A stretch of 64,000 nucleotides of DNA. Origin: Panaeolus papilionaceus. Taxonomy: Eukaryota; Basidiomycota; Agaricomycetes; Agaricales. The notes beneath the pieces are model-generated. The model was not told the origin of the DNA and did not search any database. It saw only the letters and a program-made list of their open reading frames with translations. The stretch spans positions 372,001-436,000 of the forward strand of contig JADNRZ010000024.1 of the NCBI GenBank assembly GCA_015501605.1, in the 5' to 3' direction. The translations under genes were made by a program, and so were the position numbers. Of this stretch, positions 1-64,000 are shown in pieces (positions within the stretch are counted from its first letter, which is position 1; each line of letters opens with the position of its first letter).

Positions 1-201
1 CAACAGTGGACACCGCCTCAAATCGTCCTACTATAAATGTGCCACAGACACGACGGTGGGCCTGTGCAAAGTCACATCGTCCATGTCTTCTGAGCCCTCC
101 ATGATATTGCCGCAGGTGTTACCTGCGGGAAGTCGAATATTAATCAATAACCTCACGCAGAATGTCCAGCACATAACCAAGTCCAGTGGTATGTACGCAG
201 C
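1..201 (+). pseudogene. Severed 5' part of NACHT NLR gene (probable first exon)
   Basis: An open stretch starting at the ATG at 83 runs to the Copia-1 insertion. It contains an Asn/Gln-rich phrase (INNLTQNVQHIT) of the kind often found just upstream of the NACHT domain in agaric NLRs. The same gene appears to resume at 3355 beyond the transposon, because GCAGC is duplicated at 197-201 and 3350-3354. If the insertion is removed, this frame does not match the downstream NACHT frame, so an intron or an older frameshift must lie near the junction. The link to the downstream gene is an inference from the target-site duplication and position. Confidence 0.45.
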
Positions 202-507
202 TGTTGAACCTTGTAGATCGGACACTGTAAGTGAAATAATAATAAACTACAGGATATTCGTCAGAAAAAAAAGAATCAGGAGAGAGAAGGAATAAAGTGG
301 CTCACCTCAGTCAATGGTATATTCGACTGAGGTGTCCGAGTACGAATGTGAAGGATATATACTGTGGTCATGACAAACGTCGTTTGTACTCTAATATTGT
401 CCGTTGATAAAGCAAGGAAAAGAAATAAAGGAAAAAGATAAGATGTGCCCAACGGCACGCAATCAATGATCACCGATCCGTGATGTCCCTGACATTCCGT
501 CTCAACA
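202..507 (-). repeat. Copia-1 3' LTR
   Basis: 306 bp, with TGTTGA...TCAACA ends. It matches 3043-3349 except for one A/G indel in the A-run near the left end. On the minus strand it is the downstream LTR, preceded by a purine tract (complement of 508-516). Confidence 0.93.
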
Positions 508-514
508 CTCCTCC

Positions 515-2988
515 TCAGCACGGATCGTCGTAGGTGTAGAACTCCTCCTCAATATGAGGAGTGATGATGTCGGGCAATAAACCTGTATAGGCTCGGAGAC
601 GTGTGAACACACCTTTGTGTAATGCTTTGGTGAAAATGTCTGAGATGTTTTCCTTCGTATTGATGTAGGTGAGTGTGAGGTCTCCTTCATTCGCACGCTC
701 TCGAAGGTAATGATAACGGATGTCCATGTGCTTAACCCTGGAGTGGAGCGCGGGGTCTTCAGAGAGGATGATAGCGGCCTGGTTGTCGCAGAATATGTGA
801 GGGATCGTATCAGAGGAAATGAACTGAAGTTCTTGAAGGATTTGTTTCAATCACATTGTTTCTTTTGCGGCTTCGAAGGCAGCGACGTATTCAGCTTCAC
901 ATGAGGAGGTAGCAACCGAGCGCTGTTTCTTCGATGACCAACTGATGAGTCCTCTCCCTAGAGTGAAACCGTACCCTGCAACACTCTGTCTCATGTCTTG
1001 ACATTGAGCCCAATCTGAATCTGAGTAACCTGATAATTCGATTTTGCTGTGGCCGCCGAGGGTAAGCTTTAATGTTCGTGTTCCTTTAAGGTAGCGGACG
1101 ACGCGAATGGCGGCATTCCAGTGTGATTGGTCGTAGCAGTCAAGGTATTGGGATAGATTCTGGATTGAGAATGACAGATCGGGTCGTGTCCCGATGGCGA
1201 GGTAAAGTAGTGAACCGACCAGTGAGCGATATGGGAGTTTAGCTTGTAAAGATGGGTCTCGTTTGTCTTTAGGGGGGCGAATGAGCTTTAGACTGGGGTC
1301 CATTGGGGTTGAGATCGGGTGAGCATCTATTTGACCAAACTGTTTGATGATGCGGTCGATTAGCGCTGTTTGAGATAATTTGATTGATCTGGTCGAACGA
1401 TTTCGTTCAACAGCAATACCGACGATGTGTTTGGGTTCTCCCAGGTCTGTAACTTCCCATCTGCTCTTCATCTCCTCCTTAAACTCTCGTAGCGCGTTGT
1501 CGTTGGAGGCAATGGTGCCGCTGTCATCAACGTGAACGGCGGTAATGACGATCCCTGAATCACGTTTCCTCCAGTATACGCACGGGTCGGATTTCAAAGG
1601 CGAGAATCCCCATTCCTTCATAGCCTGATCGTAGGTTTTGTTCCAGATCCTCCCCGCCTGCTTCATCCCATATAGACCGCGCTCAATCCTCCAGATGTAC
1701 TCCTCCTTACCTGGTGCGGTGGATCCTTCTGGTGGCTTCATGTACTGAATTTCATCGTCAGGTAGAACCCCATAAAGGAATGCGGTCTTAACATCCATTT
1801 GGTTCATCTCCCAATCCAACGACGCAGCGATGTGGAAGAGTATGCGCCATGACTCCATGCGTGCTGTAGGCGAGGTAGTGCTGTGGTAATCTCGGCCGTA
1901 GACTTGTTCGAAGCCTTTTGCAACGATACGTACTTTGTGTCGAGTAACCTCCCCCTTCTCATTTCTCTTTCGTTTGAAAACCCTCTTGGCCCGTAAGAGC
2001 TTATAACCGGCTGGTACGGTCGATCTGTGTACCCACCGAAAAACTCCCATCTCCTGTAATGAGGCAATCTCCTCCTGATCCCCTTTGATCCATTCGGCGG
2101 CATCTGGTGCTTCCTTCGCTTCAGCCCAAGTCTTCGGGTCATCGTCTTCATCGTTTGTGGACATGAACGCTTGGCCTTCATTGTCGATGGATTGGCGGAT
2201 GCGGTCGATAACGGTATGACTGAAAAGGGTTCGGTGGTTGACCTTCATTGAGCATAGAAGAGACTCGAGCTCTGAGACCAGGGTAGCGTCGTCCTCTGGG
2301 TTGGGGTACGGAAGCTCCTCGAATGTCTTCTGAGTGTCTCGAATCGCTCGTTGTTCGTCTCTGTGCTGTTTGGCACGGATGGCTGCTTCTCTAGACTCTT
2401 GGATTGCCTGCTGAAGTCGTTCTCCTGCAGTGACAGGGCCACCGTTTTCCTTGGCTTCGGCGATTCTGGAGGAGCGTTTCGGTGGCGCAGGAGGTTGTGG
2501 AGGGGTGGGTGGGTTGGTAGTAGGGGGTGTGGGTTCAGGAGTAGGGGACAGCTCAGAAGGTGTGTACATATCCTCTTCGTCGTAATCGAGGGAGTCGGGT
2601 TCCCCGGGGCTCTCAATTATGGGTCTTTGGGTGCTGATGACGGGGGTCTCGATGGTCTCCTTTTGCTCATGGCTTTCGATGAATGTAACATGTGCCGATG
2701 TTAAGATTCTTCTAGTAGGTGGGTGGTAGCATCGGTAAGCTTTTGAATGTGGTTCGTACCCAACTAGTACACATTCAATTGAACGTTCGAGGATTTTTGG
2801 GTTGTGAGTTTGAATAAGAACGAAGGCGCGGCATCCAATTTCACGCATGTATGAGTAGTTGGGCTTGCGGCTGTTCCACAGTTCCCATGGAGTTTTGCCG
2901 TCTGTGTTTGCGCGGGTGACCGTTTTGACATGTATGTGTGATGCTGTGAGATAGAATTCGTGCGATAAGATAAGATTTAGCGTTTACG
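515..2988 (-). pseudogene. Copia-1 pol fragment (integrase end, RT, RNase H)
   Basis: The minus-strand frame starts inside the C-terminal part of integrase (around 2988-2849, ending NSRKPNYSYMREIGCRAF), passes through a Ser/Pro/Thr-rich linker (about 2640-2400), then Copia reverse transcriptase with MDVKTAFLYG and the catalytic HVDD motif near 1530, and RNase H with SSKKQRSVATSSCEAEY near 900. One in-frame TGA (851-853) falls where the family has Trp (the position before LKQILQEL), consistent with TGG to TGA. After it the frame stays open to 515. The integrase catalytic core, protease and gag are absent, so the reading frame begins near a deletion junction around 2985-3005. The translation product is unlikely to be functional. 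Confidence 0.85.
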
Positions 2989-3031
2989 ATCCAAAGCTCG
3001 GTGTGCCACTCTGATATTTAGAAGTGGCAAT

Positions 3032-3042
3032 GGCCCATAACC
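3032..3042 (-). other. Copia-1 primer-binding site (half-tRNA-iMet type)
   Basis: GGTTATGGGCC on the minus strand directly abuts the 5' LTR. It is complementary to the anticodon arm of eukaryotic initiator tRNA-Met (GGCCCATAACC). Drosophila copia and yeast Ty5 are known to use an internal half-tRNA-iMet primer of this kind. Copia-2 has the same site. Confidence 0.75.
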
Positions 3043-3349
3043 TGTTGAACCTTGTAGATCGGACACTGTAAGTGAAATAATAATAAACTACAGGATATTC
3101 GTCAGAAAAAAAAGGAATCAGGAGAGAGAAGGAATAAAGTGGCTCACCTCAGTCAATGGTATATTCGACTGAGGTGTCCGAGTACGAATGTGAAGGATAT
3201 ATACTGTGGTCATGACAAACGTCGTTTGTACTCTAATATTGTCCGTTGATAAAGCAAGGAAAAGAAATAAAGGAAAAAGATAAGATGTGCCCAACGGCAC
3301 GCAATCAATGATCACCGATCCGTGATGTCCCTGACATTCCGTCTCAACA
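3043..3349 (-). repeat. Copia-1 5' LTR
   Basis: 307 bp, TGTTGA...TCAACA. It is the upstream LTR in minus-strand sense. The NLR reading frame continues by chance through its edge, so the real NLR sequence starts after 3349. Confidence 0.93.
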
Positions 3350-3354
3350 GCAGC

Positions 3355-5425
3355 CGATATCCTCATAGAAATGACACTGAAAGCCATTCAAAAGACCCAG
3401 CATTCCGACTTCTATATGATCATATCTGTGTCGCTGCCTACGATAACTCGGACCAAGTGGACCAGATGAAATGCTACCCTGGAACGCGGACTCTCTTGCT
3501 TGAGCGTCTAGAAAACTGGCTTTCTGTACCAGGGAATGCCCGTCGTCTGCTGACGTGGCTCGATGGACCAATGGGGTCGGGAAAAACTGCAGTAGCGAGA
3601 ACAATGGCAGAGCGTGTGTCTGCGAACAAGAAACTCGTTGGGACCTTCATATTCAGGCGAGGACAACCTGGAAGGAGTGACGCAACACGCTTTGTAGCTA
3701 CACTCGCGTATCAGCTGGCATTATCCATTCCTCTCGTGCGCCCACATATCGAGAACCAGCTCAATCATGATCCATCCATCCTCCAACGATCGCTCTCCCG
3801 CCAACTTGACCTGCTCATTCTGGAACCCCTTCGGAAAATGCGATCACAACACCCAGATATCGACCCTACGACGCTTCCCAACCTCATCATCGCGGATGGA
3901 TTGGACGAGTGCGGTGCGGACCAGGAAATAGGCAAGGAGGAAATGCAGACCAGAGTCCTGGATCTCCTTCGCCGCCTCGCCTTGTCGCAGGACGTGCTTC
4001 CCTTTGCCGTTCTGATACACAGTCGACCCGAGAGGCACATCAAGAACTGGTTCTGTCTGGAAGCGCACAAGAAGATGACGAATCGGTTAACCCTCGATGC
4101 GTCGTATCTACCGGACGATGATATCCGATTTTTTGTCACTCAGAGCTTCCTCGCAATCCTCGATGACCATCCTAGTCGAGATCTTCTACCACCTGGATGG
4201 CCTTACAAAGTAACAGATTCTGATGGCGTCGCTTGGAAACCCATTGAGACTCTTGTGTACCGTTCCTCGGGGCAGTTCATCTATGCTGCTGTCGCCATGA
4301 AATTTATCGCAACTCAGCATTGTCGCCCTGATAATCGTCTGCTCTCTGTCCTCTTGTCCAATGGTCATCATACTACAGATGCACCAAATGCGGTTATCGA
4401 CTCGCTTTATGTTCAGGTTTTGAACTCTGTTGATGACCGCGAGATTCTGAAGGAGATTTTGGCATTCCAGAACATTGCCTATGACTTGCCTGATTTTCGA
4501 AAGCACCCTCTTACCAGAATTGTATCCATGCTATCTATCTCGATTGATGACTTTCATCATTGTCTCCAGCAGTTGGAATCGCTGCTGATCTTGGGGTGGC
4601 CTTTCCTCAAGTTTCGCCATTCGTCATTTGGTGAATTTCTAGAAGATCCCAATCGCTCAGCAGGTTGGTTCATTGACTACAACCATTACTACTCGCGTTT
4701 TTCGTTGCGTGTGCTGCAGCTATTTCGCGATGGTAGGTACCACGACGAATTCATGAGTCTGGATATTCACTTACATGACATCCTTGCTTCCAGAAACCTA
4801 TGTTGGCGCACAGATATCTTTCCTTCACCTCGCGCGTTATCCTTTCGGGATGTTCAGCGACGATGAAATGTCAACAGAGGTGTATCAGGAGCTGGAGCAA
4901 TTTTGTGACTTTCCCAACTCTTCGGATGGTGCATCTGTTGAGCGCTTCTTGTCTCGAGTGCCCCTCAGTACCTTTATCCGGCTAACTAGATGGATGGTCT
5001 CTCTCCCGGCTGAATCCTCTCATTCGGGGCCAGGAAGCGCATTGTTCTGTCACCTTGCCGCATTGGTCAAGCCGCATATACAGCCACACCTCAAAGATCC
5101 AGACTCATTCGCTCGTTTTCTTCTTTGGGCCTCCTATGTTCCTGGTAGCAGATTGTCAACTCGTATGTGCAATTCATTTGTTTTCTCGTTTGGGTATTCA
5201 TTCACACATATAATAGAGGGCCATGATAATGCTTCGTCCCACCATCGCTGGCCTGCTGATCTTCGTCATATCGTGCTCGCCATGACGGTATTTCAAGACC
5301 GATTTTATGATCATGTGTCCTTTGACGACAGGGAATTCTGCACCCTATTCTCCATTCCCTCGATGAGCTTCCTGAACAGTGCATTGCTGATAGTCCTCAA
5401 GACACTAGAGCTTGGGCAAGTCTGA
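3355..5425 (+). pseudogene. NACHT-domain NLR protein, 5' end disrupted by Copia-1
   Basis: The protein begins with the short pre-NACHT stretch typical of agaric NLRs (LLYDHICVAAYDNSDQ, then KCYPGTR). Walker A (GPMGSGKTA, about 3565-3590) and a Walker B-like LIIADGLDECG (about 3886-3918) follow, and then helical NACHT-associated sequence. NACHT NTPases of fungal NLRs act in non-self recognition and programmed cell death; that role is known for the family and not shown here. The frame changes near 4733-4793, and removal of a 61-bp GTAGGT...CAG intron joins both frames exactly. The stop is at 5423-5425. A further open segment (about 5490-5655, Trp-rich) could be a last exon after a second intron, but I could not find a splice pair that keeps frame. 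No WD40, ANK or TPR repeats are visible. The Copia-1 insertion separates the 5' end, so the gene is probably inactive. Confidence 0.8.
4733..4793 (+). other. Predicted intron in NLR gene
   Basis: GTAGGT donor and TTCCAG acceptor, 61 bp, with a CTTAC branch-like motif. Its removal joins the reading frame that ends at 4866 to the one that ends at 5425, so the apparent frameshift is explained without a mutation. Confidence 0.7.
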
Positions 5426-6153
5426 AGCTACACTCCTAAATTTCCGATGGCCTTGCTGATCCATGTTATACTATGACTGTTTTATAGTCAGGTGGCATTA
5501 CAGGGACGAAGAGTGGTGGGAAAGACCACGTGACAGAGAAATTTTCGGGTCCATTCTTTCGGGAATGCACATCTCACGCGATATTTGGATTTATGTCCTG
5601 GATTGTGAGCAAATGTTGCCCGACGATTTTCGTCACCACATCCAAAATTTTTGTGTGAGGTATTTTTGCTTTGGGCCGTCTTTCTAATACTCATCTGCAG
5701 TTCAGGGTTTTGGTTTTTGTTGTGAGCTAAACACATTTCAACACCTTCGCAATCCAGAGCCCACTCCCGAAGGAGGAGTTGTGTCACCCCTCAATTTCAC
5801 CCTAGCCGAATGCACCTGCATCAGCGAATCAGGGAAGATCTGGTATTCGCTTGCAAGACTCACGACTTGATGTGAGGATTGTGACCCGATTGCATTCGCT
5901 CACAACCCCTTGCGACATCATTCCAAGCTTCATCTTTCCCTCACGCTCTCAATACAATAATTCTTTTCAGCTGGGAATGTTCTCGCGATAATTAGATGAA
6001 CTTTGTAACTGAGTCTCAGGCTGATATGAGAATTACTCTCATATTATGATGGCCATAACAGCATCATAGCAGTCTTGTATCTGCATTATGATGTACAGTG
6101 ATGTTCATGCCATCTCAAAATTTAATGAATACATTATCTATGTATTGTGACTC
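5426..6153. other. Intergenic region with possible last NLR exon
   Basis: About 730 bp between the NLR stop and Copia-2. The part at 5490-5655 is open and protein-like and may belong to the NLR. The rest is A+T-rich with no recognisable gene. The Copia-2 target duplication GACTC is at 6149-6153. Confidence 0.5.
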
Positions 6154-6543
6154 TGTTGAAACAGCATAGCGTGCACAGAGTGCCCTAACTAACTGCCTCA
6201 CCTGGTTAGGAAGATTGTAAAGAGGCTAGGAGAGCGATAGAATAGCTGGTAAAGCTGTTGTTGAGATAGAGAGAAAGTAAGGTGCTTATATACATGAAAT
6301 GGTAGCTAAATATGGTAGTTTATGTAAGCGCCTATTGGGGTATCTGGAGTAATGAAGGAAAGTGAGTCATTCAATGACTCATGTTGACTGAGAGTTCCAG
6401 AGTACATGCAGTATGCAGTACATGTAGTATGCAGTACATGCAGTATAAATCTAGGAATGTATCTAAGATGTATCTAAGATTGTAGATGAAGATTATAGAT
6501 CTATCTAAGATGAGATATCCAAGATGAGATCTAAATCTCAACA
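6154..6543 (-). repeat. Copia-2 3' LTR
   Basis: 390 bp, TGTTGA...TCAACA ends, apparently identical to 18634-19023. Contains a short internal direct repeat of GTACATGCAGTATGCA type (about 6412-6443). Confidence 0.95.
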
Positions 6544-6584
6544 CTCCCCCTCACTGAGTACAGTGGCTTTAGCGTGCTCAGTGC

Positions 6585-7181
6585 TTAAGATTTCTGTGGA
6601 TAGAAGACTAATCCAAGTGTCCCCAAGAACTTGGAGAACTTGACACGATCAAGAGCCTTCATGAACATGTCTGCAGGATTCTCAGCACCATCAATGAAGA
6701 GAGCATCGATCTTATTGTCTTCAATACACTGACAGATGTAGTGATATCGAATATCAATGTGCTTGGTGCGACGTTCCTGGACAGGGTTAGAGGCAATGAA
6801 AATTGAGCCTTGATTGTCTCCACAGACAGGGGTTTTCCGTTCAGTATAACCAATTTCGGAAAGGAGTGATTGCAGCCACACAACCTGGCGGGCGCAATCT
6901 GACAAGGCCATATACTCTGCTTCAGTTGAAGAGAGAGCAACTGTTTTCTGGGCTCGAGAAACCCAACAGATAATACAGCTTGCCAATTTCATAAAGTATC
7001 CAGTCTGAGAACGGCGCTTGATGGTATCAGCAGCCCAGTCAGAATCAGTGTAAGCGATAAGTCCAACTTTTGGATTTCCCTTGTACACAAGAGCATAGTT
7101 CTTTGTGCCAGCCAAATAACAGCAGATGCTCTTTGCGTGACGAAGGTGATCCTCAGAAGGATTAGCAGAAAACTGTGACAG
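6585..7181 (-). pseudogene. Copia-2 pol, C-terminal part (RNase H)
   Basis: This is the end of the Copia-2 polyprotein, cut off from the rest by Chromo-1. It holds the Copia RNase H motifs AYTDSDWAAD and ALSSTEAEYMAL and the C-terminal HIDIRYHYI block, with a normal stop at 6585-6587. The frame is continuous with 13447 and above after removal of the nested element. RNase H would degrade the RNA strand in the RNA-DNA hybrid during reverse transcription in the virus-like particle. Confidence 0.9.
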
Positions 7182-7589
7182 TGTCAGGGGATCTCCTGCT
7201 ACCTCCTATTCCTTTCCTTATTCTTGTCTCTCTTGTCTCTCCTTTCCCCTATTTCCCTTTGCTCTATTTTATTATCTGGACATACCATGGACTCATATAT
7301 ATTATATTACACTCTCCTTTAGTTGTCACTCATTTGTTATTCACTTGTTTCCACTGTTACATAGTCATTCCTTTGTGTTTCCCTTTGTTTATTCCCAAAG
7401 GCATTGTTTGGCATCAAGGCTGATGCCAATGCCAGCTCATCACTTAAATAGCTGTTTCACCTGGGTTTGATCCTTTACCTCTTTCTCTTTGGATCTCCCC
7501 CAGGTGAGCCTACTTCCTGTATTTATGTAGAGCTGATATATATCTTTGGATCTCCCCCAGGACTTGTGTGTGTCTGAGGTGCCCTTACA
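7182..7589 (+). repeat. Chromo-1 5' LTR
   Basis: 408 bp, begins TGTCAGGGGATCTCC and ends GTGCCCTTACA. U3 is pyrimidine-rich. It contains the TATA-like box and the predicted transcription start described separately. Confidence 0.95.
7444..7486 (+). promoter_or_regulatory. Predicted LTR promoter and transcript 5' end
   Basis: TTAAATA at 7444-7450 lies 33 nt before 7477, where the 10-nt word ACCTCTTTCT (7477-7486) begins. That word is the exact complement of the PBS at 7592-7601, so 7477 is the expected transcript start if priming follows the Tf1 model. The start itself is inferred. Confidence 0.6.
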
Positions 7590-7591
7590 GT

Positions 7592-7601
7592 AGAAAGAGG
7601 T
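7592..7601 (+). other. Putative self-primer binding site of Chromo-1
   Basis: AGAAAGAGGT starts 2 nt after the LTR. It does not resemble the 3' end of a common primer tRNA but pairs perfectly over 10 nt with LTR positions 7477-7486. In Tf1 the first 11 nt of the mRNA fold back onto the PBS in the same way. Confidence 0.65.
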
Positions 7602-7719
7602 CACCTTGGAGACTGAGACTGCATACAGTCTGTTACATCCTCTGTTCTGCTTCTTCTGTTCAGCTGCATTATAGACTCTGTGCTTTCTCCCTCTCCTCTC
7701 TTCTCCCTGTCTGGCAACC

Positions 7720-10700
7720 ATGGATCTCCATACTTCACCACCTCCAGCTGCTTCTGTCTCTCTGTCTCAGTTGCCTTCCCTGGAAGACCAGGTATCCTCC
7801 ATGCTTGCTCAGCAGGAATCCCAACAGGTAGCTATCTCCCACTTGAGGTCTTCTGTTCTTTCCTTGCTTCATTATTTTTCTTCTACTTTCAATCCCTCTC
7901 CTCTTTCTCTTTCTTCTTCCCCTTCTTCTTCTCCCTCCCTTGTTTCTTCTACTTTTCCCCCACTCCCTTCCCACTCTGTTGGACAGCTGACAGATGGGAT
8001 ACTACACTCTTTAAACCATGGAACTGTAGACAGAAACTTTTCTCCCCCTTCTTCTTTTCCTTTACCTAGTGTAAACATGGAACAATCTTCTTCTTCTCCT
8101 CACCCTCTTCCTTCTTCTTCTCATTTTATTAGTGTACCTATGGAACACTCTTCTTCTTCTCTTTCTTCTAGTAGTAGTCTTCCTCCTCCCCCCACTTCTA
8201 TTCGGTCATCCAATAGAGTGGATCCTCCCCTCCCCACTGTCTCTTCTGGTTGCCCCAGTGGAATAGTGTCTTCCCCTCTCCTCACTGCCTCTTCTGGTTA
8301 TCCTAGTGGAGTAGTGCATTCCTCTGCCCCTTCTTCTCATCGTCTTGGGACTCCTTTGATGATTGCAGAAAAGGTTAGGCCAGCTCCTCCTCCCCGGTAC
8401 GATGGTGATCGTCTCAAGGGCAAAGCCTTCTACAACTCTCTCATGGGTTACTTCAGACTTCGTCCAGATCTTTTTCCGGACGAGTCCACCATGATTAGTT
8501 GGGCCCTCACGTTCATGTCTGCTGGTCGAGCTGCTCTATGGTCCTGCAGGATCTTTGAGCTCATTGAGGAAGGTTCCTCCCCTTACGCAACTTGGGATCA
8601 CTTTGCTGAAGACTTTCGCAAAGAGTTCTTCCCCTTGCGTGAGCAGGAAACTGCTGCCCTCATCTTGGAAGGTACCTCCTACTTCCAAGGGGATCGTTCT
8701 GTTGACGATTACGTTGACTCCTTCCGTGACCTTGTTGCTGAAGCTGGCTACTCTGACCCCTCCTACATCGTGGTCAAGTTCCGTCGTGGCCTCCACCCCT
8801 CCATCACTGATCATCTCAGTAAGCGGGTAGCTTCACATCCAGCTCATAACGATCCCTCTGGCTGGTACGAATTGGCCCGCCTTGTTGCTCTCAACTTGGC
8901 TGCTAATGACACCTTCCATCCGCAGCCTCCTCCTCCTGTGCCTAGCCCACTCTCTTCTCTTCCTCCTTCCTTCGCACATTTCCTTGACCCCTCCCCTGGT
9001 CCTTTGTCTATTCGCACCACTCATGCCCCCTTACGAAAGCCTGTGACAAGTGAAGTCTCTGTGCAAACGCCTGCACAAGCTCCACCTCTACCTTGTCCTA
9101 AAGTCGTTCCTGACTCTCGTAATCGGTATGCCCCTCTGGTTGATGAGACTCTATCTCTCCCAGATGAAGACAAGGTTCCCTCCTCTCCATCCTCCCTCCA
9201 TGATCCTTCTGCTCCGCCCCGCCTACCTCGTCGCTCCAAATGGGAATGTCGTCGCCTTCCATCCTCGTGCACCATCTCTTCTCTTGCACCTGGACCTAGC
9301 TCCCTTCACCTGAAGGTTGAGATAGAGACCACCGACTCCCATGAAGCTCGATCTGTTAAGGCCTTCCTTGACACTGGCGCTACTGGTCTGTTCATCGATC
9401 GAGAGTACGTCAAGTCCAACCGAATTGCCACCAGGAAGCTCAGCCACCCCATCCCTGTTCGTAACGTGGATGGAACGCTCAACGAGTCTGGTTCAATTAC
9501 TGAGGTGGTTGACTTGATCCTCCGGTACAACGGCCACACAGAACGCGCACTCTTCTGTGTCACGGGCTTAGGGAAGCAGAAGCTGATCATTGGATACACT
9601 TGGTTCAGGGATCACAATCCTGAAGTCAATTGGGAAACTGGAGAAGTCAAGATGTCTCGTTGCAAGCCTAGCAGTCGATGCTTTGGTTGCAAGAAGGAAC
9701 TCAATGAGGAAAAGAAGGCTGCTCGTAAGGAAGAAGCCAAGGTGAATGCCTGCCGCTCTGGTCCTGCCCCCTCTCTCACCCCTGAAGAGTCTTCCCCTGA
9801 AGATTCTGATGATCTCGAGTCCTCTGATCTGCCATTTGATCTTGAGGAAGGCGATCGTGTCTGGGTTTCTGGCTTACTCCCTGAGGAAGCTGAAGAGCAT
9901 ATCAACGCTACTTCAACCATCAGTCAACGCCTGGCTGAAGGTTTCTTGCGTAACTCTGCTCCTCAACCAGAACAGACCACTCCCCCTTCATCACCTCATG
10001 GTCCAGTCCCTGACTATCAGAGTCTCTTCCATCGCGTCTTCTCTGAAGCTGAGTTTCTTAAGCTTCCTGAGAGAAGGCCTTGGGATCATGCGATTGAGCT
10101 CATTCCTGGAGCTCAACCCAAGGGATGCAAGGTTTACCCATTAAACCCTGCAGAACGTGAAGAGGCTGAGCGCTTCCTTGCTGAGAACGAGGCTCAGGGA
10201 AAGATTCGCCGCTCCAAGTCCCCCATGGCATCACCAGTCTTCTTTGTGAAGAAAAAGGATGGCTCCCTTCGTCTGGTCCAGGACTATCGCATGCTCAATG
10301 ATATGACTGTGAAGAACAAGTACCCTCTCCCTCTCATCTCTGACCTTATCAACCAACTTCGTGGTGCACGCTACTTCACCAAGCTTGACATTCGTTGGGG
10401 TTTCAACAATGTCCGCATCAAAGAAGGAGATGAGTGGAAGGCTGCTTTTCGCACTCACAGAGGTCTCTTCGAACCTCTTGTCATGTTCTTTGGTCTCACC
10501 AACAGTCCTGCCACCTTCCAAACCATGATGAACGAGATCTTCCAAGACATGATCTCTGAAGGTGTGGTTGTGGTATATCTGGATGACATCCTGATCTTCA
10601 CCAAGGATATTCCTGAGCATTGAGAGGTCACTCATAGGGTCCTGAAGCGTCTAGAGGAACATGGTCTCTGCCTCCGTCTGGAGAAATGCGAGTTTGAGAA

Positions 10701-13023
10701 GACACGCATTGAGTACCTTGGGCTTATCGTTGCTGAGAACCGAGTCGAGATGGATCCTGTCAAAGTTGCTGGAGTTGCTCAATGGCCCACCCCCACCAAT
10801 AGGAAAGAAGTCCAATCTTTCCTGGGTTTTGCCAACTTCTATCGACGGTTCATCAAGGACTTCTCTCATCATGCACGTCCCCTCTTTGATCTTACCAAGA
10901 GCTCCACTGAGTTTTCCTGGTCTCCTGCTGCCGCTACTGCCTTCCAGTCCATCAAGGATGCTGTCACCTCCTCCCCTGTCCTTGCTGCTCCCAATGATGA
11001 TCTCCCTTTCCGGCTTGAAGCTGACTCTTCAGACTTTGCCACTGGTGCTGTACTCTCTCAACAGTCTCCAGAAGATGGAAAGTGGCATCCCATTGCTTTC
11101 TTCTCCAAGTCACTCTCTCCTGTCGAAAGGAACTATGAGATTCATGACAAGGAAATGCTTGCAATCATTCGAGCCTTGCAGGAATGGAGACACTTCCTTG
11201 AGGGTGCCCGCCACAAGTTTGAGATCTGGACTGACCACAAGAACTTGGAGTACTTCATGTCGTCTCAGAACCTCAACCGCAGGCAAGCCCGCTGGTCTCT
11301 CACTCTGGCGCGCTTTGACTTCGTCATGCAGCACAAGGCAGGAGCTACTATGGGAAAAGCAGATGCCCTCTCACGTCGGTCTGACCATGGTTCTAGTGAA
11401 CGTGACAACCAGAACATCACCCTCCTCACCCCCGGGATGTTTGCAGTTCGTGCACTAGAAGGTCTGGAATTTGTTGGACAGGAACGCTCTCTGGTTCGTG
11501 AGATCCGTCGACATTCCAAGGAGGCCTCTGATCTTGAGGACACTGTGGCCAAGGCAGTCAAGGCGCTCAGAAAGACTGGATCTCAGTCTCTTCGCTCCTC
11601 AGAGTGGGATGAAGCTGATGGTCTTATCTACTTCTGTGGAAAGCTCTATGTTCCACCAGGTGGTGATCTTCGTCGTCGCATTGTGGCTCTCTGCCATGAC
11701 TCCACTCTTGCTGGACACCCTGGACGTTGGAAGACCTTGGAGCTTGTGTCTAGGAACTATTGGTGGCCTCGCATGTCTAAGTTCATTGGACTCTACACCA
11801 GCACCTGTGACATGTGTCTTAGGACCAAGACCATCAGGCAGCGACCCCTTGGAGAACTTGAACCCCTTGCTGTTCCTGACCGCCGTTGGGACCATATCAG
11901 TGTGGACTTCATTGTCGAGCTTCCTGAGTCCAATGGTTATGATGCCATCATGGTTGTTGTTGACTCCCTTTCCAAACGCGCCCACTTCACTGCTACCACT
12001 ACCACTGTCTCTGCCCTAGGCACTGCCCGCATGTATCGTGACCATATCTGGAAACTCCATGGCCTTCCATCCAAGGTAGTCTCTGATTGCGGTCCACAGT
12101 TCATTGCAGAGTTCACCACCGAACTCTACAGGCTGCTTGGGATTGAGCCAGCTCGTAGCACTGCCTATCACCCTCAAACTGATGGACAGACTGAGCGTGT
12201 CAACCAGGAGTTGGAACAATACCTCAGGCTCTACATCTCTGAGCGACAGGATGACTGGTACGACATCCTTTCCATGGCTGAGTTTGCCTACAACAACCAT
12301 GTCCACTCCTCCACCCAGCAGACTCCCTTCCTTCTAGACTCTGGTCAACATCCTCGTATGGGCTTTGAACCTCTTCCTCCCTCCCGGATGGAAACTGTGA
12401 ATGAGTTCACTGATAGGATGAAGACCGCTCTTGAGGAAGCACGTGCTGCCTTAGCAGCTGCTAAGGAGGACATGGCTAGGTACTACAACCGACGTCGCAC
12501 CAAGGCTCCTGAGATCAAGCCTGGAGATCGTGTCTACCTTGATGCCTCAGACATCCAAACCACTCGGCCATCCAAGAAGCTCTCCCACAAGCGAGTTGGT
12601 CCTTACCCAGTCATTTCTAGTGTTGGAAAGAATGCCTACCGTCTTCAGCTTCCTAAATCCCTCTCCCGCATCCATCCAGTCTTCCATGTTGTCAGACTCA
12701 CTCCTGCTCCTTATGACCCCATCTCTGGTCGAAGAGCCAAGCTACCCCCACCTCCTGTGCTTGTTGACAATGTTGAAGAGTTCGTTGTGGAGAAGATTTT
12801 GAACAGCAAGTTCATCAGAGGCAAACTTCGATACCTGATCAAATGGGAAGGATACGATGCTGGTTGGAATTCTTGGGAACCAGCTGACGATGTCCATGCT
12901 CCTGACCTCATCAAGGACTTCTATGCAGAGAATCCTAAGGCTCCAAAGGTTATCAGGACCACTTATGCTCATATTCCTTACAAACAGGCTGGACTTCATG
13001 CTTCGAGGGCGAAGCAATCCTAG
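7720..13023 (+). pseudogene. Chromo-1 Gag-Pol polyprotein with one internal TGA
   Basis: One frame of 1767 residues. Residues 1-200 are Ser/Pro-rich; a retrotransposon Gag domain spans about 215-390, with no CCHC zinc knuckle after it. The aspartic protease has DTGA at 551-554. Reverse transcriptase shows FVKKKDGSLR and the catalytic YLDD at 953-956. RNase H follows, then integrase: zinc-binding HHCC from about 1326 and the D,D35E triad at D1396, D1456 and E1492. A chromodomain (about 1688-1740, KWEGYDAGWNSWEP) ends the protein and is known to steer chromovirus integration to marked chromatin. A TGA at codon 968 (10621-10623), 11 residues past YLDD, truncates it within RT; Chromo-2 has CGA there. 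The normal stop is at 13021-13023. D1456 is followed by Cys instead of the usual Arg. Confidence 0.95.
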
Positions 13024-13033
13024 AGGGGGGTAA
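13024..13033 (+). other. Chromo-1 polypurine tract
   Basis: AGAGGGGGG then TAA directly before the 3' LTR. It is the expected plus-strand primer. Chromo-2 has one additional G. Confidence 0.7.
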
Positions 13034-13441
13034 TGTCAGGGGATCTCCTGCTACCTCCTATTCCTTTCCTTATTCTTGTCTCTCTTGTCTCTCCTTTCCC
13101 CTATTTCCCTTTGCTCTATTTTATTATCTGGACATACCATGGACTCATATATATTATATTACACTCTCCTTTAGTTGTCACTCATTTGTTATTCACTTGT
13201 TTCCACTGTTACATAGTCATTCCTTTGTGTTTCCCTTTGTTTATTCCCAAAGGCATTGTTTGGCATCAAGGCTGATGCCAATGCCAGCTCATCACTTAAA
13301 TAGCTGTTTCACCTGGGTTTGATCCTTTACCTGTTTCTCTTTGGATCTCCCCCAGGTGAGCCTACTTCCTGTATTTATGTAGAGCTGATATATATCTTTG
13401 GATCTCCCCCAGGACTTGTGTGTGTCTGAGGTGCCCTTACA
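13034..13441 (+). repeat. Chromo-1 3' LTR
   Basis: 408 bp, near-identical to 7182-7589. One visible change is in the start word: ACCTGTTTCT instead of ACCTCTTTCT at about 13329-13338. A new copy made from a 3' LTR start would mis-pair at one base. Confidence 0.93.
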
Positions 13442-13446
13442 GACAG

Positions 13447-16400
13447 CTTGATGACGGCATAGGCGATATCTGGTCGTGTGCCAATCATAAGGTACAACAG
13501 TGATCCGATCACTGTCTGGAATTCTCGACGAAGTTTGAGAGTGGAGGTACCTGGATTAGGTACAGGCTGGTAGCCCTTGGGAAGAGGAATCTTGGTAGGA
13601 TTGGCGTTAAGCATGCCAAAGCGCTGCAACACTTTTTCAAGGTACATTGCTTGGTCAAGCATGATGTTGCCATGCATACGCCTAATACGCATACCTAAGA
13701 ATTCCTTAGCTTCACCAAGATCTCGACACTCCCAGATCTTCATGAATTCAGTCTTTTTCTTCAGCACAAGTGCCAAATTAGGACCGATGAAGAGACCATC
13801 ATCAACATAGATAATGGCGATGACAATGTCACCGTTTGCTGCTTTGTGTACAAAGACACCAGCATCGGAAAGAGCTCGCTTGAAACCCAGCCCAGTCATA
13901 GACTTGTTGAGCTGTTTCCACCATGAGTGTGAAGCTTGCTTCAGTCCGTATAAGGCTCGTCGGAGACAATAGACCATGTGCTCTTGGCCAGGGAGTTTAA
14001 ATCCCTCTGGCTGTTCCATATAAATCTCTTCATCAAGTTCGCCATAAAGGAAGGTGTTCTTAACGTCAAGACCTTGGATATGCCATTTCTCCAAAGCTGT
14101 GAGGGCCATGATGAGTCTTAGTGTTTCATAACGAACCACTGGTGAGAAGATCTCATCATAGTCAATCCCTTCAAGCTGGGAGAAGCCTTTAGCAACAAGG
14201 CGAGCCTTCTTGCGACCATCAGATTTGATAGCAAAGACCCAACGGTTTTTGATTGCCCTGCGGTTGCGAGGCAAGTTGCAGAGCTCAAGAACTCTGCATC
14301 AACGAAGAGCCTCTAGTTCTTCTCGACATGCATCTATCCACTCCTTCTTCAGTTCTGGTTTCATCCTGAAGATATCACGGAAATGTGTTGGAAGATCATC
14401 ATTCAAAGGTATCGCTTTGTGAAGCGGATATTGAATGAGTTGTACTCCCCCTTCCCGGGCTAGTTCTGCCACCATCCAAGTGAGTTTAGCGATATCAGCA
14501 TCGTCTGAGTCATCAGATTCCGCTTTCAGATCAGCTTCAACTTCGGCTTCATCCTCTGAACCTTCAGGGGATGGCTCGGATGCTTGTTCCTTTTGTTCGA
14601 CGATAGGGGCAGGCAGCAAGGTCCGCATCTCGCTTGGAGTAATGGGAGTGGTAGGACTCGGTCGGGAAACCGGATCTGACCTAGCTGGTGCGGTTGGTCG
14701 CTGGGAGCTACCCGTTGACGAACCCACTTGCTTCTCCCACTCACGTGTATTGCTTATGCCTTTTTCTATGTCCATGGGGTGTCGGCTTTCACCATACACA
14801 TTCCCCTCACGTCTAGGAACTTTAACTTCTCTGCGGGGGCGCGACGAGGCGCCAGCATTACTATCTGCTTCCTGAGGAATAGGCATAGGATCTGCAGCAA
14901 CTGGAGTTGGCGGTGCAGTCCTTGGTGGTGTGGGAGCAGGAACAGGGGCTGGCCCATGTTCTGCTTCCCACTTCAGCCTTTTCTCCATATTTATTGATAT
15001 GTTCTTGTTCCTTTTATCGATTATGTCAAGGAGTTGATCAACCTTGACCCAAACTTGTTCCCAAGTCTCCCCATTGGTAAAGTACTTCTGAGGAACAGGT
15101 TCACCCTTGTCAAAAGTCGCCTTGATTTCTTTGATCGCATCTGATTGTCGTTGCGATATTTCCCGACTCTCTCTTTCTTTAGAGGCAGGAAAGAAATCAG
15201 GTGTAGGTGGTTTTGGCAGTGAAGGGGGTGAGTTTGGAGGTGGAGGATTAGAACGTGGAGATGTAGGAGCAGTAGTATCCCGTGCAGGAGAAGTGGGACC
15301 AGATCCACCGCGCTTTGATCCAAGGCCCGGTTTGTAGCCTGATGCACCTGGCCGTGGTACATTAGGCGCCGGAGCTGTTGGAGCTGCAGGTGCTGGTCCG
15401 CTTGGACCTTTGGGCTTTGAGCCTTTAGGTGCTTTAGGGGCAGGTGGAGCAGGTGGAAGCTTGGGACGACTCTGGGGTTTCGTTTGTGGTGGAACCTCAA
15501 AATCATTCCAGCCATCATCACCTTCTTCTGTTGGAGTGAATGGATGATTATCATCCGAAGGATCCTCACTTGGAGGAGGTCGCGGTGTACCACGATGATT
15601 GACATCTGGACATTTGGGAAAGTACCCTTCATCAAACTGAGAAGTGGTCCCAATAAAGATAGTGTTGTTGTGAAGACACATGAAGCGCCAGCCTTTAAAC
15701 CCTTCAGCAAAGCCAAGATGCAACATCATCTCTGATTTTGGGGATAGAGAATTGACGCGCTTCGCTTCAGGTAAATAGACATAGGCGCCACAACCAAATA
15801 CTTTAAGATTGGAAACCACAGGCTTCTGCTTGTGAATAAGCTCGAATGGAGTTTTCCATTTGAGGCGAGCTATAGGGGTACGATTATACACATAAAGTGC
15901 ATGTTCGACAGCAAATTCCCACCAGGACTGAGGAAGGCAAGCGTCAAGACGCATTGCCTGAGCTTTATCCATCAAAGTCCGGTTAAACCACTCAGCACGC
16001 CCATTCTGTTGAGGAGTATGAGGCGCACTCTGAGTAATCTTAATGCCCTTTGAACGAAGGTCTTTAAAGAATTCCTTTGATTTGAACTCTCCCCCTCCAT
16101 CAGAATGCCATTCTTTGATTACTGAGACACTGAATTGAGTTTTCAGCATCGCCAGAAAGTCACCAAAGGCATCATAGACGTCTGATTTCTCTTTGAGCAA
16201 AGAAATCCAGGCATGGGAGGAATAGTCATCAAAGAAACTGACATAGTACTTGTACCCATGGTAGGAATTCACTGGATAAGATTTTACATCTGAGTGTATC
16301 CTTTCAAAGGGTGCAGAGGCACGAGTCAAAGACGGGGAAAAGGATCGTGATGGCATCTTGCCTTCAGCACATCCCCGGCATATAGGATTCTCTTTGGGTA

Positions 16401-18360
16401 TAGCGAGTTTAGGAGGGAACTTAGCAGTTGAATCTCCCATATGTCGTAAAGCTTCTTTAGACGGATGTCCAAAGCGCTTATGCCAAAGATCATACTCTGT
16501 AATAGAGTTGGCAGTGTTTCTGACAATTGTTGAGGTTAACCAGTAAACGGTTTCACCTAAGACATGTGGTCGGCATTGGAATGCTAACTGCTTGCCTTTA
16601 TAGAAGGACATATTGCCAAGACGTCCTTCCATAGTCAATCCTTTAGAAAAGAATTGGCCCATTGACAGCAAACACTGATTGAGAGACTTGAAGTACAAGA
16701 CAGGAGAGAGGGAGATGTGCTTTTCAGCAACAGAACCATCTTCTGATTTGACTTTAACAATGAGATTAACTGTACCACGCGCAGTGACCATCTCAATTCC
16801 ACTGGCAGTTGAAACTGTTCCAAAGGTACCAGTTTCATACTCAGAAAAGTCCCTTAGATCACCAGTAAAGTGCTGTGAAGCACCTGAATCCATGATCCAA
16901 TCAACAGTTCCGTTTTCTCTGTGTTTGCCCTTACATCGTGCACAATTGAGAGAATGTTCATCAATATATTTCTGGGACCTAGCCACAGAACCTAACGAAT
17001 TACAAGCAAAATGATCAATATATTTACTTGTACAACTACCCCGCGCATCTAAAACAAAGTGCTGCGAACAATAGTTAGCATCGTTAGGGTGCATAGATGA
17101 AAAGGCTTGCCTTTCAAAAAGGGCCTTCTTGCCATTGTCAACATAAAATTCCTCTTCAGAGGAAAATCCATGGTTAACAATGTCCTCATTGTCAGAGTAA
17201 AACTCGACAAGACCTGGCATGGACGAGGTTTCATCCTCATCATCAGAAGGAGGGTGAGGGAAGAAGTCCTCAGTCTCCATGTCGATGGATAGCTTGGGCT
17301 CCCTGTGGTTGGCAACAAGGTCAAGGTTCTTCATGGTTTGGATTGTCTTAGTGACTTCAAGACGATCCGCAAGAGACCTTGCATTGTTGACCTCAACATA
17401 GGCAGAGGGGCCAGCTTCCATGCGCATGGGTCCAGTGCCATGAACACGGTTAAAAACCATAGAGGAAGGGTCGGCAAGACGCTCAAGGAGCGTAGGAGAA
17501 GGTTTGGATGAGGAGGTGGTGTGTTGGGCAGGTTCATAGGCAGCAGAGAGAACAAAATGGGTGTGGTTGTGACCAGAGTGGCCACCATGACCACCACTGC
17601 GATTGAACTTGCGACCTCCTCAACCTCCACGACCTCGGTTTCCAGAGAACTTGGAAGGGTCCTGGGCAGGGCCTTTACCCTTGAAGGGGGGGTCCTGCTT
17701 CTTGTGACGAACAGCAGAGATCTTGTTGGCCATTCCAGGAGTAGAGAGCTGCTTGCGCTCGAACTCAGCAACGATCTTGTCTTGGATTTCTTTCCAATCC
17801 AAGTCTTCAGCTTTGGTGACAGTGAGTTCAGTGGCAGCAATATGCTCCCAGCGGTTGGGAATGGAACCAAGGACAATCATGGCCTTGTAAAAGTCATCAA
17901 GAGGATGACCATTGGTGGACAGTTTGTCGAAAAGCTGTCCAAGTTCGTGGAGTTGGGGGGCAGGATTACTCAGTCCAGAAAGACGGAAACTAAAAATGCG
18001 ACGGACATCAGCGAACATAGTGGAAGCACCAATCTTGCCACAAGCAGCTTCAAGATCGGTCCAGAGACTGGCAGCAGTGGTACCAGGAGTGGTGACCTTG
18101 CCAGTGGAGTCCTTGATAGGCTCCTTGATGAGGTGGAGCAAGGCAGGAGTAAGACGAAGGGCAATGGAACCAAGTGCCTTATCGTCCTTTTCCAACCAGT
18201 CAGCAAGCTCAGTGGGCTTGTCATCGGCAGGCTTCTTGAGGTTGCCATTGACAACTTGCCACAGTGCCTGCGACCTGAGCCAGTTCTTCATAGAAAGGCT
18301 CCATTCAAGCCAGTTGGCACCATCGAGTTTGGGAACGAGTTGAGTGATTTGGGAAGACAT
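13447..18360 (-). pseudogene. Copia-2 Gag-Pol, N-terminal to RT part
   Basis: The minus-strand frame starts at the ATG at 18360. Order: Copia Gag (18360 to about 17620, LDGANWLEWSLSMKNWL near the start), an Arg/Gly-rich stretch, protease with DSGAS (about 16880), GAG-pre-integrase and HHCC region (about 16500-16350), integrase core with HSD, HSDGGGEF and NGRAEWFNRT (about 16300-15985), a Pro-rich linker, and reverse transcriptase with YVDDGLF near 13800. Two TGA codons (17620-17622 and 14299-14301) interrupt it. In both, CGA would give the expected Arg and the preceding base is T. Otherwise the frame is open up to the Chromo-1 insertion and resumes at 7181. Confidence 0.92.
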
Positions 18361-18621
18361 AATTCTGGTTAGGCAAAATCATCAGTAAAATGAACAATAA
18401 TGATGAGAGAAAAGCAACAATGAACAGTGCTATTATTTCTCAGGCTTAGGCCAGAAGGATGTCCTCCTTGTTGTGCAAAAATTGCAGCAACATAGGTGCG
18501 CAAAAATGCAGCATCCCTGAGTACAACGTCTGCCATAGTGGCAAGACGTTCTCATGCAGCGAGCAAGCTCAGCAGGCAATGAGTATCCTAGGTCGACAGC
18601 CATGCATAGAGCAGGCCATCG

Positions 18622-18633
18622 GGGCCCATAACC
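18622..18633 (-). other. Copia-2 primer-binding site (half-tRNA-iMet type)
   Basis: GGTTATGGGCCC on the minus strand directly follows the 5' LTR and is complementary to the anticodon arm of initiator tRNA-Met, as in Copia-1. Confidence 0.78.
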
Positions 18634-19023
18634 TGTTGAAACAGCATAGCGTGCACAGAGTGCCCTAACTAACTGCCTCACCTGGTTAGGAAGATTGTAA
18701 AGAGGCTAGGAGAGCGATAGAATAGCTGGTAAAGCTGTTGTTGAGATAGAGAGAAAGTAAGGTGCTTATATACATGAAATGGTAGCTAAATATGGTAGTT
18801 TATGTAAGCGCCTATTGGGGTATCTGGAGTAATGAAGGAAAGTGAGTCATTCAATGACTCATGTTGACTGAGAGTTCCAGAGTACATGCAGTATGCAGTA
18901 CATGTAGTATGCAGTACATGCAGTATAAATCTAGGAATGTATCTAAGATGTATCTAAGATTGTAGATGAAGATTATAGATCTATCTAAGATGAGATATCC
19001 AAGATGAGATCTAAATCTCAACA
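18634..19023 (-). repeat. Copia-2 5' LTR
   Basis: 390 bp, apparently identical to 6154-6543; target duplication GACTC follows at 19024-19028. Confidence 0.95.
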
Positions 19024-19028
19024 GACTC

Positions 19029-19560
19029 TTCCTCAAGCTTGCTGCAATTCATATAGATTATTCCCCAGCTAGGAATATACATTGAGTAGGGTATTTACAA
19101 CTGCAACCTCTAAAAGTGCGAACTCGGACATCCAACTAAGTGGGCTTGAAGTAGACAGGAACCTGTCTCATTCATAAATTTTTGTGTGTGTGTGTGGTCC
19201 GGCAGCATTGCACGAGCCTGCACAACCCTCCCAGAAGAACTTCAAGCCAGAGACGGAGAGGACTTAGCGAATTAATGTTGCATATTAGTCACATGAGCTT
19301 GTTGGACATTCCCAGGACACTGTGAGAACGATCACGTGGCGGTTGATTGACCTTTTACGACACGACTTAGCCATTGGGATTCCTCATCTTCTTCCTTCTC
19401 TTCCATCTCCTCAATCTGCGATGTCCAGACTTTAACATCCTCTCGCCGGTCTGCAAGTAAGTACATCCCTCTTAAACTGCTTAGCCTATCTCTGAGCATA
19501 ACTGATAGTTGTATTTTAGGTATTACTGGTTGTGGTTGCACTACACTCTCATCATCTAGG
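19029..19560. other. Spacer between Copia-2 and Chromo-2
   Basis: About 530 bp with a short GT microsatellite (about 19181-19194). No gene is recognised. An acidic minus-strand stretch (about 19370-19450) has an intron-like GTACTTACTTGCAG sequence near its start but is too short to assign. It has no similarity to Chromo-3, which matters for the origin of Chromo-2. Confidence 0.4.
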
Positions 19561-19965
19561 TGTCAGGGGATCTCCTGCTACCTCCTATTCCTTTCCTTAT
19601 TATCATCTCTCTGTCTCTCCTTTCTCCATTTCCTTTGCTCTATCTCATTATCTGGACATATCATGGACTCATAGATATTATATTACACTCTCCTTTAGTT
19701 GCCATTCATTCATTATTTAGTTGTTGCCACTGTTACATAGTCATTCCTTTGTGTTTCCCTTTGTTTGTTTCCAAAGGCATTGTTTGGCATCAAGGCTGAT
19801 GCCAATGCCAGCTCATCACTTAAATAGCTGTTTCACCTGGGTTTGATCCTTTACCTCTTTCTCTTTGGATCTCCCCCAGGTGAGCCTACTTCCTGTATTT
19901 ATGTAGAGCTGATATATATCTTTGGATCTCCCCCAGGACTTGTGTGTGTCTGAGGTGCCCTTACA
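19561..19965 (+). repeat. Chromo-2 5' LTR with divergent U3
   Basis: 405 bp. Differences from the other LTRs cluster in about 19600-19780 (U3); the R-U5 part is the same. TTAAATA (19820-19826), the start word at 19853 and the PBS at 19968-19977 keep the spacing seen in Chromo-1. Confidence 0.93.
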
Positions 19966-20095
19966 GTAGAAAGAGGTCACCTTGGAGACTGAGACTGCAT
20001 ACAGTCTGTTACATCCTCTGTTCTGCTTCTTCTGTTCAGCTGCATTATAGACTCTGTGCTTTCTCCCTCTCCTCTCTTCTCCCTGTCTGGCAACC

Positions 20096-23000
20096 ATGGA
20101 TCCCCATACTTCACCACCTCCAGCTGCTTCTGTCTCTCTGTCTCAGTTGCCTTCCCTGGAAGACCAGGTATCCTCCATGCTTGCTCAGCAGGAATCCCAA
20201 CAGGTAGCTATCTCCCACTTGAGGTCTTCTGTTCTTTCCTTGCTTCATTATTTTTCTTCTACTTTCAATCCCTCTCCTCTTTCTCTTTCTTCTTCCCCTT
20301 CTTCTTCTCCCTCCCTTGTTTCTTCTACTTTTCCCCCACTCCCTTCCCACTCTGTTGGACAGCTGACAGATGGGATACTACACTCTTTAAACCATGGAAC
20401 TGTAGACAGAAACTTTTCTCCCCCTTCTTCTTTTCCTTTACCTAGTGTAAACATGGAACAATCTTCTTCTTCTCCTCACCCTCTTCCTTCTTCTTCTCAT
20501 TTTATTAGTGTACCTATGGAACATTCTTCTTCTTCTCTTTCTTCTAGTAGTAGTCTTCCTCTTCCCCCCACTTCTATTCGGTCATCCAATAGAGTGGATC
20601 CTCCCCTCCCCACTGTCTCTTCTGGTTGCCCCAGTGGAATAGTGTCTTCCCCTCTCCTCACTGCCTCTTCTGGTTATCCTAGTGGAGTAGTGCATTCCTC
20701 TGCCCCTTCTTCTCATCGTCTTGGGACTCCTTTGATGATTGCAGAAAAGGTTAGGCCAGCTCCTCCTCCCCGGTACGATGGTGATCGTCTCAAGGGCAAA
20801 GCCTTCTACAACTCTCTCATGGGTTACTTCAGACTTCGTCCAGATCTTTTTCCGGACGAGTCCACCATGATTAGTTGGGCCCTCACGTTCATGTCTGCTG
20901 GTCGAGCTGCTCTATGGTCCTGCAGGATCTTTGAGCTCATTGAGGAAGGTTCCTCCCCTTACGCAACTTGGGATCACTTTGCTGAAGACTTTCGCAAAGA
21001 GTTCTTCCCCTTGCGTGAGCAGGAAACTGCTGCCCTCATCTTGGAAGGTACCTCCTACTTCCAAGGGGATCGTTCTGTTGACGATTACGTTGACTCCTTC
21101 CGTGACCTTGTTGCTGAAGCTGGCTACTCTGACCCCTCCTACATCGTGGTCAAGTTCCGTCGTGGCCTCCACCCCTCCATCACTGATCATCTCAGTAAGC
21201 GGGTAGCTTCACATCCAGCTCATAACGATCCCTCTGGCTGGTACGAATTGGCCCGCCTTGTTGCTCTCAACTTGGCTGCTAATGACACCTTCCATCCGCA
21301 GCCTCCTCCTCCTGTGCCTAGCCCACTCTCTTCTCTTCCTCCTTCCTTCGCACATTTCCTTGACCCCTCCCCTGGTCCTTTGTCTATTCGCACCACTCAT
21401 GCCCCCTTACGAAAGCCTGTGACAAGTGAAGTCTCTGTGCAAACGCCTGCACAAGCTCCACCTCTACCTTGTCCTAAAGTCGTTCCTGACTCTCGTAATC
21501 GGTATGCCCCTCTGGTTGATGAGACTCTATCTCTCCCAGATGAAGACAAGGTTCCCTCCTCTCCATCCTCCCTCCATGATCCTTCTGCTCCGCCCCGCCT
21601 ACCTCGTCGCTCCAAATGGGAATGTCGTCGCCTTCCATCCTCGTGCACCATCTCTTCTCTTGCACCTGGACCTAGCTCCCTTCACCTGAAGGTTGAGATA
21701 GAGACCACGACTCCCATGAAGCTCGATCTGTTAAGGCCTTCTTGACACTGGCGCTACTGGTCTGTTCATCGATCGAGAGTACGTCAAGTCCAACCGAATT
21801 GCCACCAGGAAGCTCAGCCCCCCATCCCTGTTCGTAACGTGGATGGAACGCTCAACGAGTCTGGTTCAATTACTGAGGTGGTTGACTTGATCCTCCGGTA
21901 CAACGGCCACACAGAACGCGCACTCTTCTGTGTCACGGCTTAGGGAAGCAGAAGCTGATCATTGGATACACTTGGTTCAGGGATCACAATCCTGAAGTCA
22001 ATTGGGAAACTGGAGAAGTCAAGATGTCTCGTTGCAAGCCTAGCAGTCGATGCTTTGGTTGCAAGAAGGAACTCAATGAGGAAAAGAAGGCTGCTCGTAA
22101 GGAAGAAGCCAAGGTGAATGCCTGCCGCTCTGGTCCTGCCCCCTCTCTCACCCCTGAAGAGTCTTCCCCTGAAGATTCTGATGATCTCGAGTCCTCTGAT
22201 CTGCCATTTGATCTTGAGGAAGGCGATCGTGTCTGGGTTTCTGGCTTACTCCCTGAGGAAGCTGAAGAGCATATCAACGCTACTTCAACCATCAGTCAAC
22301 GCCTGGCTGAAGGTTTCTTGCGTAACTCTGCTCCTCAACCAGAACAGACCACTCCCCCTTCATCACCTCATGGTCCAGTCCCTGACTATCAGAGTCTCTT
22401 CCATCGCGTCTTCTCTGAAGCTGAGTTTCTTAAGCTTCCTGAGAGAAGGCCTTGGGATCATGCGATTGAGCTCATTCCTGGAGCTCAACCCAAGGGATGC
22501 AAGGTTTACCCATTAAACCCTGCAGAACGTGAAGAGGCTGAGCGCTTCCTTGCTGAGAACGAGGCTCAGGGAAAGATTCGCCGCTCCAAGTCCCCCATGG
22601 CATCACCAGTCTTCTTTGTGAAGAAAAAGGATGGCTCCCTTCGTCTGGTCCAGGACTATCGCATGCTCAATGATATGACTGTGAAGAACAAGTACCCTCT
22701 CCCTCTCATCTCTGACCTTATCAACCAACTTCGTGGTGCACGCTACTTCACCAAGCTTGACATTCGTTGGGGTTTCAACAATGTCCGCATCAAAGAAGGA
22801 GATGAGTGGAAGGCTGCTTTTCGCACTCACAGAGGTCTCTTCGAACCTCTTGTCATGTTCTTTGGTCTCACCAACAGTCCTGCCACCTTCCAAACCATGA
22901 TGAACGAGATCTTCCAAGACATGATCTCTGAAGGTGTGGTTGTGGTATATCTGGATGACATCCTGATCTTCACCAAGGATATTCCTGAGCATCGAGAGGT

Positions 23001-25393
23001 CACTCATAGGGTCCTGAAGCGTCTAGAGGAACATGGTCTCTGCCTCCGTCTGGAGAAATGCGAGTTTGAGAAGACACGCATTGAGTACCTTGGGCTTATC
23101 GTTGCTGAGAACCGAGTCGAGATGGATCCTGTCAAAGTTGCTGGAGTTGCTCAATGGCCCACCCCCACCAATAGGAAAGAAGTCCAATCTTTCCTGGGTT
23201 TTGCCAACTTCTATCGACGGTTCATCAAGGACTTCTCTCATCATGCACGTCCCCTCTTTGATCTTACCAAGAGCTCCACTGAGTTTTCCTGGTCTCCTGC
23301 TGCCGCTACTGCCTTCCAGTCCATCAAGGATGCTGTCACCTCCTCCCCTGTCCTTGCTGCTCCCAATGATGATCTCCCTTTCCGGCTTGAAGCTGACTCT
23401 TCAGACTTTGCCACTGGTGCTGTACTCTCTCAACAGTCTCCAGAAGATGGAAAGTGGCATCCCATTGCTTTCTTCTCCAAGTCACTCTCTCCTGTCGAAA
23501 GGAACTATGAGATTCATGACAAGGAAATGCTTGCAATCATTCGAGCCTTGCAGGAATGGAGACACTTCCTTGAGGGTGCCCGCCACAAGTTTGAGATCTG
23601 GACTGACCACAAGAACTTGGATACTTCATGTCGTCTCAGAACCTCAACCGCAGGCAAGCCCGCTGGTCTCTCACTCTGGCGCGCTTTGACTTCGTCATGC
23701 AGCACAAGGCAGGAGCTACTATGGGAAAAGCAGATGCCCTCTCACGTCGGTCTGACCATGGTTCTAGTGAACGTGACAACCAGAACATCACCCTCCTCAC
23801 CCCGGGATGTTTGCAGTTCGTGCACTAGAAGGTCTGGAATTTGTTGGACAGGAACGCTCTCTGGTTCGTGAGATCCGTCGACATTCCAAGGAGGCCTCTG
23901 ATCTTGAGGACACTGTGGCCAAGGCAGTCAAGGCGCTCAGAAAGACTGGATCTCAGTCTCTTCGCTCCTCAGAGTGGGATGAAGCTGATGGTCTTATCTA
24001 CTTCTGTGGAAAGCTCTATGTTCCACCAGGTGGTGATCTTCGTCGTCGCATTGTGGCTCTCTGCCATGACTCCACTCTTGCTGGACACCCTGGACGTTGG
24101 AAGACCTTGGAGCTTGTGTCTAGGAACTATTGGTGGCCTCGCATGTCTAAGTTCATTGGACTCTACACCAGCACCTGTGACATGTGTCTTAGGACCAAGA
24201 CCATCAGGCAGCGACCCCTTGGAGAACTTGAGCCCCTTGCTGTTCCTGACCGCCGTTGGGACCATATCAGTGTGGACTTCATTGTCGAGCTTCCTGAGTC
24301 CAATGGTTATGATGCCATCATGGTTGTTGTTGACTCCCTTTCCAAACGCGCCCACTTCACTGCTACCACTACCACTGTCTCTGCCCTAGGCACTGCCCGC
24401 ATGTATCGTGACCATATCTGGAAACTCCATGGCCTTCCATCCAAGGTAGTCTCTGATCGTGGTCCACAGTTCATTGCAGAGTTCACTACTGAACTCTACA
24501 GGCTGCTTGGGATTGAGCCAGCTCGTAGCACTGCCTATCACCCTCAAACTGATGGACAGACTGAGCGTGTCAACCAGGAGTTGGAACAATACCTCAGGCT
24601 CTACATCTCTGAGCGACAGGATGACTGGTACGACATCCTTTCCATGGCTGAGTTTGCCTACAACAACCATGTCCACTCCTCCACCCAGCAGACTCCCTTC
24701 CTTCTAGACTCTGGTCAACATCCTCGTATGGGCTTTGAACCTCTTCCTCCCTCCCGGATGGAAACTGTGAATGAGTTCACTGATAGGATGAAGACCGCTC
24801 TTGAGGAAGCACGTGCTGCCTTAGCAGCTGCTAAGGAGGACATGGCTAGGTACTACAACCGGCGTCGCACCAAGGCTCCTGAGATCAAGCCTGGAGATCG
24901 TGTCTACCTTGATGCCTCAGACATCCAAACCACTCGGCCATCCAAGAAGCTCTCCCACAAGCGAGTTGGTCCTTACCCAGTCATTTCTAGTGTTGGAAAG
25001 AATGCCTACCGTCTTCAGCTTCCTAAATCCCTCTCCCGCATCCATCCAGTCTTCCATGTTGTCAGACTCACTCCTGCTCCTTATGACCCCATCTCTGGTC
25101 GAAGAGCCAAGCTACCCCCACCTCCTGTGCTTGTTGACAATGTTGAAGAGTTCGTTGTGGAGAAGATTTTGAACAGCAAGTTCATCAGAGGCAAACTTCG
25201 ATACCTGATCAAATGGGAAGGATACGATGCTGGTTGGAATTCTTGGGAACCAGCTGACGATGTCCATGCTCCTGACCTCATCAAGGACTTCTATGCAGAG
25301 AATCCTAAGGCTCCAAAGGTTATCAGGACCACTTATGCTCACATTCCTTACAAACAGGCTGGACTTCATGCTTCGAGGGCGAAGCAATCCTAG
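20096..25393 (+). pseudogene. Chromo-2 Gag-Pol with six 1-bp deletions
   Basis: Same protein as Chromo-1 from ATG 20096 to the stop at 25391-25393. Compared with Chromo-1 it lacks single bases near 21708, 21740, 21819, 21937, 23620 and 23803. The first four hit the protease region and the last two the RNase H to integrase region. Elsewhere there are only about ten substitutions over 5.3 kb. The codon that is TGA in Chromo-1 is CGA here, and the integrase second Asp is followed by Arg, as expected for the family. Whether the deletions are real or base-calling errors cannot be told from the sequence. Confidence 0.92.
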
Positions 25394-25404
25394 AGGGGGG
25401 GTAA

Positions 25405-25812
25405 TGTCAGGGGATCTCCTGCTACCTCCTATCCCTTTCCTTATTCTTGTCTCTCTTGTCTCTCCCTTCCCCTATTTCCCTTTGCTCTATTTTATTATCT
25501 GGACACACCATGGACTCATATATATTATATTACACTCTCCTTTAGTTGTCACTCATTTGTTATTCACTTGTTTCCACTGTTACATAGTCATTCCTTTGTG
25601 TTTCCCTTTGTTTATTCCCAAAGGCATTGTTTGGCATCAAGGCTGATGCCAATGCCAGCTCATCACTTAAATAGCTGTTTCACCTGGGTTTGATCCTTTA
25701 CCTCTTTCTCTTTGGATCTCCCCCAGGTGAGCCTACTTCCTGTATTTATGTAGAGCTGATATATATCTTTGGATCTCCCCCAGGACTTGTGTGTGTCTGA
25801 GGTGCCCTTACA
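25405..25812 (+). repeat. Chromo-2 3' LTR
   Basis: 408 bp, near-identical to the Chromo-1 LTRs, preceded by a G-rich polypurine tract. It ends ...CCCTTACA and runs straight into Chromo-3 RT sequence. Confidence 0.94.
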
Positions 25813-28426
25813 ATTACCTTTAGTGGATGATTTGCTTTACAAACTCCAAGGAGCGAAATACTTTACTAAATTCGATGTCAGATGGGGTTACAACAATGTT
25901 CGAATCAAGAAAGGAGATGAATGGAAAGCTGCCTTCAAAACCAAATTTGGATTATTCGAACCTACGGTTATGTTTTTCGGATTGTGTAACTCACCTGCAA
26001 CCTTTCAAGCTATGATGGACTCGCTATTTGAAGAACCAATAAGACGCAATATGGTTATCATCTATATGGACAACATTCTCATTTTTGCTAAAACTAAAGA
26101 AGAATTGGAAAAATATACCAAAGAAGTTCTTAAGATTCTCCAAGAGAACGATCTCTATTTAAAACCAGAGAAATGCGATTTTTATAAAACATCAATCAAT
26201 TATCTAGGATTTACAATCTCTGAAAACAAGATCACCATGGATTCATCCAAAGTACAAGGAATCACTGAATGGCCAGCTCCCAAGAACATCAAGCAAGTTC
26301 AATTGTTTTTAGGATTTGGAAATTTCTATCGCAGATTCATTCGCAAATATTCAGACAAAGCCAAACCCCTAAATCGTTTATTAGAAAAAGGAAAACCATT
26401 TGAATGGAAGCAAGAACACCAAGAAGCTTTTGATAATCTAAAACAAAACTTCTCTGAAGAACCAGTACTTATTATGCCTGATGCAACTAAACCATTTTAT
26501 ATCGAAGCCGATGCATCCAAATATGCATCAGGAGCAGTTCTTGTTCAAACTGATGAAGGTGGACTACAACACCCATGCGCTTTCATTTCAAAATCATTTT
26601 CACCTACTGAAAGAAACTATCAAGTATATGATCAAGAACTTCTAGGAATTATTCGAGCACTTGAAGAATGGAGACACTATTTACAAGGATCATATCATCC
26701 AGTTACTGTCTTTTCCGATGATAAAAACCTCACTTATTGGAGAAAAACTCAAAAACTCAATCCACAACAAGCTTGATGGGCATTGATGCTCACCGAATAT
26801 GACATTAAATTACAACATATGCCTGGAACCAAAATGATTCTATCTGACACCTTATCAAGAAGACCAGACTTTATTCCTGATGAAGATAATGACAATGAAG
26901 ATATAATCATGTTGCCAGATAACTTATTTATCAATCTCATTGATACTACACTCCAAGAAGGAATATTGCAATCAAGAAACTATGATCAAAACACTGCAGA
27001 TGCTATGAAGCTAATTATCGAAGATGGACCTAATGAACTCCAGAAAACAATTGAAGAATGGACGATCGAAGAAATCAATGGACAAAATGCACTATTCTTT
27101 AAAGGAAAAATATATGTTCTGAAAGATATGGAAATTAGGAAAAGAATTCTTCAGATGTTTCACAATCATCCAACAGCAGGACATCCAGGAGAACTTCAAA
27201 CCTACAATGCTATATTCCAACATTATTATTGGCCTGGAATGTGATCATTTATTAAGAAACATGTCAACGGATGTGGAACATGCCAACAATTTAAAATAAA
27301 TAGACATCCAACTCGACCACCCCTTATGCCAATCAAAGGACCCATTACTCTAAGGCCCTTTGCGCAATGTTCAATGGATCTGATCACAGATCTTCCTCCA
27401 TCTCAAGGATATGATTCAATTCTCTCTATTGTCAATCATGGCCTCACAAAAGGAATCATACTAGTGCCATGTCAGAAATTGATCACTGCTGAAGAGATTG
27501 CCACCCTTTTACTTAGCAATTTATATAAATGTTTTGGTCTACCTGGAAAAATGGTATCGGACCAAGGACCAAACCTTGCAGCACAATCATTCAGAGAACT
27601 ATTGAAACTTCTAAATATTGAATCAAGCCTGTCCACTGCCTACCATCCACAGACAGATGGAACCACTGAACGATTTAATCAAGAGATCGAAGCATACCTA
27701 TCCATTTATTGCACTGCACACCCAGAAGAATGGCCCTCAGCACTACCAACCCTGGAATTCACTCATAATAACTGACAACATGCAGAACAAACACACACTC
27801 CTTTTGAACTTATGTTTGGAATTAGCCCAGTAGCAATTCCCCTTGCTTTCAAAAACAGTAAAATCCCTGCAGTAACAGAACGACTCAAGATCTTAAATCA
27901 TATCAGAGAAGAAGCTCTTGCTGCCCATGAACTAGCTCGACTCAAAATGATAGAACAAATCAAAAACAATTATGAACCATTCAAAGAAGGCCAAAAAGTA
28001 TGGTTGGAAGCAAAGAATCTAAATTGAACATACCACAAAAAGATTGGACCAAAAAGAGAAGGACCTTTCAAGATCTCTAAAGTCCTAGGACCAGTGACTT
28101 ATCGACTAAAATTACCAAAACATTGGAAAATTCATGATGTATTTCACGCTGCTTTGCTTACACCATATAAAGAAACAGAAATCCATGGACCTAATATGAC
28201 AAAACCCCCTCCAGATCTGATTAATGGAGAAGAAGAATATGAGATAGATTGAATTCTAAAACATCAAAGGAAAGGAGGAGAATTTGAATTTCTCACGTTA
28301 TGGAAGGGATATCCCGAAGAGGAAGCGACTTGGTTGAAAGCAAAAGATTTCTCACATGCAAAAAGAATTTTGACATCTTACCAACAACGACATCCCAACA
28401 CTCTTGTATCTAAACAACGGAAATAA
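25813..28426 (+). pseudogene. Chromo-3: 5'-truncated, A+T-rich chromovirus pol relic
   Basis: One reading frame from the middle of reverse transcriptase ([10 protein letters not shown]) to a final TAA at 28424-28426. It covers RT, RNase H, integrase zinc finger and core (TDLPPSQGYDS, VSDQGPN, TDGTTERFNQE) and a chromodomain (about 28235-28345). Five in-frame TGA codons (26774, 27242, 27773, 28025, 28250) interrupt it, each at a position where the family usually has Arg. There are no frameshifts over 2.6 kb. The RT active site reads YMDN instead of YMDD (about 26062-26076), a GAC to AAC change in a CpG. It is a different, older family from Chromo-1/2; LTRs, gag and protease are missing. Confidence 0.9.
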
Positions 28427-28583
28427 CATGTCATTACATGTGAAGAATACTCTCAAGAAAGTTGCCTCATTGACTTCTTTGTTCTCTAACCCTGGATCCT
28501 CACCCACACCTGCATCCTCTCCTACCTCACCAAAGCCACCTGTCGTCGCCTGCTCTCTCTCACCCAATCTGCAAGCGAAAGCA
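28427..28583 (+). other. Short spacer before the palindrome
   Basis: 157 bp after the Chromo-3 stop, including a Ser/Pro-coding stretch (about 28480-28560). It may be the 3' end of Chromo-3 or target DNA. No LTR is recognisable. Confidence 0.35.
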
Positions 28584-28699
28584 TCAGCCAGGTAAGCTAT
28601 GGTATAAGAACTGAGTTGAGCTGGTGGAATCCATGGATATCTAATGGATTAAATACAAGACATTAGTAGGTATTGTATAGGATTAATAGCAGTAAGTAA

Positions 28700-29060
28700 G
28701 GGAATTAGTATGGGTAGGTAAGAGGGTGGGTGCAGGGGGGGTTGGGGTAGGGTGTAGGGGGCGGGTGCAGGGGATAGGGTAGGGGGATGGGGTGGGGGGA
28801 TGGGGTGGGGGGATAGGGGGACAGAGTAGGGGGATGGGTAGGGGGTGGGTGCAGGAGTGGGTGCAGGAGTGGGTGCAGAAGCAGGTGCAGGGGACGGGGT
28901 GGGGTAGGGTGATGGGGTAGGGGGCAGGTGCAGGAATTAGTATGGGTAGGTAAGGGGGCAGGTGCAGGAGTGGGTGCAGGAGTGGGTGCAGGAGTGGGTG
29001 CAAGAGTGGGTGTAGGAGCAGCTGCAGGAGTGGCTGCAGGAGCGGGTGCAGGGGGTTGGG
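28700..29060. repeat. GTGGGTGCAGGA minisatellite in left arm
   Basis: Degenerate tandem units such as AGTGGGTGCAGG and GGGGGATGGGGT. The inverted partner is at about 31885-32245. Long Pro/His-rich open frames here are products of the repeat and not genes. The G-rich strand has many G-runs and could form quadruplexes. Confidence 0.8.
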
Positions 29061-29344
29061 GTCAGTAGGTCAGGGGTGAAAAGTGAGCAGATAGTACAGA
29101 CTGGATGGTATCCAGGGATGAAATGCGGGTGCATGCAGAGGGGATACAGAGCAGGTGCAGGTTGGATGTAAACTGGGTGCAGGCTGGATACTAAAGTGGG
29201 TTGGGTGCAGATGCAGCCGATAAAGCAACCAATTGGGGAGGCAGGCACAATGTTCAGGTACCTGGGTAGTGGGTCCTAAAATCAATGGCATGCAGGGGGG
29301 TGCATATTGGGTGGTCAGGTATGGGTGCACAGAAAACCACTTAC

Positions 29345-29505
29345 CTCGCTTGCAATTCAGGTGAATATCCCTGTTCTGTTACAGCTCTCCTTGCTCTTTC
29401 GGCCTCAGCCTTCTGCTCTGGTGTGTACTTGGCCAGAATTTCATGCACAGTGCAATGTCTGTATTCCATTGAAAGCTTGGACATTAAGGCCACATCTGGC
29501 CCCAG
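29345..29505 (-). pseudogene. Possible captured exon in the palindrome
   Basis: On the minus strand an open stretch of about 50 codons (YRHCTVHEILAKYTPEQ, then EAERARRAVTEQGYSPELQ) ends exactly at a strong GTAAGT splice donor (29344-29339). Its last 23 codons and the donor are duplicated in the right arm on the plus strand (about 29755-29832). I do not recognise the parent gene. It could equally be part of the element's own former gene. Confidence 0.4.
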
Positions 29506-29912
29506 CTCTCAGGCTACAATTGCCTGGCTTTTTCCAGCACTTCCTTGAATTGGTAGTTGTAGCAGTAGTCGGAGGTAGTCAATCAGAGGGTTGGGGGTTT
29601 GTACGGTTGTATCTTGGACCTCCAGTTGGCACTTGCATTGGCTGCAATTCTCTGATGAACATAATGTCTCAGCCCAATAAACACCATCATGTGGGATTGG
29701 ATCATATACATCAGTCCATATATCGATGTTGGTATTGTTGGTTCAGTGTTTTGGCAGAAGGCTGAGGCCGAAAGAGCAAGGAGAGCTGTAACAGAACAGG
29801 GATATTCGCCTGAATTGCAAGCGAGGTAAGTGGTTTTCTGTGCACCCATACCTGACCACCCAATATGCACCCCCCTGCATGCCATTGATTTTAGGACCCA
29901 CTACCCAGGTAC

Positions 29913-30214
29913 TGTAAGGGATAGGAATGCCCAGAAGCCAAGTTGATAATCGAGTGAGGAATCATCCTGATCCCCACTGGCCTATATACTACATCGGATA
30001 AACTATCTACCGGTATGCTGTGCACTAAATCTAAGAATAGGCTAAGGCTATGCGATATCAAATGATGGTGACGAAACAATCAGGAAAGGAGGCTGCGCAC
30101 TACGACAGGGGTATCAATGATGCAACGGGCGGCTGTACAGTGATCTAGAGATGATGACCAGGCTGTGCACCGTAACCGCGCTAGGGTGGGGGTTCTGTGA
30201 CAGATCCCCTGACA
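29913..30214 (-). repeat. KH element 3' LTR
   Basis: 302 bp. On the minus strand it starts TGTCAGGGGATCTG and ends CCCTTACA. A purine-rich tract (complement of about 30215-30227) precedes it. Confidence 0.93.
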
Positions 30215-30252
30215 CTATCTCCCCATCTAGATTTGCTGCCCCAGCAAATCCC

Positions 30253-31275
30253 TTAGCTTCCACGTCTACCGCCTCGTCCACTGCGCTCCCGGAAAACCAC
30301 ACCGCGACCACCCCTTGAAGGAGCAGTGGGGGGGATAGGGTTCCCAAGAGTGGGCGCAAGTGCTGAGAAGTGGGCTCTCATCGCATCAATGCTCATCGGC
30401 GAGCCAGGCGAGAGTGCCGGGGTAGGGTTGGCGGTCTGCATCACGGCTGTAGGCGCGATGGGAGTGTTGGGCTGGTTCACAGGTGTCGTCGAAGCTGATC
30501 GAGCACCTGGGGTAGCCACTGGTGAAGGTGGGGCGGCCGTGTTCATGACGATGGAGGGGACGACCGGAGTAGAGCCTGGAGCAGGGGTAGGAGTTGCCGA
30601 CGGTGCTGCAGGGGTTAGAGCGGCGGACTGAGGAATTGATGGTGGCGAGGGGGGCTGAGTGGCCGGAGCAGCCTGAACAATGGGAACAGGGGCTTCACGG
30701 AACTTCCCAGCGGTTGGCCTCCCACTGGCATCACGAGCAGGACCCGGAGCATCCCGCTGCCTAGGGGCGCGGACTCGGCGACGAGCGAGCCGCTTGCCCA
30801 ATACGACGAGGGCATTACCAACTTGAGAGTCGGTACCGCGAATAGAGACGTGGCGGGCACCAGCTGATCCGTCCTTTACCTCAAAGGCTCGGATGTGCGC
30901 ACCAGATAAGTCATGGATCTGTTTAAGACCCCTTCCACCTCGCCCAACCAGGTGCGCTGCCATCGCGTCGGGTACAATGACAGTGAGCAACTGCTGATCG
31001 GGTTTGTCGTCCTTCTGAGGGTAGGTGCCCGACATATGAAGGTGGGTGGGAATAGTGCCTTGTGGGGGAGTAGGAGCCGGTGGGGCGGGAGGCTCAGCCT
31101 TCTTCCGCTGACGGCGAGAGGGTTGGGTAGGTGCGATAGCTGCAATAGTCTGTTGGGTAGAGAGCTGGTTGGTGACGGAGCGAAGCTCCTCCTGGAGCAG
31201 CCTCATCCGCTCATAGAGTTGGTCGAACTGTTCAGTGACGAATTCTTCCAAGGACATCTCTGGTGTAGTAGACAT
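30253..31275 (-). CDS. KH-domain / RGG-tail protein of the LTR element
   Basis: 340 residues starting at the ATG at 31275, about 100 nt inside the 5' LTR. Residues 1-45 look like a coiled coil (FDQLYERMRLLQEELRS). After a Lys/Pro-rich linker, residues about 95-170 form a KH domain: a hydrophobic strand, the loop GRGGRG (GXXG), LKQIHDLSGAHI, and a C-terminal helix. An Arg-rich patch (GKRLARRRVRAPRQR) follows, then about 120 residues rich in Pro, Ala, Ser and Thr, and a C-terminal RGG/RG tail (SRGGRGVVF, GRGGRRGS). KH and RGG modules bind single-stranded RNA or DNA, so the protein is probably an RNA-binding, Gag- or nucleocapsid-like factor for the element; that role is inferred. The frame is intact and the second copy looks the same over its first bases, consistent with selection on the ORF. 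Confidence 0.85.
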   Translation of the reverse strand: MSTTPEMSLEEFVTEQFDQLYERMRLLQEELRSVTNQLSTQQTIAAIAPTQPSRRQRKKAEPPAPPAPTPPQGTIPTHLHMSGTYPQKDDKPDQQLLTVIVPDAMAAHLVGRGGRGLKQIHDLSGAHIRAFEVKDGSAGARHVSIRGTDSQVGNALVVLGKRLARRRVRAPRQRDAPGPARDASGRPTAGKFREAPVPIVQAAPATQPPSPPSIPQSAALTPAAPSATPTPAPGSTPVVPSIVMNTAAPPSPVATPGARSASTTPVNQPNTPIAPTAVMQTANPTPALSPGSPMSIDAMRAHFSALAPTLGNPIPPTAPSRGGRGVVFRERSGRGGRRGS

Positions 31276-31364
31276 TGGGAGCAGGGTGTGGGCGAAGGGT
31301 AGGGCTTGTAGGATGAGGAGTAGATGGTGTGCAGTGAGCTAGAGAGGTGCAGACTGCTGTAGAG

Positions 31365-31374
31365 ACTCGATTAT
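31365..31374 (-). other. Putative self-primer binding site of KH element
   Basis: On the minus strand ATAATCGAGT starts 2 nt after the 5' LTR. It is the exact complement of the LTR word ACTCGATTAT (minus strand, 31419-31410). Length and spacing are the same as in Chromo-1, but the sequences differ. Confidence 0.7.
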
Positions 31375-31376
31375 GA

Positions 31377-31678
31377 TGTAAGGGATAGGAATGCCCAGAA
31401 GCCAAGTTGATAATCGAGTGAGGAATCATCCTGATCCCCACTGGCCTATATACTACATCGGATAAACTATCTACCGGTATGCTGTGCACTAAATCTAAGA
31501 ATAGGCTAAGGCTATGTGATATCAAATGATGGTGACGAAACAATCAGGAAAGGAGGCTGCGCACTACGACAGGGGTATCAATGATGCAACGGGCGGCTGT
31601 ACAGTGATCTAGAGATGATGACCAGGCTGTGCACCGTAACCGCGCTAGGGTGGGGGTTCTGTGACAGATCCCCTGACA
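31377..31678 (-). repeat. KH element 5' LTR
   Basis: 302 bp; differs from the 3' LTR by one C/T transition. Contains TATATAG and the self-priming word. Confidence 0.93.
31410..31452 (-). promoter_or_regulatory. Predicted KH element LTR promoter
   Basis: TATATAG (minus strand, 31452-31446) lies exactly 33 nt before 31419, where ACTCGATTAT begins. The spacing equals that in Chromo-1 and Chromo-2, so 31419 is the likely transcript start. Confidence 0.6.
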
Positions 31679-32392
31679 GGTACCTGAACATTGTGCCTGC
31701 CTCCCCAATTGGTTGCTTTATCGGCTGCATCTGCACCCAACCCACTTTAGTATCCAGCCTGCACCCAGTTTACATCCAACCTGCACCTGCTCTGTATCCC
31801 CTCTGCATGCACCCGCATTTCATCCCTGGATACCATCCAGTCTGTACTATCTGCTCACTTTTCACCCCTGACCTACTGACCCCAACCCCCTGCACCCGCT
31901 CCTGCAGCCACTCCTGCAGCTGCTCCTACACCCACTCTTGCACCCACTCCTGCACCCACTCCTGCACCCACTCCTGCACCTGCCCCCTTACCTACCCATA
32001 CTAATTCCTGCACCTGCCCCCTACCCCATCACCCTACCCCACCCCGTCCCCTGCACCTGCTTCTGCACCCACTCCTGCACCCACTCCTGCACCCACCCCC
32101 TACCCATCCCCCTACTCTGTCCCCCTATCCCCCCACCCCATCCCCCCACCCCATCCCCCTACCCTATCCCCTGCACCCGCCCCCTACACCCTACCCCAAC
32201 CCCCCCTGCACCCACCCTCTTACCTACCCATACTAATTCCCTTACTTACTGCTATTAATCCTATACAATACCTACTAATGTCTTGTATTTAATCCATTAG
32301 ATATCCATGGATTCCACCAGCTCAACTCAGTTCTTACACTGTACGTGTTCTATATGTCAACTCAGTTCTTATACCATAGCTTACCTGGCTGA

Positions 32393-33157
32393 CTATGCTG
32401 GCATAAAGCGAATGATTAATCATAAACTAGTTGATGGGTTAACACTGGTTTCAAAGGCAGCTCCAGATCCTATTTGTGAACCTTGCTTGGCAGGCAAGAT
32501 GCATGCAAATCCCTTCCCCTCATCAGACTATAGGGCATCCCAACCATTAGAACTTGTTCATTCTGACTTGCATCAGCTGAAAGACACTTCCATTAAGGGG
32601 TTCAAGTATTGGATTACATTCATTGATGACTACTCACGTTTCAAGGTGGTTATACCTTTAAAGCTGAAAAGTGGAGCATTGGCTGCCTTTAAGGATTACA
32701 AGGCCTGGGCAGAGAATCAGACTGGTAGAACCATCAAGGGATGCAGATGTGATAAGGGGGGTGAATATATGTCAAATGAATACATCAGTTACTTGAACAG
32801 CCTTGGAATTTACAAACAGTATACAGTCAGAAATAGACCTCAACAGAATGGTGTGGCAGAGCATGCTAATAGGACTCTTGCAGAGTGCATTACTGCAATG
32901 CTAAATGAAGCCAGTGTATCTAGAGCTTATTGGGTAGAGTGTTTGGCTGCACTTGTTCATGTGCACAATCGATGTGAATCATCAGCAGTGGATAAGACCC
33001 CATATGAAATGCTATTCAAGTGGAAACCAGATGTTGGTCATTTAAAGGTGTGGGGATGTTTGGCATATGTTCATGTTCAGAAGGATAAGCAGGCTAGTAA
33101 TCTGTCACCTCATATGGAGAAGTGTATATTCATTGGTTATCCTGAAGGTTACAAGGG
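32393..33157 (+). pseudogene. Copia-3 integrase fragment
   Basis: The frame begins inside the GAG-pre-integrase domain (YAGIKRMINHKL, then CEPCLAGK) directly after the palindrome. It runs through the integrase core with HSDLHQ, CDKGGEY and NGVAEHANRT, and the C-terminal GYPEGYKG block. It stops at the DNA element at 33158 and resumes at 35385 in the same frame. The sequence upstream (gag, protease, 5' LTR) is not present in the window, so Copia-3 is 5'-truncated. It is a different family from Copia-1 and Copia-2. Confidence 0.88.
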
Positions 33158-33524
33158 CATCAGGAAAAGGTCTCTTGGACTGAAGGAGCCTGACAGCTCC
33201 CTAGGGCTCCCCAGGGCATGCAGGGCGCTCAGGGCTCTCAAGGCATTCAGGTCTACCCAAGGCGCTCTACACTCCAAGGAACATCATAGGCTACAGTATC
33301 AGGTTACACCAAGGCACCCCAAGGATGCCCTTGGATGCTCTGGGGACACCCTCTGTTGACCTAGAAATGCCTGGAAAACAGCCTGAAATGCCTTGCCACT
33401 GACTTGTACTCCACTGAAGAATCAGAACAAGATCAATAATATGCAAAGATATTCATTTTCACAACTATATAATACATGAAAGTGCTACCAAAGTATCAAG
33501 CATAATTTCTACACATAAAATAAA

Positions 33525-34200
33525 AGCAGCTCATGGGTAAAAAAGATAATAATAGGAAAAAGGATAGGAAGACAGGAAGAGCATGGAGAGCCAGAAAAAA
33601 TAGAAAGAATAAAGCTAATATTAATAATTCAAAAAAGCGGAGCAAGAAGAACAGAAATAATGATAGGGATAGTGAAGGCCATAGAGAGGTCAAGAGGAAG
33701 AATAAAATAGAATAAAATGAATAGAGATAGAAGAATAGCAGCAAGAACAGGCATGAGCAGAACATGGAGGACAGAAAATATGTAAAAAAAGCGGACTAAA
33801 ACATGGGACAAAAGAGGAAACAGGGCTCAGAAAGGTGGGGGAAGGAGAGGATGAGATATAGTGAGAGAGAAACAAGAGAGGCCAGAGAATAGTAGAGGAA
33901 ACAGGTCAAAAAAGCAGACAAGAGGAGAAGGAATGGAGAGAATAGAAGCAACTAGTGAGAAGAAAGCTACATGGAGGACAGAAAACATGAAAAAAGCGGA
34001 CCAAAATGTAGGGAAAAAACATCAAAGGAGGGTCAGACATAGGTGGAAGGGTTATAAGATGACACATGCAAAAGAAAAGAAGAGAGGTCAGAGAATAAAA
34101 GAGGGAAAAGGTCAAAAAAGCGGACAAGAGGGAGCAATGGAGAGGAATGAACAAGCAGAAGGATAATAAACAGCAGAAAAACCTCAAAAAAGCGGAATAG
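33525..34200. repeat. Purine-rich tract with recurring AAAAAAGCGGA motifs
   Basis: About 670 bp in which the plus strand is mostly A and G. The motif (C)AAAAAAGCGGA or a one-base variant recurs at about 33625, 33782, 33907, 33989, 34113 and 34185, in degenerate units with shared flanks (GGAGGACAGAAAA). Open frames in either strand are by-products of the composition. Confidence 0.75.
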
Positions 34201-34420
34201 ACTCACCAATAACCCTATACCATCCCATCCCATCCCATCCCTCCCAACAGATGAATAAAGAGGAAACCATGAAATGTGGTGAGTGTAGAAGTGGGGATGG
34301 TGGTGGAAGGAAGGAAAGAAGTGATGATGTGGCAGTTGTGGCATGGTCCGATGTCAAACTCGGAGCGTGGGAAATGGGACTTGGACACTTTCAGAAATCT
34401 GCTTTCAAGCTCATTTATTT

Positions 34421-34693
34421 AATTGTGACGCTTGCACTGCACCTAAAATTATGATTTATATATCAAAATAAAGCTAAAAATGAGTAGAGTTCGATTCAAT
34501 TTAGAGCGCTTATGTGCGGTCATTTTATCGGCACAGATATTGCAAAATATGGTTTGACAAAACACTATAGCCGCTATTTTGGGAGAATAAAAGCGCGCAC
34601 AGGAGCGCTCTAAATATATTTGGATTCTACTCATTTTTGGCTTTATTTTGATATATAAATCATGATTTTTCGTCCAGTGCAAGGGGTGCAATT
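34421..34693. repeat. Hairpin repeat unit 1
   Basis: An imperfect palindrome of 273 bp. The left arm begins AATTGTGACGCTTGCACTG and includes TTATGATTTATATATCAAAA; the right arm is its inverted copy ending GGGGTGCAATT. Unit 2 starts 315 bp downstream. Confidence 0.8.
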
Positions 34694-34735
34694 GAAAATA
34701 CTGTTGATTTTAAATACTTTTAACTGTATTTATTC

Positions 34736-35008
34736 AATTGTGACGCTTATACCGCACCTAAAATTATGATTTATATACCAAAATAAAGCTAAAATAAAAT
34801 AGAATTCAACTGTATTTATGGTTCCTTTGTGCGGTCAATTCTTAGGCTGAGATATGGCAAAATACATCTTCTTAAAACACTGTAATTGCTATTTTGGGAA
34901 AATAAAAAAGCGCACAAAAGCACAGTAAATGTAGTTAGATTCCACTCATTTTTAGCTTTATTTTGATATATAAATCATAATTTTAGGTGCAGTGCAACAG
35001 ATGCAACT
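34736..35008. repeat. Hairpin repeat unit 2
   Basis: Same palindrome as unit 1 with scattered changes. The sequences between and after the units (ACTGTTNNNTTTAAAT-like) are also related, so the whole 315-bp unit appears tandemly duplicated. Confidence 0.78.
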
Positions 35009-35384
35009 AAATATACTGTTCAATTTAAATGCTTTGAAATGTACAAGTCCATTTTCCCACACTCCGATTTTTTAGCCACCAATGAGTAACAAATCAGGAT
35101 AAAATGCTTAACATGACTTTTCTTCATTTGTGCTTCCTGTTAGTATGTGCATTGATTGACTTGGCTTTCAGTTTATTCTATATTTTTGGAGGGCAAGTCA
35201 AAGGCACTACCAAGGCAGTCAAGGCAGTCAGGGCATCCTAGAGCACCCACAAGGCAGTCAAGGCATCACAGGGCACCCACAAGGCAGTCAAGGCATCCCA
35301 AGGCACCTCAGGGTGCCTTGGAATTTTAGGTTCAGTGTCAAGGTTCTAGAACTTGCCCTCAGAGCAATGACCCTTTTCCTGATG

Positions 35385-37568
35385 GGTTGGCAGTTTTACA
35401 ATCCTCAAACCAAGAAGGTGGTTATTAGTGAAAGGGCTGATTTTGATGAGCACTATAACTATTATGGAGTGCTGCTTAAGACGTCTCCAGTACCTAATAG
35501 TCAATCAACTGTGAATGACACACCATCTTCAGTAGAATCGAGATCAGAGGACAATGACAACTATCAGTATTTGACTGATCAGCCTGCTGCTCCTGAGAGT
35601 GAAATTGATACAGATGCACCACCAGAACCTGCACCTGATGATGACAATGTCAGTGATGAGGAGGAATGCCCAGCTCCTGTGCAACGAAACAAGGGCAAAA
35701 CCCAAGTCATAGAGCCTTCAGATGATGAGAGTGATGATGTGCAGGATAAGCCAGTGAAATTGGAAGAAGAATTGGAAGTGCCAGAGCAATCAGTTGATCC
35801 TACACTTGATTTGCCTCTTGCATTGCACAAGGCAAAGCGCACTATTCATCCTACATGGAAGCTTAGGCACCCTACTCCAGCTGTTCTATCAGATTCAGAA
35901 CCAGAGTCAGTCAATGAGGATGGTAATCATGATGATGATTATGATGATGGTGCACTTGTAATTGATGTTAATTCTGAACCACTCACCTATGCACAGGCAA
36001 AGAAGCATCCTGATTCACACAAATGGGATGATTCTATGACAGAGGAAATCACTGCACATCTGAAGAATGGCTCTTGGGTAATTGAGAAGCCACCTGGACA
36101 GAAGGCAATTGATAGCAAATGGGTGTACAAGATCAAGTACAATGCTGATGGCTCCATTGAACAGTACAAATCTAGACTGGTTGCAAAGGGCTTTCACCAG
36201 AGGCCTGGAATTGACTACTTTGAGACCTTTGCCTCTACTATGTGTCATGCTACTATTTGTATTGTATTGGCATTGGCTGCAATTGAGGACTTGCATTTGC
36301 GCTCTGTTGATATCTCTCATGCTTTCATCAATAGTGAGATTGACACTGAAGTGTATATGAAGCAACCATCTGGATTTGAGCAAGGTGGTCCAGAGTATGT
36401 CTGCAAATTGAACAAGGCAATCTATGGATTGAAGCAGTCACCTTGTTTGTGGGCACAGAAATTGGGAAGTGCACTTGCTGGAATGGGTTTCAGCAAGGTG
36501 TACAGTGATCCATGTGTCTACATTTATGACAGAGATAACATCAGAGTCATAATGCCCGTGTTTGTGGACGACATTACAATGGTTTCAAAGAATAATGAAG
36601 CTTTGGATAAGTTTGTTGCTGAGTTGGCTACTCATTTCAAACTGAGAGACCTTGGTCCTACATCATTTCTGCTGGGAGTTGAAATCAAACGCAATAGAGC
36701 TGAGCATACAATCTACTTGAGCCAGTCACAGTACATTCTGAACAAACTCAAAGAGTTTGGAATGGAAGACTGCAAGCCTGTTGGAACTCCTATGCTACCA
36801 GGTCTTGAGCTCTCATCTGAGCAATGTCCAAAGTCTGATGAAGCGAAATCAGAGATGTTCAATGTCCCATACATTAATGCTGTTGGTTCCCTCTTGTATC
36901 TGTCAATCATGACACGACCAGACATTTCATATGCCACTGGTGTTTTGGCAAGGTTCAATTCCAATCCAGGAATGGATCATTGGAAGGCAGTTAAACATTT
37001 GTTTCGCTATTTGAAGGGCACTGTTGATTTGAAGCTAGTCTATAAACCTAATCCTGGTCAGACTGATCGATTCATTATATTCTGTGATGCTGATCATGGT
37101 GGTAACAAAGACAATGGCAAGTCTACCACTGGATATATGGTTAAGATTGGAAGTGGTGTTGTATGCTGGAGCAGCAAGCTGCAACCCATTGTGACGCTTT
37201 CAACAACAGAGGCAGAATATGTGGCAGCAACAGCAGCAGGCAAGGAGATCTGCTGAGTGCAGAACTTGTTGAAGGAAATTGGTTATGCAAATAATGGTGC
37301 TTGCAAGCTGTACACTGATAATCAGTCATCTCTGTCAGTTGCAAAGAATCCTGAACACCATGGTCGAATGAAACACCTTGATCTATGCTATTACTGGCTA
37401 CAAGACAAGGTGGAACAAGGCAACATTGAACCACTTTATTTGCAAACTGAAGACATGCCTGCTGACCTGCTCACAAAGGCCTTGCCTAAGCCACAAGTGC
37501 TAAAATTGCGAAAGGAAATGGGATTGTACCAAGTGTCTGATCAGGGAGTTGTGTTGGAAGGGCAGTGA
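35385..37568 (+). pseudogene. Copia-3 RT-RNase H
   Basis: Continuation of the Copia-3 frame (WQFYNPQTKKVV). An acidic linker is followed by reverse transcriptase with AIDSKWVYKIK, the catalytic FVDD (about 36560) and IYGLKQS. RNase H shows FCDADHGG, SSKLQPIVTLSTTEAEY and a C-terminal block ending at the stop 37566-37568. One in-frame TGA (37254-37256) stands where Copia elements have Trp (before VQNLLKEIG), consistent with TGG to TGA. RT and RNase H motifs are otherwise intact. Confidence 0.88.
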
Positions 37569-38123
37569 TCTGACACTAGGGAGGTGCTTGATTATTGAAG
37601 TGTTTGATCAGGGGGTTGTGTTGAATTGAAGTGATAAAACACTTCAAATGGACTCTTATATATATTAGATTAACCCATGGAACAATTAGAATAGTGAAAT
37701 GGGCACTTAGAATTAGACTTGACATATATTTCTGCAGTATTTCGCATTTTTCTCATTGTAGGATAAAGATATTTTAGTTTTCTCTTCGGATTCTTACTCG
37801 CATTCAAAATAGCTACAGAACAGTATATAACACTCCATAGTGGCTGAATGTTTGTGTCATGAATATTTGGATGCTGATATAGTGGACACCTGTTGTCATG
37901 CCTCACGGTATCCAGACACAACATGACCAAACAGATGCCTTTTCCTACTATGTCCTGGAAGGAGACAACAAGAGTATTGGCTTATACAAAGCATTATTGC
38001 TATTTCATTGTGAATAACACATTAGTTTCTTGGCTTGATAGTGATATTATCTGATCAGTGTTTCACTGGTAGTGATTTCATTGTGCAAGTTTAACACTTT
38101 CTCGCCTAATCCTTTTACAAAGT
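37569..38123 (+). other. Copia-3 downstream region, possible 3' LTR
   Basis: A purine-rich run (GGAAGGGCAG) ends at the Copia-3 stop and TGATCTGACA follows, which could begin a 3' LTR. A TATATATATTA box lies near 37650. With no second copy in the window the LTR cannot be delimited. No gene is visible. Confidence 0.35.
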
Positions 38124-39698
38124 CTTGACCGAGGCGCAGGTGCATAAGGAGCTGGATGAAGAAGAAGCAAGACGGATAAAAGATGGAGGGGTTGCTAGGC
38201 ATAGCATGCTGCTGAAATCTTTCATCTCTATGGCATTAGAGATTGAGGAGTTACAGTTTGTCTAATTCATTTTATTACTTCTAGTCCATAATATTTACCT
38301 GTAGCCTGTAGGCAGCGCATTATTTGCCAAATCAAGTCAAACAGCTTTGCAGCAGAGGGGAAGAAGAGCTTAAAGGAACACTGTGCCCAGTTATTGGACT
38401 CAATGAAGAACTGGCACCTTCTCATTCCCATCTACATGCCCAGTCTACTCAAATACAAGGCTAATCTGAAGGATCAGATAGAACACCCAGAGAAGCCTGA
38501 GACCCATTGCATTTGGCTTCCCTCAAGTCTTTCTGCTGAAGATTGTCTCTGGGTTTGTGTGGAAGAGCTAACTGTCATTGAAGAAAAGCTACGGACTGCA
38601 CAGTGCTACAACTCCCTAGAATCCCTTCGCTATATCCTTCACATCAAAGATCAGTTCATTAATTGGAAAAATCGCAACTCTAGAGGCCAGTGAGAGGGAA
38701 CAAGATCTTGTGCAATCATTGAACAAATACACCAAAGAGGAAAGGGCGCCGCACAAAAGTACCAAGTATCTAGGGAAGCGAAGTTGAAGCTTTCAGGACA
38801 CAGCAACTGGGAGAAGACACTGTGATATCTTCGAGAGGTTGACATTAGGACATTCAGAGAACCAGAGCCGCTTCCTCTCCATACAGCCTGTCCTGGTACA
38901 CTTCCTGAAGATGGTCTGTCTTTTCTGCCCAGTAATCCACAAGCTCCAGCACCTTCCAACATTTCTGGCCAACCCAACTTGCCTTTCAATCCAGATGACC
39001 CTACAGCAGAGCCCATGCGGGAGAGAACTGCACATGATGGCTCAGGTGAAACAAGGAAGGTTTTGTCTTGGATATGGCTGATGCAGCTAGAGGAGACCAT
39101 TGATGTAAATGCTGACCCAGACAAGTTTAGTGATCCTGCAAAGGACACCATTCTTTGTGCTGAGTGGGCAAAAAGTCACACTCATATGATGCGAGCAATT
39201 GAAGAGGTTGAGCTCTTGAAGGAGGAGATGAGGTGGATCCTTACATTTCTTGATTGGAAGCATGGGTGGTGGATTTCTGTTTCTCAGCTGCGAACCAGAG
39301 AGAAGGCGCTTTTGGAAGGGCTGAAAGCATATACTTTATCCAGATCGAATCTACAGAAAATGCTCAGCACTCAATTCAGAAATAAATGGATGTCCAGTTT
39401 GAAGGAACACCACTGCTTCAAGGTCCCTGGGCCTGTATTCAAGGTACCTGGCAAAGAGAATGCTGAGAAGCCCTGGGAGAAAACAAGCACCAACCCAGAT
39501 TCATCTGATATTCATATGCAAGGGTGGAAAGTTAGTGATCATGAAGCTGACAAAGCCAATGGAGAAAGGGAAGATAATTGTGTTGACAATGATATTCAGA
39601 GTGAAATTGATGAAGATGATGATGACAGTGATGAATATGAGGAGCAAAGCAAGATTGAGGATGGGTTTGGGGATGAAGGAGATGTTTGGGATATATGA
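38124..39698 (+). pseudogene. KDZ-superfamily transposase relic (C-terminal part)
   Basis: Several segments resemble in order the C-terminal half of the Kyakuja-Dileera-Zisupton proteins common in agarics: EEEARRIKDGG then LLKSFISMALEIEELQ (38140-38265); after an intron-like gap RIICQIKSN; LLIPIYMPSLLKYKA; IWLPSSLSAEDC; LRTAQCYNSLESLRYILHIK (to about 38693); YLREVDIRTFREPE (about 38830); then KVLSWIWL, AEWAKSHTHMMRAIEEVELL and LTFLDWKHGWW (39050-39275), and an acidic tail. An in-frame stop after NSRGQ (38691) and a shift before 38979 break the frame. The catalytic N-terminal half is missing from the window. The family assignment is from memory of the conserved order. Confidence 0.65.
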
Positions 39699-39859
39699 TG
39701 ATTCTTTGACAGATTTGTGTTGTATTTTAATTTTGATGATATTTATTTCTATTTTAAGATTGATGGTTGATTTTGATGGTAGATAGTGAAATTGATGGTG
39801 AGATTAAATTTTGATGGTAGATAGTAAAATTGATGGGGTAGATAATCTATGTAACTGCT

Positions 39860-40399
39860 CTATTTTTAGAACATCATCCAAACCACCCCTGCTGCATCCA
39901 TCCATTCCTGGCCCCAAGAGAGGTGGCAACAGTGTAGAATATTTGTATATTATCTGTAGATTATATTATGTGCCCCATCCTGCCCAACATTGCCGCCTAA
40001 CCCACCCAACAGGCAACCCAACAAAAAATAGTGGTAATTCTATTTTTAGAACGTCATCCAACCTGCCCCCGCTGCATCCATCCATTCCCTACCCCCAAAG
40101 GCAGTGGTAGTACTGTAAAATATTTAAATATATTCAATAGAATTTAATACATGCCCGCCCCCCATCTATTGAAGCCCCAGCCCGCCCAACAGCCAACCCA
40201 CCCAAATTACTAGGTAAATCTATTTTTAGAACATCATCCAATTCACCCCTGCTGCATCCACCCATTCCCACCCTCCCCATCCTGTGCAAACCCCTATATC
40301 AAATATAGGTGGTCCCCAACATTTTATTTCATGCTCTACCCTGCCCCAACAGTGCCCCCTACCCGCCCTACAACCTGCTCTATGTCCTGCTCACACTTG
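39860..40399. repeat. 180-bp tandem repeat, three units
   Basis: CTATTTTTAGAACATCATCC recurs at 39860, 40040 and 40220, exactly 180 bp apart, each followed by a CTGCATCCATCCATTCC-like and a CCCAAC-rich stretch. Units are diverged. The last one is incomplete. Confidence 0.8.
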
Positions 40400-42119
40400 T
40401 TTACAGGTATTTATCATCACCTGCTTGGCCTGTAGCTATGCCAGCCTAGCATTCCCCCCCACCAAAAGCTGGGACTGCAAACTGCCAGTTTGCAGGTTTG
40501 ATGTCTTCATCTAGCTGCTATGGCTGGATTTGTTCACCAAGTCTTTGACTTTTCCTATTTTTTCGCAACATCGTTCAATTCTATGTCTCACTCTTCCTCT
40601 TGTGATCCAGTGACAGGACTTGTCACTTTGTCTACTTTAATTACTGTTGACTCTCCGTCTGATAATCCTGTTGTCCCTTCTGTTTCATAGTTTCTTTCGT
40701 ATTTTTTCTTTCCTTTTTTCTTTTTCTTTCTTCTTGCATGTTCCTTGCTCTGCCTTTCGTCTGTGGGGGTGTGTTGATAGAGCATCCTCATTCCTAGCAT
40801 CACATGTTTTCCTTTTCTCATTTCACCTCATCACTTTAGTTTAAAGTTCTTCGTTGTTTGACTTTACACCTCAGCTTCCTTTCTCTTCTTGACACTGAGG
40901 TGTAAGTCATCTTCTATTCACTCGTATACTACACTTCATGTACTAATACTCACTCCTAGTTGCCCTCTTGGTGTGCTAGGTGAGCATCTCGAATATAGCT
41001 TCCTTTCTCTTCATGGAGGGATTGGTTTTGGACTGGAACTGGGGCTTGTCACAGCTCACAGGGCCTCTGGTCGACTGTGACTGGGCAGTAACAGATTTAT
41101 TTCTTGCCAGTTGGCACCGAAAATTGGTGGGAGGATGCCCTGGTCAGACGAAATTTCAACTGTGTCATGGCTCATTTTGGAGATGGTCAGGTCAAAAAGT
41201 TTGACCACCTTGTCATGCGTCACACCCCCAGTCAAATTGAACGAAATGGTACAGTAATAAATGAACTCTAACATCGGAATGCTCAACCACTCTCGCATGG
41301 AAAACAGGTACATGCCCGAAAATCATTGTCATCATCCAAAAACTCACTCTCCTATCTCCCTCCTCTTCTTCTGCTGTGCCTTCCTCCCTTTCGTCTCCCT
41401 GTCCCTCACCTCCAACCTCCACTTCTCACTAGTAATATTCTGTACAGGTGTGCTCTGAAGTGTTGTTACCTGTAGCATGCACAGGAACAAGCAATTTTAT
41501 ATCTTGCACGTTGTCAGAGACAACAGACGAGTCAAGAGCAACAGCAGAGTGGTATTGATGAGCATGGTGGGACAGTGATCGGGGTTATGTTGATAAATAA
41601 GAGGCAGGAGGTATCTGCTTCAGGTTAGACATGGTTGAGTACACTTCTGACCTTTATCTGACTGTTCAAACAGGAATTGCTCGTTGTGAATGGCTCTTAA
41701 AACACGTTGCTGGGGAGGAGGGGCACATGCTATTGATGAGGGAGCACTGAAGTGCAAATATATCTACTTGAATTGACTTATCATTATATACATAATGATA
41801 CACCCAGTGCCCGAAATAAAATTCTGGTAAAGGCACCACTCTGCTATCCAAAAGAGATTGGTTCTACTTCGGAACCAGTCCGTGCTGACCACGTCTCCAT
41901 GCCGAGAATTGTTTCTTGGCCTGAGGCTCTATCCAGCGTGTCTGCACACCGGAGAGTCAATATTAGCCTGGTACCCTGGAGGAAAGATGAATAGTTAATC
42001 CTAGCTGACTTGAAAGCATGGCCAAATTGCAACTTACAGCAAGAGATAGTGCTAGGTTGAGCCAACTACATTAAGTTTGAAAAGTTTGTGCGTTAATGAC
42101 TCGGAGAATTGTCCTACTA
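40400..42119. other. Region without recognised gene
   Basis: I see only short, unconvincing open frames. One near-perfect inverted repeat (GACTTTACACCTCAG at about 40858 with CTGAGGTGTAAGTC at about 40896) could form a stem of about 14 bp. The region may contain UTRs of neighbours. Confidence 0.4.
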
Positions 42120-42129
42120 GCAAAATAAA

Positions 42130-43753
42130 AAATGACGTACGGTTGGTATGAAACAGTGAGAGGATTGGTGATTCGGATGCAGATGGCGGCGCTTATGGGG
42201 AACACAACTGTAAACCAGGTATGAGCGACTTTCAAATATGGCTCTAGACGAGACTTTGGCCATACCTACGACTCTATCATCGAAATAAAAGAGTTTAGCT
42301 AGCCTCTTTTCTGAAATGACAATGAACAGAAACGTACGACAAAAAGAACACCGCACCTCCACGAACGAAGCTTCGATAGAGGGGAGAATATAGAATAGTC
42401 GACTTTCGGACACTGTCCTTTTGTACACTCTGACGAAGTCTGTAGATTGTCATGCCAAAGAATATTCCTGAGAACGCGATTCATTTCAGTATCGGAGTTT
42501 TGTAGAATGTAGTATTAGACTATTAGTAGAAGTGTACTGACCCGCAATGACAAATAGAGTGACCCTGGGCATGGATATTCAAGGTTATGGTGGTAATGAA
42601 TAAAAGGGGACTAAATGCCTCACCAGGAGACAAGTGTAATTTCCCTACCCTCCACGTACGCCAGACAACCAAGTAGTGGATAACTTGGATCCGTAATGAA
42701 CATATTCGTGGTTGCCCGTCGTCCCTGGTCCCAAGCCATCACGACCTGGATCTGTGGACTATCAGCATGTTGCTTATGTATTATTGCAACGGCGGGGAAA
42801 TTATACATACAGCGATTTCACCTGAAGCAACATCCTATTAGCATTATTCAAGTAATGAAATCGAGATTGAGAACGAACGCACAGACGCAAACGATGGACA
42901 CAAAATATAAAACTAGCCCAGGTGTCAATTTCAGTGCCATTATCCAATGCGAGAGCGCTTGAAATAACCTTTTTTACTCTGTCCATATAATGCATAGAGT
43001 CTCAGCCCGAGGACAATATTGACGAGAGGAGAGATGATGTTGCTCCCTCTATGAAACAAAAAAGTAAGCCGCACATCTATATTTTCATGGAATGATGAGT
43101 GCGCACCCGATGTAAAGCCAAGCAACGCTTCTGCACCTGTAAGATGGTTAACTTAATTTTGGGCATGTAGTTCGTTTTACACTTGACACTAACACCTGTT
43201 CGAGGTTAAGATTAAGATAAGAGCAGATACTTCGTCATCGAGAACTCTCTTACCTCGAGCGAAGTCATGACCCGCGTAAACACTGAGAAATCAAAATACA
43301 GTCATTCAGCAACAATTGATGCCGAGAAGAGCGCTGCCAACCAAACGCGTATGTGCTGGAAGGTGGGTTTCACGATCAGCTATTATGGAGGACTGACCTA
43401 TCAGAATTGAATACTCACCCAACGATGACAAGGCCCCAATAGCGTACCATCAGGTATAACACCTTTGGAACCGACCATTTTGCTCTATCCTTCAATTTTA
43501 GTCATCCCATGCATGAAGACGCGACGCGACGCGTGCGGATTTCTGAAGACTCACTTCCAGATGAACTCGACTTCGTCTGGTAGAGTATACAACAGGTCGT
43601 AGGCGAATACCACCAAGGATGAAACTGTGGTAATGGAGAGGAGCGTTAGCGGCTTCAGAACTGGTTAACGTTTGATGAAAAGTCAAGCAGCTCACCAATT
43701 ATATACGATGCCGCTTTACTCTGATGTAGGGGTGTAAAGTCAACCGCATCCAT
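42130..43753 (-). CDS. DUF6533-like multi-pass membrane protein
   Basis: The start is ATG 43753. Predicted exons read SSLVVFAYDLLYTLPDEVEFIWK (shown in parts: FAYDLLYTLPDEVEFIW, about 43555-43625), then DRAKWSVPKVLYLMVRYWG (about 43430-43500), AWLYIGCALII (about 43105), IVLGLRLYALYGQSKK (about 42985), YFVSIVCVCAFVLN (about 42885), VTLFVIAG (about 42560), IFFGMTIYRLRQSVQ (about 42440) and FPISAAICIRITNPL (about 42175). This order of helices matches the agaric family with an N-terminal DUF6533 domain, found in membranes and of unknown function. Many short GT-AG introns separate the exons. Near 42360 the best frame appears to change without a clear intron, so the gene may be damaged or my exon model wrong there. 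Confidence 0.6.
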
Positions 43754-44856
43754 GCTACGTATCCTAGAGCAAGACGAAGGGAGGATCACAGCTGGAAGGA
43801 AAGACAGGTCAGGAAATGAAGCATGGATTATATGTTATATCTCAGGCAACTGTGGCAGGTTCACGATGCTAGGCGAATTATTGGCTCCACAGTTGAGACT
43901 GTTAGGTCGGAGCTTCTGAACTATACAATTGCCGACAAGGCCAGCGCCCAACGACGCTCAACCCTGTCATCAGTATACAGGGGTGTTCATTATGTCGACT
44001 CCATTTTATAAAGTCCTCGAGGCGTCCGAAGGAGCAAGGATATATGCGCGAGAAGCGATGAATAATGGCTTGGAAAGCGATCATGACGCTTGGAGGCAAA
44101 GCGTAAAACACTGAGCAAACTTGAACGCCGCAACAACCAGGCAGTCAGTGTTCCGCACAGCCACCCTCCCGGTAATTCGCATACCCCCTAAGGGTCGCGT
44201 GATCCAGGTCCTAAAGAAAATGAAGGTCCAAGAAATCGCCGTTAAAGTATTAAGCCGAAGTAAAGACGCAGCGGCGTCGGAAAAATGATGACCAATGCTT
44301 GGGCGCGGGCTCGACACAAGGGAGTAGTCTGGAAGGGCGCGTCAAATAAATCACAGATAAGGACTTTGTGAACAGGCGTGTCAATGAGCTGACGGAAACT
44401 GACTCTACCAATAGCGGCATAGCCATTTAGAGGAGTCCCGTATGACTTTGCTTACGCCCAGGGTTTCATGAAGAAAACGCTGTTCAAGCGCGCATTGCTT
44501 CTGACTGATGATGGAAAGATTCGCAAAGTGATGAGCCGCATCTTCACATCTAATAATAGACCGTGTGTCTTGACAGAATACCAAATCAAGAGCATCTAGA
44601 AATTTGAGGTTTGAGAGGCAGCTTAAGTGACATTCTGACGTATTCCCAGCACACTATGAACTTAAATTCTAAGAGCAGGTCAGGGATACCCCTATCATTA
44701 ATTGACGCGACGCAACTGATCACGTGTCAGGATGTCCATTTCAGATGCGTTTTCTGGGTGCTTGATGCTCACTGACGCCCAGTCGATGGACTGCTTCATT
44801 TTTATCAAGTTTTAATTGCACAATAACTACAAGTGCACCAATGGAAACCCCACAAT
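43754..44856. other. Region without recognised gene
   Basis: About 1.1 kb between the DUF6533-like start and the GNAT end. No open frame with family motifs, LTR or clear repeat was seen. Confidence 0.4.
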
Positions 44857-45518
44857 TTATCCCGGAAGTTCCTTGTACATCAACGCAGCCCCCGTTTTCA
44901 ACCCCTCAAACGGCCTCTTTCCCCCAACCTCAAACGTCTCATATCTCACCACCTTCCCTTCCCTCCACCCCAGCCTGTTTTTCAGCAAATGGCGACTAAT
45001 TGGCGACGCGCACTCAGCCACAGCTATATCCCACCTCTCATCGTTCGCCTCGTTCAACCACTCACTCATCATACCCTTGAATAATATAACCCCTTACGAC
45101 GATGCTCATCCTTCGTTGCGCCCATCGTGAGATGTATCACCCTCTTCTCGGATATCGATCGAGGTTGCAGGATGTTGTCTTTGAACCACGAGTCGAGGTC
45201 GTTGATAAGATTGAGGATGGGGACGGCAGCGTTGTCGACCTTGGATTCGTCGACCTGGGCATCCAACGGAGACGCCATGAGACATGCGAAGATTTCATGA
45301 TCAATAGTGTCTGTGTGATTGTGCTCCTGGATGGCAACAATGGATGTTTTAAAGTCGAGACGTTCAAATAGCTCATTGTATATTGAATTAAATCCTGATT
45401 CGGATAGCTGGATGTGGCTTATTAATGGTTCCTTGTGCAGGGACATCTTCGTGATCAGAGTACGAGTAGCGAAGAGATCGGTTGGCCGAAGCGAGCGAAA
45501 TACAAAGTCGCTGGTCAT
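44857..45518 (-). pseudogene. GNAT-family N-acetyltransferase with a frameshift
   Basis: From ATG 45518 (MTSDFVFRSLRPTDL) the frame runs to the acetyl-CoA loop region (THE motif-like HLTMGATKDEHRRKGL, about 45085-45125). It then leaves frame at about 45075-45090, and the remainder continues in another frame (FKGMMSEWLNEANDERWDIA to the stop at 44857-44859). One additional T in the run would restore continuity, so a single-base deletion or sequencing error is likely. The R/Q-x-x-G-x-G/A loop is seen as EHRRKGL; its last position lies at the break. GNAT enzymes transfer acetyl from acetyl-CoA to an amine; the substrate is unknown. Length (about 220 residues) is normal for the family. Confidence 0.6.
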
Positions 45519-46502
45519 TTTTTGGTGGCGAGGAGAGCATTTCTTCCTTCGTATTCTAAGAAAAAGACCATGAACTTCAGTCTCGCTACAAAAAGGGTTT
45601 CAGGTAATTGTAACTCAGACATGCTTGGAAAAATGACGATGCATGAAACAAGGGACGACTCGCATGAGTACCCTCATTTCTCGAGCTATGAAACCACTGG
45701 AGGCATACTCGGCAAAGTAATCTCAGAAGTACAGAATCATTTCTCGTACTCATCATATGTATCTCCTTGGTAGATGCCCGTCTGGTATTTATGATGCACG
45801 AAAGTTACACGCTCCAAGTTTGAAGGACACCTACACTTCTGCTATTAATACAATATGAACATGCAAATCACTGGGCACTAGTATGCATATAATCCCGTGG
45901 TTATTCTCGTTTGGCGCCATTAGACACCAGTCGTATCCCTGAGACTTGGTGAGCGATCATCGATCATCATTCGGGCTTCTACCAAAAATGGGAATTTCTT
46001 CCTTTTGAGGTATAACCTCCAGATCCCGTCGCGGAATCGTGGATTTACATGTTCTTCAAGGAATAACAATACTACTAGGTGCTACAAACATACAATGTAA
46101 TTATAAAGACAAAAGGAAAGAGGAAAGAGTCTCTACAGATTACGATTACGAATATGATAAAGGACGGTAGGAGTAGGTTGACGAGGCGAAGACATGATTA
46201 ACCACTAGCGGCCTCTGCCAGTAGGAACTCGTGAATAGGTACAACAATCCAAAAATGATTACCTTCATCGTGGGGTATAACATGGAGAAATTATGGTCAA
46301 AGAAAAAAACAAACAAACAAGATTAAAACAATCAACGAATCAGAGAAAACATAAAAAGGAACAGAAAACAAGACGAGAACAACAGATAACATGTGCAACG
46401 GTGACAGCTATGCAATGAAATGGAGAGCCGTGATATATAAAACATTATTCAGGAAGGGTGTAACGCTGGGAGATAATAGTGAGGATGAGGGTGACGCGTG
46501 GT
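45519..46502. other. Region without recognised gene
   Basis: About 980 bp between the GNAT start and the P450 stop. It is A+T-rich, with no coding motifs seen. It should contain the P450 3' UTR. Confidence 0.4.
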
Positions 46503-48570
46503 TTATTGTTGTCGAGGGGTGAAGACGAGTTTGCACTCCATAGCGGAAGGGAAGATGACCTGAGAATTTCATATAAGTATTTGAAACGTCAAGTAATATA
46601 TCGGGTACTCACGAAGCTATCCATGATATCCATGCTCGCGTCAGTGGTCTCAGGGGGAGAGGAGATGTCAAAGTTGCGCACAAACGCAGCAACGGCGATT
46701 CGGAGCATCATATGAGCCAGGGTCTGACCACCGCAGACCTTGGTACCAGTACCAAAGGGCATCATATGAGCAGACATGGTGGCGAGGTGCTCCTTCGTAA
46801 CAGTGGGGCTTTCGATCCAACGTTCAGGAGAGAAGGTGTTGGGGGAGGGGAAGACAGTTGCGTCTCGGTGCATTGACCACGCCTGGGTACCAACAATCGT
46901 TCCGGGGGGCAGGGCATAGCCCATAAGGTCAAAGAACTCGTCAGATGGCGCGTTCTTGGGTGAAGAAGTGGGGACAACACGTTCCAGAAGACTGGGAACA
47001 GCGGTATACAATCGAAGACCTAATATACAATCGTGATTTAGAAAAACCAATTCACAAATGAGCGACTGGCCATTCGAACTGACCTTCTTTCAGGAATGCG
47101 CTTAAAAACGGCAATTCCTGTAACACGCTAAGATCCGGAAGAATCTTTGCATCGGGAACGGCCTCGTCCAATTCCGCTTGTAGCTTCTTCATGATGTCCG
47201 GCCGACGGCTCAATTCCCAGAACAGGTAGGTAATCGTGGTGGAAGTGGTATCCGTACCAGCCATCCTAACCATTCGAATTAGTTGCCGAAATCAAGATAA
47301 AACTGAGAAGGCTTACATGTGGCCAATGCACTCCGAGATTATGTCATGATCAGGCATGAGTTGAGCGGGAGAGTATCGGTATTGGAGGAGTCGTTGGAGC
47401 ATAGACTGCTTCTCAGAGTCGCCGATTTTACCAGCGTTCATCTGACCACGCATTTCATAAACACGGCTGCTCACGAACTGTGAATCGAGAAAAAAAAGAT
47501 GAGTTCCAATTTAAAAGTAAAAAGAGGAGTTGGAATTTACCTCGGCGAGAATTTTATCCGAATCGCACAGTTGCCTCCAACGGTTGTTAGGAATGCGACA
47601 CACAAAGTTCCAGGCCCATGTAGGAACGACGCTACGCTGCGAGACGAACACGGAAATATGCGTAAGCACAAAGAAACTATCAGACTGTGGATTGCCGTCT
47701 CACAAGAATACCACGCTTGGGGAAGTCATTTATCGCCGTGGAGAGGGGGTCCTCTACGTCCATGGCCCATCGACCAACTGCTCCGAGGCGATAACCAAAC
47801 GAAGAAGATACAACGACATCGACCATTAGATGTCGGAAAAGGGCGAGGCATTCCAGTGACGTCTTTCCGGATATGCTCTCGAGTGTCTGTAAAAGGAGGA
47901 TAATAAGGTTTCAGGTCGGAAATAGGCGAGATAATAAGAGACCGACATTAATGAGTTGGAAGGTATAGTCCTGCATTTCAGATTGTAGTTGGACAACGTT
48001 GTGTTGGGAATAATGAGGCGCATATGCCTTGCGGCGGACTGTATGATTAGCGTGGTCGAGAGTGGTCATGCTGATAAAACACAAAAATGAGCCAAAAAAA
48101 CGCGAAATTAGGCGCATATATGCTCATATATTTGACTAATTTACTCACGCGTGATCGTTGTTGTTGCTAAGAGAGGGTTAAAAGTTAGATTTTGGGGTAA
48201 TATTTGAACGCAAAGAAGGTAGTGCATACGTCAAGAGGCTCTTGTAGAAGTTACTCTTATCGAATTTGTGGACGGAGTAGATGCTACGCTGGACCGAGAT
48301 ATCACAGAAAACGACCTTGTTTGGTCCTACACGGACGACGGGACCGTAGATGTCAAATAGCTCCTGAATTCTCTTGCATTGACGAAGACGGACAACGTGC
48401 ATTAGTAGCGCACAGTCTGAAATAGCATAGTACCAAGGACCAGGGATGGCGCTGAGCGGTGACAAGAAAAGATTATAGATGACTCGGACGAGACAGTAGG
48501 TGAAGAGTATAGCGGCCATGACGATATAAAGATTATAAGTCAACTCCGACAAGTTAACAAAGAGCGACAT
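46503..48570 (-). CDS. Cytochrome P450 monooxygenase, nine exons
   Basis: Predicted exons on the minus strand: 48570-48230, 48166-48149 (18 bp), 48070-47947, 47886-47704, 47636-47541, 47477-47317, 47265-47084, about 47019-46613 and 46559-46503. All introns are GT-AG and phases agree, giving 522 residues. Residues 12-35 form the N-terminal ER-membrane anchor, followed by the Pro-rich hinge (SAIPGP). The I-helix has AGTDTTS (about 310-316) for oxygen activation, the K-helix E368-x-x-R371, and the heme loop FGTGTKVCGG with Cys464 as iron ligand. Microsomal class II P450s hydroxylate lipophilic compounds with electrons from P450 reductase. The substrate cannot be deduced, and no biosynthetic partner genes are adjacent. 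It looks intact. Confidence 0.9.
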
Positions 48571-48729
48571 TGTTGAAGACTAATAGAGCCTTATTAGAGA
48601 GATAGAGAGGTAGACGTGACGGTAATGATGGTGAAGAACGTCGTCGATGAAGGATACCCGCGAGACGGAAGAGGGGAGATGGAAGAGGGAGGAAGGAAGG
48701 AGGGGTGTCCGATTCTAACATGGCCTGTC

Positions 48730-48742
48730 CGATATATATACT
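48730..48742 (-). promoter_or_regulatory. TATA-like box upstream of the P450
   Basis: GAGTATATATATC on the minus strand, about 165 bp before the ATG. GA-rich microsatellite sequence lies further upstream (about 48812-48860). Confidence 0.4.
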
Positions 48743-48745
48743 CTC

Positions 48746-51700
48746 CGGAAGTCATAAGCTGACAAATAATTTTTTGTGAAATAACCCTTGTCGTACTTTG
48801 TTCAACCAGTGAAGAGAAAGAGAGAGAGAGGGAGACCCGGAGAGATAGAAAGAGACAATTTCCCGAAAAATCAGTTCAATTGCCATTTTAGGGTTGAAGA
48901 TCAGCAATCAAATCACGTGCACCTCCGTCCTCTCTCCTTTCCCTCCCATCTGCTCACCGGGATCTAGCTAGTGTCTAATACAATTCAGTACTCCCGCCAC
49001 TAGTGCGTCAGCCTATTCTACCTATGTCTATATGCAGACGTGCGTCTTTCCCCCCATCTACCTACTCCATACGCAGATATGTACAACGGTGATAGAATCT
49101 CATTAATGTAATCATAACGGCGATTCAAACTACTACTAATGCCCCGATGGTAGTGACAGAGATCTATTACCCCATCGACAGCATAATTCCCCTATTTTGT
49201 ACATTTCCGTTACTTACAATTTATTTTCAACCCCGATGACCACGTTCGGTCCGCTGAGTCGCTTCGTACTTCTGACTTCCCTTCTCTTTCGCCTTTCGCC
49301 GAAATCTCATTATCTTGAACCCTGCACACACACTCCCCACGTCGTTTGCTTTTGATTGACTTTCGACGAGTGTCATTGTCGACGTAGCATCTCGAAAATC
49401 TTCGCTTCGCCATTCTCCTCTGTATACGCCACAAGATCTTGTGGTGTATCCGAGAGAGAGATCTTGTACTGAGCTTTCATCTTTGACAGCTGGCTCAGCG
49501 CTGTACAAAGAAGTACTTGTATTGCAATCCATCTTCTACATGACCATAACCAAGGCTGACTCGAAGCTTTATCGACAGCTTTCGATGTCTAATGCACGTC
49601 CTTGCTTCCTCTCAGGTCAGCTAGTACAATGATACGAGTCCATGCTGAGAATTTTTCTCGGTCTACTTCTATGTATCATTACATGCTCCCCATAGCTGCT
49701 GTGAGAAGGCCATTGACCATGTTTTTTTCTCGCATCATAGACCATTCGACGACACTCTTCATATATAAAATTAGTCTAACAAAGTTTTATCTATCATACC
49801 TCTACGTAACCTTGCACTCGCTTCATTTGTTCATTTGCTCAATATACAGTCATCGCCGCCATGCCATAGTTTCATATCGGACAAACATACAGCATGCCAC
49901 ATATCGACGTACTCATATGCATATCTACTCTTTCTCATGCCTATCCATCAAAATTCAATTTTGGATATTCAACAGCCACGATTCGCACTCCTTCACCAGC
50001 TCGATAGTCTACCTTCCACATACTGAACCTAAACTCAATCACCAGCTGACTGTGTCAACATTGCTCAGAGTTAATTCAAGTACCTAGCCTTCTCTCGCCT
50101 CAGGTCATGTTCCTCGCCACGAAGGAATAAATACAGCAAGAAATCAATGAACGAATGGCTGAGTGACATTCCGGTATATAATATTAATGTACACAGCGCG
50201 GATAGTCAATAGAACACTGTATCCACAACGTCTTAGACCGCCTCTCCGGATCCATACTCACTCTCCCTCCCCCGCACCTCGTACTAATCCAATCTCAAAA
50301 GCTCGAGCATCAATCATAAGACTAATTACCAACGCCTCTTACCCCCCAACCGCCACCTCCCCTCCAACCCGCCTTAGATCCCACCAGATCCCAAGTTCCC
50401 TTACATAATGACGCACTGACAATGGCTCGAGCGGATAGCCTCAAGCTCTTCAGAAGGATGCCGAACCGAAACTTTTCGAAGCCCTACGCCGAGGTTAAAC
50501 AGAACGAAGAAACGTCTCCAGTTTAGCCTCGCAGAACACCGATATGGCTTCTTGGTCAGAGGTCTCGTATCTACGTCTTGGTTCCCCTTTTTATCTTTCT
50601 ACGATTGGTAGAGTACATCGAGTACAAACGTTCAAAGTAGAAGGGCCACATAACAGACATACATCGCGCCCCACATGATCTGCTTACTGTAACTCATCCT
50701 GCTATTACCACGAAGCAATTCAAGTCGAACCGGGTGCTTAATGTTAAAAACAAGCATTCCAATGCGTCCCGAGATAGCTCTTCCCTCGATAACGCCCTCA
50801 AGCGCGATCGCGAGTTCCGATGATGGAATGTTACCTTCAAATGAGCGAAGAGACGAACACGCGAAGAGAAACTTGAATGAATATGCATCCGTTGGAAGAG
50901 ATAGAGGTTTAGGTGTGCTCATGTACATGAATGGCTTATACACATCCGACGGGCTGTTCCGCTCGAACTGAGATATGAAGAGGTGCCGAGATCCTTTTAC
51001 TAGTTGAAAGTTTTTTCACGAGGCATTTGTACTCGTTCTTAGCATGGTCTTGCGTTCTTGACCTCTCAATCCAAGCCAGCCTCACACCTTCTACTACATA
51101 CATGGTCTTGAAGGCCATGTAACACCCGTGCGCGTCTAATCCTAACCTTATTCGCAGTTGCTTTGAACGGGCAGTCGATACTGGTATTGATAACGATCCA
51201 ATCTGATAAGTAGTAGGTTGTACACTTGGGACTTCCACCCCAAAAATTGTACAGCCCCATTCAAACCAGACACGAACACACCCTTCCTTCGCCTTTTCTA
51301 CCTTTGCACCACTCTACGCACTACCAACGTGCACTCTCCCAAGCTTACATGACATCTTACTCGCGTTAGTACCAAGTTAAAGACCGTAATTCTAAAACTC
51401 AATTCTACTTGTGCGTTCCAAATTCGACAGAGTCCCCAGTAATACATTCACAAAAAGAGCTAACCATATAATTCACCGACGGTACGCACCCACTAGCGGA
51501 TAAGTAATTCTACGGGACTCAAAAGTTGGCACCTGCGCTAATGTGCGACTCCCTCGAATCCAACTTGATGCGTTGTCAGCACAGGCGCTAAGCCTCATAA
51601 GTCCCTCTACGTCCTCTTCAAGCACATCAACATGGGATGCTATCCGTCCCTTTCGCAACTCACAATCAAGCTGCATGGATGTTCCATGTGGTCTTCCTTC

Positions 51701-54700
51701 AAGCCTTCCATGATACTCGTCCTTTGTATATACGTAGCGCAGCATCAAGATTACTCATTAGCCCATTGGCATACAAGTGTTCCGCGATGATTATACAACG
51801 CACATGCCTGCACACGCGCCTGCCCGGTCGGATGTGTCACTTTCAATCCTTCATAGAAACACGCTTCCAAAGCCCCAATCCATAGCGCCGCACCAGCAAG
51901 ACAAAGCACTCAATAGCATCTGTCAGCCATAAACGGGGTCTGACGTCCTGGTCGCGCGCCATAATCGCACATTGGGCGTTGGGTAGATGTATCGGTGCTC
52001 GGGAAGTGAGAATGAGTGAGACTAGAGCGTCATGATAATGGAGTCATTTCATTTTCTGCTAACTTCAAGGAGCGGGATGAAGTAGGTGTTCCAAATCGCC
52101 GAGTTGGCTTTGATAACTTGAAATTTTACGGGAAGATAATTTGATGATAGGGATAGATTAGATTGTAGAAGCCGTAATCTTATCAATAAGAGAACCACCT
52201 TGAGGGCAAGTGGCGCTCGTCGAAGCACTGGACGAGGAAAATGGTGCCCCTCAGTGTCTATCAGGTCTTTTTGGTCTGCCATTGAAGACAGGCAAAGTGA
52301 CCCCTCCGTTGGCATAGATCTTCACTTTCTCGTTTTGATTCGTGTAACGAAGTCCAGTCACGAATATGTGTCGCGACTCTTCGCTTATTATGGATTAAAT
52401 TTTTCAAAGCATCGCGTTTTCGTATCACTCAGCCACTGATATATTCGACGGGCATTTCGGGTCAAATATCTACAAACCTTGAAGGTTATGTGTCCCAAAG
52501 GTCCATTAGCTATGTAGGACTTGGCGAAGATGTTAACGTTCAACTAATGAGCTATCACCAAATCCATCGCATTCATGCTGTATCAATAACGATTCGAAGG
52601 TACCGCCGCTGATCAACACGCTGACACCGTCATCAACGCCCAAAAAAACTCCTATCACAACGGCCTGTCCCCTCAAGCTAATCAACATCAACGAAAAATC
52701 CCTGCTCAACGTAGCCAGGGCCTCACCCACCACTTGCCTTTCCGCCAGGAACTGTTCTAAATATAGCACAACGCCTCCAACCCTCGAGGTCCGGGCCGTG
52801 TGGATCACAACCACCCTGGTTATGAGGAACCCCCATCAAATCAGAAGCACCTAATCACTCAGCAAACGAAGTAAGTAACCTCCAGTCCCATCTGGCGCCT
52901 GATGATCTGTGCTAGGTCTGTTTTTTGTGGACGTATAATTTGATAAAGAAGGCGTTATATTATCCTCATGCTCATGGTGGTGGATATAATCGAGACGCTG
53001 AGTCAATAGGACAGTGGAACCGGGTGCATAATTAAAATTGATGGCATGCCATTGAAGGTTACCCATGATAATTATCAGGGTGCGTAAAGGTGGGGTGATG
53101 ATCAGGGCGGACTGTGAGTAGGCTCTAGGGGTGGGGTTGAGAACACCGTGCTTCGATATCAACGTTCGACCCTCGACCCTCATAGCAACGGAATTGAGGA
53201 GGTGTGCACTAATTATGTGATACAGGCCACTTATTAGGCTGAATAATTTCATCATTCTTGCGGTACACAAGTTAAATAATATTCGACATAAATTTGACAG
53301 GCACAACTCCGCTACCAAATGTCTGCATTTCGCCACATTTCACAGTACCGTTTGATAATTGTACACTCAAGCACAGAGGATGTACTAACCAGTTGATCCC
53401 ACCTCAACAGGACATTCGGCGCTGACATCGCGAAGAAGCCACAAGGCTTTGCAAGACTTGTGCTTGATTGACATGAGCCCGATCTCCACACAATAACACA
53501 GCCTCGTATGACGCACCTCCTCGCCAGATCGCCCAGAACTATATGCACAGCGATACCGAGAACTCATGTTAACACACCTGACTTCCAAGAAACCTTCCTC
53601 AGCCAGCACTAACGATTCGTCACAGCCAATCCGCCACAAGCTTAAGGAAGACCACAAAGCCTACTTAGGATCACCACATAACGGCATCATTCTCCTACCA
53701 GAACCTCCACTAACCTTTGGCTCATCTGAACCTCGATTCGATGCCCAGCACTGAATCGAGGAGGCAAGGCGATCGAGGGCTTGGCAGAAGGGCTAAAAAT
53801 TAAGTCAGGCTGGTATGTCGTCATATGGTTATCTATCATTAGAAATAAACATTACTTGAATGCCTTCCAGTGCGACTTGGAGAAAGCTTGACACTTGTAT
53901 TGGGTCGAAGAGGCTTTGATATTGATAGGCCGCTGGAATACCGCCGGAATTAAGAGGGGATGAGGGTTATGCAAGTCTGATTTACTTCGAGTAAAGACTC
54001 AAGCTTGCATGGATCCGATTGCATGGATTCAGTAAAGGGGATAAAAAAGCAGTAAACTCAGTTATGTACACTTTGTGCCACCGTACGTGTGCGGCACCGG
54101 TGTTTTCGAATTGCCTATGCAAAATGGAGAAGTTGTCGAAAGGATATGTACTTCGTGTCTGGAGAAATATGACTTCTTGTACTTTCGGACCGAGATCTAA
54201 GTTTGGCCATGTACCTTATCTTTGAAAAAACTCGAATCAATAATGATATTGGTGAACGGGCAGGTGGAGGCGGTTGCGATGCATTTACCAGTGGCGGCGG
54301 CAATCAGCATTGAGGAGTACTTGTAGTACAACAAAAAGTTAAACGCGGTATAAAGGTTGTAGACAATGGTATGATTCTAAATTATTCGTGTGCAGCAGAA
54401 TTTATGGCAGTATAAGCGATCACGAGGCTGCCTCTATTTGGTTGCAGAAGCGCTGGTGCGTGTGTTCGCGTCTATTACTAGGCTGTCACGGTTGCCGAAC
54501 AACGCCAATACGGTTCAATATTTTCCCTGTTTAAAACGCGTCATTCAACACACTGAAATAGGGCACGCTTGAGCCACGCCTGAAGGTCTTCGCAGTTGGC
54601 ACGCGCTCGGCCAGACCTCAAGGCAGCTGCAGTTTCGGTGACATGGTCGCAGACGAACATTTCGCTCCACCACCTAAAGCTCCACTTCATTTCTGGGCGT

Positions 54701-55237
54701 ACCCACCGCCTTAGCCCTCCAAAATCTTCTAGATCAATACGACTTCAGGCATGTCGTCCCGGCTCTGTTAGATATGGCGAGTATCCGAGTGTGCAAGCCG
54801 AAGACCGTCAATATCTTGAAGCAAATGACAAAACACCACCCCAAGCTCATGAAAAAACAGTGATACCCACTCCGTTCTCGTTCAACAATGTTGACTGCGC
54901 AGCACTATTGAATTAGCTGAGCGTCCTTGGACAAATCTTAGGCTGCCCCTCGAAGTCCTGGCATGCCGTCAGAAATAGGGGAGTTTGCACTGCCTTCCCA
55001 ATGCCGTTGTAGTTACCGTGATCCGAAGGCAATCACCTTTACCCACATGAGTTCAACAAGCCTGACGGAGTTCTTGGCCGTAGACAGCTGCAGGACTTGG
55101 CCAATAACCCCGAACATCGTCCCAAGACAGTCGTTGGTTCAAATTTAGAACCAACGGTCAAAATGCGCTCTCACACCGTGTTTTTGTCTTCTTCTCCCTT
55201 CTTCTGTACTATTATTATAGGTTGCACTTGATCCACG
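48746..55237. other. 6.5-kb region without recognised gene
   Basis: It includes the P450 upstream region, a GA-rich microsatellite (about 48812-48860), and long stretches with only short open frames on both strands. A perfect 9-bp stem hairpin (CCTCGATTC / GAATCGAGG) lies at about 53731-53761. I found no LTR, transposase motif, tRNA or conserved domain. Decayed repeats are possible but I cannot show them. Confidence 0.4.
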
Positions 55238-55719
55238 ATGAACGACACCTGGATAAGGAGAGCGCTGCTGCTCCTCGCTTTTGCGTCCACGCAATTCCAA
55301 GCGTTCGCGATACATCTACCTGTACGCGAATTTGCAGGGTCAGGATTTTTTGATCATTGGGATTTCTACGGGAATGTTGATAATACAACTTGGGGTATGT
55401 CGGAACGGTAACTTGCTAAACGAACTTATTCTGACGTGTCATTGGGCAGGAAATGTAACCTATGTTGATGAACCTACAGCCCGAGGTCAACAACTAATCT
55501 CTACCAATGGACAAGGGAACGCGATCCTGAGAGTTGATAACTTCACAACTCTAGTCCCTGGAGAGTTGGTTAATCGCAATTCAGTACGCTCAAAAACATA
55601 TAATAAATTTCGTGGTTACTTACGCACCTCAACTTCAGCTTCGCCTCACGACTAAAGACAGGTTCCAAATCGGGTCCTTGATTATTATTGATGTTGTGCA
55701 TATGCCGTACGGTTGTTCA
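55238..55719 (+). pseudogene. GH16-like glycoside hydrolase, N-terminal fragment
   Basis: ATG 55238 starts a signal peptide (ALLLLAFASTQFQAFA). Exons 55238-55394, 55450-55583 and 55639-55719 join in frame through two GT-AG introns and give 124 residues. The order FAGSGFFDHWDFYG, NVTYVDEPTARGQQL, RLTTKDRF and DVVHMPYGCS is that of the first third of agaric GH16 beta-glucanase-like proteins, which are secreted and act on cell-wall beta-glucans. The next exon should carry WP-x-F/W and then the catalytic E-x-D-x-x-E, but after a GTGAGC donor the DNA turns into a TA-rich repeat and nothing matches. The gene is therefore truncated. Confidence 0.7.
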
Positions 55720-56296
55720 GTGAGCACACATTTCCTTATCTTCAGGATGTTACTTTATATATATATATATATTACGCCCCAGTAGTGGCATAGCCATATG
55801 TGGGGGTTATTCGTCTACATCAGCAATCCCTGTCTGTGCTCTGGAGCACTATGTAGCACTATGTAGCGCTGTAGTGCTGTAGCATGGGTACCGGTTTACG
55901 TAGCCATCACTGGGCGCTCCATAGCACTGCATAGTGACCCTGGTCAATCTGTAGTTCTCTGTAGTGGTGCCCCTGGATTCCGTAATGCTCTGATGTGGTC
56001 ACATCTTGGTATGTATTTATCCCAGCATCATTTGAATTTCTCCGAAGTTGTGAGGATATGATCTGGATGTCCCTTTGTATTCCCCTGAGCCCTCCCAAGA
56101 TACAAACCTGGTCCACAGAAGAATTAGAATCCAGTCTGTAGTGCACAATAATAATCAGGGCGAATATATATAAGCAACAATATTATTATTTATGGGATAT
56201 ATACACGAAAATGCTCTCGACAATTGAAGAAGCGATGGAGGGATGACAGATAGATGACAGAACTAAGCTTAAACCTGATGATGGACAATACGGTAG
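55720..56296. other. Repeat-like spacer after the GH16 fragment
   Basis: Starts with a (TA)n run (about 55755-55773), followed by GTAGC-rich sequence with short inverted copies (about 55845-55960). It may be the insertion or deletion that removed the rest of the GH16 gene. No gene was recognised. Confidence 0.45.
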
Positions 56297-59200
56297 CTAG
56301 TCTAGGTCGACAGGAATAACCCTCCCAGTAGCTTCTTCGACGGGATTTAACATAGCCCTAATTGTGAATTAGTTAGCCTACTCGACACATGTCATATTTT
56401 GGTTACTTACATTCCTGCCACTGCCCAGGAACGTCGCAACTTGGTCAACTTTCGTCCATGATACTGATCATTGTGCACCTTTTCAATCGCTTTTACCAAG
56501 TTGTTGTAAGTACCCATGTAACCCTTGGCGTCGAAAGGGAGATTTCGTTGCTTCCCAGTGGCAAGATATTCCTCGAGGCAGCCTACAATCTACAAGAGAT
56601 CAGCTGGAAAGTTAATAGATAGCCAACGAGACCTACCGCTGTCGCCACGAGAGCGATTACACGTAGAGGTACTTCTTGGGAAAAATCATCATGGAATGAC
56701 CGCGCTACCCCGTCAGGCTTGTTGTAGAAGAACTGTTGAATAACGTGGCCTATGCATGGGTGAGCGAAATTGTTTGTTTTCCCCTGTATCAACCCAAGGA
56801 AATAGGAATTAATCACCAATGACATAAGAGTGCAAAATTACATACCAATGTGTCCTTTTCGAGACCATGGTGGAAGGATCCTCGATCCAAGATTGCCTTC
56901 ACCCGGTCAATAACCGCATCGAATACGGCCAGTTGATTTCCTTCATATTCATCAGGTACTACCTCCTTGTAGAACATTGGGAGGATAGGACGAACATAAT
57001 CCTTTAATTTGCCTCGGAAAGTGGACGACTCCTGAAAAATCTGTGTATGCTTGTCAGCAAGAATGAACAAGCAAATCATGAACATCGCAAGAAGTCATAC
57101 CAGAATCCACATGTGGCGGTCAACCTGAAATTCTGAAAGACATCAAGTTAGGATAGGCGTTAAAAATGAAATAAATAAAAGAGTCCTACCGCCATCTAGT
57201 ACAACACCTTCGTTCTTGTAATGAAGGATGCGGGCCTCAAGAATTGCCTTCACAATATGGAGGTCATCCTGACGTGAAGGCCATGCATTACCAATTGCCA
57301 GCTCACGGCGCCAATCCACCTTGCTTGCAGCTAAGACCATCTTCCATGGGCCAGGATAGTATGCGAGGGTGGTTGGTGAGCGTGAACCGGAGTGACAAGA
57401 ATTTCTCGGTGCTCTTTTGCGGCCTTCATGATTGTGATCGTCGTTGTCGCTTTGAGCATCTTGATTATCATCGAATTCTTCATTAGCATTGTCATGAGAC
57501 TCTTCAAATGGATCCTCTTCGATATCGCGGATTAGACGGCCCAAGGCACCTTGTTGTCGAGCAGCTTCTACAAGGCGTTCTTCTTGAGGGGGGCGGCGAG
57601 CGCGATTTCGAGCGCGATGATCATTAAGAACATCGATTTGCTTCGAGAATGATTAGTAGAATATAATGTTGAATAAGAAATACTCACATTGTCAGGGACC
57701 GGCGCCTTCAACACTTGATATGATGCTTCATCCGCTTCAGATCGCGGCTGCTCATCTCCTGGCAGGGTTACTCAGAATCAGCAAATGCAACGGTAAGGCA
57801 AGAATCCAAAGGGTATAGACTAGTACCAGAGGGTACATCACGACTATCATCGTTGTCATCGTTGTCATCGTTGTCATTATTGTCGATGTTGTCACAGTCA
57901 TTGTCATTGTCGTCGTAGTAGTTATTGTCGTAGTCATTATCGTAGGCATGGTCGTTGTCGTCTTCATCATGGTCGTCGTCTTCGTCGCGGTTGTCATCTT
58001 CGTCATAGTCATCAGCGTTATTCATGTCGTCGTCTTCATTGTTATCGTGGTCACCATCGACTGAAAACAATGATATCAGATAATAATCGAAACAATATGA
58101 TGAAGAAATGACCAGCATCATCAGCATCAAATCCACGGAATTCGGGCGCATTCCACGTACTGTTCATGATGTCATTGTCTGAGTTGTCTTGTTGAGCATC
58201 ATCATCCCTTTCATCCTGCATATGTTCATCATCAGCACCAGTGCCTTCGTCGTCCGAGTCTGGGAATAGAATGACGTGTCGCCAGGATGGTTTCGACCTG
58301 CATGGCATTTCCGACTGCTCCTGATGCTGGGCCAACATGTGTTCTGTTCAACAAGGAGATGAGAACTCATGAGTGGGCGTAGATAAATAACTGAAGGTGC
58401 ATGCCTACCATTAGCAATAGAACCATACATAACAGTATCACGGTCATCGTTCTGAGAGGCGTCGGTCGGAGCAGTGCGGGCGTTGGATGTCAATTGATTA
58501 ATTTGGAAAGGGCGCGTCGCTTGGGTTGGGAGTGAAGGTAGTTGTGATGGTTGGCGAGATGTATCCGACGCTACAGGTCTTTGCAGTGGAGGAGGCGGAG
58601 CGAGCGTAGCCTTTGAAGCAACCTTGGAAAATGGGTTGATGATCGTGGAACCCATGGTACTACCATTACTGGGTGTAGCGGTATTCTTCTGCGACGTGAG
58701 TTGAGTGGGTCTTCTAAAAATCTGAGTTGAGACAGAAATCTGACCTGGCTAGGGAGGGAAATTCTCTGTTTCTTTGCAGCGGGAGCCATTCTGTTGAGTG
58801 GAGCGTCCTCGGGAATATTGAACAAACCGGGATCAATGGTATTGTCTGGTTTACGCTTTTGACCTTGTGATTTCTCCATGGCTCGCATCAGATCCCCTCC
58901 AATTATCTCGGAATCCTTCGCCAGCTTGTTGATACGACTGACTCTCTGACGTTGCGGACACGATGACGGAGCATTGGTGGTATCCGTGATACCCATGTGT
59001 TGATTTGGTTCCTGCTGAAGAGGTCCTAATAGGAGGGTGTATTAGAAAAATCATAAATATGCTTATTCCTGCAGTGCTACTTGCCTTCAACAGGAGCTGG
59101 ATCCTGGTTAGTCTGTCGCTTTTGCTGAACCCTTTTGCCTGTAGCTGCAGCAGTAGCGGTCAAATGTGCCAACGAGTTTTGCGGAGCTCCCAGGCCAGCG

Positions 59201-59449
59201 TCGTTTTCTGAGAATGTTTTTTCAAAAAAAAAAAGAGAAAGAATATATATAGTAAAAAATGAACCCACCTTTGTCTCCTTCATGTCCTTGAAGAGCTGGT
59301 CCTGTGAATACGTAGTTCAACTACAAACATTCTCGCAACTTGACCATTGGGGACTTGCCGTGGGGTGCACCTCGTTTTTGAGCCTTCTTGAGATTGTCAT
59401 GCATAGCACGTCCTTTGTTACCTTTAGACTTAGTTGTTGTATCGGGCAT
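56297..59449 (-). CDS. DUF6532-like protein
   Basis: The start is ATG 59449 (MPDTTTKSKGNKGRAMHD). Several short introns divide the gene; one near 59089 appears to use a GC donor (GCAAGT) and keeps frame (PVEG to PLQQEP). The N-terminal half is basic and low-complexity, with a nuclear signal-like MAPAAKKQR, followed by a long Asp/Asn tract (about 57840-58050). The C-terminal part has NEGVVLDGG, STFRGKLKDYVRPILP, HGLEKDTL, FAHPCIGHVIQQFFYN, SFHDDFSQEVPLRVIALVA, VGCLEEYLATGKQ and KLTKLRRSWAVAGM. It ends AMLNPVEEATGRV, with the stop at 56297-56299. This matches my memory of DUF6532 proteins, which are expanded in agarics and of unknown role. Nuclear location is a guess from the basic N-terminus. 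It is co-oriented with the next two genes. Confidence 0.7.
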
Positions 59450-59716
59450 TCTAAGGTAGAATAGAGTATTAGAAGAGCAAGTTAAGAGGTAGAGTGTTGG
59501 TATACGTTGAGGGGTGAGTTGAACCGAACTTAAGTTCCGAAGCAGATATATATTTGGCGCCATCCCTGACTCGGAGGTGTTGATTTATGGAACATGATAG
59601 AACATTGCAGCCCTGACTCAAGCAGACAACAGGGACAGCAGAAAATAGCTTTTATTTTGATTTAAACCAGTATAAATTGAAAGGCGAGGGAGGGAACACA
59701 AACTTTGAGGTTGTAA

Positions 59717-60211
59717 CTAATCCAAGAGTATAGAAATTGGGTGTCCCTCTTCTGAAGAGATAGTGATTATGTCTAGAAAAGCGTTAAACACTTTCAGAGA
59801 GGAAAGGTGATAAAAACTTGAGATAACGTACCAGAATGCTCAGAGATATCATAATTAACAGGGTGCGGATGGATGGAAACTGGTAGGCGATATCCAGATT
59901 CGCCAATGGCATAGTATAGCCGCCCAACCTGAATGTCCAAAGTAGCCAGTTTCTGCTCGACTTGACGAAGTGAATCAACTGCTATTTTCAGCTGCTGAAT
60001 CAAGTCTTTTTTGGCGCGCAGGTGTTGTTCCCGTATACACTGGGCAGTAGACAACAACTCACTGACGTCCTTTTCACTCCGTAAAAGGAATGGCTCGTGC
60101 TATGGGCAACATAAGCAAATATACAAAGGAGGTACATATCGATAACTTTACCAGTGATCGATCAACGAAGGAGTCAGTCAGAGGGGCACCGTCTTGTGGG
60201 CTATTGGCCAT
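59717..60211 (-). CDS. Small coiled-coil protein (unknown)
   Basis: ATG 60211 opens MANSPQDGAPLTDSFVDRSL. A GT-AG intron (about 60151-60104) leads to HEPFLLRSEKDVSELL and a probable coiled coil (LIQQLKIAVDSLRQVEQKLA). A second intron (about 59832-59774) is followed by a last exon ending ISILLD and a stop at 59717-59719, for 127 residues in total. Both introns keep frame. I do not recognise a family. It lies between the DUF6532-like and JmjC genes on the same strand. Confidence 0.6.
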
Positions 60212-60631
60212 TTGCAGCACGAAGTGGTAGTACAAGCTATAAAACATTAGTCAGCTGTTTAAGAGTCAAGATAGTGAATCTACACGCAATATAATATACA
60301 AATGGTCTGTCGATTGAGGTGGTACTACAAGAGGATGAGAGAGAGTTATAAGGAGTCTTGTGTGGGTCACAATTCAACGATGATTGTGAAATTTGAATTG
60401 GGAAACGTCACAGAATCTCGCATCACATGATTCGCTTTCTCATTTATGCCTCATCCTCAATCGTGCTCATCAAGCGTAAAAATTCAGAATAAATTATAAA
60501 AATACGAAATAAGACAAGGGATCGTGTTATAAAAAGCAGATAAAAAACTGTGTCTGATAAAATGAAACAGAGCCATGAAGCTGTCACGGTGAATATTCAA
60601 TAAGCAGAGCGAAAATTGGATAGCGACGGAA
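60212..60631. other. Intergenic region between small gene and JmjC gene
   Basis: About 420 bp, A+T-rich. It should hold the JmjC 3' UTR and the small gene's promoter. No other feature is seen. Confidence 0.4.
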
Positions 60632-63622
60632 TTATGATGTGCGCATTTTTTTGCGTCGCCCTGAGTTCAAATCCTCTTCTTCGTCTAGTAAAATAGTTAA
60701 TGAACTTATCTTGTTGGTATATTCAAAATGCGTACCTGGAATCCCATATGCTTCCCACTCCGATGCCATTATAGAATCCCAATCTAAATCCTGCTCTGCA
60801 TCACTCTCGCCCAAGGACATTATATCTTCCAAGTCTGTTTTATACAAGTGAGCTTATGTCCATGATAAAATGAATTGAATACCTTTCACTGCATAAGCCT
60901 CTACGCTGCTCCTTTTGTTCGCATGCCACGTATCCACGAAGATAGGTCCATATGTAATGCGGTGGTTCTTGTCCCCGGTAATAGCGATCTCCTTCGTCCG
61001 TGCACAATAACCTTCGTAAACAGAGTTTGAAGTACCATTTATGCTGAAGGTTTGGCGGATATAGTTCTCGAGAAGGTGAGGATTACATCCAGGTGCCCCA
61101 TCAATCTGAGCAGACTTGGCCCGTCGCTGATAGCAAGCCACATCCCCTAGGAACTGACCTATAGCAAACAGGATGTCATTAGATGACTGTGGCTGCTTGG
61201 ATTGCGTAAGGTTGGGCTGCACGGTTTCGACTTGAACAATATAGTGATGATCCAGCCATTCCACCATTGCATAGGCGAGTCCACGAACATACATGTATTG
61301 CTCTCGTTCTCGCCTGTTAAGCGCATTAGTGTCAAGCCCTATACCACCAGCATATGCCTTGAAGTCGAAAATGATCATCGTCACTCCGATGACACATGCG
61401 ACCAAGAATTCCTGGCAACCATGAGATGATTCCAAATTTGGTAGGTGGTGGTATTCGTCCGCTGTATGGTCTCAGCAAGGGTAAATAATAGATAAAGAGG
61501 GAGAAACTTACTTTCATGATGTACTCCTTTCTTGACGAGACCCACATAAAAAAAGCTGAGGATGCGTTGGAGTGCTGGTCGTGAAGCTGCCGTATTACTG
61601 TTGGTGACAGCACCATCAGCATTGAAGCAGTGTATAAAGGCCTTTAAACTGTCCGTCAAACAAGGTGTACTGTAGAAATAGCCACCTGCTACGATGGTGT
61701 GATCAACTGTGAGAACGACATGTCGAGTATTTGGGCGCATTAGACTATCCAACAATCAGAATATTAAGTTACGGAGCTTTAAACAAATATACTCACAGCA
61801 TCGTATTCTCTGTAAGAAGAACAGCCTCATAGTCCCATAAATCGGGGCGTGGTAGACTGGCATCATAGTCTTTCTCTAAATGCGCAAATTCTGCGGCATC
61901 TTCATGTCCCTTTTTAGGTGTCGCGATAATCCACCATTTTGCCCCAGTGCGGACATGAATAAATGTCGCAAACCCGTCGTTATCCAAATGTACCCAATGT
62001 AAACCACCTTTCGTCGTAACAAGCGCCCAGCGGAACTTGCTAGTGGGATACTCTTCACCCCTGGGGCAGTTAAGTTCCCCCATGGTCAGGCGCCAACTGA
62101 CAAGGTCTGTTGTGAAGCAAGTCTCCTCAAGTGTGGCGGTGGGCATAGGAAGATCCAATGCGTTGAGAATCTTGCCATTCTCCATGGTTGCGCATTGAAG
62201 AACTTGTTCAAGAGTGCCAGACCTTAGGCGCTTACCAAGCGACGTGGGTCTGCATTGGACGGAGTGATCTTTAAGATGTGCCAGTCAAAGAAAGAACATT
62301 AAACGCTTTCACATAAAAGTGTATAGATACATTTACGTACCGTGGATGTCTACGGTATGGTCAACACGTTGAACTTCTTGCAGAGCAGCCAAGTTAAATG
62401 CTCGTCGTTTCCCTGGCACATTTTTGACGACAATGTTTTGCTTCGATTCTCGTAGTATGCGATGAACTCGAGGCAGGTCATGGAGGTCGGAGTAATCGAG
62501 AATCGCGAAGGCAGATGTGGTGGGTTCGGCCAGCCAACGTGGCTGAGGGATGTCATCTTTGACGACGTAGTTCTGCTCTACGACCTTGTGCCACTCGCGA
62601 ACTCGACGAGAAATGAACTCTTCCTGCCATGGTTTTAAGTGCATGAGTAAAGCAGAAATGAAAGTTTTTGTATGGTGTGAACGCACATGAAAGTCCAATT
62701 TAATCTCTCTCCGATGATTATAGACATCAAAAATGCCTATAGTTGCAGTATAGTTCTGTTGAGGGAGCTCAAATGTCTATGATAAAGTCTCTAAGTTAAA
62801 ATATTGCTTACTTTGGCAGCAGGAGCGACTCTCAGCGTGACATCTTCATTTTTCACCTAGTATTCAACAGTCAGTGCATTGATTTGATTACTGACAGAAA
62901 GTATGACTCACCCAACGACGCTGGGCCTCCTCTTTGATCGTCGCCAGTTCTCGTTTCAGAATGGTGAGAATTGCAGGAGTGGCATTGAACTTCACTTTCT
63001 TGACCGTTGTTACCCCTCTTTGCTTGCTTTTACTTGAAGATGATCGAGGATAATCGGGCTTCACAGACATGTTGGCTGAAAAACTAGAAGTGGCAGAGGG
63101 TCGTGGACGTAGACCTTCACGGCGCGGTCTTTCCTTGTCTTCGTCCTCGTCCCCATGCCCATCCTCGTCCCCATATTCGTCCTTGTCCCCATGCTCATCC
63201 TCGTCCCCATGTCCGTCCTTGTCCTCGCGATCGTCCTTGTCCCCACCTTTATCTTCACTCTTGTCATTATCCTCGCCCCTTTCCCTTTCCGTGTTCACGT
63301 CCTCACCCGCCGACTCGTCGTCGTTGTCAGCGCCCTCATGACCCTTACCGCCAGCTTGGCTGGATATGTTGCTGTCTGCGTTACGGTCATGAGGACGGTG
63401 TTCAACATCTTCCCCAATTGGGCCTGGCGTTTGGTGCATCATGAGATCAGATGGATTGCAAGTCGAGTAGCTATCCCCTTGGTTCCCCTCAGCACCGAGG
63501 TCATAACTATTGCGTGGCTCCTGCATTTCTATGTCGCCTTGATGCTCGCCATAACTCTCAGCCTGCTCATTGCCGGCACGATTTCCACTATTACCCTGCT
63601 GGTTTCCAAAGTTCAGATCCAT
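60632..63622 (-). CDS. JmjC-domain oxygenase-like protein with acidic N-terminus
   Basis: ATG 63622 opens a 230-residue Gly/Asn- and Asp/Glu-rich region with HGDEDEHGDKDEYGDEDG-like repeats, followed by a basic patch (SSSSKSKQRGVTTVKKVKF) and further exons. The catalytic part reads DIPQPRWLAEPTTS, VKNVPGKRRAFNL, SWRLTMGELNCPRGE, then WVHLDNDGFATF with the iron ligands H-x-D (about 61990), KWWIIATPK, and MRPNTRHVVLTVDHTI, whose His is the probable third ligand. GGYFYS follows, as in JmjC proteins. A helical C-terminal region ends DLNSGRRKKMRTS with the stop at 60632-60634. JmjC enzymes are Fe(II)/2-oxoglutarate oxygenases, often lysine demethylases; the substrate is unknown here. Many short introns are present. 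An LTR element is inserted 3 bp upstream of the ATG. Confidence 0.75.
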
Positions 63623-63624
63623 CC

Positions 63625-64000
63625 TGTAAGGGATAGGAATGCCCAGAAGCCAAGTTGATAATCGAGTGAGGAATCATCCTGATCCCCACTGGCCTATATA
63701 CTACATCGGATAAACTATCTACCGGTATGCTGTGCACTAAATCTAAGAATAGGCTAAGGCTATGCGATATCAAATGATGGTGACGAAACAATCAGGAAAG
63801 GAGGCTGCGCACTACGACAGGGGTATCAATGATGCAACGGGCGGCTGTACAGTGATCTAGAGATGATGACCAGGCTGTGCACCGTAACCGCGCTAGGGTG
63901 GGGGTTCTGTGACAGATCCCCTGACACTATCTCCCCATCTAGATTTGCTGCCCCAGCAAATCCCTTAGCTTCCACGTCTACCGCCTCGTCCACTGCGCTC
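63625..64000 (-). mobile_element. Second KH LTR element, cut by the window edge
   Basis: A 302-bp LTR (63625-63926) is followed by 74 bp of internal sequence that equals 30215-30288. In minus-strand sense this is the 3' LTR. The left flank at 63620-63624 is CATCC, which should recur after the other LTR outside the window. The insertion lies just upstream of the JmjC ATG and has the same orientation as that gene. Confidence 0.93.
63658..63700 (-). promoter_or_regulatory. LTR promoter facing the JmjC gene
   Basis: TATATAG (63700-63694, minus strand) and the predicted start at 63667 have the same 33-nt spacing as in the other copy. A transcript from 63667 would have a leader of about 45 nt with no earlier ATG before the JmjC start at 63622. 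Use of this promoter is inferred. Confidence 0.45.

What the first reader, a model, noticed from the sequence alone, without database searches (positions are those of the whole stretch)
29913..31678. KH-protein LTR element looks like a trans-mobilised partner of the chromovirus
Seen directly: the LTRs of the KH element and of Chromo-1/2 share the same ends (TGTCAGGGGATCT at the start, CCCTTACA at the end), although the LTR bodies are unrelated. The KH element has perfect LTRs, a 5-bp TSD and two copies in this window, but no pol. Integrase recognises LTR ends, so shared ends are what a parasite of the chromovirus integrase should show. This is a candidate two-component system: an autonomous chromovirus and a non-autonomous element that brings its own RNA-binding protein.
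Basis: partly seen in the sequence, partly recalled or inferred. Interest (0 to 1): 0.88.

Follow-up and report, generated by a model that had tools for sequence, protein, structure and literature searches.

The report
Satellite retrotransposon with its own RNA-binder
A small fungal jumping gene that makes only one RNA-binding protein carries the same end signals and a start-up signal of the same layout as a large self-sufficient retrotransposon in the same genome, so it probably moves by borrowing that element's machinery while bringing a protein of its own.

Summary
29913-31678 (- strand) is a 1,766-bp LTR element: 302-bp LTRs, TSD GGTAC, one 340-aa KH-domain ORF, no pol. I found 22 full-length copies, all with open ORFs and perfect 5-bp TSDs, 21 with LTR pairs differing by 0-2 bases, plus 18 solo LTRs read. 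The ends TGTCAGGGGATCT..CCCTTACA are identical to those of the chromovirus CH1 (Chromo-1/2); the LTR bodies are unrelated. Other chromovirus families whose ends I could read differ. No pol-bearing element with a KH-like LTR was found, but the search was not exhaustive: three 13-mer sites of a likely KH subtype were not read.
New evidence: (i) KH, CH1 and two other chromoviruses have a Tf1-type self-priming site 2 nt after the LTR; (ii) the polypurine tract is of CH1/C5 type; (iii) KH copies lie near CH1 LTRs 12-17 times more often than random; (iv) an empty site survives in an inverted-repeat arm; (v) the KH protein has relatives elsewhere, GxxG loop kept in 15 of 15 aligned.
Best reading: a satellite LTR retrotransposon mobilised in trans by CH1. 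Mobilisation, the protein's role and co-occurrence elsewhere are inferred or untested.

The parts
29908..29912 (.). target-site duplication GGTAC, left copy
29913..30214 (-). 3' LTR of the KH element (302 bp; TGTCAGGGGATCT..CCCTTACA)
30215..30240 (-). polypurine-tract region GGCAGCAAATCTAGATGGGGAGATAG, identical in 22 of 22 full copies
30253..31275 (-). KH-protein ORF, 340 aa: helix 9-44 (modelled), KH domain about 98-156 with GRGG loop, Pro/Ser/Thr-rich tail, Arg/Gly-rich end
31365..31374 (-). putative self-priming site ATAATCGAGT, 2 nt after the 5' LTR
31410..31419 (-). complement ACTCGATTAT in the 5' LTR: predicted transcript start and primer (inferred)
31377..31678 (-). 5' LTR of the KH element (302 bp)
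31679..31683 (.). target-site duplication GGTAC, right copy
63625..64000 (-). second KH element, cut by the window end (complete in the genome)
   Evidence: (L029)
7182..13441 (+). CH1 chromovirus copy (Chromo-1), LTRs 7182-7589 and 13034-13441, TSD GACAG; gag-pol lies in two open frames in this copy (7720-10623 and 10750-13023)
7592..7601 (+). CH1 self-priming site AGAAAGAGGT, 2 nt after its 5' LTR; complement ACCTCTTTCT at 7477-7486
13008..13033 (+). CH1 polypurine-tract region GGCGAAGCAATCCTAGAGGGGGGTAA
19561..25812 (+). second CH1-type copy (Chromo-2), same ends, no TSD, frames broken

Best explanation
The KH element is a non-autonomous (satellite) LTR retrotransposon. Its RNA is made from its own LTR, primes its own reverse transcription Tf1-style (the predicted RNA 5' end folds back on a 10-nt site 2 nt past the LTR) and makes one KH-domain RNA-binding protein. 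Gag particle, reverse transcriptase/RNase H and chromodomain integrase are supplied in trans by the co-resident CH1 chromovirus, whose integrase accepts the cDNA because both LTR ends are the CH1 ends. Inferred: trans use of CH1 proteins, self-priming, and that the KH protein binds the element's RNA (perhaps to bring it into CH1 particles).
For: Ends: 13/13 and 8/8 identical to CH1, then immediate divergence. Other autonomous families that could be read differ: A TGTCAGGATCACT/CCCTAACA, C5 TGTCAGGGGACAA/CTCTGACA, another group starting TGTTACG. Of the 208 13-mer sites, 64 have a base other than C next: 44 LTRs of the 22 full KH copies, 17 solo KH LTRs, 3 variant or incomplete CH1 LTRs; none belongs to a pol element with KH LTRs. 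Of the other 144, 136 match a CH1 22-mer exactly. A KH-LTR body pattern adds 3 unpaired sites (not read) and 3 weak ones. Self-priming: KH and CH1 have a 10-nt complement exactly 2 nt after the terminal CA; for KH 1 of 500 shuffles reached it, for CH1 3 of 500. PPT KH-CH1 score 9.5, 1 of 2000 shuffles. TSDs of 5 bp: 22/22 full KH copies, 15/17 solo KH LTRs, 6/6 CH1 copies checked plus Chromo-1. Co-location: 7 of 19 KH copies within 5 kb of a CH1 LTR, random 2.1%. Recent: 22/22 ORFs without stops; 16 LTR-pair differences over 22 copies. CH1 has long frames left: 10 of 150 listed Ty3 RNase H hits lie in open frames of 1,780-1,787 aa, 8 of them between two listed CH1 LTR sites, 1 beside one, 1 on a contig beyond the list. 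Of 38 KH-domain hits in this genome 22 are these elements and 16 lie in 5 other loci; no KH hit sits in a frame longer than 363 aa.
Against: No direct evidence of trans-mobilisation, RNA binding or transcription. TGTCAGG is common to three chromovirus families here, so only about 6 extra bases at the start and a few at the end are CH1-specific. A KH LTR subtype (one solo LTR read, 89% identical, TSD GTGTG) ends CCCTAACA, like family A and unlike CH1. The self-priming layout is shared by A and C5, and the PPT region is also similar between CH1 and C5 (0 of 2000 shuffles) and weakly KH-C5 (27 of 2000), so these two features point to a chromovirus, not to CH1 alone. KH copies are also enriched near non-CH1 Ty3 hits (3 of 19 within 10 kb, random 3.2%; 1 of 19, random 2.7%, with a stricter list). 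The RNA fold is only modestly better than shuffles (15 of 200 as good). Many Ty3 families' ends were not read, and the assembly may be incomplete.
Confidence: 0.72

Rival explanations
1. The helper is another self-priming chromovirus of the TGTCAGG type (C5 or A type, or one not sampled) rather than CH1; the ends are only loosely specific.
For: C5 shares the first 10 of 13 bases, the PPT type and the self-priming layout; A shares the first 7 bases and the end CCCTAACA, which one KH LTR subtype also has.
Against: Among families read only CH1 matches the main KH type at both ends over all 21 bases; the sites of the 13-mer that were read are KH or CH1 LTRs; KH co-location is strongest with CH1.
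Confidence: 0.15
2. KH is the deleted derivative of an autonomous element with its own KH-like LTR that is lost, unassembled or missed here; end sharing with CH1 is common descent.
For: The ends could be inherited; older KH LTRs exist (86% and 89% identical solos); three sites of the likely 89% subtype and three unpaired KH sites were not read.
Against: No pol element with a KH-type LTR among the 64 sites read, and none of the unread sites has a same-strand partner within 10 kb in the same lists; the KH ORF fills the interior (101-nt leader, 38-nt tail); 22 near-identical copies need a currently active source of pol; the KH protein has relatives elsewhere.
Confidence: 0.1
3. The KH ORF is a passenger (captured host RNA-binding gene) with no role in transposition. 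This can be true together with the best explanation.
For: KH proteins are ordinary cell proteins; best solved relatives are Nova-1 and hnRNP K.
Against: All 22 copies open; synonymous excess among copies, 30 of 52 against 18.8 expected, p 0.001; KH loop kept in 15 of 15 aligned relatives at 29-60% identity, short tail motifs in most of them.
Confidence: 0.15
4. Chance: two unrelated LTR families converged on the same ends.
For: Ends are short and partly generic (TG..CA, TGTCAGG).
Against: 13 + 8 exact bases together with priming layout, PPT, TSD length and co-location.
Confidence: 0.02

Closest known systems
TR-GAG elements (plants; PMC8704663, passages seen; original description recalled)
   Same: LTR element with one ORF, no pol, presumed helped in trans
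   Different: Their ORF is a Gag, in that paper's case of a related autonomous family; here the protein is a KH protein without a Gag match and the LTR bodies are unrelated to the helper
TRIM / SMART / Helenus-Ajax / Cassandra (PMC10886601, passages seen)
   Same: Non-autonomous, thought to be mobilised in trans; that paper suggests that LTR homology is not necessary for trans-mobilisation
   Different: TRIMs are under 1,000 bp and encode no protein responsible for mobilisation; here a 340-aa protein fills the interior
Tf1/Tj1-type self-primed retrotransposons (PMC4600332, passages seen)
   Same: Self-complementary site after the 5' LTR
   Different: KH has no gag-pol; it is only a template of that kind
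LARD elements, e.g. in Laccaria bicolor (PMC3411680, passages seen; definition recalled)
   Same: Non-autonomous LTR elements in an agaric
   Different: LARDs are long and non-coding (recalled); KH is 1.8 kb and coding
Bdelloid LTR elements with captured ORF3 (PMC5408684, abstract seen)
   Same: Capture of a foreign ORF by an LTR element
   Different: Those have gag and pol besides

Membership tests
LTR retrotransposon (any) | direct LTRs with TG..CA ends, polypurine tract, priming site, TSD | tested here: met
Chromovirus (Ty3, chromodomain integrase) | encodes RT, RNase H and integrase with chromodomain | tested here: not met
   KH ORF has KH_1 only; CH1 has RT, RNase H, integrase and Chromo matches
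Non-autonomous LTR element mobilised in trans | no pol but recent copies with TSDs | tested here: met
Non-autonomous LTR element mobilised in trans | an autonomous partner's proteins act on it | not testable with these tools
   only indirect: shared ends, priming layout, PPT, co-location
TR-GAG | single ORF is a Gag protein | tested here: not met
   no Gag match at E up to 1 in Pfam; only KH_1. A Gag too diverged for Pfam is not excluded
TRIM | under 1,000 bp, no mobilisation protein (PMC10886601) | tested here: not met
   1,766 bp with a 340-aa ORF (342 aa in one copy) open in 22 of 22 copies
LARD | long non-coding interior (recalled) | tested here: not met
   interior is nearly all ORF
Self-primed (Tf1-type) element | site after the 5' LTR complementary to the RNA 5' end | tested here: inconclusive
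   complement present at 2-nt offset, 1 of 500 shuffles; RNA start not known; fold z only -1.6
KH domain protein (Pfam KH_1) | profile match above the curated cut-off and GxxG loop | tested here: met
   36.6 bits against a cut-off of 21.5; GxxG in 16 of 16 aligned, query included; modelled strand/helix order fits a type I KH fold (fold order recalled) but confidence is modest (mean pLDDT 54.9)

The most novel reading that the evidence does not exclude
KH elements are an old, Agaricomycete-wide lineage of satellite retroelements whose KH protein is a dedicated RNA-selection factor: it binds the satellite RNA and brings it into the particles of whichever chromovirus is active, while LTR ends, polypurine tract and self-primer are tuned to that helper (the CCCTAACA subtype would be the trace of an earlier, A-like helper). 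It would be the first LTR satellite known to me with its own non-Gag RNA-binding protein.
Probability: 0.35. Interest if true: 0.82.

Novelty: new variant of a known kind. Interest (0 to 1): 0.63.

Why it matters
To my knowledge it is poorly understood how LTR elements without pol get into the particles of their helpers. Here a satellite keeps the parts that helper enzymes must recognise (both ends, self-primer, polypurine tract) and otherwise only an RNA-binding protein. That separates enzyme recognition from RNA selection and gives a natural pair in which both can be tested. The KH protein also has relatives in many public sequences whose shown names, where there are any, are 'hypothetical protein' or 'KH domain'.

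Tried and rejected
Autonomous source of the KH LTR: sought with the 13-mer, the 13-mer plus a non-C base, the KH LTR itself (40 of 71 first-look candidates scored) and an 18-base pattern from the LTR body; none found. Because of this I lowered the best explanation from 0.75 to 0.72 and raised the lost-relative rival from 0.08 to 0.10. No further copy of the subtype lies in the DNA held.

The same-strand pair of KH LTR hits about 5.85 kb apart on C34 is a solo LTR and a full KH copy that lies between two CH1 LTRs, not an autonomous element (partly from coordinates). LTR body homology to CH1, C5 or A: none above shuffles. KH joined to pol: not seen. Relatives in viral contigs: none in three scans. 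CH1 Gag search to compare species: one hit, 99% identical over 61% of the query, source without organism name, so no help on co-occurrence. Literature: no paper on a KH protein in an LTR element in the listings (0 papers; 6 of 6; 15 of 291; 9 of 9; 8 of 61); seen as listings apart from the papers named.

Limits of counts: one search scored 34 candidates; searches list 150 of 193 and 150 of 192; one search lists 100 of 147 sites, so the neighbour tests use contigs C1-C36 of known length (19 of 22 full KH copies, 12 of 17 solo LTRs). In one search the non-CH1 list was picked by hand; one search used a scripted rule; both are reported. Neighbour p-values treat insertions as independent. Only 15 of the relatives found were aligned. 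Whether the KH domain came from a gene of this host was not tested. Locus L091 was fetched and not used. For family A no clean TSD was found.

Full report
OBSERVATION. The window is part of a 50.85-Mb assembly with 71 contigs. The KH element lies at 29913-31678 on the - strand: LTRs 31377-31678 and 29913-30214 (302 bp, one difference), TSD GGTAC on both sides, a 101-nt leader, a 340-aa ORF (30253-31275) and 38 nt before the 3' LTR. The insertion sits in one arm of a large inverted repeat; the other arm (28602-29416) is an uninterrupted version of the site with GGTAC once, so the empty site is seen directly. Chromo-1 (CH1, 7182-13441) has 408-bp LTRs, TSD GACAG, and Gag, RT, RNase H, integrase and chromodomain matches. 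Its LTR ends equal those of KH over the first 13 and last 8 bases, and the next bases differ. The inner LTRs show no likeness above shuffles.

COPIES. 22 full-length KH copies were found, all with the ORF free of stops; 22 of 22 have perfect 5-bp TSDs; LTR pairs differ by 0-2 bases in 21 copies and by 6 in one. 17 solo KH LTRs carry the exact start plus G, 16 of them 96.7-99.7% and one 86% identical to the window's KH LTR; 15 of 17 have a 5-bp TSD. One further solo LTR of a subtype (89% identical, TSD GTGTG) lies in L023. An 18-base LTR-body pattern gives 67 sites, that is 3 further unpaired KH-like sites (not read) and 3 weak matches. The KH_1 domain gives 38 hits: 22 in these elements and 16 in five other loci.

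WHO SHARES THE ENDS. The 13-mer occurs 208 times, reversed control 0. 64 of the 208 have a base other than C next: 44 LTRs of full KH copies, 17 solo KH LTRs and 3 variant or incomplete CH1 LTRs. Of the remaining 144, 136 are exact CH1 22-mers, 4 read TGTCAGGGGATCTCT (one read, a KH subtype with the end CCCTAACA), none departs at base 16, and 4 by subtraction depart later and were not read. So the sites that were read, or matched the 22-mer, are KH or CH1 LTRs. To see whether this is trivial I read the 3' ends of 20 Ty3 elements downstream of the integrase and the 5' ends of two. Three of the 20 are CH1-type. Family A (two elements): TGTCAGGATCACT..CCCTAACA; a relative of A starts TATCAGGACAC; C5 (one element): TGTCAGGGGACAA..CTCTGACA, TSD ATGAT; a group with a further ORF behind pol starts TGTTACG in the three elements where the start was reached; in the other 10 the LTR start was not determined. 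TGTCAGG is thus a chromovirus habit here, and the rest of the match is particular to CH1 and the main KH type among the families read. The end CCCTAACA is shared by family A and the KH subtype, which speaks against a strict one-helper history.

START-UP SIGNALS. In KH the ten bases ATAATCGAGT, two bases after the 5' LTR, are the exact complement of LTR bases 260-269; CH1 has AGAAAGAGGT, two bases after its LTR, complementary to LTR bases 296-305. C5 (10 nt) and A (11 nt) have the same layout with the same 2-nt offset once their LTRs are ended at CA, two bases short of the repeat that the script took. Equal or longer complements arose in 1 of 500 (KH), 3 of 500 (CH1), 2 of 500 (C5) and 0 of 500 (A) shuffles of the 25 downstream bases. 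Self-priming is described for Tf1 and proposed for Tj1 (PMC4600332, passages seen). The primer sequences of KH and CH1 are unrelated, so KH would prime on its own RNA but by the helper's mechanism. 22 of 22 full KH copies keep the LTR part in both LTRs; 21 of 22 keep the site, one has a change in it. The fold of the predicted RNA start pairs as expected but is only modestly better than shuffles (z -1.6, 15 of 200 as good). The 26 bases before the 3' LTR, identical in 22 of 22 KH copies, align to those of CH1 with 9.5 (1 of 2000 shuffles), to C5 with 3.5 (27 of 2000), to A with -2 (770 of 2000); CH1-C5 gives 10 (0 of 2000). So the tract is of CH1/C5 type.

PLACES. On contigs C1-C36 of known length, 7 of 19 full KH copies lie within 5 kb of a CH1 LTR (random 2.1%, ratio 17) and 8 of 19 within 10 kb (random 3.5%, ratio 12). 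For solo KH LTRs it is 2 of 12 and 3 of 12. KH copies also lie near non-CH1 Ty3 hits more than random (2 of 19 within 5 kb, random 1.6%; 3 of 19 within 10 kb, random 3.2%); CH1 insertions do so too (9 of 53 within 10 kb). With a stricter non-CH1 list the KH figure is 0 of 19 within 5 kb and 1 of 19 within 10 kb (random 1.4% and 2.7%). One full KH copy lies between two CH1 LTRs spaced as one CH1 element plus one KH element on C34 (from coordinates), and one solo KH LTR lies inside CH1 interior sequence (L048). This fits a shared target region; it does not prove a shared integrase.

THE PROTEIN. Pfam finds only KH_1; solved relatives are Nova-1, hnRNP K, FUSE-binding protein and PCBP1. 31 of 51 lie on contigs whose longest is 1.1-1.9 kb, about the size of one element; short contigs are common in public assemblies, so this is weak. 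In the 16 aligned proteins (query included) the GxxG loop is kept in 16, and 18 of 25 invariant positions lie in residues 98-156. The model shows a confident N-terminal helix (9-44), a KH-like order of strands and helices at modest confidence, and an ill-defined tail (mean pLDDT 54.9). Among 21 copies of equal length, 52 ORF variants are 30 synonymous and 22 not, against 18.8 and 31.7 expected (1.6 nonsense) under a CpG-aware model (p 0.001). Private variants show the same excess (19 of 33, p 0.006), which simple neutrality after insertion does not predict; shared variants are 11 of 19 (p 0.07). I take selection on the protein as likely, not proven.

READING. KH carries what a CH1-type RT and integrase must see (both ends, polypurine tract, self-primer) and lacks all enzymes; its copies are young, and CH1 still has long frames (10 of 150 listed RNase H hits in frames of 1,780-1,787 aa; five other hits lie in longer frames of 2,203-2,680 aa that were not examined). 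The simplest account is trans-mobilisation by CH1. The role of the KH protein (RNA selection, stability or packaging) is inference. Non-autonomous LTR elements are known, and LTR homology with the helper has been suggested not to be necessary (PMC10886601, passages seen). What I did not find, in the searches, is an LTR element whose only protein is a KH protein.

Noticed in passing
L023, - strand, genome C19:547452-547466 and on: Solo LTR of a KH subtype, 301 bp, 89% identical to the KH LTR, start TGTCAGGGGATCTCTTG, end CCCTAACA as in chromovirus family A, TSD GTGTG.
   Followed up: partly
L056+L077 (C51), L061+L075 (C14), L058+L074 (C2): Chromodomain Ty3 families with a further long ORF between pol and the 3' LTR (LTR start TGTTACG); in the C51 copy it ends in cysteine-rich, knuckle-like motifs. 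It looks like a gag-type ORF placed downstream of pol.
   Followed up: partly
KH copies L010-L031: 44 of 52 ORF variants and 19 of 27 LTR variants among 21 copies are CpG transitions, a sign of CpG methylation.
   Followed up: partly
28602-29416 and 29754-32339: Large, nearly perfect inverted repeat with KH inserted in one arm; perhaps the long inverted ends of another element.
   Followed up: no
19561-25812: Chromo-2 lacks a TSD and its two LTRs differ strongly: probably a recombinant of two CH1-type copies.
   Followed up: no
about 13447-18360: Ty1/copia-like element (label recalled from its domain set) on the - strand, adjoining Chromo-1.
   Followed up: no
P0003, C-terminus: One KH relative ends in a cysteine/histidine-rich stretch (CRYCGTYDGRHMADC) that I did not see, by eye, in the other 15 aligned.
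   Followed up: no
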